Of a stretch of 64,000 nucleotides of DNA, positions 1 through 64,000 are shown in pieces; the stretch's first letter is position 1, and each line of letters starts with the position of its first letter. Origin of the DNA: Lichina pygmaea (lineage: Eukaryota > Ascomycota > Lichinomycetes > Lichinales > Lichinaceae). Location: assembly GCA_963422465.1 (NCBI GenBank), contig OY730174.1, positions 1 to 64,000 on the forward strand, given 5' to 3'. The translations under genes were made by a program, and so were the position numbers. Below the pieces are notes generated by a model that made no database searches, was not told the DNA's origin, and worked only from the letters and a program-made list of their open reading frames with translations.

Positions 1-166
1 AACCCTAACCCTAACCCTAACCCTAACCCTAACCCTAACCCTAACCCTAACCCTAACCCTAACCCTAACCCTAACCCTAACCCTAACCCTAACCCTAACC
101 CTAACCCTAACCCTAACCCTAACCCTAACCCTAACCCTAACCCTAACCCTAACCCTAACCCTAACC
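1..166. repeat. Telomere repeat array (CCCTAA)n
   Basis: Uninterrupted CCCTAA units, about 27.5 copies, run from the first base. The C-rich strand reads 5' to 3' into the chromosome, so this is a true left chromosome end with TTAGGG-type telomeres. There is no subtelomeric degenerate zone: the last perfect unit abuts retrotransposon LTR sequence at 167. The array may be longer in the cell, because the window starts inside it. Confidence 0.97.
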
Positions 167-328
167 GACCCCTGGGATGGGAGCCACTCATTTATAGGCA
201 ATCAGGCCGCGGGCCAGGCAAGAGGACACCATGGAAGTCAAGTGACCAACCAACAAGGGGTCACGTGACTGTCGAGACACACACAGGCGGCTTGACGCAG
301 CATGCATGAAGCATCAAGACAATCTCAC
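167..328 (+). mobile_element. Outer LTR-B relic, left part, capped by the telomere
   Basis: This matches the start of the family B LTR (compare 41782 and 47680), but the terminal TGTTAC is replaced by telomere, so the match begins at GACCC. The sequence is interrupted at 328 by a solo LTR-C, and both copies of its target CTCAC are visible (324-328 and 824-828). The relic continues at 829-1214 and ends at 51126-51138. It is either a solo LTR or the 3' LTR of an element whose body was lost with the chromosome end. Confidence 0.85.
191..196 (-). promoter_or_regulatory. Antisense LTR-B TATA box facing the telomere
   Basis: TTTATA on the plus strand reads TATAAA on the minus strand. The same box precedes the antisense gene in B elements (for example 47709-47714). 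Here it points at the telomere and lies 25 bp from the junction. A transcript starting about 30 nt downstream would be UUAGGG-repeat RNA. Promoter activity is inferred, not shown. Confidence 0.45.
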
Positions 329-823
329 TGTTGCAGTCTGTACCGTACCGTCCTATCCGAGTATAGGATTAGGGTGAGAGGTGGAAGGTGGGTTGGTTCT
401 CGCAGGAGAGGAGTGTCAAGGAGTGCGAAGGGGTTTGGTGGAACGTGGTGGTGGTGACACCTGATCAACAGCTTTGTACAAAAGGATTGTATTGAAGTAG
501 ATCTAGTTGTCTGGATCACAACATGAGTTGAAGACAATTGTTCCATAAGGGAACTATCACCAGACTATATAGTGCTTAGTTCGTGAGCACAGTGAGCTCT
601 GCTCACTTTGCTCACTTGTTCATGCACGCTGCAGCAAGCTGGGTGAGCCCTGCTCACTTTGCTCACTTGTTCGTGCATATGCATGCTGCAGCAAGCACCC
701 CCCGGTTTGTCTCACCGGTCACGTGACTGGTTCCCGTGTCACACTGCCTGGTACTTCTGTCCAGTATCCTGTCTGCTGCTTTCTGTGAGTATATAAAGAC
801 TGTGTTCCTCCTGGGTTGTAACA
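329..823 (-). mobile_element. Solo LTR of family C
   Basis: A complete 495-bp LTR in minus orientation. It starts TGTTGCAGTC and ends GGGTTGTAACA, and carries the C-type U3 (GTGAGC/GCTCAC repeats and a TATATAAAG antisense box). It is flanked by perfect CTCAC duplications at 324-328 and 824-828. With no internal sequence, it was left by LTR-LTR recombination. Confidence 0.9.
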
Positions 824-828
824 CTCAC

Positions 829-1214
829 CAGTCTTGATGCAGGATGCAGGAAGTATCAAGACAGTCTCACCAGTCTTGACGCAGTGTGCATGAAGCATTG
901 AGACAATCTCACCAGTCTTGACGCAGGGTGCATAACATAGTGGGACTGTCAAGAAAATCTCACCCATCTTGACAGGCCAGCACTATATAGTTTGGCGATA
1001 GTTCCTGTATGGAACGATCATCTTCAACTCATGTTGTGATCCAGACAACTAGATCTACTTCAATACAATCCTTTTGTACGAAGCTATTGATCAGGTGTCA
1101 CCACCACCATGTTCCACTAAACCCCTTCACACTCCTTGACACTCCTCTCCTGCGAGAACCAACCCGCCTTCCACATCTTGCCCTTAATCCTGTACTTGGT
1201 TAGGACAGCATGGT
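829..1214 (+). mobile_element. Outer LTR-B relic, middle part
   Basis: This continues the LTR-B that starts at 167 after the solo LTR-C insertion. It includes the ACTATATAG sense TATA region and the R-U5 half. It stops at 1214, about 13 bp short of the normal LTR end. The missing end is found 50 kb away at 51126-51138. Bases 1210-1214 (ATGGT) and 51121-51125 (ACAGT) look like one target duplication that has diverged by two transitions. Confidence 0.8.
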
Positions 1215-1844
1215 TGTTACGACCCAGGAGGAACACAGTCTTTATATACTCACAGAAAGCAGCAGACAGGATACTGGACAGAATTACCAGGCAGTGTGAC
1301 ACGGGAACCAGTCATGTGACTGGCAAGACAAACCAGGGGGTGCTCGCCGCAGCATGCATATACACAAACAAGTGAGCAAAGTGAGCACAGCTCACCCAGC
1401 TCACCGCAGCGTGCATGAAAAGTGAGCAGAGTGAGCAGAGCTCACCCAGCTCACTGCAGTGTGCATGAACAAGTGAGCAAAGTGAGCAGAGCTCACCCAG
1501 CTCACCACAGCATGCATGAACTGTGAGCAAAGTGAGCAGAGCTCACCGATCTCACCGAGTAAGCAAAGTGAGCAGAGCTCACTGTGCTCACAAACTGAGC
1601 ACTATATAGTCTGGCGATAGTTCCCTTATGGAACAATTGTCTTCAACTCATGTTGTGATCCAGACAACTAGATCTACTTCAATACAATCCTTTTGTACAA
1701 AGCTGTTGATCAGGTGTCACCACCACCACGTTCCACCAAACCCCTTTGTGCTTCTTGACACTCCTCTCCTGCGAGAACCAACCTGCCTTCCACCTCTCAC
1801 CCTAATCCTATACTTGGATAGGACAGTACGCACAGACCACAACA
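1215..1844 (+). repeat. C1 5' LTR
   Basis: Begins TGTTACGACCC and ends GACCACAACA, followed by the CTTTGAAGAC primer-site region. U3 carries repeats of GTGAGC...GCTCAC half-sites at about 1370-1590. A sense TATA (CTATATAG) lies near 1590-1597. The 3' half from the TATA onward is nearly identical to family B LTRs, while the U3 is unrelated to B. Confidence 0.9.
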
Positions 1845-1862
1845 CTTTGAAGACTCTCAAAA

Positions 1863-3410
1863 ATGAGTACCTCAGGAGCAACCAACCCCAACTTTCCAGA
1901 TAGAAAGATTAGTGTCGCCAAGCCAGACCTGTTCTATGGTGAAAGAAACAAGGTCAACGACTGGCTCATGCAACTTCAAGTCTACTTTCAATTCCAACCA
2001 GAGACAAAGCTGCCTAAGCAAAAGTGGCCCCTCTTTGCAACCACTTATATAAGAGGTAATGCTTATTGATGGATCAAGCCCTATGTCAACAAACACCTCT
2101 CAGGAAACAGAGACCACAACAGCATGACAGAATAGATGACAAAATAGACATGATTCAAGGACAAGATCAAAAGGATCCTTGGACTATCTAACAAAGACAA
2201 AGTGGCTATACGAATGATCCAGCACATCAAACAACAACACTCAGCTGCAGAGTACACCACGCAGTTCAAACAATACTCAGTACTGACTGACTGGGACAAC
2301 AACACCCTGATGGTCATGTACTGATGTAGACTCAAGGAAAACATGAAGGATAAGATCACCTTCAACAGACGAGCAGTCAATACACTGGACAAACTCATCA
2401 CACAAGCAATCAACATTGATGACAAGCTATTCAAGTGAGCGATGGAGAAACACCACGACAGAGGATACAGCCACCCTGCATGGTATGTGAGCAACCACTA
2501 CAAGCTGCCTAACAAGGCACCACCACATAACCCATATGGCTATGCACCCATGGAACTAGATGCAGTCCACCACAAGGGAAGGTTCACAAAGGGAAGGAAC
2601 AACAAAAAAGGGAAAGCACTGAGGTGCTATGCCTGTGGCAAGCTAGGCCACATGGTGAAAGACTGTTGTTCAAAGAACAAGGTGCACTGACAGCAACTTA
2701 GTACACTTGATGGAGACTGGAATGTCATCAAGCCAGAGGACCCACCAGGAGAGGCTCAGCTATCTCTTGAACAATAGGACAACTACGATCAGATATTGGA
2801 AGCAGCCCACCAACTGGCAACATCAGGAGGCAAGGACCTACCAGAACAGACAGGTCAGGACAAGAGACAGGAGCTCTTAACCACCTCTGATAGGGACTGA
2901 GATGAACCCACGTCTATCAAAGAAGAAATACCACAAGGAAGCTATGCTTACAGCATGGACCCACGAAATCTACAGTATGGCAAACTACAGTGGAGGTTTT
3001 GCACAAAGCACTACTGCACCTACCACAAACAACTACGAAGGTACAGAGGACATTCACCCTACCACACCACCTGCCACAAGTATTGGGTCAATTACAAGAA
3101 GGATGCGTGTGAGATCCATCTTTGGGACAAACACCAACACACCACATTCCCCGGGCACACACATGATTGGCACAAACACCTCATGTTCCTACAGCAAGGT
3201 AACAACTACAACTGCTACGTCAACAATTGGCAGTACTGCCTCAAGCCTGGATGTGACAAGCATCAGCAAGACAAATTCATGAACAGATTCCTCAGAACTG
3301 ATGGGAATAGCTGGACCTATTGCCCAGTCAGTGGTAAGACACTTTGATCAGGAAAAGACTGAACTCCCTTGTCAAGGGGTGACATCGGAAGCTCAACAAC
3401 ATGACCCCTA
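1863..3410 (+). pseudogene. C1 gag (capsid, zinc knuckle, Cys/His-rich region), broken
   Basis: The start ATG at 1863 lies 18 bp after the LTR. The capsid-like part runs to about 2440. A nucleocapsid zinc knuckle CYACGKLGHMVKDC (CX2CX4HX4C) lies near 2626-2670. In-frame stops come from CGA-to-TGA (for example 2067) and TGG-to-TAG changes. After the TGA at 2688-2690, which all four gag copies share, an open stretch (about 2700-3348) encodes a Cys/His-rich region of unknown role. Gag would form the particle and bind element RNA. A1 is inserted at 3410/3411. Confidence 0.8.
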
Positions 3411-3839
3411 TGTTAAGGCCCAGGCTGGAACAGCTGAGCTGACCGAAGCAAGTGTACACAGGTACACGGAACAATATTCACCCAACCCAGTGGACAAGGT
3501 GGACGATGTGTAACCAGCTTGTCCAGCTTGTCCACGGTGGACGAGGTGGACAACATGTAACCAGCTCGTCCAGCTTGTCCACACAGAAAGCTGATACCCC
3601 TTGGGAGGACCCCCCCCCCTCAGGCTCCTGTATATAAGAACCCAGATAGCTGGAGAGAATAGCTCTCCAGACTGAACGCACATTACAAGTGATAATAGCA
3701 AGAGAGTTACCCCACTTGCTATTCATCTATTGAGTCCCTGCCCTCCTCAGTCGAAGACAGGACCACCCACATTCTGTGTGAACGTGGACTGGCCTTTAAC
3801 AGTTTCAGTCTCTAACACATAGTACACTGGCTCAATACG

Positions 3840-5384
3840 ATGGCAGATCCACGCAGCCCTACCCCTTTGCAGGCAGGCCAAGCTTGGGCTGCGCCTCAGG
3901 CGCAAGCCCAGGAACCACCTGTCCCTACCACCCTCACCTTACCTCCAAAGCCATTAAAGGTAGGTACGCCGAAGAGGTACGATGGATCACAAGGGGGATT
4001 GGAATTATTCTTCTCTCAGCTTGAGCTTTACTACAGATTCAACGCCGCACAATTCCCTACGGAACAGGAGAAGGTACTGTTCGCAGCTTCCTACCTGGAC
4101 AGACTGACATTTGCCTGGTTTAATGTCTACCTACAAGACTTCCTTGACAACAAGGAAGATCCCTCTAGCATGGAGACCACAACACGGCAGATCATTGGGA
4201 GATTCTCTACCTTCAAGACCCAGATGAAGAAGACCTTCGGGGTCATTGATGAAGAACAAGATGTGGAACGAAAGCTCCAAGCACTACGGCAGACAGGGTC
4301 AGCATCAGACTTTGCGGCGAAGTTCCAACAGTTGTCAGTGAGGACACAATGGGGAGACAGTGCCTTGACAGCACTATTCTACCAAGCTCTCAAGGAACAA
4401 GTCAAGGATGACATCGCACGAGGAGACCGACCCACCGACCTTGAGGATATGATTGACACAGCGGTACACATTGACGACCGACAGTTCGAACAAGAACTCA
4501 AGAAGTGAGGCAAGCATGCAAGGCCATGGGGCAAAAAGACAGTGCCAGCACAAGACAAGTACAGCTTGACACCCATGGAGATTGATGCAACAACACCACA
4601 GGCAACAAAGAAGAAAGAAACACGGAAGTGTTACAATTGCCAGAAGGTAGGACACCTCGCAGCCAACTGCCAAAGCAAGAAGAAGAAAGAAGGCAAGAGT
4701 AAGCAGTTGAATGCCACCAGTGCCTGGAAAGGCAAGGGCATTCAGGAGCCACCGAGGGCTCCCAGAGGCACGCTACCCATGAACCGGTCAGAAGCAACAC
4801 TCCTCAGGCAGGAGGACAATCTCAGACAGCACATCGAAAGACTGGAGAACGATCTGCAGAGGTCACTGGAGGACCTGCACACAACCCAAGACCAGATTGA
4901 TAAGGTTCATTGGGAGGATGACCTGATCTCTGAATTCGACACAACAGACTACGAGATTGATATAACCGGTATGCCACCAGTTCCCAAGACACCACTACTC
5001 CGACGACAGGATGCGACCTTGTCGGAGGACAGCGAAGTGAGAGTGACACGATGGGTGGACAACACCATCAGCATCTCACAGCCCCAAGACATCACAGCGC
5101 AAGTGGACTATCACCAGGCTATGACACCAGCCTGCGGACGTCCTTATTGGAAAGGATGCGAGGACCACCACTGCAAGGAACATCTCCTAGAGAAAAGGAG
5201 AAGGCACTACTCCCCTGGCCCAGAATACCACAAGAAAGCCTGGAGCATCAAGCACCAGCTAAGCCAGCAAGGGAAAGAACACAATGACTGCGGAGAAGAC
5301 GCATGGGAGCTATGCTTCACCGAAAAGTGCGAAAGACACGCAGCAGAACACCAGGCTCAGGGCCTTGGTTGTTCAAAAAACTAG
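3840..5384 (+). pseudogene. A1 gag
   Basis: ATG at 3840, 38 bp after the LTR. The capsid region runs to a TGA at 4506-4508, a site that is TGA in all three A copies. The frame then continues with a zinc knuckle CYNCQKVGHLAANC near 4630-4672, an acidic coiled region, and the natural TAG at 5382-5384. AAAAAAC at 5375-5381 immediately precedes this stop. The downstream pseudoknot is weakened here by a G-to-A change (CCGG to CCAG, 5400-5403). Confidence 0.85.
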
Positions 5385-8300
5385 CAGTGCTCTTCAAATC
5401 CAGAGTCGGAAGAGCAGGCAAGACAACACTCCGGAGAGAAGGGGTCGAGCAGAGCCTTGACGCGACAGCCTGCAGTCCGTATTTTCGCATCAAGATGAGA
5501 GTCAACAGGCACCTGACAAACACCATGATTGACTCTGGAGCTACTGGCAACTTCATGTCAGAAAGTTTCGCCAGGAAGCACAAGATCCCGACTCAGGAAA
5601 AGAGGAATCCATACCAACTAACAGTAGTGGACGGGACACCACTCTCCAACGACCAAGGACAAGTGATGAAGGAGACCAAGAACCTACGACTGTGTGTCGA
5701 CGGTACGACAATCGGATCAGAAGAATTCGACTTGGTCCAGATACCACATGAAGTTATATTGGGTCTTCCGTGGTTGGAAAGTCAAAACCCAAGGATCGAC
5801 TGGAAAAGAAGGCACCTAGTCTTTCCGAAGAGGAGTCTGGCAACTCGAGCAGAGCCAGAGAAAGTGAGAATCAAAGAGATCTCATATGCAGGGTGGAAGA
5901 AGCACCACCGGCGAGGGCGAGCCTATGTGGCTTGGATGAAGCCCCGAAACCATCAACTTTGCACCACGCATGACGCCGTGGGCGAGACTCAGGCACCGCA
6001 GCTGCCAAGTGAGTATAAAGACTACCAGGAGATGTTTGGTGAGGAAGCAGTCGTGACGCTACCAGAACACCAAGAGTGGGATCACGAAATTCTGCTGGAA
6101 GACGGAAAGAAACCCACATACAGCCCTATTTACACTCTATCAGCAAAGGAGCTTGAGGCCTTAAGAGATTACCTGGACGAGAACCTAGTGAAAGGGTTTA
6201 TAAGACCTTCAACATCACCGGCCAGATACCCAATATTGTTTGTGCCAAAGAAAGACAGCAAATTACGACTGTGTGTCGACTACCGGCAGCTTAATGCGAT
6301 CATGATTAAGAATCACTACCCACTACCGTTAATATTGGAAATCCAGGACTGAATCCAAGGAGCCAAGTAGTTTACCAAGTTCGACATCCAAGGCGCTTTC
6401 AACCTGGTTAGGATGAAAGATGGCGAAGAATGGAAGACAGCCTTTCGTACAAGGTACGGGCATTACGAGTATACTGTTATGCCATTCAGCCTTACGAATG
6501 CACCGGTGATATTCCAATCACTTATTAACACTATCCTCCGACAATACCTAGATATATTTGTTACTGCTTATATCGACGATGTCTTGGTTTACACCAATGG
6601 AACCCTGGAGGAGCACAGACAGCATGTCAAGAAGATCCTACATGCGCTCCAAGAAGCAGGAATAAGGTTACACTTTGATAAGAGCGTCTTCCACGTGAAA
6701 GAAGTGGAATATTTGGGATCAATCCTGACAACAGAAGGAATCTGTATGGACGATACAAAGATCACAGTAGTACAAGACTGGCCAACACCCAAAAACCTCA
6801 AAGAAGTCCAATCCTTCCTGGGATTTGCGAACTTCTACCGACGATTTATCAAGGAGTACTCAAGGACAGCAGTACCCTTGACTGAACTAACAAAGAAGGA
6901 AGAAACCTTCACATGGGGGAACAGCCAAGAAAGAGCGTTCCAGGAGCTGAAAGAGAAGTTCACCTCCGCACCCATACTGGCATTATTTGATCCTGGACAG
7001 TGGATCATCATGGAGACAGATGCCTCAGACCAAGCACTTGGATCTTGCTTGTGTCAACCAGACACCGAAAACCGCCTACACCCTGTCGCATACTGATCAA
7101 GAAAGTTCTCTGGCCCAGAACTCAGGTACAATGTCCACGACAAGGAGTTGTTAGCGATTGTTGACATATTCCAGGAGTGGAGACCTTACCTGGAAGGAGT
7201 AAAGTACACAGTGGATGTGTACTCAGACCACAAGAATTTGGCTTACTTCACGACAACAAAGAAGCTAAACAGATGACAAGTCCGATGGGCAGAGCTTTTA
7301 GCTTCATACAACTTCCAGATCTTCTATCGAAAAGGATCAGAAAATGCACGAGCGGACGCGCTTAGCAGACAGCCTGATATGACAACAGACGACACGACAG
7401 AAGAGCGCCCAATCCTAGTGACAAAAGGACAAACTCTGGTCTATGCTCAACCTCAGTTAGCGACAACTGAAGAAATAGGTGCACTCCTGACCCTAGGCCA
7501 CAACGTTGCGGCCATGAACAAGGAAGAAGTGCCAGAGAGCACACAAGAGGACATGATTTGACAACATCACGATAGACCTCTACACAGACATCCTGGGTGA
7601 GACAAGACCCTGGAAAAGATCTGGAGACGTTACCACTTCAACAGAATGAAGTGGAAAGTGACGGAATTTATTCGCAACTGCGAAGAGTGTGCGAAAAACA
7701 AACCGTCACGCCACAAACCCTATGGAGAGAGTCAACAAATAGACCTCCCAGAAGTGGCTTGGGATACCATCACAATGGATTTTGTGGTGAAGCTGCCAAG
7801 GTCAGAGGACCCGGTAACAAAGGTGAAATATGACAGTATCTTGGTGGTTGTTGACAAACTCACCAAATACGCTCACCTGATCCTGTGGCGAGAGACAGGA
7901 ACAGCGAGCGAACTCGCCAATGTCCTGCTCAAAGAATTGGTTAGCCAGTGAGGGCTACCCACGAAGATTATCTCAGATCAAGACAAACTCTTCACCTCGA
8001 AATTCTGGAACACGTGGACAAGACAGCTAGGGATAGACACAAAGATGTCTACTGCCTACCATCCACAAACAGACGGACAAACTGAGAGAACAAACCAGAC
8101 GATGGAACAGTACCTACACCACTACGTCAACCACTGACAGGACGATTGGGTAGAACTGCTACCAATGGCTCAGTTTGCGTACAACAATCAGCAACACAGT
8201 GTGACGGGCATGACACTGTTCTTTGCGAACTACAGCAGAAACCCCCGCTGGGAAGTGATGGTGGCTGGAAGTGGCACTTCAACAAATGTCGAAAAACTCA

Positions 8301-8833
8301 CTGCTATGCATGAGGAAATGAAGACTGCAATTGAATCTGCACAAAAGACAACAAGCCACTGCCTAAACAGCAAAAGGTTGAAGGGACCAACCCTGGAGAG
8401 GGGGGATAAGGTCTATTTGTCAACAAAAAACCTGCGCTCGAAGCGACCAAGCAAAAAGCTGGATCATGTACAAATCAGACTGTTTGAGATTGAGAAGCGC
8501 ACTGGAGAAGTCAACTACCGACTGAGACTGCCAAAAAAAGCATGGATACACTGAGTATTCCATGTCTCACTGCTTGAGCCAGCACCCAGCGACGCAGCAA
8601 TCAAAACAGAATGGCACTTTGAGGATGACGAAGAAGAGTACAATGTCGAAAGGATCCTAGACAGCTGGAGAAGTGGACAGAAAATTGAATACCTGGTCAA
8701 GTGGTTAGGGTACGACAATAAGGAGAACTCGTGGGAACCCACCGAGAACTTCAGCCCTGCGACGAACAAGAAACTGCGGAGTTTCCACCGACAAAACCTG
8801 CAGAAGCCAGGATCAATGGAGACAAAGGCTTGA
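5303..8833 (+). pseudogene. A1 pol polyprotein
   Basis: In the -1 frame relative to gag. The order is aspartic protease (DSGATG near 5530), RT (YIDD near 6570), RNase H, integrase (HHCC, DD35E region) and chromodomain, ending with TGA at 8831-8833. At least eight TGA stops replace CGA codons that are intact in A3: 'actgaatcc', 'tactgatca', 'agatgacaa', 'tttgacaac', 'gggtgagac', 'cagtgaggg', 'cactgacag' and 'cactgagta'. One TAG replaces TGG (near 6368). The copy is dead. Confidence 0.88.
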
Positions 8834-9281
8834 GAGAAGCCAAAGCCTCCGAAGAGAAGAAGTCCTCCAAAGGCGGCGGGGACTCCACACGCGTAGCCTC
8901 CTGCTCGAGATCCTCCTGATCCTTGATCACAGCAAGCTCACGTTTGATGGCCTCACCCTCCTTCTTGGACAACACACCCAACTGACAACAGAGACAAAGT
9001 TTGCGAGGAAGGAGAACAGACTCCTGCTCCTTGATCTCCTTCAGTTGAGTCTTGAGCTGAGTGCGCTCAAGCTCCATCTTCTCCCACTCCGACTCCGCGA
9101 GATGGAGATCACAACAGCGACCCTTCTCAAGGCACTGACCGCAAAATGTGGACTCTGAACTGACAACACACTTGGCACGGTCATGACGACATGCGCTGTA
9201 TGAAACTTTGGATACCTTGCCCATCTTGCCAACACAAGAACCGAGGACTCCACGATGATTAACACAAGATGTCCGGGTCAT
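8751..9281 (-). CDS. A1 antisense zinc-cluster protein, cluster damaged
   Basis: An open 176-codon frame convergent with pol and overlapping its tail by 83 bp. It is homologous to the intact A2 protein at 40508-41038. The Zn2Cys6 pattern has lost its first cysteine (SYSAC instead of SCSAC), and an Arg before the last cysteine has become Cys. A Glu/Lys-rich, heptad-like segment follows the cluster, predicted to be a coiled coil. The frame survives although pol is riddled with stops, but this copy probably cannot bind both zincs. Confidence 0.65.
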   Translation of the reverse strand: MTRTSCVNHRGVLGSCVGKMGKVSKVSYSACRHDRAKCVVSSESTFCGQCLEKGRCCDLHLAESEWEKMELERTQLKTQLKEIKEQESVLLPRKLCLCCQLGVLSKKEGEAIKRELAVIKDQEDLEQEATRVESPPPLEDFFSSEALASLKPLSPLILASAGFVGGNSAVSCSSQG

Positions 9282-9333
9282 GGTAAGAGAAGTGAGAGGA
9301 TCTGGGGACAGAACCTTTGGAGGGAGGGGATGG

Positions 9334-9724
9334 TGTTAAGGCCCAGGCCAGAACAGCTGAGCCGACCGAAGCGAGTGTACAGAGGTACACAGAACAATAT
9401 TCACCCGACCCGGTGGACAAGGTGGACGATGTGTAACCAGCTTGTCCAGCTTGTCCACGGTGGACGAGGTGGACAACGTGTAACCAGCTTGTCCAGCTTG
9501 TCCACGCAGAAAGCTGATACCCCTCGGGAGGACCCCCCCCCCTCAGGCTCCTGTATATAAGAACCCAGATAGCCAGAGAGAATAGCTCTCCAGGCTGAAC
9601 GCACATTACGAGCGACAATAGCAAGAGAGTTACCCCACTTGCTATTCATCTATTGAGTCCCTGCCCTCCTCGGTTGAAGACAGGACCACCCACATTCTGT
9701 GTGAACGTGGACTGGCCTTTAACA
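9334..9724 (+). repeat. A1 3' LTR
   Basis: 391 bp, preceded by the purine tract GGAGGGAGGGGATGG. U3 contains GGTGGAC/GTCCACC-type inverted half-sites in two copies (about 9408-9508). TATATAAGA lies near 9554. The outer flank CCCTA matches the left flank. Confidence 0.92.
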
Positions 9725-12912
<3,188 letters not shown>

Positions 12913-13076
12913 AACAGCTCAGCCTGCAGGAGGGATGTGTTAATGACTGATCAAGTCAAATCCTCACCATCTGACTCCATCTCTTTCACCAAGCACTGAA
13001 GCTTCTGCCTTGCACAGACCTTGGCGCCCTCCAACACCTTTCACTTCTGAGACAGACAAGCCTGCACTGTGGCAAG

Positions 13077-13355
13077 TTATTTAAAGAGTGCATTGTGTGT
13101 TGCCTTGTCAGTGGCAACATCCTCACGGAGGTTGTCCCAGGACATGTTCAAAGATTCCCAGGACACAGAGATACAAGACCTTCCGTGCTGAGTGCACGCA
13201 GCACATTTCAACTTATTGTCTTCTCCCAGTATCTGGAAGCACGGATGACCACGGAGAACACAAAAGTCACAGGGTGTACGCGAAACAAAACCCTGATCGT
13301 GGATTTGAGCAGCCAGCTGAGTTTGGCTAACAGTCGCACATGACTTTGGAGGCAT
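13077..13355 (-). pseudogene. C1 antisense zinc-cluster gene, truncated
   Basis: ATG at 13355. The Zn2Cys6 cluster is intact (CDFC-X6-C-X11-CAAC-X6-C), but a CAA-to-TAA change ends the frame after 92 codons, before most of the coiled-coil segment. A minus-strand TATA (TATATAA, 13426-13432) in the 3' LTR lies about 75 bp upstream of the ATG. A CT-rich stretch, the complement of the polypurine tract, lies between them. B2 carries an intact 166-aa homologue. Confidence 0.7.
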
Positions 13356-13398
13356 GACCAGATTTTATCAAGATGATGAAAGATGGAGAGGAGGATAG

Positions 13399-13951
13399 TG
13401 TTACAACCCAGAAGGAACACAGTTCTTATATACTCACAGAAAGCAGCAGACAGGATACTGGACAGAAGTACCAGACAGTGTGACACGGGAACCAGTCACG
13501 TGACTGGCAAGACAAACCAGGGGGTGCTCACCGCAGCATGCATATGCACGAACAAGTGAGCAAAGTGAGCAGAGCTCACCCAGCTCACCGCAGCGTGCAT
13601 GAAAAGTGAGCAAAGTGAGCAAAGTGAGCAGAGCTCACCCAGCTCACTGCAGCGTGCATGAAAAGTGAGCAAAGTGAGCAGAGCTCACTCTGCTCACAAA
13701 CTGGGCACTATATAGTCTGGTGATAGTTCCCCTATGGAATGATTGTCTTCAACTCATGTTGTGATCCAGACAACTAGATCTACTTTAATACAATCCTTTT
13801 GTACAAAGCTGTTGATCAGGTGTCACCACCACCATGTTCCACCAAACCCCTTCACACTCCTTGACACTCCTCTCCTGCGAGAACCAACCTGCCTTCCACC
13901 TCTCACCCTAATCCTATACTCAGATAGGACAGTACAGTACAGACCGCAACA
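13399..13951 (+). repeat. LTR-C shared by C1 and C2
   Basis: A 553-bp C-type LTR preceded by the C1 polypurine tract. It is followed directly by gag interior sequence (CTCATGTTCC...) instead of the primer-site region. About 1.3 kb of C2 5' gag is therefore missing, and this LTR serves both elements. Confidence 0.88.
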
Positions 13952-15653
13952 CTCATGTTCCTACAGCAAGGCAACAACCACAACTGCTACATCAACAATT
14001 GGCAGTACTGCCTCAAGCCTGGATGTGACAAGTATCAGCAAGACAAATTCATGAACAGATTCCTCAGAACTGATGGGAATGGCTGGACCCATTGCCTAGT
14101 CAGTGGAAAGACACTTCAATCAGGAAAAGACTGAACTCCCTTGTCAAGGGGTGACATCAGGAGCTCAACAACATGACCCCTAGCAACACAAAGCACCTGC
14201 GATTGCCTGTGTCACTACACACAAACACGCCAGTACAGACATACACACTTGTTGACTCTGGAGCCAGCGGAAACTACATCTTGAGACAACTTTACAACAC
14301 CCTCAGCATTGGAAGGAAACGCAAGCAGCAGCCCTATCAGCTTGTGATGGCAAATGGACAGACAGAGCTAGTCTGCCACAAGATGCAGCCAATGGAAATA
14401 GTTACTGGACACTATACTGAAAGGATCCACCTTGATATTGTCAAGTTGGCCACTCAGGATATCTATTTGGGGATGCCTTGGCTAAAGAAACACAACCCAG
14501 TTGTTAACTGGAGGACAGGAGTACTTATGTTTAGGAACTGCACTAACAACACAGCTCAGACCTGTTACCAGCCGCAGAAGGTGTGGACAGATGAGGGAAG
14601 GAGTCCTCAGTGGAACCTCACTGACAGAAAGGACAACTCTCAAGAGAAGAGGTCTGCCTTGACAGGCATACCCTGGAACCAGGTGGCCAAACAGTCAGAG
14701 ATGAAGAGAGAGGAAGTTGTTAACCCTCTGGAGATCCCTGAAGAGTACTGACCTGGGTATGATAACCTTTTTCAGGAAGAGACAACAACAGCAGTGTTGC
14801 CTAAGCACCAACCTTGGGATCATGAGATCAAGTTACAACCAGGGATGGAGCCAGGATTTGGACTAATTTACCAGTTATCAGAGAAAGAGCTCCAAGTACT
14901 TCGCAAGTACCTGGAGGAAAACCTGAAAAAGGGTTTCATTCAAGAATCTCAATTGCCAGCAGGATACCCAATACTATTTGCACCAAAGAAAGATAGAAGT
15001 CTTCAACTTTGTGTGGATTACAGGAAACTCAACAACATTACCATCAAGAACTGATATCTGTTGCCAAATGCAAACAAATTGCGAGACAGGATCAGCCAAG
15101 CTACAATCTTTACCAAGCTGGACTTGAAAGGAGTATACAACCTGATACACATGAAAGAAGGAGAAGAATGGAAGACAGCCTTCAGAACCTGATACAGACA
15201 CTACAAGTATCTGGTTATGCTATTCAGACTCACGAACACACCAGCAACATGTCAAGCATTGATCAACAACATCATCAGAGCACACCTGGACCAAACAGCT
15301 ATCGCCTACCTGGACAATATTCTTGTCTACTTGAACATGTAACAGGAACATACCAAACATGTGAAGGATGTTCTACGATGCCTACAACAGGCAGGGCTCA
15401 AGCTCAACCTGAAGAAATGTGAGTTTAACAAACCAGAAGTTGAATTCCTCAGATACATCATAGAGATCGAAGAGATCAAGATTGACTCTGAGAAAATCAG
15501 AGTGATTCAGCAATAGCCAACACCAATATCAGTTAAGGAAGTACAAGCCTTTCTAGGATTTGCCAACTTCAACTGACAGTTCATTAAGAACTACTCACAG
15601 ATGGCAACACCACTGACAGAACTCACAAAGAAGGACGTGGAGTACCAGTGGAC
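13952..15653 (+). pseudogene. C2 gag end, protease and RT, broken
   Basis: This begins within the Cys/His-rich 3' gag region, then the protease (DSGASG near 14250, open 14173-14751) and RT to about 15650. Stops come mainly from CGA-to-TGA changes, and the RT box is YLDN. It is cut at 15653 by B0 (target TGGAC) and resumes at 41630. Confidence 0.83.
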
Positions 15654-16212
15654 TGTTGCGGTCTGTACCGTACTGTCCTATCCGAGTATAGGATTAGGGC
15701 GAGAGGTGGAAGGCAGGTTGGTTCTCGCAGGAGAGGAGTGTCAAGGAGCATGAAGGGGTTTGGTAGAACATGGTGGTGGTGACACCTGATCAATGGCTTC
15801 GTACAAAAGGATTGTATTGAAGTAGATCTAGTTGTCTGGATCACAACATGAGTTGAAGACAATTGTTCCATAAGAGAACTATCACCAGACTATATAGTGC
15901 TGGCCTGTCAAGACAATCTTGATTGTCTTGACAGTCTTGATGTCAAGACAGTTGAGATTGTCTTGACAGTCCCACCATGTTATGCACCCTGCGTCAAGAC
16001 AGGTGAGATTGTCTTGATGCTTCATGCATCCTGCGTCAAGACTGGTGAGATTGTCTTGATGCTTCATGCATGCTGCGTCAAGACTTCCGTGTATGTCTCG
16101 ACAGTCATGTGACCTCTTGCTGGTTGGTCACTTGACTTCCATGGTGTCCTCTTGCCTGGCCCATGGCCTGATTGCCTATAAATAAGTGGCTCCCATCCTC
16201 TGGGTCATAACA
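15654..16212 (-). repeat. B0 3' LTR
   Basis: Reverse-orientation LTR-B, from TGTTGCGGTC to GGGTCATAACA. It is followed by CTACCCTCCTCTCC, the complement of the polypurine tract. Fewer 42-bp repeat units than in B1. Confidence 0.9.
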
Positions 16213-16256
16213 CTACCCTCCTCTCCTTCATTCATTATCCTGATGAATTCTTGAGT

Positions 16257-16757
16257 ATGTCTGCAAAATCATGTGCCTCTGCTTACTGAAACTAACTGGC
16301 AGCCCAGATCTGTGATCATAACTTTGTGTCACTTGCTCCATGTGACTTCTGTGTTTTGAACCACAAGCCCTGCTTCTGAATGTCTGACAACAACAATAAA
16401 TTGAAGTGCGCTGAATGCACTTGTCATGGGAAGTCCTGTGTGTCACTTTCTTGGGAGTCGCTGAACATGACTTGGGATAACCTTTGTGAGGATTTGGCTG
16501 TTGATGAGGCCAAGCGGGATGCTCTTGTTGAGCAGCTTGCCAAGCTGCAGGCTTGTGTGTCCTGAAAGTGAAAGGTTCTTGAAGGTGCTGAAGGTCAAGC
16601 AAAGAAGAAGCTCCAGTGCCTTGTTGCCAAAATAGAGGTGGATGGTGAAGACTTGTCGGCGACAGTCATTGACATGTCTGCGCTGCAGGCTGAGCTGTTC
16701 AGTCCTGCCTCTGCCAGAACTGCTGCAGGAGGAGCTGGCAGTTCGTGAGGTTCCTGA
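16257..16757 (+). pseudogene. B0 antisense zinc-cluster gene, broken
   Basis: Antisense to B0 and therefore on the plus strand. The ATG at 16257 lies about 75 bp after a TATAAA in the LTR (about 16180). An early TGA (TAC-TGA, CGA in B2) and a TGA before the third cysteine (Arg codon in B2) disrupt the frame. The remaining cluster residues and coiled-coil part are recognisable by comparison with B2. Confidence 0.7.
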
Positions 16758-17564
16758 GTGGTTCCCAGGTATTTTCCGAGTCTGGGTAGTTTTTCCACTT
16801 GACAAGGTATCACTGACTTTTTCTCTTCAGAATCTGTTCAGCCTTGAATTCCTGTTCTTCCTCTGGTTGGTAATGAAATGTTTCCTGCAAGGTTGTGCTC
16901 TGGTTGGCTAATTCAATCATTGAGATGTGAAAGTTTGGGTGTACCCAAGTGTCTCTCGGTAGTCGCAGTCTGATGTTGACTGGTCCAGTTTTTTCTTTGA
17001 CTGAAAATAGTCTGACCTTGACATAGTCCAGTTTCTTTATTCTTGGTTTCTTCATTTTCTAATTTCTTGTGAGGAGGTAGACTTTATCCCCCTTCTTTAG
17101 CTGAGGTGCTATTTTGGATTTCTTGTCTATTTGATGTTGCATTCTTTCTGAGGTCTCTTGAAGGTAGTGCCTCATCATCATGTGTGTTTGTCATAGGAGC
17201 TTGTCATGTTGGAGTGCTTTCTCCATGTTTGGTGAAGCTCTGCTTGGCATCCTGATGTTTGTATGTTATCCAAAATTGGCAAAAAATAGTGATTCCTTTG
17301 TTGAGTCTGATCTGTGCTGGTTGATTGCCAGCTGTGCCACCAGTAATAACTGTACCTAATTACTGTGGGTCTTGTTGATGTAATGCTGTAAGTAAGTCTC
17401 CAGGACTTGGTTTGCTCACTCTGTCTGGCTATCAGTTTGTGGGTGATAGGCTGTAGACATTTTGGGTTTTGTTCCCATGGCTGCACTGATTGTCTTCCAG
17501 TAGTTGGATGTGAAGAGTTTGTCTCTGTCTGTAATAATCATGATCAGAACTCTGTGGTCTCTGA
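16699..17564 (-). pseudogene. B0 pol C-terminus (integrase end, chromodomain)
   Basis: Minus-strand pol tail. Its stop at 16699-16701 overlaps the antisense gene by 59 bp, the same overlap as in B1 and B2. The chromodomain and integrase C-terminal part are decayed. Interrupted at 17564 by B1 and continues at 24275. Confidence 0.8.
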
Positions 17565-18292
17565 TGTTGTGGTCTGTACTGTACTGTCCTATCTGAGTAT
17601 AGGATTAGGGCGAGAGGTGGAAGGCGGGTTGGTTCTTGCAGGAGAGGAGTGTCAAGGAGTGCGAAAGGGTTTGGTGGAACGTGGTGGTGGTGACACCTGA
17701 TCAACAGCTTTGTACAAAGGATTGTATTGAAGTAGATCTAGTTGTCTGGATCACAACATGAGTTGAAGATGATTGTTCTATAAGGGAACTATCACCGGAC
17801 TATATAGTGCTGGCCTGTCAAGACAATCAAGATTGTCTTGACAGTCTTGATGTTGAGATGGGTGAGATTTTCTTGACAGTCCCACCATGTTATGCACCCT
17901 GTGTCAAGACTGGTGAGATTGTCTTGATGCTTCATGCATCCTGTGTCAAGACTGGTGAGATTGTCTTGATGCTTCATGCATCCTGCGTTGAGATTGGTGA
18001 GATTGTCTTGATGCTTCATGCATCCTGCGTCAAGACTGGTGAGATTGTCTTGATGCTTCATGCATCCTGCGTCGAGACTGGTGAGATTGTCTTGATGCTT
18101 CATACATCCTGCGTCAAGACTCCTGTGTGTGTCTCGACAGTCACGTGACCCCTTGTTGGTTGGTCACTTGACTTCCATGGTGTTCTCTTGCCTGGCCCAC
18201 AGCCTGATTGCCTATAAATGAGTGGCTCCCATCCCCTGGGTCGTAACACTACCCTCCTCTCCTTCATTCATCATCCTGATGAATTCTTGAGT

Positions 18293-18793
18293 ATGTCTGC
18301 AAAGTCACGTGCCTCTGCTTACTGAAACCAACTGGCAGCCCAGATCTGTGATCATAACTTTGTGTCACTTGCTCTGTGTGACTTCTGTGTTTTGAACCAC
18401 AAGCCCTGCTTCCAAATGTCTGACGACAACGATAAGTTGAAGTGCGCTGAATGCACTTGTCATGGGAAGTCCTGTGTGTCACTTTCTTGGGAGTCGCTGA
18501 ACATGACTCAGGATAACCTTCGCGAGGATTTGGCTGTTGATGAGGCCAAGTGGGATGCTCTTGTTGAGCAGCTTACTGAGCTGCAGGCTTGTGTGTCCTG
18601 AAAGCGAAAGGTTCTTGAGGGTGCTGAGGGTCAAGCAAAGAAGAAGCTCCAGTGCCTTGTTGCTGAAATGGAGGCAGATGGTGAAGACTTGTCGGCGACA
18701 GTTATTGACACGTCCGCGCTGCAGGCTGAGCTGTTCAGTCCTGCTTCTGCCGGAACTGCTGCAGGAGGAGCTGGCAGTTCGCGAGGTTCCTGA
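18293..18793 (+). pseudogene. B1 antisense zinc-cluster gene, one early stop
   Basis: The ATG at 18293 has TATAAA at 18213-18218 about 75 bp upstream. A TGA replaces CGA at codon 11. Beyond it the zinc cluster (CDFC-X6-C-X11-CAEC-X6-C) is complete, but a second CGA-to-TGA at 18599-18601 splits the coiled-coil part. The end overlaps the pol stop (18735) by 59 bp. Confidence 0.72.
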
Positions 18794-21700
18794 GTGGCTC
18801 CCAGGTATTTTCCAAGTCTGGGTAGTTTTTCCACTTGACAAGGTATCACTGACCTTTTCTCTTCACGATCTGTTCAGCCTTGAATTTCTGTTCTTCCTCT
18901 GGTTGGTAATGAAATGTTTCCTGTAAGGGTGTACTCTGGTCAGCTAATTCGATCATTGAGATGTGAAAGTTTGAGTGTACCTGAGTGTCTCTCGGTAGTC
19001 GCAGTCTGACATTGACTAGTCCAGTTTTTTCTTCGACTGAAAATAGTCTGACCTTAACATAGTCCAGTTTCTTTGTTCTTAGTTTCTTTGTTCTCCAATT
19101 TCTTGTGAGGAGGTAGACTTTATCCCCCTTCTTTAGCTGAGGTGCCATTTTCAATTTCTTGTCTATTTGATGTTGCATTCTTTCTGAGGTCTCTTGAAGG
19201 TAGTGCCTCATCATCGTGTGTGTTTGTCGTAGGAGCTTGTTGTGTTGGAGTGCTTTCTCCGTGTTTGGTGAAGCTCTGCTTGGCATCCCGATGTTCGCAT
19301 GTTGTCCAAAATTGGCAAAAAATGGTGATTCCTTTGTTGAGTCTGATCTGTGCTGGTTGATTGCCAGCTGTGCCACTGGTAATAACTGTACCCAATTGCT
19401 GTGGGTCTTGTTGATGTAATGCTGTAAGTAAGTCTCTAGGGCTTGGTTCACTCGCTCCGTCTGGCTGTCAGTTTGTGGGTGATAGGCTGTAGACATTTTG
19501 GGTTTTGTTCCCATAGCTGCACTGATTGTCTTCCAGTAGTTGGATGTGAAGAGTTTATCTCTGTCTGTAATGATCATGATTGGAACTCCGTGGTCTCTGG
19601 CCAATCTGTCCAGTAAGAGGTGTCCCAACTGTTCTGCTATGTGAGTCTCCTTGAACAGTACCACTATTAGATATTTTGTGAATCTGTCCACTATCACCAT
19701 AATCAAGTTGTAGGTGATTCCTGTGACTGGGTCTTTGGACTTGGGTAGCTTTGTGATGAAGTCCATTGACATGTCTTCCCACAGGCCTCTCAGTATCGTG
19801 TTTGGGTGTCCTTCTCCGTATAGCTTATGTCTTCCATGTTTGTTTTTCTGGCATAGTAGACACTTGCTGATGTAGTTTGTAACATGTTGTCAGAGGTTAA
19901 TGACATTGTTCCCTGCCTGTTGGATAAGGTCTGTGGTCTTGGAGATTCCTGGGTGACCATGTGCTGGATTATCATGGTAGTTCCTTATTAGTTCTTCAGT
20001 ATCTTCTGCCGTGAGCTTGTTGATCTGTGGTTGAGGCACCAGGTTTCCTTGCTGGTCCTGTTGTAAGATCATTCCTTGGTGTTCATCATCTTCCATGTGG
20101 TCTTTTTGTCGGCTTAGTGTGTCTGCTCTCCTATTGTCTTGTCCAGGGGTGTACAAGATCTTGAACTTGTGTTACTCTAGGAGTTCAGCCCATCTGACTT
20201 GCTGTCTGTTCAGCTTCTTGGTTGTTGTGAACATTGTCAGATTCTTGTGGTCTGTGAGAATGGTGAGTTCAGAACTGCTTTCTGTGTACACTCTCCAGTG
20301 TTCAAGTGCGTTGACAACTGCCAGTAGCTCTTTGTCGTGGATATCATAGTTTTGTTCCGCTTGTGTTATTTTTCGTGAGTAGTAGGCAACTGGGTGCCAC
20401 TTGCTGTCTGCCTGTTGGCATAGACATGCTCCCACTGCCTGATCTGAAGTGTCTGTCTTGATTTGTGTCGGTTGGCCTGTCTTGAAGTTGAGGAGAACTG
20501 GTTCCTTGGCGCAAGTGTCCTCGAGCTGTTGGAATGCTTTTTGTTGTCTCTCTGTCCACCAGTACTCCACGTCCTTCTTTGTGAGTTCTGTCAGTGGTGT
20601 TGCTATCTGTGAGTAGTTCTTGATGAACTGTCAGTTGAAGTTGGCAAATCCTAGGAAGGCTTGTACTTCCTTAACTGATGTCGGTGTTGGCCATTGCTGA
20701 ATCACTTTGATTTTCTCAGGGTCAATCTTGATCTCTTCGATCCCTATGATATATCTGAGGAATTCAACTTCCAGTTTGTTGAACTCGCATTTCTTCAGGT
20801 TGAGCTTGAGCCCTGCCTTTTGTAGGCATCATAGAACATCCTTCACATGTTTGGTATGTTCTTGTTGTGTGTTCAAGTAGACAAGAATATCGTCCAGGTA
20901 GGCGATAGCTGTTTGGTCCAGGTGTGCTCTGATGATGTTGTTGATCAATGCTTGACATGTTGCTGGTGTGTTTGTGAGTCCGAATAGCATAACCAGATAC
21001 TCGTAGTGTCTGTATCAGGTTCTGAAGGCTGTCTTCCATTCTTCTCCTCCTTTCATGCGTATCAGGTTGTATGCTCCTTTCAAGTCCAGCTTGGTAAAGA
21101 TTGTAGCTTGGCTGATCCTGTCTCGCAGTTCGTTCGCATTTGGCAACGGATATCAGTTCTTGATGGTAATGTTGTTGAGTTTCCTGTAATCCACACAAAG
21201 TCGAAGACTTCCGTCTTTCTTTGGTGCAAATAGTATTGGGTATCCTGCTGGCGATTGAGATTCTTGAATGAAACCCTTTTTCAGGTTTTCCTCCAGGTAC
21301 TCGCGAAGTACTTGGAGCTCTTTCTCTGATAACTGGTAAATTGGTCCAAATCCTGGCTCTGTCCCTGGTTGCAACTTGATCTCATGATCCCAAGGTTGGT
21401 GCTTAGGCAACACTGCTGTTGTTGTCTCTTTCTGAAAGAGGTTATCATACCCAGGTCAGTACTCTTCAGAGATCTCCAGAGGGTTAACAACTTCCTCTCT
21501 CTTCATCTCTGACTGTTTGGCCACCTGGTTCCAGGGTGTGCCTGTCGAGGCGGACTTCTTCTCTTGAGAGTTGTCCTTTCTGTCAGTGAGGTTCCACTGA
21601 GGACTCCTTCCCTTATCTGTCCACGCCTTCTGCGGCTGGTAACAGGTCTGAGCTGTGTTGTTAATGCAGTTCCTAAACGTGAGTACTTCTGTTTTCCAGT

Positions 21701-22075
21701 TAACAACTGGGTTGTGCTTCTTTAGCCAAGGCATCCCCAAATAGATATCCTGAGTGGCCAACTCGACAATATCAAGGTGGATCCTTTCAGCATAGTGTCC
21801 GGTAACCATTTCCATTGGCTGCGTCTTATGGCAGACTAGCTCTGTCTGTCCATTTGCCATCACGAGCTGATAGGGTTGCTGCTTGTGTCTCCTTCCAGTG
21901 CCGAGGGTGTTGTAAAGTTGTCTTGAAATGTAGTTTCCACTGGCTCCAGAGTCAACAAGTGCGTATGTCCGTACTGGCGTGTTGGTGTGTAGTGACACAG
22001 GCAATCGCAGGTGCTTTGCGTTGCTAGGGGTCATGTTGTTGAGCTCCTGATGTCACCCCTTGACAAGGGAGTTCA
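18735..22075 (-). pseudogene. B1 pol polyprotein
   Basis: Reading leftwards: protease (open 21456-22034, DSGASG), RT with intact YLDD at 20889-20900, RNase H (20172-20570 open), an integrase core open for 308 codons (18846-19772), and chromodomain. Stops elsewhere are TGA at former CGA codons. Less decayed than B0, C1 or C2. Confidence 0.85.
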
Positions 22076-22089
22076 GTCTTTTCCTGATT

Positions 22090-23572
22090 GAAGTGTCTTT
22101 CCACTGACTGGGCAATGGGTCCAGCCATTCCCATCAGTCCTGAGGAATCTGTTCATGAATTTGTCTTGCTGATGCTTGTCACATCCAGGCTTGAGGCAGT
22201 ACTGCCAATTGTTGACGTAGCAGTTGTGGTTGTTGCCTTGCTGTAGAAACATAAGGTGTTCGTGCCAATCATGTGTGTGCCCGGGGAATGCAGTGTGTTG
22301 GTGTTTGTCCCAAAGATGGATCTCACACGTATCCTTCTCACAATTGACCTAATGCTTGTGGCAGGTGGTGTGGTAGAGTGAATGTCCTCTGTACCTTTGT
22401 AGTTGTTCGTGGTAGGTGCAGTAGTGCTTTGTGCAAAACCTCCACTGTAGTTCGCCGTGCTGTAGATTTTGTGGGTCCATGCTGTAAGCATAGCTTCCTT
22501 GTGGTATTTCTTCTTTGATAGACGCAGGTTTGTCTCAGTCCCCATCAGAGGTGGTTAAGGGCTCCTGTCTCTTGTCCTGACCTGTCAGTTCTGGTAGGTC
22601 CTTGCCTCCTGATGTTGCCAGTTGGTGGGCTGCTTCTAATGTCTGATCGTAGTTGTCCTATTGTTCGAGAGATAGCTGAGCCTCTCCTGGTGGGTCCTCT
22701 GGCTTGATGACATTCCAGTCTCCATCAAGTGTATTAAGTTGCTGTCAGTGCACCTTGTTCTTTGAACAACAGTCTTTCGCCATGTGGCCTAGCTTGCCAC
22801 AGGCATAGCACTTCAGTGCTTTCCCCTTTTTGTTGTTCCTTCCCTTCGTGAACCTTCCCTTGTGGTGGACTGCATCCAGTTCCATGGGTGTATAGCCATA
22901 TGGATCATGTGGCAGTGTCTTGTTAGGCAGCTTGTAGTGGTTGCTCACATGCCATGCGGGGTGGCTGTATCCTCTGTTGTGGTATTTCTCCATCGCTCGC
23001 TCAAATAGTTTGTCATCGATGTTGATTGCTTGTGCGATGAGTTTGTCCAGTGTGTTGACCGCTCGTCTGTCAAAGGTGATTTTATCCTTCATGTTTTCCT
23101 TGAGTCCATGTTGGTACATGACCATCAGGGTATTGTTGTCCCAGTCAGTCAGTACTGAGTATTGTTTGAACTGCGTGGTGTACTCTGCGGCTGAGCGTTG
23201 TTGTTTGATGTGCTGGATTATTTGTATAGCCACTTTGTCTTTGTTAGATGGTCCAAGGATCCTTTTGATCTTATCCTTGAATTGTGTCTATTTTGTCATC
23301 CATTCTGTTGTGCTGTTGTGGTCTCCATTTCCTGAGAGATGTTTGTTGACGTAGGGCTTGATCCATCGATAAGTATTGCCTCTCATGTAAGTGGTTGCAA
23401 AGAGGGGCCACTTTTCCTTAGGCAGCTTTGTCTCTGGTTGGAATTGAAAGTAGACTTGGAGTTGCATAAGCCAGTCGTCAACCTTGTTTCTTTCGCTGTA
23501 GAACAGGTCTGGCTTGGCAACACTAATCTTTCCATCTGGGAAATTGGGGTTGGTTGCTCCTAAGGTACTCAT
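22090..23572 (-). pseudogene. B1 gag and Cys/His-rich region
   Basis: ATG at 23572. A TGG-to-TAG stop lies at 23288. The frame then runs through the capsid and zinc knuckle (CYACGKLGHMAKDC) to a TGA at 22745-22747. The codon that is TGA in B0, B2 and C1 (FK-stop) is still CGA here, giving LFERAMEK, so the true capsid and nucleocapsid are one frame. The Cys/His-rich part follows. Confidence 0.82.
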
Positions 23573-23590
23573 CCTTGAGCGTCTTCAAAG

Positions 23591-24274
23591 TGTTGCAGTC
23601 TGTACTGTACTGTCCTATCCGAGTATAGGATTAGGGCGAGAGGTGGAAGGCGGGTTGGTTCTTGCAGGAGAGGAGTGTCAAGGAGTGCGAAGGGGTTTGG
23701 TGGAACGTGGTGGTGGTGACACCTGATCAACAACTTCATACAAAGGATTGTATTAAAGTAGATCTAGTTGTCTGGATCACAACATGAGTTGAAGACAATT
23801 GTTCCATAAGGGAACTATCACCGGACTATATAGTGCTGGCCTGTCAAGACAATCAAGATTGTCTTGACAGTCTTGATGTCAAGATGGGTGAGATTGTCTC
23901 GACAGTCCCACCATGTTATACACCCTGCGTCAAGACTGGTGAGATTGTCTTGATGCTTCATGCATCCTGCGTCAAGACTGGTGAGATTGTCTTGATGCTT
24001 CATGCATCCTGCGTCAAGACTGGTGAGATTGTCTTGATGCTTCATGCATCCTGTGTCAAGACTGGTGAGATTGTCTTGATGCTTCATGCATCCTGCGTCA
24101 AGACTGGTGAGATTGTCTTGATACTTCATGCATCCTGCGTCAAGACTCCCGTGTGTGTCTTGACAGTCACGTGACCTCTTGTTGGTTGGTCACTTGACTT
24201 CCATGGTGTCCTCTTGCCTGGCCCGCGGCCTGATTGCCTATAAATAAGTGGCTCCCATCCCCTGGGTCGTAACA
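23591..24274 (-). repeat. B1 5' LTR with 42-bp U3 array
   Basis: 684 bp, equal in length to the 3' LTR. At about 23925-24150 five 42-bp units are built on GTCAAGAC/GTCTTGAC inverted half-sites spaced about 10 bp apart. Sense TATA region at about 23824-23832. Confidence 0.92.
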
Positions 24275-26432
24275 TCTGACCAGTCTGTCCAGTAAGAGGT
24301 GTCCCAACTGTTCTGCTGTGTGGGTCTCCTTGAATAGTACTGCTATTAGATATTTTGTGAATCTGTCCACTATCACTATAATCAAGTTGTAGGTGATTCC
24401 TGTGACTGGGTCTTTGGACTTGGGTAGCTTTGTGATGAAGTCCATTGACACATCTTCCCACAGGCCTCTTGGTATCATGTTCAGATGTCTTTCTCCATAT
24501 AGCTTATGTCTTCCATGTTTGTTTTTCTGGCATAGTAGACACTTGCTGATATAGCTTGTGACATGTTGTCAGAGGTTAATGACATTGTTCCCTGCCTGTT
24601 GGATAAGGTCTGTAGTCTTGGAGATTCCTGGGTGACCATGTGCTGGATTATCGTGGTAGTTCCTTATTAGTTCTTCAGTGTCTTCTGCCATGAGCTTGTT
24701 GATCTGTGGTTGAGGCACCAGGTTTCCTTGCTGGTCCTGCTGTAAGATTGTTCCTTGGTGTTCATCATCTTCCATGTGGTCTTTTTGTCAGCTTAGTGTG
24801 TCTGCTCTCCTATTGTCTTGTCCAGGGGTGTACAAGATCTTGAACTTGTGTTGCCCTAGGAGTTCAGCCTATCTGACTTGCTGTCTGTTCAGCTTCTTGG
24901 TTGTCGTGAACATTGTCAGATTCTTGTGGTCTGTGAGAACAGTGAGTTCAGAACTGCTTTCTGTGTACACTCTCCAGTGTTCGAGTACATTGACGACTGC
25001 CAGTAGCTCTTTGTTGTGGATATCATAGTTTCATTCCACTTGTGTTATTTTTCATGAGTTGTAGGTAACTGGGTGCCACTTGCCATCTGCCTGTTAGCAT
25101 AGACATGCTCCCACTGCCTGATCTGAAGCGTCCATCTTGATTTATGTTGGTTGGCCTGTCTTGAAGTTGAGGAGAACTGGTTCCTTGGTGTAAGTGTCCT
25201 TGAGCTGTTAGAATGCTTTTTGTTGTCTCTCTGTCCACCAGTACTCCACATCCTTCTTTGTGAGTTCTGTCAGTGGTGTTGCCATCTGTGAGTAGTTCTT
25301 TATGAACTGTCAGTTGAAGTTGGCAAATTCTAGGAAGGCTTGTACTTCCTTCACTGACATCAGTGTTGGCCATTACTAAATCACTTTGATTTTCTCAGGG
25401 TCAATCTTGATCTTTTTGATCCCTATGACATATCTGAGGAATTCAACTTCTGGTTTGTTGAACTTGCATTTCTTTGGGTTAAGCTTGAGCCCTGCCTGTT
25501 GTAGGCATTGTAGAACATCCTTCACATATTTGGTATGTTCCTGTTGCATGTTTGAGTAGACAAGAATGTTGTCCAGGTAGGTGATAGCTGTTTGGTCCAG
25601 GTGTGCTCTGATGATGTTGTTGATCAATGCTTGACATGTTGCTGGTGTGTTTGTGAGTCCGAATAGCATAACCAGATACTCGTAGTGTCTGTATCGGGTT
25701 CTGAAGGCTGTCTTCCATTCTTCTCCTTTTTTCATGCGTATCAGGTTGTATGCTCCTTTCAAGTCCAGCTTGGTAAAGATTGTAGCTTGGCTGATCCTGT
25801 CTCGCAATTCGTTCACATTTGGCAGCGGATATCGATTCTTGATGGTAATGTCATTGAGTTTCCTGTAATCCACACAAAGTCGAAGACTTCCGTCTTTCTT
25901 TGGTGCAAATAGTATCGGGTATCCTGCTGGCGATTGAGATTCTTGAATGAAACCCTTTTTCAGGTTTTCCTCCAGGTACTCGCGAAGTACTTGGAGCTCT
26001 TTCTCTGATAACTGGTAAATTGGTCCAAATCCTGGCTCTGTCCCTGGTTGCAACTTGATCTCATGATCCCAAGATTGGTGCTTAGGCAACACTGCTGTCA
26101 TTGTCTCTTCCTGAAAGAGGTTATCATACCCAGGTCGGTACTCTTCAGGGATCTCCAGAGGGTTAACAACTTCCTCTCTCTTCATCTCTGACTGTTTGGC
26201 CACCTGGTTCTGGGGTGTGCCTGTCAAGGCAGACCTCTTCTCTTGAGAGTCGTCCTTTCTGTCAGTGAGGTTCCACTGAGGACTTCTTCCCTCATCTGTC
26301 CACGCCTTCTGCGGCTGGTAACAGGTCCAAGCTGTGTTGTTAGTGCAGTTCCTAAACGTGAGTACTCCTGTCTTCCAGTTAACAACTGGGTTATGCTTCT
26401 TTAGCCAAGGCATCCCCAAATAGATATCCTGA
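24275..26432 (-). pseudogene. B0 pol, central part
   Basis: Integrase, RNase H, RT and most of the protease on the minus strand. The block 25376-26419 is open for 347 codons across protease and RT, including [19 protein letters not shown]. The RT box is YLDN. A gap after 24275 continues from 17564, and A3 is inserted at 26432. Confidence 0.83.
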
Positions 26433-26836
26433 TGTTAAGGCCTAGGCCGGAACAGCCCAGGTAAGCGAGGGAGAGGTGTGAGTCATGCGGAACAACATCC
26501 GACCGATCCGGTGGACAAGCAAGAGCTAAGCGAGGAGCTCGTCCGGTGGACGAGCAGGAGCTAAGCGAGGAGCTCGTCCGGTGGACGAGCAGGAGCTAAG
26601 CGAGGAGCTCGTCCACGCAAAAGGATGATACCCCTCGAGGAGACCTCCCCCCTTGGGGCATCTGTATAAAGACCCCCAAAGAGCCCGGAGGGATTAGCTC
26701 TCCAGGCTGAACGCACATTACGAGCGACAATAGCAAGAGAGTTACCCCACTTGCTATTCATCTATTGAGTCCCTGCCCTCCTCGGTCAAAGACAGGACCA
26801 CCCACATTCTGTGTGAACGTGGACTGGCCTTTAACA
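26433..26836 (+). repeat. A3 5' LTR
   Basis: TATAAA at 26665-26670. The predicted RNA start is near AGGCTGAA (26704-26711), about 34 nt downstream. That octamer is complementary to TTCAGCCT at 26839-26846, 2 nt beyond the LTR, which suggests a self-priming site. U3 array at about 26505-26618. Confidence 0.93.
26505..26618. promoter_or_regulatory. A3 U3 inverted-repeat array (candidate operator)
   Basis: A 35-bp unit is repeated about three times. Each junction forms the palindrome GCTCGTCC-GGT-GGACGAGC (26537-26555, 26572-26590). Spaced inverted half-sites suit a dimeric DNA-binding protein such as the antisense Zn2Cys6 protein, but binding is inferred only. Confidence 0.45.
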
Positions 26837-26874
26837 GTTTCAGCCTCTAACACATAGGACACCGGCTCAATACG

Positions 26875-28419
26875 ATGGCAGATCCACGCAGCCCTACCCC
26901 TTCGCAGGCAGGCCAACCTCGGGCTGCGCCTCAGGCGCAAGCCCAGGAACCACCTGTCCCTACCACCCTCACCTTACCTCCAAAGCCGTTGAAGGTAGGT
27001 ACGCCGAAGAGGTACGATGGATCACGAGGGGGATTGGAATTATTCTTCTCTCAGCTTGAGCTTTACTACGGATTCAACACCGCACAATTCCCTACGGAAC
27101 AGGAGAAGGTGCTGTTCGCAGCTTCCTACCTGGACGGACCGACATTTGCCTGGTTTAATGTCTACCTACGAGACTTCCTCGACAACAAGGAAGATCCCTC
27201 TAGCATGGAGACCACGACACGGCAGATCATTGGGAGATTCTCTACCTTCAAGACCCAGATGAAGAAGACCTTCGGGGTCATTGATGAAGAACGAGATGCG
27301 GAACGAAAGCTCCAAGCACTACGGCAGACAGGGTCAGCATCAGACTTCGCGGCGAAGTTCCAACAGTTGTCAGTGAGGACGCAATGGGGAGACAGTGCCT
27401 TGACGGTACTATTCTACCAAGCTCTCAAGGAACAAGTCAAGGATGACATCGCACGAGGAGATCGACCCACTGACCTCGAGGATATGATCGACACAGCGGT
27501 ACGCATCGACGACTGACAGTTTGAACGAGAACTTGAGAAGTGAGGCAAGCATGCAAGGCCATGGGGCAAAAAGACAGCGCCAGCACAAGACAAGTACGGC
27601 TTGACACCCATGGAGATTGATGCAACAACACCACAGGCAACAAAGAAGAAAGAAACACAGAAGTGTTACAATTGCCAGAAGGTAGGACACCTCGCAGCCA
27701 ACTGCCAAAGCAAGAAGAAGAAAGAAGGCAAGGGTAAGCAGTTGAATGCCACTGGTGCCTGGAAAGGCAAGGGCATTCAGGAGCCACCGAGGGCTCCCAG
27801 AGGCACGCTACCCATGAACCGGTCAGAAGCAACACTCCTCGGACAGGAGGACAATCTCAGACAGCACATCGAAAGACTGGAGAACGATCTGCAGAGGTCA
27901 CTGGAGGACCTGCACACAATCCAAGACCAGATCGATAAGGTTCATTGGGAGGATGACCTGATCTCCGAATTCGACACAACAGACTACGAGATTGACATAA
28001 CCGGCATGCCACCAGTTCCCGAGACACCACTACTCCGACGACAGGATGCGACCTTGTCGGAGGACAGCGAAGCAAGAGTGACGCGATGGGTGGACGACAC
28101 CATCAGCATCTCACAGCCCCGAGACATCGCAGCGCAAGTGGACTATCACCAGGCTACGACACCAGCCTGCAGACGTCCTTATTGGAAAGGATGTGAGGAC
28201 CACCACTGCAAGGAACATCTCCTAGAGAAAAGGAGAAGGCACCACTTCCCTGGCCCAGAATACCACAAGAAAGCCTGGAGCATCAAGCACCAGCTAAGCC
28301 AGCAAGGGAAAGAACACGATGATTGCGGAGAAGACGCATGGGAGCTATGCTTCACTGAAAAATGCGAAAGACACGCGGCAGAACGCCAGGCTCAGGGCCT
28401 TGGTTGTTCAAAAAACTAG
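26875..28419 (+). pseudogene. A3 gag, two internal TGA codons
   Basis: ATG 38 bp after the LTR. The capsid is rich in Gln and Glu. TGA at 27514-27516 is CGA in A1; TGA at 27541-27543 is present in all A copies. The nucleocapsid part (27601-28419) has zinc knuckle CYNCQKVGHLAANC, an acidic region, and a second Cys/His-rich patch (CEDHHCKEH). The natural stop TAG at 28417-28419 follows the AAAAAAC slip site directly. Confidence 0.87.
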
Positions 28420-31400
28420 CAGTGCTCTTCAAATCCGGAGTCGGAAGAGCAGGCAAGACAACACTCCGGAGAGAAGGGGTCGAGCAGAGCCTCGACGCGA
28501 CAGCCTGCAGTCCGCATTTTCGCATCAAGATGAGAGTCAACGGGCATCTGACAAATGCCATGATCGACTCTGGAGCTACTGGCAACTTCATGTCAGAAAG
28601 TTTCGCCAGGAAGCACAAGATCCCGACTCAGGAAAAGAGGAATCCATACCAACTAACGGTAGTGGACAGGACACCACTCTCCAACGACCAAGGACGAGTG
28701 ACGAAGGAGACCAAGAACCTACGACTGTGTGTCGACGGTACGACAATCAGATCAGAAGAATTCGACTTGGTCCAGATACTACATGAAGTTATATTGGGTC
28801 TTCCGTGGTTGGAAAGTCAAAACCCAAGGATCGACTGGAAAAGAAGGCACCTAGTCTTTCCGAAGAGGAGTCTGGCAACTCGAGCAGAGCCAGAGAAAGT
28901 GAGAATCAAAGAGATCTTATATGCAGGGTGGAAGAAGCACCACCGGCGAGGGCGAGCCTATGTGGCTTGGATGAAGCCCCGAAACCATCAACTTTGCACC
29001 ACGCATGACGCCGTGGGCGAGACTCAGGCACCGCAGCTGCCAAGTGAGTATAAAGACTACCAGGAGATGTTTGGTGAGGAAGTGGTCGCGACGCTACCAG
29101 AACACCAAGAGTGGGATCACGAAATTCCGCTGGAAGACGGAAAGAAACCCACACATGGCCCTATTTACACTCTATCAGCAAAGGAGCTTGAGGCCCTAAG
29201 AGATTACCTGGACGAGAACCTAGCGAAAGGGTTCATAAGACCTTCAACATCACCGGCCGGATACCCGATATTGTTTGTGCCAAAGAAAGACGGCAAATTA
29301 CGACTGTGTGTCGACTACCGGCAGCTCAATGCGATCACGATTAAGAATCGCTACCCGCTACTGTTAATATCGGAAATCCAGGACCGAATCCAAGGAGCCA
29401 AGTGGTTTACCAAATTCGACATCCGAGGCGCTTTCAACCTGGTTAGGATGAAAGATGGCGAAGAATGGAAGACAGCCTTTCGTACGAGGTACGGGCATTA
29501 CGAGTATACCGTTATGCCATTCGGCCTTACGAATGCACCGGCGACGTTCCAATCGCTCATTAACGCCATCCTCCGACAATACCTGGATATATTTGTTACC
29601 GCTTATATCGATGATGTCTTGGTTTACACCAATGGAACCCTGGAGGAGCACAAACAGCATGTCAAGAAGATCCTACATGCGCTCCAAGAAGCAGGAATGA
29701 GGTTACGCCTTGATAAGAGCGTCTTCCACGTGAAAGAAGTGGAATATTTGGGATCAATCCTGACGACGGAAGGAATCCGTATGGACGATACAAAGATCAC
29801 GGCAGTACGAGACTGGCCAACACCCAAAAACCTCAAAGAAGTCCAATCCTTCCTGGGATTTGCGAACTTCTACCGACGATTCATCAAGGAGTACTCGAGG
29901 ACAGCAGCACCCTTGACTGAACTAACAAAGAAGGAAGAAACCTTCACATGGGGGAACAGCCAAGAGAGAGTGTTCCAGGAGCTGAAAGAGAAGTTCACCT
30001 CCGCACCCATACTGGCATCATTTGATCCCGGACGGCGGATCATCATGGAGACAGATGCCTCGGACCAAGCACTTGGATCTTGCTTGTGTCAACCAGACGC
30101 CGAAAACCGCCTACACCCTGTCGCATACCGATCGAGAAAGTTCTCTGGCCCAGAACTCAGGTACGATGTTCATGACAAGGAGTTGTTAGCGATTGTCGAC
30201 GCATTCCAGGAGTGGAGACCTTACCTGGAAGGAGCAAAGTACACAGTGGACGTGTACTCAGACCACAAGAATTTGGCTTACTTCACGACGACGAAGAAGC
30301 TAAACAGACGACAAGTCCGATGGGCGGAGCTTTTAGCTTCATACGACTTCCAGATCTTCTATCAAAAAGGATCAGAAAACGCACGAGCGGACGCGCTTAG
30401 CAGACGGCCTGATATGACGACAGACGACACGACAGAAGAGCGCCCAATCCTAGTGACAAAAGGACAAACTCTGGTCTATGCTCAACCTCAGTTAGCGAAA
30501 ACTGAAGAAATGGGTGCACTCCTGACCCTAGGCCACAACGTTGCGGCCACGAACAAGGAAGAAGTGCCAGAGAGCGCACAAGAGGACGTGATTCGACAAC
30601 ATCACGATGGACCTCTACACAGACATCCTGGGCGAGACAAGACCCTGGAAAAGATCCGGAGACGTTACCACTTCAACGGAATGAAGCGGAAAGTGACGGA
30701 ATTTATTCGTAACTGCGAAGAGTGTGCGAAAAACAAACCGTCACGCCACAAACCCTATGGAGAGAGTCAACAAATGGACCTCCCAGAAGCGGCTTGGGAT
30801 ACTATCACAATGGATTTTGTGGTGAAGCTGCCGAGGTCAGAGGACCTGGTAACAAAGGTGAAATATGACAGTATCTTGGTGGTTGTTGACAAACTCACCA
30901 AATACGCTCACCTGATCCCGTGGCGAGAGACAGGAACAGCGAGCGAACTCGCCAATGTCCTGCTCAAAGAATTGGTTAGCCAGCGAGGGCTACCCACGAA
31001 GATTATCTCAGATCGAGACAAACTCTTCACCTCGAAATTCTGGAACACGTGGACAAGACAGCTAGGGATAGACACGAGGATGTCTACTGCCTACCATCCA
31101 CAAACAGACGGACAAACTGAGAGAACAAACCAGACGATGGAACAGTACCTACGCCACTACGTCAACCACCGACAGGACGATTGGGTAGAACTGCTACCAA
31201 TGGCTCAGTTTGCGTACAACGATCAGCAACACAGCATGACGGGCATGACGCCGTTCTTTGCGAACTACGGCAGAAACCCCCGCTGGGAAGCGATGGCGGC
31301 TGGAAGTGGCACTTCAACGAACGTCGAAAAACTCACTGCTATGCATGAGGAAATGAAGACTGCAATTGAATCCGCACAAAAGACAACAAGCCACCACCTA

Positions 31401-31949
31401 AACAGCAAAAGGTTGAAGGGACCAACCCTGGAGAGGGGGGATAAGGTCTATTTGTCAACAAAAAACCTGCGCTCGAAGCGACCGAGCAAAAAGCTGGATC
31501 ATGTACGAATCGGACCGTTTGAGATTGAGAAGCGCACTGGAGAAGTCAACTACCGACTGAGACTGCCAAAAAAGGCATGGATACACCGAGTATTCCATGT
31601 CTCGCTGCTCGAGCCAGCACCCAGCGACGCAGCAATCAAAACAGAATGGCACTTCGAGGACGATGAAGAAGAGTACGATGTCGAAAGGATCCTAGACAGT
31701 CGGAGAAACGGACGGAAAATCGAGTACCTGGTGAAGTGGTTAGGATTTGACGAAGAGGAGAATTCGTGGGAACCAACCGAGAACTTCAGCTCTGCGATGA
31801 ACCGGAAACTGGTGGATTACCACCGAGCAAATCCGCAGCGACCAGGTCCGACGGAGATAACGGCTCGAGAGAAGCCAAAGCCTCTGAAGAGAAGACGTCC
31901 TCAAAGGACGGTGGAGCAGCAGCTTGACGGGCCTCCTGTTCGCGGATAA
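28362..31949 (+). CDS. A3 pol polyprotein (protease, RT, RNase H, integrase, chromodomain)
   Basis: An open frame of 1195 codons, translated by -1 frameshifting from gag. Its listed Met lies upstream of the slip site and need not be a start. Residues counted from it: aspartic protease DSG at 69-71; RT with [18 protein letters not shown] around 305-325 and the active site YIDD at 415-418; RNase H beginning near METDASDQ (562); integrase zinc finger H753, H755, C785, C788; catalytic D818, D884, E920 (DD35E); chromodomain about 1104-1145 (YLVKWLGFDEEENSWEP). This order is that of Ty3/Gypsy chromoviruses. The chromodomain would direct integration to marked chromatin. All catalytic residues checked are present. 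Confidence 0.95.
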   Translation: MRKTRGRTPGSGPWLFKKLAVLFKSGVGRAGKTTLRREGVEQSLDATACSPHFRIKMRVNGHLTNAMIDSGATGNFMSESFARKHKIPTQEKRNPYQLTVVDRTPLSNDQGRVTKETKNLRLCVDGTTIRSEEFDLVQILHEVILGLPWLESQNPRIDWKRRHLVFPKRSLATRAEPEKVRIKEILYAGWKKHHRRGRAYVAWMKPRNHQLCTTHDAVGETQAPQLPSEYKDYQEMFGEEVVATLPEHQEWDHEIPLEDGKKPTHGPIYTLSAKELEALRDYLDENLAKGFIRPSTSPAGYPILFVPKKDGKLRLCVDYRQLNAITIKNRYPLLLISEIQDRIQGAKWFTKFDIRGAFNLVRMKDGEEWKTAFRTRYGHYEYTVMPFGLTNAPATFQSLINAILRQYLDIFVTAYIDDVLVYTNGTLEEHKQHVKKILHALQEAGMRLRLDKSVFHVKEVEYLGSILTTEGIRMDDTKITAVRDWPTPKNLKEVQSFLGFANFYRRFIKEYSRTAAPLTELTKKEETFTWGNSQERVFQELKEKFTSAPILASFDPGRRIIMETDASDQALGSCLCQPDAENRLHPVAYRSRKFSGPELRYDVHDKELLAIVDAFQEWRPYLEGAKYTVDVYSDHKNLAYFTTTKKLNRRQVRWAELLASYDFQIFYQKGSENARADALSRRPDMTTDDTTEERPILVTKGQTLVYAQPQLAKTEEMGALLTLGHNVAATNKEEVPESAQEDVIRQHHDGPLHRHPGRDKTLEKIRRRYHFNGMKRKVTEFIRNCEECAKNKPSRHKPYGESQQMDLPEAAWDTITMDFVVKLPRSEDLVTKVKYDSILVVVDKLTKYAHLIPWRETGTASELANVLLKELVSQRGLPTKIISDRDKLFTSKFWNTWTRQLGIDTRMSTAYHPQTDGQTERTNQTMEQYLRHYVNHRQDDWVELLPMAQFAYNDQQHSMTGMTPFFANYGRNPRWEAMAAGSGTSTNVEKLTAMHEEMKTAIESAQKTTSHHLNSKRLKGPTLERGDKVYLSTKNLRSKRPSKKLDHVRIGPFEIEKRTGEVNYRLRLPKKAWIHRVFHVSLLEPAPSDAAIKTEWHFEDDEEEYDVERILDSRRNGRKIEYLVKWLGFDEEENSWEPTENFSSAMNRKLVDYHRANPQRPGPTEITAREKPKPLKRRRPQRTVEQQLDGPPVRG
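28410..28470 (+). promoter_or_regulatory. -1 ribosomal frameshift signal (slip site plus H-type pseudoknot)
   Basis: AAAAAAC (28410-28416) sits in the gag frame as xxA-AAA-AAC, just before the gag stop TAG. After a 6-nt spacer, stem 1 pairs TGCTCTTC (28423-28430) with GAAGAGCA (28444-28451). Stem 2 pairs TCCGGAGT (28434-28441) with ACTCCGGA (28463-28470). Loops are 3, 2 and 11 nt. Pol is open in the -1 frame across the site. A2 keeps every paired base; A1 has one change in stem 2. Confidence 0.88.
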
Positions 31950-32358
31950 TGCGGAGGGCCTCTTGTTCCTGAGCATCGAGGGACTCTTGATCCTCGATGG
32001 CTGACAGCTCACGACGGATGGCATCGGCCTCCTTCTGTGAGAGACGACCCAGCTGCCGGCGGAGGCGGATCTGCCGGGGAAGCAGTTTTGACAGTTGGTC
32101 ATCAGTCTCCCGCAGCTGAGCCTCAAGCTGCTCACGCTCAAGCTCCATCTTCTTCCATTCCGATTCCGAGAGATGAAGGTCGCAGCGACGACCCTTCTCG
32201 ATGCACCGACGACAAAAAGACGATGCAGAACTCACGACACACTTGGCGTGGTCGCGACGACAAGCACCGCATGCGATTTTTGATTCCTTGCCCATTTTGC
32301 CAACACGACAAGAGAGAAAACTGCGACGACGAGTTCGAGTTGTCTGGCTTTGGTTCAT
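31786..32358 (-). CDS. A3 antisense Zn2Cys6 coiled-coil protein
   Basis: 190 codons, convergent with pol and overlapping its last 164 bp. The basic N-terminus is followed by a zinc binuclear cluster, CGAC-X6-C-X8-CRRC-X6-C, which fits the fungal Zn2Cys6 consensus. A long Glu/Gln/Lys/Arg-rich region with heptad leucines follows, predicted to be a coiled coil, then an acidic C-terminus. There is no middle homology region or long activation domain, so this is a minimal DNA-binding and dimerising protein. Upstream lies a CT-rich stretch, the complement of the polypurine tract; no TATA was found for this family. Role inferred: regulation of the element. The start could be the later MGK. Confidence 0.8.
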   Translation of the reverse strand: MNQSQTTRTRRRSFLSCRVGKMGKESKIACGACRRDHAKCVVSSASSFCRRCIEKGRRCDLHLSESEWKKMELEREQLEAQLRETDDQLSKLLPRQIRLRRQLGRLSQKEADAIRRELSAIEDQESLDAQEQEALRIIREQEARQAAAPPSFEDVFSSEALASLEPLSPSDLVAADLLGGNPPVSGSSQS

Positions 32359-32419
32359 GGCAAAAGAGGAGCAGGAACAAAAAGGATCTGGGGACAGAAC
32401 CCTTGGAGGGAGGGGATAG

Positions 32420-32823
32420 TGTTAAGGCCTAGGCCGGAACAGCCCAGGTAAGCGAGGGAGAGGTGTGAGTCATGCGGAACAACATCCGACTGATCCGGTG
32501 GACGAGCAAGAGCTAAGCGAGGAGCTTGTCCGGTGGACGAGCAGGAGCTAAGCGAGGAGCTCGTCCGGTGGACGAGCAGGAGCTAAGCGAGGAGCTCGTC
32601 CACGCAAAAGGATGATACCCCTCGAGGAGACCCCCCCCCTTGGGGCATCTGTATAAAGACCCCCAAAGAGCCCGGAGGGATTAGCTCTCCAGGCTGAACG
32701 CACATTACGAGCGACAATAGCAAGAGAGTTACCCCACTTGCTATTCATCTATTGAGTCCCTGCCCTCCTCGGTCGAAGACAGGACCACCCACATTCTGTG
32801 TGAACGTGGACTGGCCTTTAACA
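32420..32823 (+). repeat. A3 3' LTR
   Basis: 404 bp, same length as the 5' LTR. It follows the tract GGAGGGAGGGGATAG. The right target copy CCTGA lies at 32824-32828. Confidence 0.94.
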
Positions 32824-33105
32824 CCTGAGTGGCCAACTTGACAATATCAAGGTGGATCCTTTCAGCATGGTGTCTGGTAACTATTTCTATTGGCTGCGTC
32901 TTATGGCAGACTAGCTCTGTCTGTCTATTTGCCATCGCAAGCTGATAGGGCTGCTGCTTGTGTCTCCTTCCAGTGCTGAGGGTGTCGTAAAGTTGCCTTG
33001 AGATGTAGTTTCCGCTGGCTCCAGAGTCAACAAGTGCGTATGTCTGTACTGGCGTGTTGGCATGTAGTGACACAGGCAATCACAGGTGCTTTATGTTGCT
33101 AGAGG
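32824..33105 (-). pseudogene. B0 pol N-terminus (protease start)
   Basis: Rest of the B0 protease region with DSGASG, separated from 26432 by A3. Read leftwards, it joins the central pol part when A3 and one CCTGA copy are removed. Confidence 0.8.
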
Positions 33106-34647
33106 TCATGTTGTTGAGCTCCCGATGTCACCCCTTGACAAGAGAGTTTAGTCTTTTCCTGATTGAAGTGTCTTTCCACTGACTGGGCAATGGGTCCAGC
33201 TATTCCCATCAGTCCTGAGGAATCTGTTCATGAATTTGTCTTGCTGATGCTTGTCACATCCAGGCTTGAGGCAGTACTACTAATTGTTGACGTAGCAGTT
33301 GTGGTTGTTGCCTTGCTGTAAGAACATAAGGTGTTTGTGCCAGTCATGTGTGTGCCCAGGGAATGCGGTGTGTTGGTGTTTGTCCCAAAGGTGGATCTCA
33401 CACGTATCCTTCTCGCAATTGACTCAATGCTTATGGCAGGTGGCGTGGTAGGGTGAATGTCCTCCGTACCTTTGTAGTTGTTTGTGGTAGGTGCAGTAGT
33501 GCTTTGTGCAAAATCTCCACTGTAGTTCACTGTGCTGTAGATTTTGTGGGTCTATACTGTAAGCATAGCTTCCTTGTGGTATTTCTTCTTTGATAGACAC
33601 GGGTTTGTCTCAGTCCCCATCAGAGGTGGTTAAGAGCTCCTGTCCCTTGTCCTGACCTATCAGTTCTGGTAGGTCCTTGCCTCCTGATGTTGCCAGTTGG
33701 TGGGCTGCTTCCAATATCTGATCATAGTTGTCCTATTGTTCAAGGGATAGCTGAGCCTCTTCTGGTGGGTCCTCTGGCTTGATGACATTCCAGTCTCCAT
33801 CAAGTGTATTAAGTTGCTGTCAGTGCACCTTGTTCTTTGAACAATAGTCTTTCACTATGTGGCCTAGCTTGCCACAGGCATAGCACTTCAGTGCTTTCCC
33901 CTTTTTGTTGTTCCTTCCCTTCGTGAACCTTCCCTTGTGGTGGACTGCATCCAGTTCCATGGGTGTATAGCCATATAGGTCATGTGGTGGTGTCTTGTTA
34001 GGCAGCTTGTAGTGGTTGCTCACATGCCATGCGGAGTGGCTGTATCCTCTGTCGTGGTGTTTCTCCATCACTCACTTGAATAGTTTGTCATCAATGTTGA
34101 TTGCTTGTGTGATGAGTTCATCCAGTGTGTTGACTGCTTGTCTGTCAAAGGTGATTTCATCCTTCATGTTTTCCTTGAGTCCATGTCAGTACATGACCAT
34201 CAGGGCATTATCATCCCAGTCAGTCAGTACTGAGTATTGTTTGAACTGTGTGGTGTACTCTGCGGCTGAGTGTTGTTGCTTGATGTGCTGGATCATTCGT
34301 ATAGCCACTTTGTCTTTGTTAGATAGTCCAAGGATCCTTTTGATCTTGTCCTTGAATTGTGTCTATTTCGTCATCCATTCTGTTGTACTGTTGTAGTCTC
34401 TGTTTCCTGAGAGATGTTTGTTGACGTAGGGCTTGATCCATCAATAAGTATTGCCTCTCATGTAAGTGGTTGCGAAGAGGGGCCACTTTTCCTTAGGCAG
34501 CTTTGTCTCTGGTTGGAATTGAAAGTAGACTTGGAGTTGCATGAGCCAGTCATCAACCTTGTTCTTTTTGCCGTAGAACAGGTCTGGCTTGGCAACACTA
34601 ATCTTTCCATCTGGGAAGTTGGGGTTGGTTGCTCCTGAGGTACTCAT
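33106..34647 (-). pseudogene. B0 gag and Cys/His-rich region
   Basis: ATG at 34647, 18 bp inside the 5' LTR boundary. Stops come from CGA-to-TGA and TGG-to-TAG changes. The zinc knuckle CYACGKLGHIVKDY has lost its last Cys. The shared TGA lies at 33820-33822. The Cys/His-rich region lies near 33110-33800. Confidence 0.8.
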
Positions 34648-34665
34648 CCTTGAGGGTCTTCAAAG

Positions 34666-35145
34666 TGTTGCGGTCTGTACTGTACTGTCCTATCTGAGTA
34701 TAGGATTAGGGTGAGAGGTGGAAGGCAGGTTGGTTCTCGCAGGAGAGGAGTGTCAAGGAGTGTGAAAGAGTTTGGTGGAATGTGGTGGTGGTGACACCTG
34801 ATCAATGGCTTCGTACAAAAGGATTGTATTGAAGTAGATCTAGTTGTCTGGATCACAACATAAGTTGAAGATGATTGTTCCATAAGGGAACTATCGCCAG
34901 ACTATATAGTGCTGGCCTGTCAAGACAATCAAGATTGTCTTGACAGTCTTGACGTCAAGATGGGTGAGATTGTCTTGACAGTCCCACCATGTTATGCACC
35001 CTGCGTCAAGACAGGTGAGATTGTCTTGATGCTTCATGCATCCTGTGTTGAGATTGGTGAGATTGTCTTGATGCTTCATGCATCCTGCGTCAAGACTGGT
35101 GAGATTGTCTCAATGCTTCATGCATGCTGTGTCAAGACTCCTGTG
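34666..35145 (-). repeat. B0 5' LTR, first part
   Basis: LTR-B in reverse orientation with 42-bp U3 units at 35000-35135. Cut at 35145 by A2 (target CTGTG) and continues at 41504-41629. Confidence 0.88.
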
Positions 35146-35221
35146 TGTTAAGGCCCAGGCCGGAACGGCTGAGCTGACCGAAGCGAGTGTACAGAGGTAC
35201 ACGGAACAATGTTCACCCGAC

Positions 35222-35342
35222 CCGGTGGACGAGGTGGACGATGTGTAACCAGCTCGTCCAGCTCGTCCACGGGAACAATGTTCACCCGACCTGGTGGACG
35301 AGGTGGACGATGTGTAACCAGCTCGTCCAGCTCGTCCACGCA
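35222..35342. promoter_or_regulatory. A2 U3 inverted-repeat array (candidate operator)
   Basis: Two units of about 65 bp, each with GTGGACGAG half-sites repeated directly and the complement CTCGTCCAC repeated directly about 20 bp later. The same array occurs in both A2 LTRs and in A1, where CpG decay turns half-sites into CTTGTCCAC. Confidence 0.42.
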
Positions 35343-35596
35343 GAAAGCTGATACCCCTCGGGAGGACCCCCCCCCCTCAGGCTCCTGTATATAAGAACCC
35401 AGATAGCCGGAGAGAATAGCTCTCCAGGCTGAACGCACATTACGAGCGACAATAGCAAGAGAGTTACCCCACTTGCTATTCATCTATTGAGTCCCTGCCC
35501 TCCTCGGTCGAAGACAGGACCACCCACATTCTGTGTGAACGTGGACTGGCCTTTAACAGTTTCAGCCTCTAACATATAGGACACCGGCTCAATACG

Positions 35597-37141
35597 ATGG
35601 CAGATCCACGCAGCCCTACCCCTTCGCAGGCAGGCCAAGCCCGGGCTGCGCCTCAGGCGCAAGCCCAGGAACCACCTGTCCCTACCACCCTCACCTTACC
35701 TCCAAAGCCGTTGAAGGTAGGTACGCCGAAGAGGTACGATGGATCACAAGGGGGATTGGAATTATTCTTCTCTCAGCTTGAGCTTTACTACAGATTCAAC
35801 ACCGCACAATTCCCTACGGAACAGGAGAAGGTGCTGTTCGCAGCTTCCTACCTGGACAGACTGACATTTGCCTGGTTCAATGTCTACCTACAAGACTTCC
35901 TCGACAACAAGGAAGACTCCTCTAGCATGGAGACCATGACACGGCAGATCATTGGGAGATTCTCTACCTTCAAGACCCAGATGAAGAAGACCTTCGGGGT
36001 CATTGATGAAGAACAAGATGCGGAACGAAAGCTCCAAGCACTACGGCAGACAGGGTCAGCATCAGACTTTGCGGCGAAGTTCCAACAGTTGTCAGTGAGG
36101 ACACAATAGGGAGACAGTGCCTTGACGGCACTATTCTACCAAGCTCTCAAGGAACGAGTCAAGGATGACATCGCACGAGGAGACCGACCCACCGACCTCG
36201 AGGATATGATCGACACAGCGGTACGCATTGACGACTGACAGTTCGAACGAGAACTTGAGAAGTGAGGCAAGCATGCAAGGCCATGGGGCAAAAAGACAGC
36301 GCCAGCACAAGACAAGTACGGCTTGACACCCATGGAGATTGATGCAACAACACCACAGGCAACAAAGAAGAAAGAAACACAGAAGTGTTACAATTGCCAG
36401 AAGGTAGGACACCTCGCAGCCAACTGCCAAAGCAAGAAGAAGAAGGAAGGCAAGGGTAAGCAGTTGAATGCCACCAGTGCCTGGAAAGGCAAGGGCATTC
36501 AGGAGCCACCGAGAGCTCCCAGAGGCACGCTACCCATGAACCGGTCAGAAGCAACACTCCTCGGACAGGAGGACAATCTCAGACAGCACATCGAAAGACT
36601 GGAGAACGATCTGCAGAGGTCACTGGAGGACCTGCACACAATCCAAGACCAGATCGATAAGGTTCATTGGGAGGATGACCTGATCTCCGAATTCGACACA
36701 ACAGACTACGAGATTGACATAACCGGCATGCCACCAGTTCCCGAGACACCACTACTCCGACGACAGGATGCGACCTTGTCGGAGGACGGCGAAGCAAGAG
36801 TGACGCGATGGGTGGACGACACCATCAGCATCTCACAGCCCCGAGACATCGCAGCGCAAGTGGACCATCACCAGGCTACAACACCAGCCTGCGGACGTCC
36901 TTATTGGAAAGGATGCGAGGACCACCACTGCAAGGAACATCTCCTAGAGAAAAGGAGAAGGCACTACTTCCCTGGCCCAGAATACCACAAGAAAGTCTGG
37001 AGCATCAAGCACCAGCTAAGCCAGCAAGGGAAAGAACGTGATGATTGCGGAGAAGACGCATGGGAGCTATGCTTCACCGAAAAGTGCGAAAGACACGCGG
37101 CAGAACGCCAGGCTCAGGGCCTTGGTTGTTCAAAAAACTAG
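35597..37141 (+). pseudogene. A2 gag
   Basis: As A3 gag, with a TGG-to-TAG stop at 36107-36109 and TGA codons near 36236 and 36263. The nucleocapsid part is open (36323-37141). The slip site AAAAAAC lies at 37132-37138, immediately before the TAG at 37139-37141. Confidence 0.86.
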
Positions 37142-40100
37142 CAGTGCTCTTCAAATCCGGAGTCGGAAGAGCAGGCAAGACAACACTCCGGAGAGAAGGG
37201 GTCGAGCAGAGCCTTGACGCGACAGCCTGCAGTCTGTATTTTCGCATCAAGATGAGAGTCAACAGGCACCTGACAAACACCATGATCGACTCTGGAGCTA
37301 CTGGCAACTTCATGTCAGAAAGTTTCGCCAGGAAGCACAAGATCCCGACTCAGGAAAAGAGGAATCCATACCAACTAATGGTAGTGGACGGGACACCACT
37401 CTCCAACGACCAAGGACAAGTGACGAAGGAGACCAAGAACCTACGACTGTGTGTCGACGGTACGACAATCGGATCAGAAGAATTCGACTTGGTCCAGATA
37501 CCACATGAAGTTATATTGGGTCTTCTGTGGTTGGAAAGTCAAAACCCAAGGATCGACTGGAAAAGAAGGCACCTAGTCTTTCCGAAGAGGAGTCTGGCAA
37601 CTCGAGCAGAGCCAGAGAAAGTGAGAATCAAAGAGATCTCATATGCAGGGTGGAAGAAGCACCACCGGCGAGGGTGAGCCTATGTGGCTTGGATGAAGCC
37701 CCGAAACCATCAACTTTGCACCACGCATGACGCCGTGGGCGAGACTCAGGCACTGCAGCTGCCAAGTGAGTATAAAGACTACCAGGAGATGTTTGGTGAG
37801 GAAGCGGTTGCGACGCTACCAGAACACCAGGAGTGGGATCACGAAATTCCGCTGGAAGACAGAAAGAAACCCACACATGGCCCTATTTACGCTCTATCAG
37901 CAAAGGAGCTTGAGGCCTTAAGAGATTACCTGGACGAGAACCTAGCGAAAGGGTTCATAAGACCTTCAACATCACCGGCCAGATACCCGATATTGTTTGT
38001 GCCAAAGAAGGACGGCAAATTACGACTGTGTGTCGACTACCGGCAGCTTAATGTGATCACGATTAAGAATCGCTACCCACTACCGTTAATATCGGAAATC
38101 CAGGACTGAATCCAAGGAGCCAAGTGGTTTACCAAGTTCGACATCCGAGGCGCTTTCAACCTGGTTAGGATGAAAGATGGCGAAGAATGGAAGACAGCCT
38201 TTCGTACGAGGTACGGGCATTACGAGTATACTGTTATGCCATTCGGCCTTACGAATGCACCGGCGATGTTCCAATCGCTTATTAACGCCATCCTCTGACA
38301 ATACCTGGATATATTTGTTACCGCTTATATCGACGATGTCTTGGTTTACACCAATGGAACCCTGGAGGAGCACAAACAGCATGTCAAGAAGATCCTACAT
38401 GCGCTCCAAGAAGCAGGAATGAGGTTACGCCTTGATAAGAGCGTCTTCCACGTGAAAGAAGTGGAATATTTGGGATCGATCCTGACGACAGAAGGAATCC
38501 GTATGGACGATACAAAGATCACGGCAGTACAAGACTGGCCAACACCCAAAAACCTCAAAGAAGTCCAATCCTTCCTGGGATTTGCGAACTTCTACTGATG
38601 ATTCATCAAGGAGTACTCGAGGACAGCAGCACCCTTGACTGAACTAACAAAGAAGGAAGAAACCTTCACATGGGGGAACAGCCAAGAGAGAGCGTTCCAG
38701 GAGCTGAAAGAGAAGTTCACCTCCGCACCCATACTGGCATCATTTGATCCTGGACGGCGGATCATCATGGAGACAGATGCCTCGGACCAAGCACTTGGAT
38801 CTTGCTTGTGTCAACCAGACGCCGAAAACCGCCTACACCCTGTTGTATACCGATCAAGAAAGTTCTCTGGCCCAGAACTCAGGTACGATGTTCACGACAA
38901 GGAGTTGTTAGCGATTGTCGACGTATTCCAGGAGTGGAGACCTTACCTGGAAGGAGCAAAGTACACAGTGGACGTGTACTCAGACCACAAGAATTTGGCT
39001 TACTTCATGACGACGAAGAAGCTAAACAGACGACAAGTCCGATGGGTGGAGCTCTTAGCTTCATACGACTTCCAGATCTTCTATCGAAAAGGATCAGAAA
39101 ACGCACGAGCGGACGCGCTTAGCAGACGGCCTGATATGACGACAGACGACACGACAGAAGAGCGCCCAATCCTAGTGACAAAAGGACAAACTCTGGTCTA
39201 TGCTCAACCTCAGTTAGCGAAAACTGAAGAAATGGGTGCACTCCTGACCCTAGGCCACAACGTTGCGGCCACGAACAAGGAAGAAGTGCCAGAGAGTGCA
39301 CAAGAGGACGTGATTCGACAACATCACGATGGACCTCTACACGGACATCCTGGGCGAGACAAGACCCTGGAAAAGATCCGGAGACATTACCACTTCAACG
39401 GAATGAAGCGGAAAGTGACGGAATTTATTCGCAACTGCGAAGAGTGTGCGAAAAACAAACTGTCACGCCACAAACCCTATGGAGAGAGTCAACAAATGGA
39501 CCTCCCAGAAGTGGCTTGGGATACCATCACAATGGATTTTGTGGTGAAGCTGCCAAGGTCAGAAGACCCGGTAACAAAAGTGAAATATGACAGTATCTTG
39601 GTGGTTGTTGACAAACTCACCAAATACACTCACCTGATCCTGTGGTGAGAGACAGGAACAGCGAGCGAACTCGCCAATGTCCTGCTCAAAGAATTGGTTA
39701 GCCAGTGAGGGCTACCCACGAAGATTATCTCGGATCGAGACAAACTCTTCACCTCGAAATTCTGGAACACGTGGACAAGACAGCTAGGGATAGACACGAG
39801 GATGTCTACTGCCTACCATCCACAAACAGACGGACAAACTGAGAGAATAAACCAGACGATGGAACAGTATCTACGCCACTACGTCAACCACCGACAGGAC
39901 GATTGGGTAGAACTGCTACCAATGGCTCAGTTTGCGTACAACGATCAGCAACACAGCGTGACAGGCATGACACCGTTCTTTGCGAACTACGGCAGAAACC
40001 CCCGCTGGGAAGTGATGGCGGCTGGAAGTGGCACTTCAACGAACGTCGAAAAACTCACTGCTATGCATGAGGAAATGAAGACTGCAATTGAATCCGCACA

Positions 40101-40590
40101 AAAGACAACAAGCCACCACCTAAACAGCAAAAGGTTGAAGGGACCAACCCTGGAGAGGGGGGATAAGGTCTATTTGTCAACAAAAAACCTGCGCTCGAAG
40201 CGACTGAGCAAAAAGCTGGATCATGTACGAATCGGACCGTTTGAGATTGAGAAGCGCACTGGAGAAGTCAACTACCGACTGAGACTGCTAAAAAAGGCAC
40301 GGATACACTGAGTATTCCATGTCTCGCTGCTCGAGCCAGCACCCAGCGACGCAGCAATCAAAACAGAATGGCACTTCGAGGACGACAAAGAAGAGTACAA
40401 TGTCGAAAGGATCCTAGACAGCCGGAGAAGCGGACGGAAAATCGAATACCTGGTCAAGTGGTTAGGGTACGACAATGAGGAGAACTCGTGGGAACCCACC
40501 GAGAACTTCAGCCCTGCGACAAACAAGAAACTGCGGAGTTTCCACCGACAAAACCCGCAGAAGCCAGGATCGATGGAGACAAAGGCCTGA
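37045..40590 (+). pseudogene. A2 pol polyprotein
   Basis: In the -1 frame. The domain order is as in A3, ending in a chromodomain and a TGA at 40588-40590. Stops at about 37675, 38107, 38296, 38596, 39646, 39706 and 40309 are all TGA where A3 has CGA. RT YIDD is intact near 38330. Confidence 0.88.
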
Positions 40591-41038
40591 GAGAAGCCAA
40601 AGCCTCCGAAGAGAAGAAGTCCTCCAAAGGTGGCGGGGACTCCACACGCGTAGCCTCCTGCTCGAGATCCTCCTGATCCTCGATCGCAGCAAGCTCACGC
40701 TTGATGGCCTCACCCTCCTTCTTGGACAACACACCCAACTGACGACAGAGACGAAGTTTGCGAGGAAGGAGAACAGACTCCTGCTCCTCGATCTCCTTCA
40801 GTTGAGCCTCGAGCTGAGTGCGCTCAAGCTCCATCTTCTCCCACTCCGACTCCGCGAGATGGAGATCACAACGGCGACCCTTCTCAAGGCACTGACCGCA
40901 AAATGTGGACTCTGAACTGACAACACACTTGGCACGGTCACGACGACATGCGCTGCATGAAACTTTGGATACCTTGCCCATCTTGCCAACATGAGAACCG
41001 AGGACTCCACGACGATTAACACAAGACGTCCGGGTCAT
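40508..41038 (-). CDS. A2 antisense Zn2Cys6 coiled-coil protein
   Basis: 176 codons with an intact cluster CSAC-X6-C-X8-CGQC-X6-C, then a Glu-rich heptad region predicted to be a coiled coil and an acidic, Ser/Pro-rich end. It overlaps the pol tail by 83 bp. The sequence clearly differs from the A3 protein outside the cluster, while A2 and A3 gag-pol are almost identical. The frame is intact although pol has seven stops. Role inferred: DNA-binding regulator of the family. Confidence 0.78.
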   Translation of the reverse strand: MTRTSCVNRRGVLGSHVGKMGKVSKVSCSACRRDRAKCVVSSESTFCGQCLEKGRRCDLHLAESEWEKMELERTQLEAQLKEIEEQESVLLPRKLRLCRQLGVLSKKEGEAIKRELAAIEDQEDLEQEATRVESPPPLEDFFSSEALASLRPLSPSILASAGFVGGNSAVSCLSQG

Positions 41039-41503
41039 GGTAAGAGAAGCGAGAGGATCTGGGGACAGAACCTTTGGAGAGAGGGGATGGTGTTAAGGCC
41101 CAGGCCGGAACGGCTGAGCTGACCGAAGTGAGTGTACAGAGGTACACGGAACAATGTTCACCCGACCCGGTGGACAAGGTGGACGATGTGTAACCAGCTT
41201 GTCCAGCTCGTCCACGGGAACAATGTTCACCCGACCCGGTGGACGAGGTGGACGATGTGTAACCAGCTTGTCCAGCTCGTCCACGCAGAAAGCTGATACC
41301 CCTCGGGAGGACCCCCCCCCCTCAGGCTCCTGTATATAAGAACCCAGATAGCCGGAGAGAATAGCTCTCCAGGCTGAACGCACATTACGAGCGACAATAG
41401 CAAGAGAGTTACCCCACTTGCTATTCATCTATTGAGTCCCTGCCCTCCTCGGTCGAAGACAGGACCACCCACATTCTGTGTGAACGTGGACTGGCCTTTA
41501 ACA

Positions 41504-41629
41504 CTGTGTATGTCTCGACAGTCACGTGACCCCTTGTTGGTTGGTCACTTGACTTCCATGGTGTCCTCTTGCCTGGCCTGCGGCCTGATTGCCTATAAAT
41601 GAGTGGCTCCCATCCCCTGGGTTGTAACA
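41504..41629 (-). repeat. B0 5' LTR, second part
   Basis: End of the reverse LTR-B, including a TATAAA toward the LTR edge and the terminus GGGTTGTAACA. The right B0 target copy TGGAC follows at 41630-41634. Confidence 0.88.
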
Positions 41630-41781
41630 TGGACGGAGAGATAACAAAAAGCATTCCAACAGCTCAAGGACACTTGCACCAAGGAACCAGTTCTCCTCAA
41701 CTTCAAGACAGGCCAACTGACACAAATCAAGACAGACACTTCAGATCAGGCAGTGGGAGCATGTCTATGCCGACAGGCAGA
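41630..41781 (+). pseudogene. C2 pol fragment (RNase H start)
   Basis: 152 bp of C2 between the B0 and B2 insertions. It matches the RNase H beginning (GGACGGAGAGATAAC... to ...CAGGCAGA). It continues the RT part at 15653 and is continued at 48278. Confidence 0.82.
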
Positions 41782-42337
41782 TGTTACGACCCAGGGATGG
41801 GAGCCACTCATTTATAGGCAATCAGGCTGTGGGCCAGGCAAGAGGACACCATGGAAGTCAAGTGACCAACCAACAAAGGGTCACGTGACTGTCAAGACAC
41901 ACACAGGAGTCTTGACGCATGATGCATGAAGCATCAAGACAATCTCACCAGTCTCGACGCATGATGCATGAAGCATCGAGACAATCTCACCAGTCTTGAC
42001 GCAGGGTGCATAACATGGTGGGACTGTCAAGACAATCTCACCTGTCTTGACGTCGAGACTGTCAAGACAATCTTGATCGTCTTGACAGGCCAGCACTATA
42101 TAGTCTGGCGATAGTTCCCTTATGGAATGATTGTCTTCAACTCATGTTGTGATCCAGACAACTAGATCTACTTCAATACAACCCTTTGTACAAAGCTGTG
42201 ATCAGGTGTCACCACCACCACGTTCCACCAAACCTCTTCGCACTCCTTGACACTCCTCTCCTGCGAGAACCAACCCGCCTTCCACCTCTCGCCCTAATCC
42301 TATACTCGGATAGGACAGTACAGTACGGACTGCAACA
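41782..42337 (+). repeat. B2 5' LTR
   Basis: Sense TATA CTATATAG at 42096-42103. GTCTTCAA at 42133-42140, about 30 nt downstream, is complementary to TTGAAGAC at 42340-42347, 2 nt beyond the LTR (self-priming candidate). Antisense TATAAA near 41811-41816. 42-bp units at about 41910-42050. Confidence 0.93.
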
Positions 42338-42355
42338 CTTTGAAGACCCTCAAGG

Positions 42356-43183
42356 ATGAGTACCTCAGGAGCAACCAACCCCAACTTCCCAGATGGAAAG
42401 ATTAGCATCGCCAAGCCAGACCTGTTCTACGGCGAAAGAAACAAGGTTGATGACTGGCTCATGCAACTCCAAGTCTACTTTCAATTCCAACCAGAGATGA
42501 AGCTGCCTAAGGAAAAGTGGCCCCTCTTTGCAACCACTTACATGAGAGGCAATGCTTATCGATGGATCAAACCCTACGTCAACAAACATCTCTCAGGGAA
42601 CAGAGACCACGACGGCACAACGGAATGGATGACGAAATGGACACAATTCAAGGATGAGATCAAAAGGATCCTTGGACTATCTAACAAAGATAAAGTGGCT
42701 ATACGAATGATCCAGCACATCAAACAACAACGCTCAGCTGCAGAGTACACCACGCAGTTCAAACAATACTCAGTACTGACTGACTGGGACAACAACGCCC
42801 TGATGGTCATGTACCGACGTGGACTCAAGGAAAACATGAAGGATGAAATCACTTTTGACAGACGAGCAGTCGACACACTGGACAAACTCATCGCACAAGC
42901 AATCAACATTGATGACAAACTATTCAAGTGAGCAATGGAGAAACACCATGACGGAGGATACAGCCGCCCCGCATGGCATGTGAGCAACCACTACAAGCCG
43001 CCTAACAAGGCACCGCCACATGATCCATATGGCTATGCACCCATGGAACTGGATGCAGTCCACCACAAGGGAAGGTTCACGAAGGGAAGGAACAACAAAA
43101 AGGGGAAAGCACTGAAGTGCTATGCCTGTGGCAAGCTAGGCCACATGGTGAAAGACTGTCGTTCAAAGAACAAGGTGCACTGA
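42356..43183 (+). pseudogene. B2 gag (capsid and zinc knuckle), one internal TGA
   Basis: ATG 18 bp after the LTR. The capsid is open for 191 codons to a TGA at 42929-42931 (CGA in B1). It then continues through the zinc knuckle CYACGKLGHMVKDC (near 43119-43160) to TGA at 43181-43183. The second TGA occurs at the same place in all four gag copies and may be the genuine gag end. Gag assembles the particle and packages element RNA. Confidence 0.85.
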
Positions 43184-43855
43184 CAGCAACTTAATACGCT
43201 CGACGGAGACTGGAATGTCATCAAGCCAGAGGACCCACCAGGAGAGGCTCAGCTATCCCTCGAACAATGGGACAACTACAATCAGACATTGGAAGCAGCC
43301 CACCAACTGGCAACATCAGGAGGCAAGGACCTACCAGAACTAACAGGTCAGGACAAGGGACAGAAGCCCTTAACCACCTCTGATGGGGACCGAGACAAAC
43401 CCGCGTCTATCAAAGAAGAAATACTACAAGGAAGCTATGCTTACAGCATGGACCCACGAAATCTACGGCACGGCGAACTACAGTGGAGGTTTTGCATGAA
43501 GCACTACTGCACCTACCACGAACAACTACGAAGGTACGGAGGACATTCACCCTACCACGCCACCTGCCACAAACATTGGGTCAATTGCGAGAAGGATGTG
43601 TGTGAGATCTACCTTTGGGACAAACGCCAACACACTGCATTCCCCGGGCACACACATGATTGGCACGAACACCTCATGTTCCTACAGCAAGGCAACAACC
43701 ACAACTGCTATGTCAACAATTGGCAGTACTGCCTCAAGCCTGGATGTGACAAGCATCAGCAAGACAAATTCATGAACAGATTCCTCAGGACTGATGGGAA
43801 TGGCTGGACCCATTGCCCAGTCAGTGGAAAGACACTTCAATCAGGAAAAGACTGA
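43184..43855 (+). CDS. B2 Cys/His-rich gag-pol linker region
   Basis: Open from the conserved gag TGA to TGA at 43853-43855. It holds about ten Cys and more than fifteen His, in patches such as CMKHYC, CHKHWVNC, CEIYLW, HTHDWHEH and CLKPGCDKH. This suggests a metal-binding domain I do not recognise. Pol lies in the -1 frame and overlaps the last 43 bp. A short hairpin CCCTT-GTC-AAGGG directly follows the stop. How ribosomes cross the upstream TGA and reach pol is unknown. Confidence 0.55.
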   Translation, partial: QQLNTLDGDWNVIKPEDPPGEAQLSLEQWDNYNQTLEAAHQLATSGGKDLPELTGQDKGQKPLTTSDGDRDKPASIKEEILQGSYAYSMDPRNLRHGELQWRFCMKHYCTYHEQLRRYGGHSPYHATCHKHWVNCEKDVCEIYLWDKRQHTAFPGHTHDWHEHLMFLQQGNNHNCYVNNWQYCLKPGCDKHQQDKFMNRFLRTDGNGWTHCPVSGKTLQSGKD

Positions 43856-46800
43856 ACTCCCTTGTCAAGGGGCGACATCGGGAGCTCAACAACATGACCC
43901 CTAGCAACACAAAGCACCTGCGATTGCCTGTGTCACTACACGCCAACACGCCAGTACAGACATACGCACTTGTTGACTCTGGAGCCAGTGGAAACTACAT
44001 TTCAAGACAACTTTACGACACCCTCAGCACTGGAAGGAGACGCAAGCAGCAGCCCTATCAGCTCACGATGGCAAATGGACAGACAGAGCTAGTCTGCCAT
44101 GAGACGCAGCCAATGGAAATAGTTACCGGACACCATGCTGAAAGGATCCACCTTGATATTGTCGAGTTGGCCACTCAGAATATCTATTTGGGGATGCCTT
44201 GGCTAAAGAAGCACAACCCAGTTGTTAACTGGAAGACAGGAGTACTCACATTTAGGAACTGCACTAACAACACAGCTCGGACCTGTTACCAGCCGCAGAA
44301 GGCGTGGACAGATGAGGGAAGAAGTCCTCAGTGGAACCTCACTGACAGAAAGGACGACTCTCAAGAGAAGAGGTCTGCCTTGACAGGCACACCCCAGAAC
44401 CAGGTGGCCAAACAGTCAGAGATGAAGAGAGAGGAAGTTGTTAACCCTCTGGAGATCCCTGAAGAGTACCGACCTGGGTATGATAACCTCTTTCAGGAAG
44501 AGACAATGACAGCAGTGTTGCCTAAGCACCAATCTTGGGATCATGAGATCAAGTTGCAACCAGGGACAGAGCCAGGATTTGGACCAATTTACCAGTTATC
44601 AGAGAAAGAGCTCCAAGTACTTCGCGAGTACCTGGAGGAAAACCTGAAAAAGGGTTTCATTCAAGAATCTCAATCGCCAGCAGGATACCCGATACTATTT
44701 GCACCAAAGAAAGACGGAAGTCTTCGACTTTGTGTGGATTACAGGAAACTCAATGACATTACCATCAAGAATCGATATCCGCTGCCAAATGTGAACGAAT
44801 TGCGAGACAGGATCAGCCAAGCTACAATCTTTACCAAGCTGGACTTGAAAGGAGCATACAACCTGATACGCATGAAAAAAGGAGAAGAATGGAAGACAGC
44901 CTTCAGAACCCGATACAGACACTACGAGTATCTGGTTATGCTATTCGGACTCACAAACACACCAGCAACATGTCAAGCATTGATCAACAACATCATCAGA
45001 GCACACCTGGACCAAACAGCTATCGCCTACCTGGACAACATTCTTGTCTACTCGAACACGCAACAAGAATATACCAAACATGTGAAGGATGTTCTACGAT
45101 GCCTACAAGAGGCAGGGCTCAAGCTCAACCTGAAGAAATGCGAGTTCAACAAACCAGAAGTTGAATTCCTCGGATACATCATAGGGATCGAAGGGATCAA
45201 GATTGACCCTGAGAAAATCAAAGTGATTCAGCAATGGCCAACACTGACATCAGTTAAGGAAGTACAAGCCTTCCTAGGATTTGCCAACTTCAACCAACAG
45301 TTCATCAAGAACTACTCACAGATGGCAACACCACTGACAGAACTCACGAAGAAGGACGTGGAGTACTGGTGGACGGAGAGACAATAAAAAGTATTCCAAC
45401 AGCTCAAGGACACTTGCGCCAAGGAACCAGTTCTCCTCAACTTCAAGACAGGCCAACCGACGCGAATCGAGATGGACGCTTCAGATCAGGCAGTGGGAGC
45501 ATGTCTATGCCAACAGGCAGATGGCAAGTGGCACCCAGTTGCCTACTACTCACGAAAAATAACACAAGCAGAACAAAACTATGATATCCACGATAAAGAG
45601 CTACTGGCAGTCGTCAACGCACTCGAACACTGGAGAGTGTACGCGGAAAGCAGTTCTGAACTCACCATTCTCACAGACCACAAGAATCTGACAACATTCA
45701 CAACAACCAAGAAGCTGAACAGACGGCAAGTCAGATGGGCTGAACTCCTAGGGCAACACAAGTTCAAGATCTTGTACACCCCTGGACAAGACAATGGGAG
45801 AGCAGACGCACTAAGCCAACAAAAAGACCACATGGAAGATGATGAACGCCAAGGAATGATCTTACAGCAGGACCAGCAAGGAAACCTGGTGCCTCAACCA
45901 CAGATCAACAAGCTCACGGCAGAAGATACTGAAGAACTAATAAGGAACTACCATGATAACCCAGCACACAGTCACCCAGGAATCTCCAAGACCACAGACC
46001 TTATCCAACGGGCAGGGAACAATGTCATTAACCTCCGACAACATGTCACAAACTACATCAGCAAGTGTCTACTATGCCAGAAAAACAAACATGGAAGACA
46101 TAAGCCATACGGAGAAGGACACCCGAACATGATACCGAAAGGCCTGTGGGAAGACGTGTCAATAGACTTCATCACAAAGCTACCCAAGTCCAAAGACCCA
46201 GTCACAGGAATCACCTACGACTCAATTATGGTGATAGTGGACAGATTCACAAAATATCTAATAGCGGTACTATTCAAGGAAACCCACACAGCAGAACAGT
46301 TGGGACACCTCTTACTGGACAGATTGGTCAGAGACCACAGAGTTCTGATCATGATCATTACAGACAGAGATAAACTCTTCACATCCAACTACTGGAAGAC
46401 AATCAGTGCAGCCATGGGAACAAAACCCAAAATGTCTACGGCCTATCATCCACGAACTGACGGCCAGACGGAGCGAGCAAACCAAGTCCTGGAGACTTAC
46501 TTACAGCATTACATCAACAAGACCCACAGCAATTGGGTACAGTTATTACCGGTGGCACAGCTGGCAATCAACCAGCACAGATCAGACTCAACAAAGGAAT
46601 CGCCATTTTTTGCCAATTTTGGACAACATGCGAACATCGGGATGCCAAGCAGAGCTTCACCAAACATGGAGAAAGCACTCCAACACAACAAGCTCCTACG
46701 ACAAACGCACACGATGATGAGGCACTACCTTCAAGAGACCTCAGAAAGAATGCAACGTCAAATGGACAAGAAATCAAAAATGGCACCTCAGCTAAAGAAG

Positions 46801-47193
46801 GGGGATAAAGTCTACCTCCTCACAAGAAATTGGAAAACGAAGAAACCAAGAACAAAGAAACTGGACTATGTCAAGGTCAGACTATTTTCAGTCGAAGAAA
46901 AAACCAGACCAGTCAACGTCAGACTGCGACTACCGAGAGACGCTCGGGTACACCCAAACTTTCACATCTCAATGATCAAATTAGCCGACCAGAGCACACC
47001 CTTGCAGGAAACATTTCATTACCAACCAGAGGAAGAACAGGAATTTGAGGCCGAACAGATCCTGAAGAGAAAAGGTCAGCGATACCTTGTCAAGTGGAAA
47101 GATTACCCAGACTCGGAAAATACCTGGGAGCCACTCAGGAATCTCGCGAACTGCCAGCTCCTCCTGCAGCAGTTCCGGCAGGAGCAGGACTGA
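43813..47193 (+). pseudogene. B2 pol polyprotein, one TAA stop and altered RT active site
   Basis: Open 43813-45387 (protease DSGASG at residues 55-60, RT). A TAA at 45385-45387 (CAA in B1) follows, then it is open to 47193 (RNase H, integrase HHCC and catalytic core, chromodomain [18 protein letters not shown]). The RT motif at 45028-45039 reads YLDN instead of YLDD, so the second catalytic Asp is lost. With these defects the element could move only in trans, unless the changes arose after insertion. Confidence 0.88.
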
Positions 47194-47635
47194 ACAGCTC
47201 GGCCTGCAGCGCGGACGCATCAATGACTGTCGCCGACAAGTCTTCACCATCCACCTCTATTTCAGCAACAAGGCACTGGAGCTTCTTCTTTGCTCGACCC
47301 TCAGCACCCTCAAGAACCTTTCGCTTTCGGGACACACGAGCCTGCAGCTCGGCAAGCTGCTCGACAAGAGCATCCCGCTTGGCCTCATCAACAGCCAAAT
47401 CCTCGCGAAGGTTATCCTGAGTCATGTTCAGTGACTCCCAAGAAAGTGACACACAGGACTTTCCCCGACGAGTGCACTCAGCGCACTTCAACTTATCGTT
47501 GTTGTCAGACATTCGGAAGCAGGGCTTGTGGTTCAAAACACAGAAGTCACACGGAGCAAGTGACACGAAGTTATGATCACAGATCTGGGCTGCCAGTTGG
47601 TTTCGGTAAGCAGAGGCACATGATTTTGCAGACAT
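47135..47635 (-). CDS. B2 antisense Zn2Cys6 coiled-coil protein
   Basis: Intact, 166 aa from ATG at 47635 (MSAKSCAS). The zinc cluster CDFC-X6-C-X11-CAEC-X6-C spans about residues 28-60. It is followed by a leucine heptad segment (DALVEQLAELQARVSRKRKVL) predicted to form a coiled coil, then a Gly/Ala/Ser-rich tail. The frame overlaps the pol end by 59 bp. On its own strand, TATAAA (47709-47714) lies 74 bp upstream in the 3' LTR and a CT-rich stretch lies between. This looks like a real, separately transcribed gene. Established: Zn2Cys6 proteins are fungal DNA-binding regulators. Inferred: it acts on the LTR arrays. Confidence 0.82.
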   Translation of the reverse strand: MSAKSCASAYRNQLAAQICDHNFVSLAPCDFCVLNHKPCFRMSDNNDKLKCAECTRRGKSCVSLSWESLNMTQDNLREDLAVDEAKRDALVEQLAELQARVSRKRKVLEGAEGRAKKKLQCLVAEIEVDGEDLSATVIDASALQAELFSPAPAGTAAGGAGSSRDS

Positions 47636-47679
47636 ACTCAAGAATTCATCAGGACGATGAATGAAGGAGAGGAGGGTAG

Positions 47680-48277
47680 TGTTACGACCCAGGGATAGGA
47701 GCCACTCATTTATAGGCAATCAGGCCGCGGGCCAGGCAAGAGGACACCATGGAAGTCAAGTGACCAACCAACAAAGGGTCATGTGACTGTCGAGACACAC
47801 ACGGGAGTCTTGACGCATGATGCATGAAGCATCAAGACAATCTCACCAGTCTTGACGCATGATGCATGAAGCATCGAGACAATCTCACCAGTCTTGACGC
47901 ATGATGCATGAAGCATCAAGACAATCTCACCAGTCTTGACGCAGGGTGCATAACATGGTGGGACTGTCGAGACAATCTCACCTGTCTTGACGTCAAGACT
48001 GTCGAGACAATCTCGATCATCTCGACAGGCCAGCACTATATAGTCTGGCGATAGTTCCCTTATAGAACAATTGTCTTCAACTCATGTTGTGATCTAGACA
48101 ACTAGATCTACTTCAATACAATCCTTTGTACGAAGCCGTGATCAGGTGTCACCACCACCACGTTCCACCAAACCCCTTCGCACTCCTTGACACTCCTCTC
48201 CTGCGAGAACCAACCCGCCTTCCGCCTCTCGCCCTAATCCTATACTCGGATAGGACGGTACGGTACAGACTGCAACA
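47680..48277 (+). repeat. B2 3' LTR
   Basis: 598 bp, preceded by the tract GGAGAGGAGGGTAG. One more 42-bp unit than the 5' LTR. Its antisense TATAAA at 47709-47714 serves the antisense gene. Confidence 0.93.
47709..47714 (-). promoter_or_regulatory. Antisense promoter TATA box of B2
   Basis: TATAAA on the minus strand inside the 3' LTR U3, 74 bp upstream of the antisense ATG at 47635. The box is kept in B0, B1 and B2; family C has TATATAA at the equivalent place. The 5' LTR copy would fire outward into flanking DNA. Confidence 0.55.
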
Positions 48278-49954
48278 GCAGACAGCAAGTGGCACCCAGT
48301 TGCCTACTACTCACGAAAAATGACACAAGCAGAACAAAACTATGATATCCACGACAAAGAGCTACTGGCAGTTGTCAACGCACTCAAACACTGGAGAGTG
48401 TACGCAGAAAGCAGTTCTGAACTCACTGTTCTCACAGACCACAAGAATCTGACAATGTTCATGACAACCAAGAAGCTGAACAGACAGCAAGTCAGATGGG
48501 CTGAACTCCTAGGGCAACATAAGTTCAAGATCTTGTACACCCCTGGACAAGACAACAGGAGAGCAGACGTACTAAGCTGACGAAAAGACTACATGGAAGA
48601 TGATGAACACCAAGGAACAATCTTACAGCAGGACCAGTAAGGGAACCTGGTGCCTCAACCACAGATCAACAAGCTCACAGCAGAAGACACTGAAGAACTA
48701 ATAAGGAACTACCACGACAATCCAGTACATGGTCACCCAGGAATCTCCAAGACTACAGACCTTATCCAACAGGCAGGGAACAATGTCATTAACCTCTGAC
48801 AACATGTCACAAGCTACATCAGCAAGTGTCTACTATGCCAGAAAAACAAACATGGAAGACATAAGCTATACGGAGAAGGACACCCGAACACGATACCGAG
48901 AGGCCTGTGGGAAGACGTGTCAATAGACTTCATCACAAAGCTACCCAAGTCCAAAGACCCAGTCACAGGAATCACCTACGACTTGATTATGGTGATAGTG
49001 GACAGATTCACAAAATACCTAATAGTAGTACTATTCAAGGAGACCCACACAGCAGAACAGTTAGGACACCTCTTACTGGACAGATTAGTCAGAGACCACG
49101 GAGTTCCAATCACGATCATTACAGACAGAGACAAACTCTTCACATCCAACTACTGGAAGACAATCAGTGCAGCCATGGGAACAAAACCCAAAATGTCTAC
49201 AGCCTATCACCCACGAACTGACAGCCAGACAGAGCAAGCAAACCAAGTCCTGGAGACTTACTTACAGCATTACATCAACCAGACCCACAGCAATTGGGTA
49301 CAGTTATTACTGGTGGCACAGCTGGCAATCAACCAGCACAGATCAGACTCAACAAAGGAATCACTATTTTTTGCTAATTTTGGACAACATGCAAACATCA
49401 GGATGCCAAGCAGAGCTTCACCAAACACGGAGAAAGCACTCCAACATGACAAGCTCCTACAACAAACACACACGATGATGAGGCACTACCTTCAAGAGAC
49501 CTCAGAAAGAATGCAATGTCAAATGGACAAGAAATCAAAAATAGCATCTCAGCTAAAGAAGGGGGATAAAGTCTACCTTCTCACAAGAAATTGGAAAACA
49601 AAGAAACTAAAGACAAAGAAACTTGACAACATCAAGGTCAGACTATTTTCAGTCGAAGAAAAAACAGGACCAGTCAACATCAAGATACGACTACCAAGGG
49701 ATGCCAGAGTCTATCCAAACTTTCATATATTGATGATTGAACCAGCTGACCAGAGCACACCCTTGCAGGAAACATTCTATTATCAACCCGAAGAAGAACA
49801 AGAGTTTGAAGTTGAACAGATCCTGGCTAGAAAAGGTCAGCAATACCTTGTCAAGTGGAAAGGATACCCAGACTCAGAAAATACCTGGAAACCACTCAAG
49901 AACCTTGTGAACTGCCAGCTTCTTCTGCGACAGTTTCAGCAGGAGCAGGACTGA
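48278..49954 (+). pseudogene. C2 pol (RNase H, integrase, chromodomain)
   Basis: Continues C2 after B2. RNase H 48320-48580, with CGA-to-TGA stops at 48578 and near 48798. The integrase core to chromodomain is open for 345 codons (48917-49954), including DRDKLFTSNYW and [18 protein letters not shown]. Confidence 0.83.
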
Positions 49955-49959
49955 ACAGC

Positions 49960-50396
49960 TCGGCCTGCAGGAGAGACATGTCAATAACTGATCAAGTCAA
50001 ATCCTCGCCATCTGACTCCATCTCTTTCACCAAGCACTGAAGCTTCTGCCTCGCACAGACCTTGGTGCCCTCCAACACCTTTCACTTCTGAGACAGACAA
50101 GCCTACACTGTGGCAAGTTGTTCAAAGAGTGTGTCACGTGTTGCCTTGTCAGTGGCCACATCCTCACGGAGGTTGTCCCGGGACATGTTCAGAGATTCCC
50201 AGGACACAGAGACACAAGACCTTCCGCACTGAGTGCACGCAGCACATTTCAACTTATCATCTTCTCCCAACATCTAGAAGCACGGATGACCACGGAGAAC
50301 ACAAAAGTCGCAGGGCGTACGTGAAACAAAACCCTGATCGCAGATTTGAGCAGTAAGCTGAGTTCGGCTAACAGTCGCACATGACTTTGGAGGTAT
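49960..50396 (-). pseudogene. C2 antisense zinc-cluster gene, dead
   Basis: Same position as the C1 antisense gene. The start codon is ATA (50396) instead of ATG, and a TAG (CAG in C1) follows the third cysteine. CDFC, the third Cys and the CAAC half of the cluster are still visible. The antisense TATA in the 3' LTR (near 50467) is kept. Confidence 0.6.
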
Positions 50397-50439
50397 GACC
50401 AGATTTCATCAAGATGATGAAAGATGGAGAGGAGGATAG

Positions 50440-51120
50440 TGTTACGACCCAGGAGGAACACAGTCTTTATATACTCACAGAAAGCAGCAGACAGGATACT
50501 GGACAGAAGTACCAGGCAGCGTGACACGGGAACCAGTCACGTGACTGGCGAGACAAACCAGGGGGTGCTCGCCGCAGCATGTATATGCACGAACAAGTGA
50601 GCAAAGTGAGCAGAGCTCACCCAGCTCACCGCAGCGTGCATGAAAAGTGAGCAGAGTGAGCAGAGCTCACCCAGCTTGCTGCAGCGTGCATGAACAAGTG
50701 AGCAAAGTGAGCAGAGCTCACCCAGCTCGCCGCAGCGTACATGAACAAGTGAGCAAAGTGAGCAGAGCTCACCCAGCTCGCCGCAGCGTGCATGAACTGT
50801 GAGCAAAGTGAGCAGGGCTCACTGATCTCACCAAGTGAGCAAAGTGAGCAGAGCTCACTGTGCTCACAAACTGAGCACTATATAGTCCGGCGATAGTTCT
50901 CTTATGGAATGATTGTCTTCAACTCATGTTGTGATCCAGACAACTAGATCTACTTCAATACAATCCTTTTGTACGAAGCCGTTGATCAGGTGTCACCACC
51001 ACCACGTTCCACCAAACCCCTTCGCGCTCCTTGACACTCCTCTCCTGCGAGAACCAACCCGCCTTCCGCCTCTCGCCCTAATCCTATACTCGGATAGGAC
51101 AGTACGCACGGACCGCAACA
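50440..51120 (+). repeat. C2 3' LTR
   Basis: 681-bp C-type LTR after the tract GGAGAGGAGGATAG, ending CGGACCGCAACA. U3 at about 50584-50870 holds five units of about 51 bp with GTGAGC-N3-GTGAGC-N3-GCTCAC-N3-GCTCAC symmetry, the largest C array in the window. Confidence 0.92.
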
Positions 51121-51138
51121 ACAGTACGGACCGCAACA
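51121..51138 (+). mobile_element. Outer LTR-B, last bases
   Basis: ACAGT (target duplication of the C1/C2 tandem) plus ACGGACCGCAACA, the missing end of the LTR-B that began at 167. This 18-bp scrap makes the 50 kb between 1215 and 51120 an insertion in a single LTR. Confidence 0.65.
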
Positions 51139-51368
51139 CAGAGCAGGCAGGGCACAATACCTCTCAAGTGAAACACCCCCTCTGGGGCTTCTGTATATAA
51201 GAGCACCCAGATAGCTGGAGAGAATAGCTCTCCAGACTGAACACACTAGCAACAACAATAGCAAGAGAGTTACCTATCTTGCTATTTATCTATTGAGTCT
51301 CTGTTCTGATAGACACCTGCACAGTCCAGCCACCTTCTGTGTGAACCTGAGTGGCCTGGCTCTTAACA
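51139..51368 (+). mobile_element. Divergent LTR-A relative (A'), 5'-truncated
   Basis: About 230 bp alignable to the 3' half of LTR-A: TATATAAGAG, AATAGCTCTCCAGACTGAAC, GAGAGTTACC, and an end GGCTCTTAACA. The left part is missing, presumably lost with the chromosome end. It marks the boundary to unique DNA. Confidence 0.72.
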
Positions 51369-51578
51369 ACACATCACACACACCAAGCACTCTTCTCTCT
51401 GATAGAAGTAGATGCCCAGTGCTTCGCAGAGTCCACAACCATAGACTCTAGCATATAAAGTCTGGTGGAGAACTCTCTCTTCTTTTTTTTTCTCTATGGA
51501 GAAAGTCTACAGAATTGTCCAAGTATTGACTGAGGGAAGCTGATCAAGAACACAGACGAACCAGACTGTAAAATCCCG
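51369..51578. other. Intergenic, boundary of unique sequence
   Basis: 210 bp between the A' LTR and the stop of the STAND gene. It has a T-rich run at 51481-51494. No gene or repeat seen. Confidence 0.6.
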
Positions 51579-54500
51579 TCACTTCTCCAGGACCTCCATT
51601 CTTTCATCCTCAAACCACGCAGTGTTCTTCACAACAGCCACATTCTCAGTTCTCACAAACAGAATATCTTTCTTTTCACTGACACGTATTTTCAGACTAC
51701 CCCGTCGGTTCACCCAATCATTAGGGAGAAAACAGTGATTCACATGTCTGAAGCCCTGCCGTCTCCCCTCCAGAAACTCGACTGAACAGATCCCCAGTCT
51801 TTTGTCCAGAAAGAAGACTTTCGAGTCACAAGTCCCGATGTAGTGGATAAGATCCTGTGTGACACTGCTAAAGGCGGCAGAAGGCATCAGTTCTTCCTGT
51901 TGCGCCCTGAAATCCCTGGCGTCCAGCAAGTGGGTGGCGATCGTTGAGCTTCCCGAGAAGAGATCGGAATATTCGACGATGATTCTGTTGTTGGGTGCCT
52001 CGGAGACGCTCTTGACACACCGTGATTGGGGAAGCTGAAGGATGTGAGACGTCCACCTAAGATGGTCTCTAGGTGTCTTCAAGTGGCACGACTTCCAATC
52101 CCAGACTTCCACGCCGTCAGTCCCCACCAGAATTCTCTCTGTTTCATCCAGGGGGTTGTTGGCCCAGCTGAATGTTGAACGTGGCCCACACCAGGAGCTA
52201 GTAACTCGTACGTATCTGTCGAGATCCCAGACTGCGTCCGATTCTGTTGTTGAGACCAAGAGCAGGTCATTGGCTTTGTTGAGAAGTAGCTGGGATATGG
52301 GTACTTTGTGGCGAACGTCTCCCTGAACGTGCATTCGCTCGATCGGGTTGAGGAACCTGTTTTTTCCGTCACGAGCGATACTGTATACCCTCAAACAGCT
52401 GGACGAGTCCGACGTGACGAGAATGTTAGCCTTGTCACCCCAGACCATTAGTGTCACGGATATCTGATATCCATGCCGGTACAGCAGCCGCTGTGGCTTG
52501 CCATCGCTGGTTCGATAGAGCCAGACGCTCCCGTCCGACTTGCCGATGAAGAACCACTCGCTCGATTTCTCGAGCGCTATAGCTGTAAATTCCACTTCTC
52601 CGTCTCGGAGTCCAACAATTCTTGGTTCCGGAGGCAGCCAGTTGATCGAGGCATCATCGCTTCTGGGCCTGCCTAAGGGGAGCGCGGGTTCCCAAACATT
52701 ACATTGCGTTCCCCGAGCGTCGATCAGCCTCGAGCTGTCTGAGCTGAAGGACATGTCTCGGATGCCGTAGTCCACCGCGTTGACTCTAAAAAGCAGCTGC
52801 AACGTCTCGAAATCGAGCAGCTGGAACATACCACTAGCATTTCCCGTTGCCAGGAGTGCCCCGTCGGGACTGCAGGCCAGAATCTGCGCATTTGCTTCCA
52901 CCATCTTGATAAGCGTGAGCTCATGGTAGTTATATAAGCACAGATCCCCGTCCTCGTATGCAGCGGCGAGCAATAGCACGGACTCTTCTGGATGGAATAC
53001 CAGCGATGAGGGGGATGTGTTAGTGCCCAGCGCCAGTGTGGCCAGATCCTGATTTTCTCGCCCCACCAACCCGAGAAGGTCCTCATCTTCAAGATCCCAA
53101 AGCTGAATAGGTCGACCACGGTAAGCTATGGCTAGAATGCTCTGATCTTGAGAGAAGGCGGCAAGTAGCGGCGGCCGCCGAAACTGACCCTCATCCGCAA
53201 AGGCAGACCCCCAGGGGCTGTCAACTGTCACGAACCCGGACTGTAGCGACCACCGGACAGTTGTATTATTCTTGAGTGCAGCAATGAGGCCGCCTGTTTC
53301 GTGCTGTAGAGAGAAGGTGAGAATGTCGTGGGACACACTGAACGTGAAGCGAGGGGCTTCGCATTCTTCAAGTTCCCAGACCTTTAAACTCCGCCGACCA
53401 CCAGAAACTAGCCAGTTACCGGTGAAGTCAAAGCCCAGAGAACGCACGACATCACCGTGATCGAGTTCTTTCCACTTTTGGCACGTAGTGGCATTGTGTA
53501 GCATAACCGAGCTACCAAACCCAACAGCAAAGTAACCTTCGCCGAAAGCCACGGCATAGCACTGAGGGCCGCCTGAATCGATACAGGACAGGTGATCGTC
53601 CCAGCCCATGTCCTCCATACCAACCACTTCAATGCGCCGAGCAGGTTTTCCAAAGACAGTCGCGATAGCGGATGAAGAAGGACAGAAGGGCGGGATAAGA
53701 GAGTATATGGCCGACGGACGTCGGACAAGAATTGTACCAAACTTGGCCACTAGACGATGGAGATCGATAGTCCAGTCATTAGCGAGCTGGATTCGTTTCT
53801 CCAGTGGTGGGAAGTACTTGGATTGACGTTGGTAATAGTTCTTGATGATGTCTGCAGTCCGCGCCAAAATATGGAGGCTGTCATGCTGGGCCAGAAACTC
53901 TATCCAAGTGAATACATTCTTCTCCAGAAACACGTGGAGTAAGGGGTTCACAGCCGTATTGTTTGATGTTGTTCTCCGCATATGTTCGGCAAAGTGAAAT
54001 ACTGCGTAGTTCAGCAGGGCCGACTGTTGCTTGGAATTTTGCCTTTTCACTGCCTTTTCATTCCCTCGCCTGCCCTTTGGTGGCTTGGTCTCGTCCGAGA
54101 CTAAGAGTTGCAGGCAGACCTCGAGAACCCTTAAATGGCTAGGGATAGGACAGAATGTCAAAGGAGACTCCAGCCCCCGATTCTGCAGAAATGTTCTCGC
54201 GGTGAGGTGAACAATAAGGACTCTGCCGTTCTTATCCACGTGGGCCAGCTGGCAGCATAGTGACGGTATAGCGTTCTCGGGATCCTGGATAGGAGTTCCT
54301 ATGTCTAGTTGCAATGCTGACTGAAGTTCTCCTACAGTCAGAGGTCGAATCGCGCAGATAGTCCACCTCAGAATCGTTTTCGCGATGTCAACAGAGTGAG
54401 CAGGCCTGGCCGTTAAAAGTTCTGCGGCACGGGAGTAGAGCTGGTCCATCTCCTGCGGAACATCGTGCAATACACGCTCAATTTGCGTCATAGTCCACAC

Positions 54501-56497
54501 AGTGCTCAACTCGTCGAGCACGAGCCGTACCCATAGGAAACATCCTTGGGCTTTGTCGATGATTTTTGTAATTAGGACAGCTCGCTGCTGCTCTGTCCCG
54601 GCGTGAAGTTTATGTTGGTTGCTCTTGAGATACTGAAGGATGGAATCTTGCGTGTCTTGCATGTGTATCTCCGTACAAAGTAGCGGGGCCAGCGAGGGGT
54701 TGTTAGCTTCCAGCTGTGCAAAGCCGGCCGCGATATTCTCCAGCCGACGGCTTGTGACGAAGATGTTCACTGGAGTCTGAGCCTCTAGCTTTGTAAGAAT
54801 GCTGAAGAACAACATAATGTCGGAGCATTCGTCTAGAGCATCCAGGATCCAGTACTGAGGCTGGAGTATACCGCTGTCGACTAGGACTGGCTGCAGGATT
54901 TTCCTCCAAATGTTTTTTGCATTCTCACGCTCGAGTCGAACACCGCGGTCAATCAGCCGCAATAACTTGTTGCGCACATGGACGTTTAGGACCGCCATTT
55001 GGTAGGCAAGGGATAGCAGACACCCAGAGAGCGTAGATCGAACCTTATCACTGTGGCGGAAGAAGTAGTAGCTGCAATCGGTTTTGAGGTCGTCGGTCAC
55101 TTTGACGACGTGACTCGCTAGTACTGATTTCCCTGTCGCCGGCTTTGCGTACACCCAGTAAAGCTTTGGGCCGGAGCTGGGTGTCGTGCTTAACCACGTC
55201 TGAAAGACTGTCCGGTCTGTGAACCAGTCGCATGATCCTGCGATACAGATCTCGTCCAGATTTTTGAGATCATCTTCAGGGACCTCAGGCATACTAAGGT
55301 ATGCCTCTATCTGCCTGAGCTGACCCCAAACCCTGTCCGAATTCGTGGCTGAGACTGTCAAGAATGCTATTTTAGCCACGAAACGGAGTCCAGTCATGTG
55401 AAAGATGCCTCTTTTAGAGAAATGGCAACCCGGACTTACGTCGCTTGCACGCTTCTTTGTTGATCGAATTGAAAGCCTCGGTCAACGTGATGTAGCCTGG
55501 ATCTTCAGGAGACGCAAACTTGCAAATGCTGCGATGATCGGCATACATGAGCGAAACACGTTCTCCTGGAAGGCCCATGACGGCGGAGTCCTTGGGGACA
55601 ATCAGAGCAGATGCCGTTGGCGCTATGCTCAACTCCCTCGTCTCGAAAAAAGAATACACAATCAGGTCATCGCAGTAATGGCGGAATGCGCCGTTCGCTT
55701 TGACCAAGCTGGCACTGACTCGCTCGAGATCAGAGATGTAAGGTCGTGCCCCGTGTATGGTCGAGATCCTAAGGAGGTTGTTGAGAAAGGTCGCGTAGTC
55801 CGATCCTCGATGAGGGGTAGCTAGGAATACCATAGCTACAATTCTGCTCGCTAGCTCGTGACACGAGGGATCTTGACGTGCCATGATATAGGCCTACATG
55901 CGGAGAGCCACATAAAGTAAGAATGCGGATTCGGTGGTCCTTACATGTTCAGAGAACAACTTGCCTCCTTCGCTACGATACCGCCCATGCTATGGGTGAC
56001 CAGTACAATAGGATTCTAAGCCGACCATTAGACTTTGCGGGTTCCGAGAGCAGGTGACTTACAGCTGAGAAACAGTCGAGATCACGGAGCGCTAGTAGCA
56101 GCGCTTGGCCAAAATCATATGCCGTCACGGCCGACTGACCCTTCGCCTTCCAGTCCGAGTCATAACCAAAGCTGTGGATACGCACGTTGCGGAAAGCTGG
56201 ATGACGAGGAAGCCATTCCTTGGGCCAGAAGTACGACGGATCATCCTTGAGACACCAGGTCCGTGTGCTTCCACCCCCGAGGCCGTGGATGAAAACGTAC
56301 TCAACCAGAGGATCAGACGGCGCGAAGAGAGTGTCGAGTCCTAGTTTACCGTGGTAGTTGAAGCTGCGGGATGTACCGCTAAGTTCGGTTGGCTTCGAGC
56401 GGAAGGAGAGAACTCTTTGGATGATCCTGGAGCCACTAGAGGATGAGGATCTTGCTAGTGGTGTCAGGGTTGGGGACGACTTTCTCAATTCGTTCAA
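51579..56497 (-). CDS. STAND (NLR-like) protein: alpha/beta-hydrolase, NACHT, WD40
   Basis: My model has four exons: 56063-56497, 55965-56015, 55440-55893 and about 51579-55354, giving about 1571 aa. The N-terminal serine-hydrolase-like domain has FIHGLGGG (69-76), a nucleophile motif THSMGG (Ser154) and VFLATPHRGSD. The NACHT ATPase has P-loop AKPATGKS (near 382-389) and Walker B LDALDEC about 90 residues on. A long C-terminal half shows degenerate WD40-type blades, not the near-identical repeats of HET-E. Introns: 56016-56062 (GTAAGT...TAG), 55894-55964 (GCAAGT...TAG, a GC-AG intron that joins VAKE to AYIMARQDP in phase), and about 55355-55439 (acceptor least certain). Such proteins act in fungal non-self recognition and programmed cell death. 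The gene is the first outside the retroelement pile, 3' end toward the telomere. Confidence 0.88.
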
Positions 56498-56893
56498 AGA
56501 TTAGCTCCAATTCATAATGACTGAGTGTTACTGAAACCCGCAACGCACCTCAAGCAAGGTTCTAGAGGGATCTGGTTCTTCTGCTGCCTGCGCCCTGAAC
56601 GGAGGTCGCGACGAATCCATCTGGAATCCAAAGTATGAAATGTCAAGGGGGGTTTCTCCAGATCAATCGTGATAGTCAGATGTACGTATGCACCGTACCG
56701 TACGGTAAGCAAGAAACGGGGTACCGTAATGCGGGGATAGCTGGGCCTTGTTCGTTTAACCAAGAGAATACCGGTAGCTTGCGTAATTGAGACTGTCCCT
56801 TGACCCTGGACCCCGCGAAGGTCCTGACAAGAGGTGTTTACTCTGGCCTTCAATTCCAATAGCTTTGACAGAAAGTGACTCGACTGGTCCGCC
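56498..56893. promoter_or_regulatory. Divergent intergenic promoter region
   Basis: 396 bp between the starts of the STAND gene (minus) and the fructosamine-kinase gene (plus). It contains the palindrome TACCGTACGGTA (56696-56707) and a GGGGTACCGTAA copy near 56719. No TATA box stands out. Confidence 0.5.
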
Positions 56894-58325
56894 ATGCCCG
56901 ACGTCAAGGAGTGCAGTGATGGCTACGTTCCCCCACCAAGTAAGGGGGCTAACCCTTTTGCTACCGTTGATCCCAGTGTCTTGGAAAGTCAGTCAACACC
57001 TATTTAACCAGTACGGTACCGTACGGTACTTACGAGATTAAGCCTTACTCTTATCTTGGTGTAGAATTGCCACATGACTCCCAGATAGTCGAAGTTGTCC
57101 CCCACGGCTCTAGTTTTTGGACCCAGACAGCCAAGCTCACCACCAACCTGGCGGATGGCGCGGAGCAGTCGTACTTCCTGAAAGTCGCCCTAGGCGAGCA
57201 TGGCATGGGCATGATGAATGGCGAGTTTGAGTCTATGACCGTGCTCCGCAATGCCGTTCCAGACTTTGTTCCCAAACCATATGCCTGGGGCTCTTACAGG
57301 GATATCCCTGACATGCACTTTTTTTTGTGCGAGTTCCGGTCAGTCCTGCACGTACGGGGGCCCAAAAAACTGATTGTGATAGACTCTCACAAGTCGTTTG
57401 GAACAGGGACATGGTAGAAGAGCTACCAGAAATCGAAGACTTCACCTCGTCTGTCGCCAGACTCCACAAGAGCACCTTGTCCCCAAATGGCAAATACGGC
57501 TTCCCTGTCACGACCTACATGGGTCCACTGCCGCAGGACAATAGATGGTGCGATACCTGGGAAGAGTACTTCGTACAGGGAATGCGGCGAATGCTCGAGC
57601 TGGAAAGAAATGCGCAGGGTTCGAGTTCAGAACTCGACGAGCTCGCGGCAAAGCTGTACGACAAAGTTATACCTCGTCTCCTTCGACCGCTGACTACGCT
57701 CCGGTCCATTGAGCCAGTTGTGATCCACGGCGACCTATGGTATGGTAATTGTTGCACGGATGTTGCTTCAGGCAAGCCGATCGTGTTTGATGCATGTACT
57801 TTTTATGCCCACAACGAATGTCAGGACCACTTCTCTGGTGTGTTACGTCCAGTGTGCTTACTGACCTTTTTTTACCAGATGAGGTTGGTACCTGGAGGCA
57901 GTCGAGATATCGTTTCGGCAAGTCATACATCAAAGCGTATCAGACTTGCTTTCCCGTGTCCGCCCCAGAAGAAGATCATGATGACAGAAATACTTTGTAC
58001 TCAATGTAGGGACCCATTCCCTTGTCATGCCACCAAGACGCTAAATTTTATCATGTGACCACAGCCGGTTCGACATTCATTCGTCGTGTGCCTACTCCTC
58101 ATCGCAGAGATTCCGGCGAGAGTGAGCTTCTCATGTCACCGTAAAGTTGCCCTGTTGAATGCTAACACAGACGCTAGCTTCATGGCCACTATGAAAACTC
58201 TAGTCGACAAGTTTCCAGGAGGCTACGAAGAATGGGAGATAGAGAATGCCAAACGCATCTTGCAGGTTTCCAATGCGAGACCTGCTCCAGACGCTGCAGG
58301 AAGCACACTTCCCACAGTAAGCTGA
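56894..58325 (+). CDS. Fructosamine/ketosamine-3-kinase family protein
   Basis: Six-exon model: 56894-56939, 57065-57338, 57407-57819, 57879-58005, 58065-58121 and 58178-58325. The coding length is 1065 bp, exactly in frame (354 aa). The kinase-like fold matches the fructosamine kinase family: SYFLKVALGEHG near the nucleotide-binding Lys, GEFESM, HFFLCEFRDM across intron 2, catalytic VIHGDLWYGN (HGDxxxGN), the metal-binding DACTFYAHNEYE spliced across intron 3, and C-terminal FDIHSS and TLVDKFPGGYEEW. Known members phosphorylate sugar amines on glycated proteins or small molecules; the substrate is unknown here. Exon 1 is the least certain part; without it no ATG precedes the domain. Introns are 125, 68, 59, 59 and 56 bp. 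Confidence 0.85.
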
Positions 58326-58675
58326 AGCAAGGTGGTATTGCTGCCAAACACATAGTTAAGCTACTTTGTGATTTTTTGATTTGATTCTTACACTGATTCA
58401 GCTGTTCAGCTATGCAGAACTTCTTGAAGGATTTTGGTCTCTGGTAGACTTGACTCGGGGACCTCCTGTATTTACTGTACAACCTGTGGTTTGTAGTGCA
58501 TGTACTGTGGGAAACCCCCAAACCCTGTAGGAGAAATAGGAAAACCACAGTAATAAGGGTTTTGTGGATCTTGATGGATATTGCGTGAGCTATTTCTTGA
58601 AAACTTTTATACATCTTGCGAGGAGTACATCTTAGACAAGTTCTATAAATCTCGAGGTTTTTTGTGGCAGAATGT
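58326..58675. other. Intergenic
   Basis: About 350 bp downstream of the kinase gene. It is AT-richer than the surrounding genes. No gene or repeat recognised. Confidence 0.5.
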
Positions 58676-58797
58676 GGGGTGAGTCAGATTCGAACCGACG
58701 ACTAGTTTAGTCAGGTTCTCCAAGCCTGACACCACTAGGTCATGGGTGCCACGTAGTGGGAAACTCTCACCAGCTTCCCGCTACACCATCCCGCCCC
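58676..58797 (-). tRNA. tRNA-like sequence (pseudogene or SINE head)
   Basis: The minus strand has a T arm GTCGG-TTCGAAT-CTGAC (B box GGTTCGAATC), a long variable arm GACTA-AAC-TAGTC, and an anticodon-like loop TTGGAGA, suggesting a type II (Ser or Leu) tRNA. The final TCACCCC can pair with GGGGCGG at the other end with one mismatch. About 35 extra bases, including a GTAG...CTAC hairpin, lie 5' of the D-arm region where no tRNA intron belongs. It is therefore probably a tRNA-derived relic, not a working gene. Confidence 0.35.
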
Positions 58798-58817
58798 ATG
58801 GTTAAGCTATAACGCTA

Positions 58818-60071
58818 TCACGAAGAACTTTCGAGAGTTGTATTCTCTTGCAAAACCCCCTTGAGTTGGAGAACAGCAGACACATGGTGGTCTTGGACAA
58901 CTTGTTGCTCCTTGACCAGTCGCACAAGAGTTGAGTTATATGTGGTATCCAGGCCCAGTCTTGTGCCCTGCGCGACAACGTAGCCATTGATGTAGTCAAT
59001 CTCTGTTGTGCGTTTCGCCTGAACATCCTGTAGCATAGAGCTAGAGTTCACACCCGTCTTCTCACTAACCTCAAGAACTAGGTCAAGTAAGGCCGCGTCG
59101 GAGAACAGGTCTGAGGGTGCATGAAGCAGCGCCCGGATGATCGGTCCAGTCTCCTTGACAAGCAGCTTCATGAGAGCGACCCTGATCGGGCTACCAAGAA
59201 GCTGTCCGTTCTGGCAGCGGAAGATACTCGTGAGTGGGTTAATGATGGCGTTCACAACAAGCTTCTGGAGCTGACAGTTGTTGATGTCAATAGAGGTGAG
59301 TACTCTAGTGTCCAGCACGCCAGCTTGCGACAGACGCTGGATCATCCTATTCCCAGCCGATGCTGTGCTGTCTTCACTCATCGAGTGACTTGCGACCTCC
59401 ACGATTGGGCCGACCTTCAAGGGCCCTTTTCCAGCATGAACAATTGTGAACGGCTCAACACTGTAGACTCCGGCGCTACAGATTCCGGCCCAGTAGGCTG
59501 GCCTTGATTCCGGGTCGGGGAAGATCTCCGCAGACACTTCTGCCATACTCCCTAACAGATGTCAGATACCGAGTGGCAAGATGGAGAGGCTCGGCTTACC
59601 TATCCCGTTCTGGAGGAAAAGGATAGTGGTAGTAGAACTCAGCCGGTCTTTGACCAGTTTGAGCGCGGTAGTTGTCATGTATGCTTTGGTGGCCACGATG
59701 ATGTACTTGATGGGCTCGAGAGGACCCGTTCGGCTAGGCTTATCTAAAGTCGCCGGCGACGGAGGTGGCAAAGTCTCGACACGAAACCCGGTCCTCCTGT
59801 CCAGGGCGCTGTCCTTAATGCTCTGGATGGCACAACCGGCCGATTGCCACTGGAGCTGGAGGCTGGGTCGGTGGAAAAGCAACGTCACAGGCTCTGAAGC
59901 TTGCTTCATGAGGGAGTGTGCAACGTACTTTCCCACGTTCCCTACCCCAAGCACGAAGATGGAATCTGATTCGTTGGGTTTAGGTTGATGGATAAACCGC
60001 AGCCCATGCCGAGGAGCGCCAAAAGGGGTCAGGATTCTTCGTAGCATGGCGAAAATAGAGAACTTAATCAT
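58818..60071 (-). CDS. Ketopantoate reductase family protein (ApbA/PanE)
   Basis: Two exons, 59600-60071 and 58818-59551, joined by a 48-bp intron (GTAAGC...TAG) that gives LQNGIG-SMAEV in phase; 401 aa. The N-terminus is Arg-rich (MLRRILTPFGAPRHGLRF) and could target mitochondria. The Rossmann NADP-binding motif FVLGVGNVGKYV follows at about residue 38. Further marks are IIVATKAY, the LQNG strand, and the C-terminal domain with QKLVVNAIINPLTSIF, which holds the expected catalytic Lys and Asn. The family reduces 2-dehydropantoate to pantoate for CoA synthesis, but fungi have several paralogues with unknown substrates. A later Met at residue 9 is an alternative start. Confidence 0.88.
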
Positions 60072-60257
60072 ATTGCAAGCCTAAGTTACGTGGGGTTAGA
60101 CGAGGGAGTGGACGAGCATGACTCAGCAATCGCCCCTCTTTTGCTGGCTGTACACCTTGCTTCTCTCCTCGCCCCTACCCTCGCCCCTCACTTTCCACAC
60201 CAGACTTCAAGTAATAGTGTGCCCTACTATATTTATGTGGCTGTATGGAAGTACAGT

Positions 60258-63188
60258 CTACTTCTTTCTTGTCTGCAGTGCCAAGGAAAGAGATTTCTGC
60301 CTGACTTTCACCTGTCCAGCCCACTTGTCTTTGAGTTGCTTCATGCGCAGTGCTGCCACAACAAGGTACACAACACTCTTCAGACTTGGTCGCCTCCCAC
60401 GGACAGATTGGTCAGGGATGATGCCCATCTCTTCAAGCATTTGCAGACCAGCATGATTGCTTTTGGTAAGATGGCCATGATCAGCTTTTATACTTCTCGC
60501 TGGATGTTGGTCATGAAACTGAACCAAGGGTTGAAGAGTTGTGAAGGTATGATAACGACAGAAGGAGAGAGAGGAGGGGTCGATCAGACTTACCAGGCAT
60601 TGTACATCTCCATCTGCATGAGAAAGTACTTCTTGACAAACGCGAGATCGGCGCGGAAGCGGCCCTCTCGCGCACACTGGCTTCGGAGGTACATGATCTG
60701 TTTCGAGAGACCCTTGAGTTCACTGCGATGTTGTCGGTCACTCTCGTGGGTGATGCTTTGCGCAGTCCTGGTCTGCTCGGCCACAGTCCGCTCAAGATCG
60801 ACCACCTTGGCAGAGGCGGTGTCGTGTTGTCGGCGTAGTCGGTCGAGCGCCGCGGCCGCGTCGTTCGCCTTCTGGCTCTGTACCGCGCGTTCTTCCCCGG
60901 CTCTGCGTAAGCGAGTGCGCAGATCGCGTTTCTCGTGCGCATAGGCTTCCGTGAGTCGGTGGTGCTCGCTCAATTGGCGCTGCAGCTGCTCGACCTCGTG
61001 TTTGGTAGCCATGACCGTCCTGTGGAGTTCCCTTCGCTGTTGGGTCGTCGTCTGGTTGTCCTCCTGCTGATCGGATCGCATCGACTTTTGCAGACGGGAG
61101 ATCTCTGCAGTAAGTTCGACGATGGTCCGCTCCAGAGCGGAGCAGGACGCTGCCTCGGCGTCGCGGTGATGCCGCTGATCTGTCGTCTGTTTCTTCTGGA
61201 GGCTCTCTTGGGCCTCGACCCGGGCCTGTACATCGTGCAGCTCTCGTTTCAACGCGCTCCTCTCCCTCTCGTAGGACGCGTTCTGCGCTCGGCTGTCCTC
61301 TAGCTCTCTCCTGACGAGGTTCCGCTCTTTTTCGAACTGCCCGGTACGTGTGTGGCGGTCGTCGAGCTCCTTCCTCAACGACTGTACCTCTTTCTCACAG
61401 CCCTCGACTCGGGCTCGAGCCTCGTCGAGCTCCTTCTGCAGCATGGCCCGCTCTTGCTGGGATGCGTCGTTCCGAGCCTCGGTCTCATGGTATATCTGCA
61501 GCTGCTTCTTGAGGGTATCTCGTTCCTTTTCGGCGGCCTCGTGGCGCGTCTGCTTCTCCTGATATGACCGGAGCTGCTCGTCTCGCAGCTCGCGATCGTT
61601 GGTCAAAGCTCTGACCTGATGGTTCAAGACGTCGATGTCTTGGGATACCGCCAGAACCTCCTCCTTGGCACGCTCGCCATCTTCGTCCATGTTGCTCTGT
61701 AGGACGACGATCTCATCTTTCAAGTCATTCTGACTCAGAGTTAGCCCAGCCGACTTTCCCGAACCAAGTGAGAGGTGGGCTCTTGACGCACAACTTCGCT
61801 CTCCTTCTCTTGAAGCAACGCCTCCTTCCTCTGCACGTCGCTCTTCAAGACCGTGACTTCGTCTCTGAGACTGGCCTGCGACAGAGTCAGCGGATGATGC
61901 GTGCGTCTGAACGTCGGCAACGTACCAAGGTGGCTCCTTGCTCGCCCACGAGGCGCGCCTTGGCTTCCGAATCTATCTGGAGCGCTGCCATCTTGTCGTG
62001 CAGGTCGTTCTGTTGCAGCGTCAGCGGATTGCTGAAGCACGACATCCTTCCTTGCATACCACGTCATTCTCCCTCTCATCCACGATTCGCTCTTTCTCCC
62101 TCAGTTCCGCTTTCAAGTCGTCGACCTCGTCGGTGAGATCATCGGCGGCGTTCTCCCGCATCTGTGCCTCTGTCAGGCGGGTGGTGAGATCTTGGATCTC
62201 AGCTTCGGCGTCGTTGAGTTCCCGACGCGTCCTCCGAGCTTCGTCGTGAAGGGAGGCTTCAGCGGCCGCCCAACCCTCCGACACCTCCAGTCGCTCCCCA
62301 AGCTTCTTTGTCTCGACCTCTGCCCTGCTGAGCTCGGCAACAAGCCTTCTGATCTCTTCCCTTTGGCCGTCGTTTGCGGGCCTTCTGATGGTCTGCTCTT
62401 GAGCTTCTCGCAGCTGCTTTTGGAGACGCGAGACCTCCTTGTGCAGCTTGTACCTTTCCACTTTCAAGTCGGCGTTCTCCCGGACAGCTGACTCTCCGAC
62501 ACCTGGACCAGCTTTCCTCAGAGCATCCTCAAGGAAATGTATCTTCAATTTCAGACCGAAGTTTTCCTTTTCGATTTTGTTGACGATCTAGTGGAGAACG
62601 TTAGCCTGGAACAGGTCCTGGGTAGACTTGAACGCGGGAGCTCACGTTCTCTTGTTCCCGCAACGTCATCATCTTCCGACCGTCCGCGATGACAGCACCA
62701 CGATCAGATTCCGGTAGCGTCGCCAGTGGTGTTGGGGGGATACTGCTGCTAGAGGCCGGGGGGACTGTGGTCGCACCCACGTCCTCTTGATCGAAGGAAC
62801 TCTCGGTGTCGCCGCCGTTCAGAGCTGTAGCATCCAAGGGAAGCGCTGGCGAGTTGCCCGTGCTCTGGTAGCCAGCCTTCAGCACCGCTGGCGTTGGTGG
62901 TACAGCGTTCTGTCCGCTGGTATGTCTTGCCAGAGTCGTTCTGGCGACGCTTTTGAGAAGAGGGGTGAACTCGACGCCTTCAGTCCTCCCGGGAGCGTTT
63001 CGGCGGTCCATCAGAGGCCGCCGCGCGCCAGGGGTGACGAGACCGCTGCGGCTGCTGTTTCCTCGAAAGCGGTGCCCCACATCTTCCACGAATGACGGCT
63101 CCATGGAGAAGTCCGGAATACCATTGGAGAGGTAAGTGGCGTTTCCAGCTTCGGTCTGAGGCGTCTCGATGACGCCCGAGAGAACCAT
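60258..63188 (-). CDS. Mto1/ApsB-like spindle-pole coiled-coil protein (Cnn_1N domain)
   Basis: Six exons: 62646-63188, 62060-62587, 61926-62009, 61792-61875, 60594-61729 and 60258-60459. Coding length 2577 bp, in frame, 858 aa. The N-terminus is Ser/Pro-rich, with FTPLLKSV. At about residues 172-215 the centrosomin N-terminal motif MTLREQEN-IVNKIEKENFGLKLKIHFLEDAL spans intron 1. Almost everything after that is coiled coil. The conserved tail YNACNHAGLQMLEEMGIIPD is rebuilt across the 134-bp last intron, followed by a basic end. Members recruit gamma-tubulin complexes to spindle pole bodies and septal microtubule centres. Exons 3 and 4 are both 84 bp (28 codons, four heptads) between phase-0 introns. 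The start at 63188 is chosen because upstream codons look non-coding. Confidence 0.87.
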
Positions 63189-63407
63189 GACGAACGGGGT
63201 CGCGCTGAGCCGAACAGATCTGAGGATCGTGGGTATGGGTATAAGAATGGTGGCACTCGGAATAGTGGTTGCGATGCCCCAAGGTGGAGTTGTATTGTTT
63301 ACGTCCCGAGTTTCGCTCGGGACGTAAATACGCAATCGCGCTTGGCCCAGAAAGCTCAGCCGCGCTATCACGTGACCATCGCGGCCTTGCCACGGAAACG
63401 TCTTCGC

Positions 63408-63545
63408 CCGGGATACGTACGAGTACTCCTGTAATACGTACAGTACGAGTACGTATCGTACATACGGAAGTACCTCCGTACTACGTACGTATCGTACAGT
63501 ACTTCCGTACGTGGTGGCTGAACAGGTACATATCGTACGTACCAT
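63408..63545. repeat. TACG/GTAC-rich palindromic stretch
   Basis: Dense tacgtacg and gtacg motifs 220-360 bp upstream of the Mto1-like start. An 11-bp inverted repeat TACGGAAGTAC (63463-63473) / GTACTTCCGTA (63499-63509) could form a hairpin or cruciform. Related palindromes occur at 56696-56707 and 57011-57024. Confidence 0.6.
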
Positions 63546-64000
63546 ATCGACTGCAGTAGGGAAAGACCGGAATGGCTTCATTTCTACGGAGCCATGATAG
63601 TGTACAAGGCATCTTACCGTAAGGGTGAACCGATTAAGAACTTTAGGTGAGGAAAGAGCCGTACAGAGAAAGGATCAAGTGAGGCGAGAGGCATCCCATC
63701 TCTAGGGTGATGGGTTGCGTATACAGAAAGTCCGTGTGGATGCGCACATGTGAGGCGAGACATCTAGAAAGCAGAAGAAAGGAAGGGGATCAGACAGCGA
63801 ACGATATTTGGAGCTCGAAGAGTAACGCTCTCATATCTAGCTCCTATTCTCGCCGCCGTCCAATCCCTGAGTTGATTCGTATTCGCCCACGACATCTCCA
63901 CACATGCACCCGATTCAACAAAGCTCGCGCAAGATGCTTGTCAAGCTCTTGCGAGCATCCATCTCACGCCGATCGATTCGAGGTCGATAGGTCTCCTCGA
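63546..64000. other. Intergenic, no gene recognised
   Basis: No convincing frame or repeat. It may be the promoter or 5' region of a gene beyond the window. Confidence 0.45.

Follow-up and report, generated by a model that had tools for sequence, protein, structure and literature searches.

In the Boty-like Gypsy elements of fungi, an additional antisense gene, brtn, is described between pol and the 3' LTR (PMC7264820), and Boty itself is described as a fungal Gypsy element with a chromodomain (PMC4227169). Among plant retrotransposons, Retand contains an antisense ORF whose product is predicted to bind DNA, with tandem repeats nearby, and a regulatory role was proposed for it in the source cited (PMC11963269). 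The HTLV-1 provirus encodes on its minus strand the antisense bZIP protein HBZ, which is expressed from a promoter in the 3' LTR and lowers sense expression (PMC10186651), and control of Ty1 copy number by p22/p18 is described in PMC4599808, PMC7055915 and PMC8458377. Self-limitation of LTR retrotransposons is known for few systems. The brtn gene of Boty-like elements is reportedly treated by Zhao et al. 2011, Virology 417:248. The preliminary description of the locus analysed here, according to which chromoviruses are not generally described as having such a gene, was too strong, since antisense brtn is in print for the fungal Boty (PMC7264820, PMC8365987).

The window, a stretch of 64,000 nucleotides of Lichina pygmaea DNA, comes from the telomeric beginning of contig C6 in an assembly of 32.47 Mb and eight contigs, and its first ~51 kb are a heap of Gypsy elements. 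Element A3 (Table 1) is a Ty3/Gypsy chromovirus, with reverse transcriptase, RNase H and integrase, a C-terminal chromodomain and LTRs; the pol tail of B2 also gives a Chromo match (1.4e-15, about 47053-47181). An antisense ORF sits between pol and the 3' LTR in all eight named copies, and tblastn in the window located it at eight places, which match every copy for which it had been claimed. In A3 this ORF, which encodes a predicted zinc cluster and then a predicted long helix, shares 164 nt with the pol ORF, and its start codon is found some 60 nt into the 3' LTR. Intact frames, claimed for A3, A2 and B2, were found in each of them, and also in A1, which had been omitted and whose antisense protein has lost the first cysteine. 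The assertion that every family carries the gene holds for the types present in the window, which are the types that were checked. Genome-wide searches with the A3, A2 and B2 antisense queries gave at least 150 matches each, the A3 and A2 sets overlapping, and many of the genome copies among the matches listed carry stops.

Table 1. Positions in the window of the antisense genes, element A3, the exchanged cassettes and the U3 arrays
Feature	Position	Strand	Basis or remark
A3 antisense gene, 190 aa, C-X2-C-X6-C-X8-C-X2-C-X6-C, 0 stops	31786..32358	-	ORF, tblastn
A2 antisense gene, 176 aa, 0 stops	40508..41038	-	ORF, tblastn
A1 antisense gene, open, 0 stops, 91% identity to A2, tblastn match 8754-9281	8751..9281	-	ORF, tblastn
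B2 antisense gene, 166 aa, X11 loop, 0 stops	47135..47635	-	ORF, tblastn
Antisense gene taken as that of B0, 6 stops	16257..16745	+	tblastn
Antisense gene taken as that of B1, 2 stops	18293..18790	+	tblastn
C1 antisense gene, 3 stops	12858..13355	-	tblastn
C2 antisense gene, 4 stops	49899..50387	-	tblastn
Element A3, LTR to LTR, complete	26433..32823	+	LTRs 26433-26836 / 32420-32823, 98.8% identity
A3 gag ORF	26875..27516	+	Pfam Retrotrans_gag, Ty3_capsid
A3 pol ORF (protease, RT, RNase H, integrase, chromodomain)	28362..31949	+	Pfam
A3 chromodomain	about 31674-31814	+	Pfam Chromo 4.2e-13
Exchanged cassette, A3 relative to A2: antisense gene and U3	31720..32680 (edges approximate)	.	identity profile
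Exchanged cassette, B2 relative to C2, chromodomain included	46900..48035 (edges approximate)	.	identity
A3 U3 array, 35-nt unit x3.1	32494..32601; 5' LTR copy 26507-26614	.	
A2 U3 array, 69-nt unit x2	41148..41285; 5' LTR copy 35203-35340	.	
A1 U3 array, 47-nt unit x2	9411..9506; other LTR 3490-3582	.	
B2 U3 array, 42-nt unit x3.5	47806..47951	.	
C2 U3 arrays, about 50-nt unit x4.7, then 36-nt unit x2.2	50586..50877	.	

An A-like LTR piece at 51157-51370 is about 80% like family A with a different upstream sequence, and possibly represents a further U3 type. The transposon block is directly adjoined by an open ORF of 1272 aa (51579-55397, minus strand) with NACHT-type NPHP3_N, winged helix and WD40 repeats (STAND/NLR-like). 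The rest of the window contains an ORF matching part of the fructosamine kinase domain (57327-58058, plus strand), a ketopantoate reductase split over two ORFs (ApbA and ApbA_C; 58818-60071, minus strand), and adjacent ORFs with a centrosomin N-terminal motif and PACT pieces (60590-62548, minus strand), the latter two being probably one spliced gene each.

The antisense product had been described as a Zn2Cys6-type cluster followed by a coiled coil, a view which agrees with the cysteine spacing, the A-led profile comparison and the predicted helix. Of 50 proteins with 140 aa or more, a set that includes P0001-P0003 and many near-identical copies, 43 keep the six-cysteine pattern. Both X6 spacings are exact in 41 of them, the other two (P0008 and P0184) have X5 and X8, respectively, before the third cysteine, and the seven proteins without the pattern either begin within the cluster or are missing a cysteine. 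The X8 loop in A3 and the X11 loop in B2 are likewise as claimed. Matches to Pfam Zn_clus fall below the 21-bit cut-off for P0001 (16.1 bits) and P0002 (16.0 bits), and P0003 has none at E<=1. Within two homolog alignments, labelled A1 and A2 independently of the elements, Zn_clus is matched by 6 of 19 members of the former (best E 0.00076) and by 2 of 15 members of the latter (best E 0.13). When the A-led profile, built from 19 homologs, was compared with PDB, 13 of the 19 chains at E<=10 were zinc-cluster proteins by name, GAL4 being the best (E 0.0091); zinc-cluster chains account for none of the five matches of the B-led profile. AlphaFold places a helix at residues 65-147 of the A3 protein (pLDDT 94-98 over residues 71-140, 76-84 in the cluster region) and at residues 66-128 of the B2 protein, where it is mostly confident and the cluster is poor (pLDDT 42-60). 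Both models contain short helices after the first and fourth cysteines, with moderate (A3) and low (B2) confidence. Because of the predicted helix, the protein is probably dimeric.

Relatives were returned by three protein searches (76, 62 and 181 proteins). One of them derives from a Watsoniomyces obsoletus MAG (Lichinomycetes), and P0095 is encoded in the same genome as the elements described here. A search beyond this genome, which the preliminary description had recommended, did find homologs: the three proteins tested, P0083, P0133 and P0164, reach identities of 66, 66 and 55% to the genome as their best values among the matches listed, and thus come from elsewhere. Short contigs are the source of diverged relatives in which none of the six cysteines is missing. 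With the B-like alignment as query, no relative was confirmed in 57 and 434 pattern stretches of IMG/VR contigs and GTDB genomes, respectively. Two copies on other contigs (C3:4397789-4398163 and C7:1389390-1389761), 100% and 87% identical to P0095, apparently belong to a fifth antisense type.

The relationship between elements A2 and A3 changes abruptly along their length. Between 26720 and 31720 identity per 100 columns amounts to 93-100%, and in the R-U5 windows to 99-100%, but it falls to 44-81%, gaps counted, at about 31720-32680, where the antisense gene and U3 are located. The break is visible within the 3' LTR itself, in which U3 is 64.5% identical (259 columns) and the remainder 100% (141 columns). 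The same picture emerged from 39 loci, 8 of A3 type and 31 of A2 type. Pol distance (1410 nt) is 0.026 between the types, compared with 0.032 within A2 and 0.014 within A3; the 10 major-allele differences between them include no fixed one, and the pol tree mixes the types, A3-type L005 grouping with A2-type L026 with a support of 0.95. The distance in the antisense gene is 0.274 between types, against 0.016 within A3 and 0.033 within A2, and in the 480 nt upstream of this gene, comprising the leader and the whole 3' LTR, it is 0.226 between types versus 0.005 and 0.052 within them. With pol and R-U5 shared and the block of antisense gene and U3 diverged, the most fitting view of A2 and A3 is that of a single retrotransposon which occurs with either of two cassettes of ancient divergence. 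A single pair, B2 and C2, suggests a second case of exchange in the B/C elements, with identities of 92.3% in pol, 68.7% in the antisense gene, 53.4% in U3 and 95.1% in R-U5; pol identity is already down to 77-86% from about 46911. In the A elements the cassette has its right edge close to where R is expected to begin, and in B/C just upstream of that point, at the TATA-like box. We infer that these edges fit template switching during reverse transcription.

Each U3 contains a type-specific tandem array, which lies upstream of the sense TATA-like box, in the interval from there to the start of the antisense gene; in the B U3s overall, the 42-nt unit is repeated 2.5-5.5 times. The 7-mer CGTCCAC is common to the U3s of A3 and A2, with 4 and 5 occurrences, respectively, on both strands. 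Palindromes with six-base arms number 5 in the U3 of A3, 1 in A2, 13 in B2 and 27 in C2, and the maxima in 300 shuffles (8, 9, 12 and 12, in the same order) are exceeded only by B2 and C2. The usual half-site of Zn2Cys6 proteins is CGG/CCG. These triplets were considered as the U3 target and dropped, as they are not enriched there. A CGAG/CTCG core, picked post hoc and with a score inflated by the tandem arrays, gave z of 4.2 in A3, 1.1-2.1 in A2, A1 and two B U3s, and 0.5 in C2, or 2.2-4.7 when CpG decay was allowed for, gag-pol being without excess; this core is a lead only.

The simplest reading of the gene, the arrays and their joint exchange would be a dimeric zinc-cluster protein, made from the 3' side, that acts on the U3 arrays. 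Our preferred explanation, to which we assign a probability of roughly 0.56, is that the antisense ORF is a functional gene for a small, probably dimeric Zn2Cys6 regulator of its own U3, built of a zinc cluster, a short linker and a coiled-coil helix, and exchanged together with this U3. The gene would be transcribed leftward from the 3' LTR, which would place U3 between two diverging promoters, the sense promoter of the 5' LTR and the antisense promoter of the 3' LTR. The zinc-cluster protein may then recognise half-sites repeated in tandem in the U3 of its own element and set the level of sense transcription. Damping of this transcription as copy number rises appears more likely than activation, for two reasons: the more resident copies there are, the more regulator they would supply, and swapping the regulator along with its sites would then be of advantage, as in lambdoid phages. 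Template switches near the end of pol and near the U3/R border would move the gene and its target sites as one cassette. As the antisense gene adjoins U3, joint exchange can also be a by-product of reverse transcription.

In lambdoid phages, the immunity region, a regulator gene with its target sites, is exchanged as one block between elements that are otherwise almost identical. A possible, albeit doubtful, extension of the proposed regulation would be a phage-like immunity cassette, in which the antisense protein is a repressor and U3 contains its operators, and block swapping between elements with the same pol lets those with a new cassette escape the resident repression. A half-site sequence common to A2 and A3 speaks against specificities that are wholly separate. 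Most fungal Zn2Cys6 proteins that have been characterised activate transcription, and this, together with the arrays lying upstream of the TATA-like box, would suit a Tax-like transactivator which binds the U3 arrays of its own element and raises sense transcription. The present evidence does not separate activation from repression; nevertheless, the antisense position would link the supply of such a regulator to the 3' LTR rather than to gag-pol output, and we regard this alternative as rather unlikely.

Another function to be weighed follows from the position of the chromodomain, which lies wholly within the swapped block in B2 and partly in the A elements, where the edge near 31720 falls inside it. 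The antisense gene and the chromodomain can therefore move together, and the protein might act on host chromatin or the integration complex (in targeting, tethering or counter-silencing) rather than on U3. This would leave unexplained the family-specific U3 arrays and the divergence of U3 along with the gene, and seems improbable to us.

The antisense ORF is a real gene under purifying selection between element types, strongest on the zinc cluster. Outside the pol overlap, dN/dS between A3 and A2 has a median of 0.203 over 248 pairs (8 A3-type by 31 A2-type copies), and single pairs give 0.16-0.20. By part, it is 0.065 in the zinc cluster and 0.124 in the linker (34 and 10 saturated pairs omitted, respectively), 0.178 in the coil, 0.383 in the pol overlap and 0.739 in the N-tail. 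Between B and C it is 0.11-0.17, though both C copies have stops. In each pair the observed ratio was below all 1000 randomised divergences (0.158 against a minimum of 0.40, and in two further pairs 0.17 against 0.26 and 0.126 against 0.35), the randomised means being 0.85 and 0.73, and the frame stayed open in only 1.3% of the randomised A3/A2 sequences. The corresponding open-frame test gave no support in B/C, where the stops in C1 and C2 (3 and 4) are near the null mean of 4.6, so that dN/dS alone speaks for selection there. Differences at codon positions 1/2/3 were 30/21/61, 45/28/76 and 41/25/80 in three pairs (p<1e-5). Sense coding across the antisense region was ruled out by 4-23 stops per pair in the five other frames, of which only the frame of the gag-pol strand opposite the codons, itself broken by 9-11 stops, shows low ratios (0.27-0.37). 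Within one type, the neutrality of young copies, named beforehand as evidence against a gene, gave a mixed outcome, pN/pS being 0.83 within A2 and 0.37 within A3. Most of these copies are probably dead, and hence such values say little; the A copies were picked as the best antisense matches, which skews the sample to young ones.

Functions of antisense RNA are known in retroviruses (PMC10186651) and were proposed for plant elements (PMC7264820), and in principle the transcript itself might matter here, through dsRNA silencing or interference, with the ORF secondary. Selection on amino acids, most of all on the zinc cluster, and the bias among codon positions are not predicted by an RNA function, which makes this explanation very improbable. 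A captured fragment of a host gene without function, which the stops in many copies and the pN/pS of 0.83 within A2 might bring to mind, is hardly credible given a between-type dN/dS of 0.11-0.20 and the frames that are open in A2 and A3 alike despite the divergence of these types.

One argument for selection had to be abandoned. The intact antisense frame of A2 beside a broken pol was offered as such evidence, and A2 pol, for which at least seven stops were claimed, indeed has nine upstream of codon 1190, at which the pols of other A2-type elements end too. The frame is open because it contains no CGA codon, and 103 of the 115 pol stops in 22 A2-type copies arose from CGA->TGA (12 from TGG->TAG); in these 22 elements, 103 of 682 CGA cells of pol were turned to TGA. 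Across the same number of A2-type copies, the antisense gene has one stop. At the other prone codons, the stop rate of the antisense gene (1/176 cells) is similar to that of pol (12/1474; p 1.0) and lower than that of gag (10/378), the latter difference not being significant (p 0.19). Among the genome matches listed, 53 of 61 A2-type rows (identity >=86%) are stop-free. The predominance of CGA->TGA among the pol stops of A2-type elements (e.g. 35145-41503) suggests decay of CpG sites rather than classical RIP at CpA; in A2-type gag, CAA and TGG account for a relatively larger share of the stops.

Set beside the known systems, the gene resembles brtn, by description only, in being antisense, between pol and the 3' LTR, in a fungal Gypsy element with a chromodomain. 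It shares the antisense position between pol and the 3' LTR with aORF-3R of the plant elements Retand, Grande and RIRE2, which belong to a non-chromovirus lineage and of which Retand is described with TRP28 (PF04195) instead of a zinc cluster; TRP28 has no match in P0001-P0003 at E<=1 in Pfam. HBZ, whose promoter lies in the 3' LTR, is likewise encoded antisense in an LTR element, but it is a retroviral bZIP protein without a zinc cluster that acts through host partners, and no homology was seen: Pfam found no bZIP in P0001-P0003, nor is one among the families listed for two homolog alignments (the best 25 of 30, and 19). With regulators of the GAL4/PUT3/HAP1/LEU3 type the protein has in common the cysteine spacing and a predicted helix after the cluster, and differs in its length of 166-190 aa, its retrotransposon origin, the absence of any further Pfam domain above cut-off, and, with regard to GAL4-type proteins, a supposed U3 target without CGG enrichment. 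Ty1 p22/p18 is comparable in that the element itself encodes a factor that limits its family, a role putative here, although it is described as Gag-derived and as disturbing particles rather than binding DNA. No antisense Zn2Cys6 gene of a retrotransposon, nor its exchange with U3, was found among the titles and abstract openings listed in text searches, and in a survey of fungal LTR elements (PMC3248453) a term search of the main text gave neither 'antisense' nor 'zinc'. Antisense retrotransposon genes as such are already known from Boty and plant elements. The proteins described here offer natural zinc clusters of small size together with arrays that are candidate targets, and the proposed regulation, if true, would account for the persistence of long-diverged U3s among elements that have one pol in common. 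The likeness to the lambdoid immunity region is an analogy of design, with repression and immunity putative here; if the proposal is true, a DNA-binding regulator inherited and exchanged with its own promoter would bring the regulator-operator logic of temperate phages to eukaryotic retroelements.
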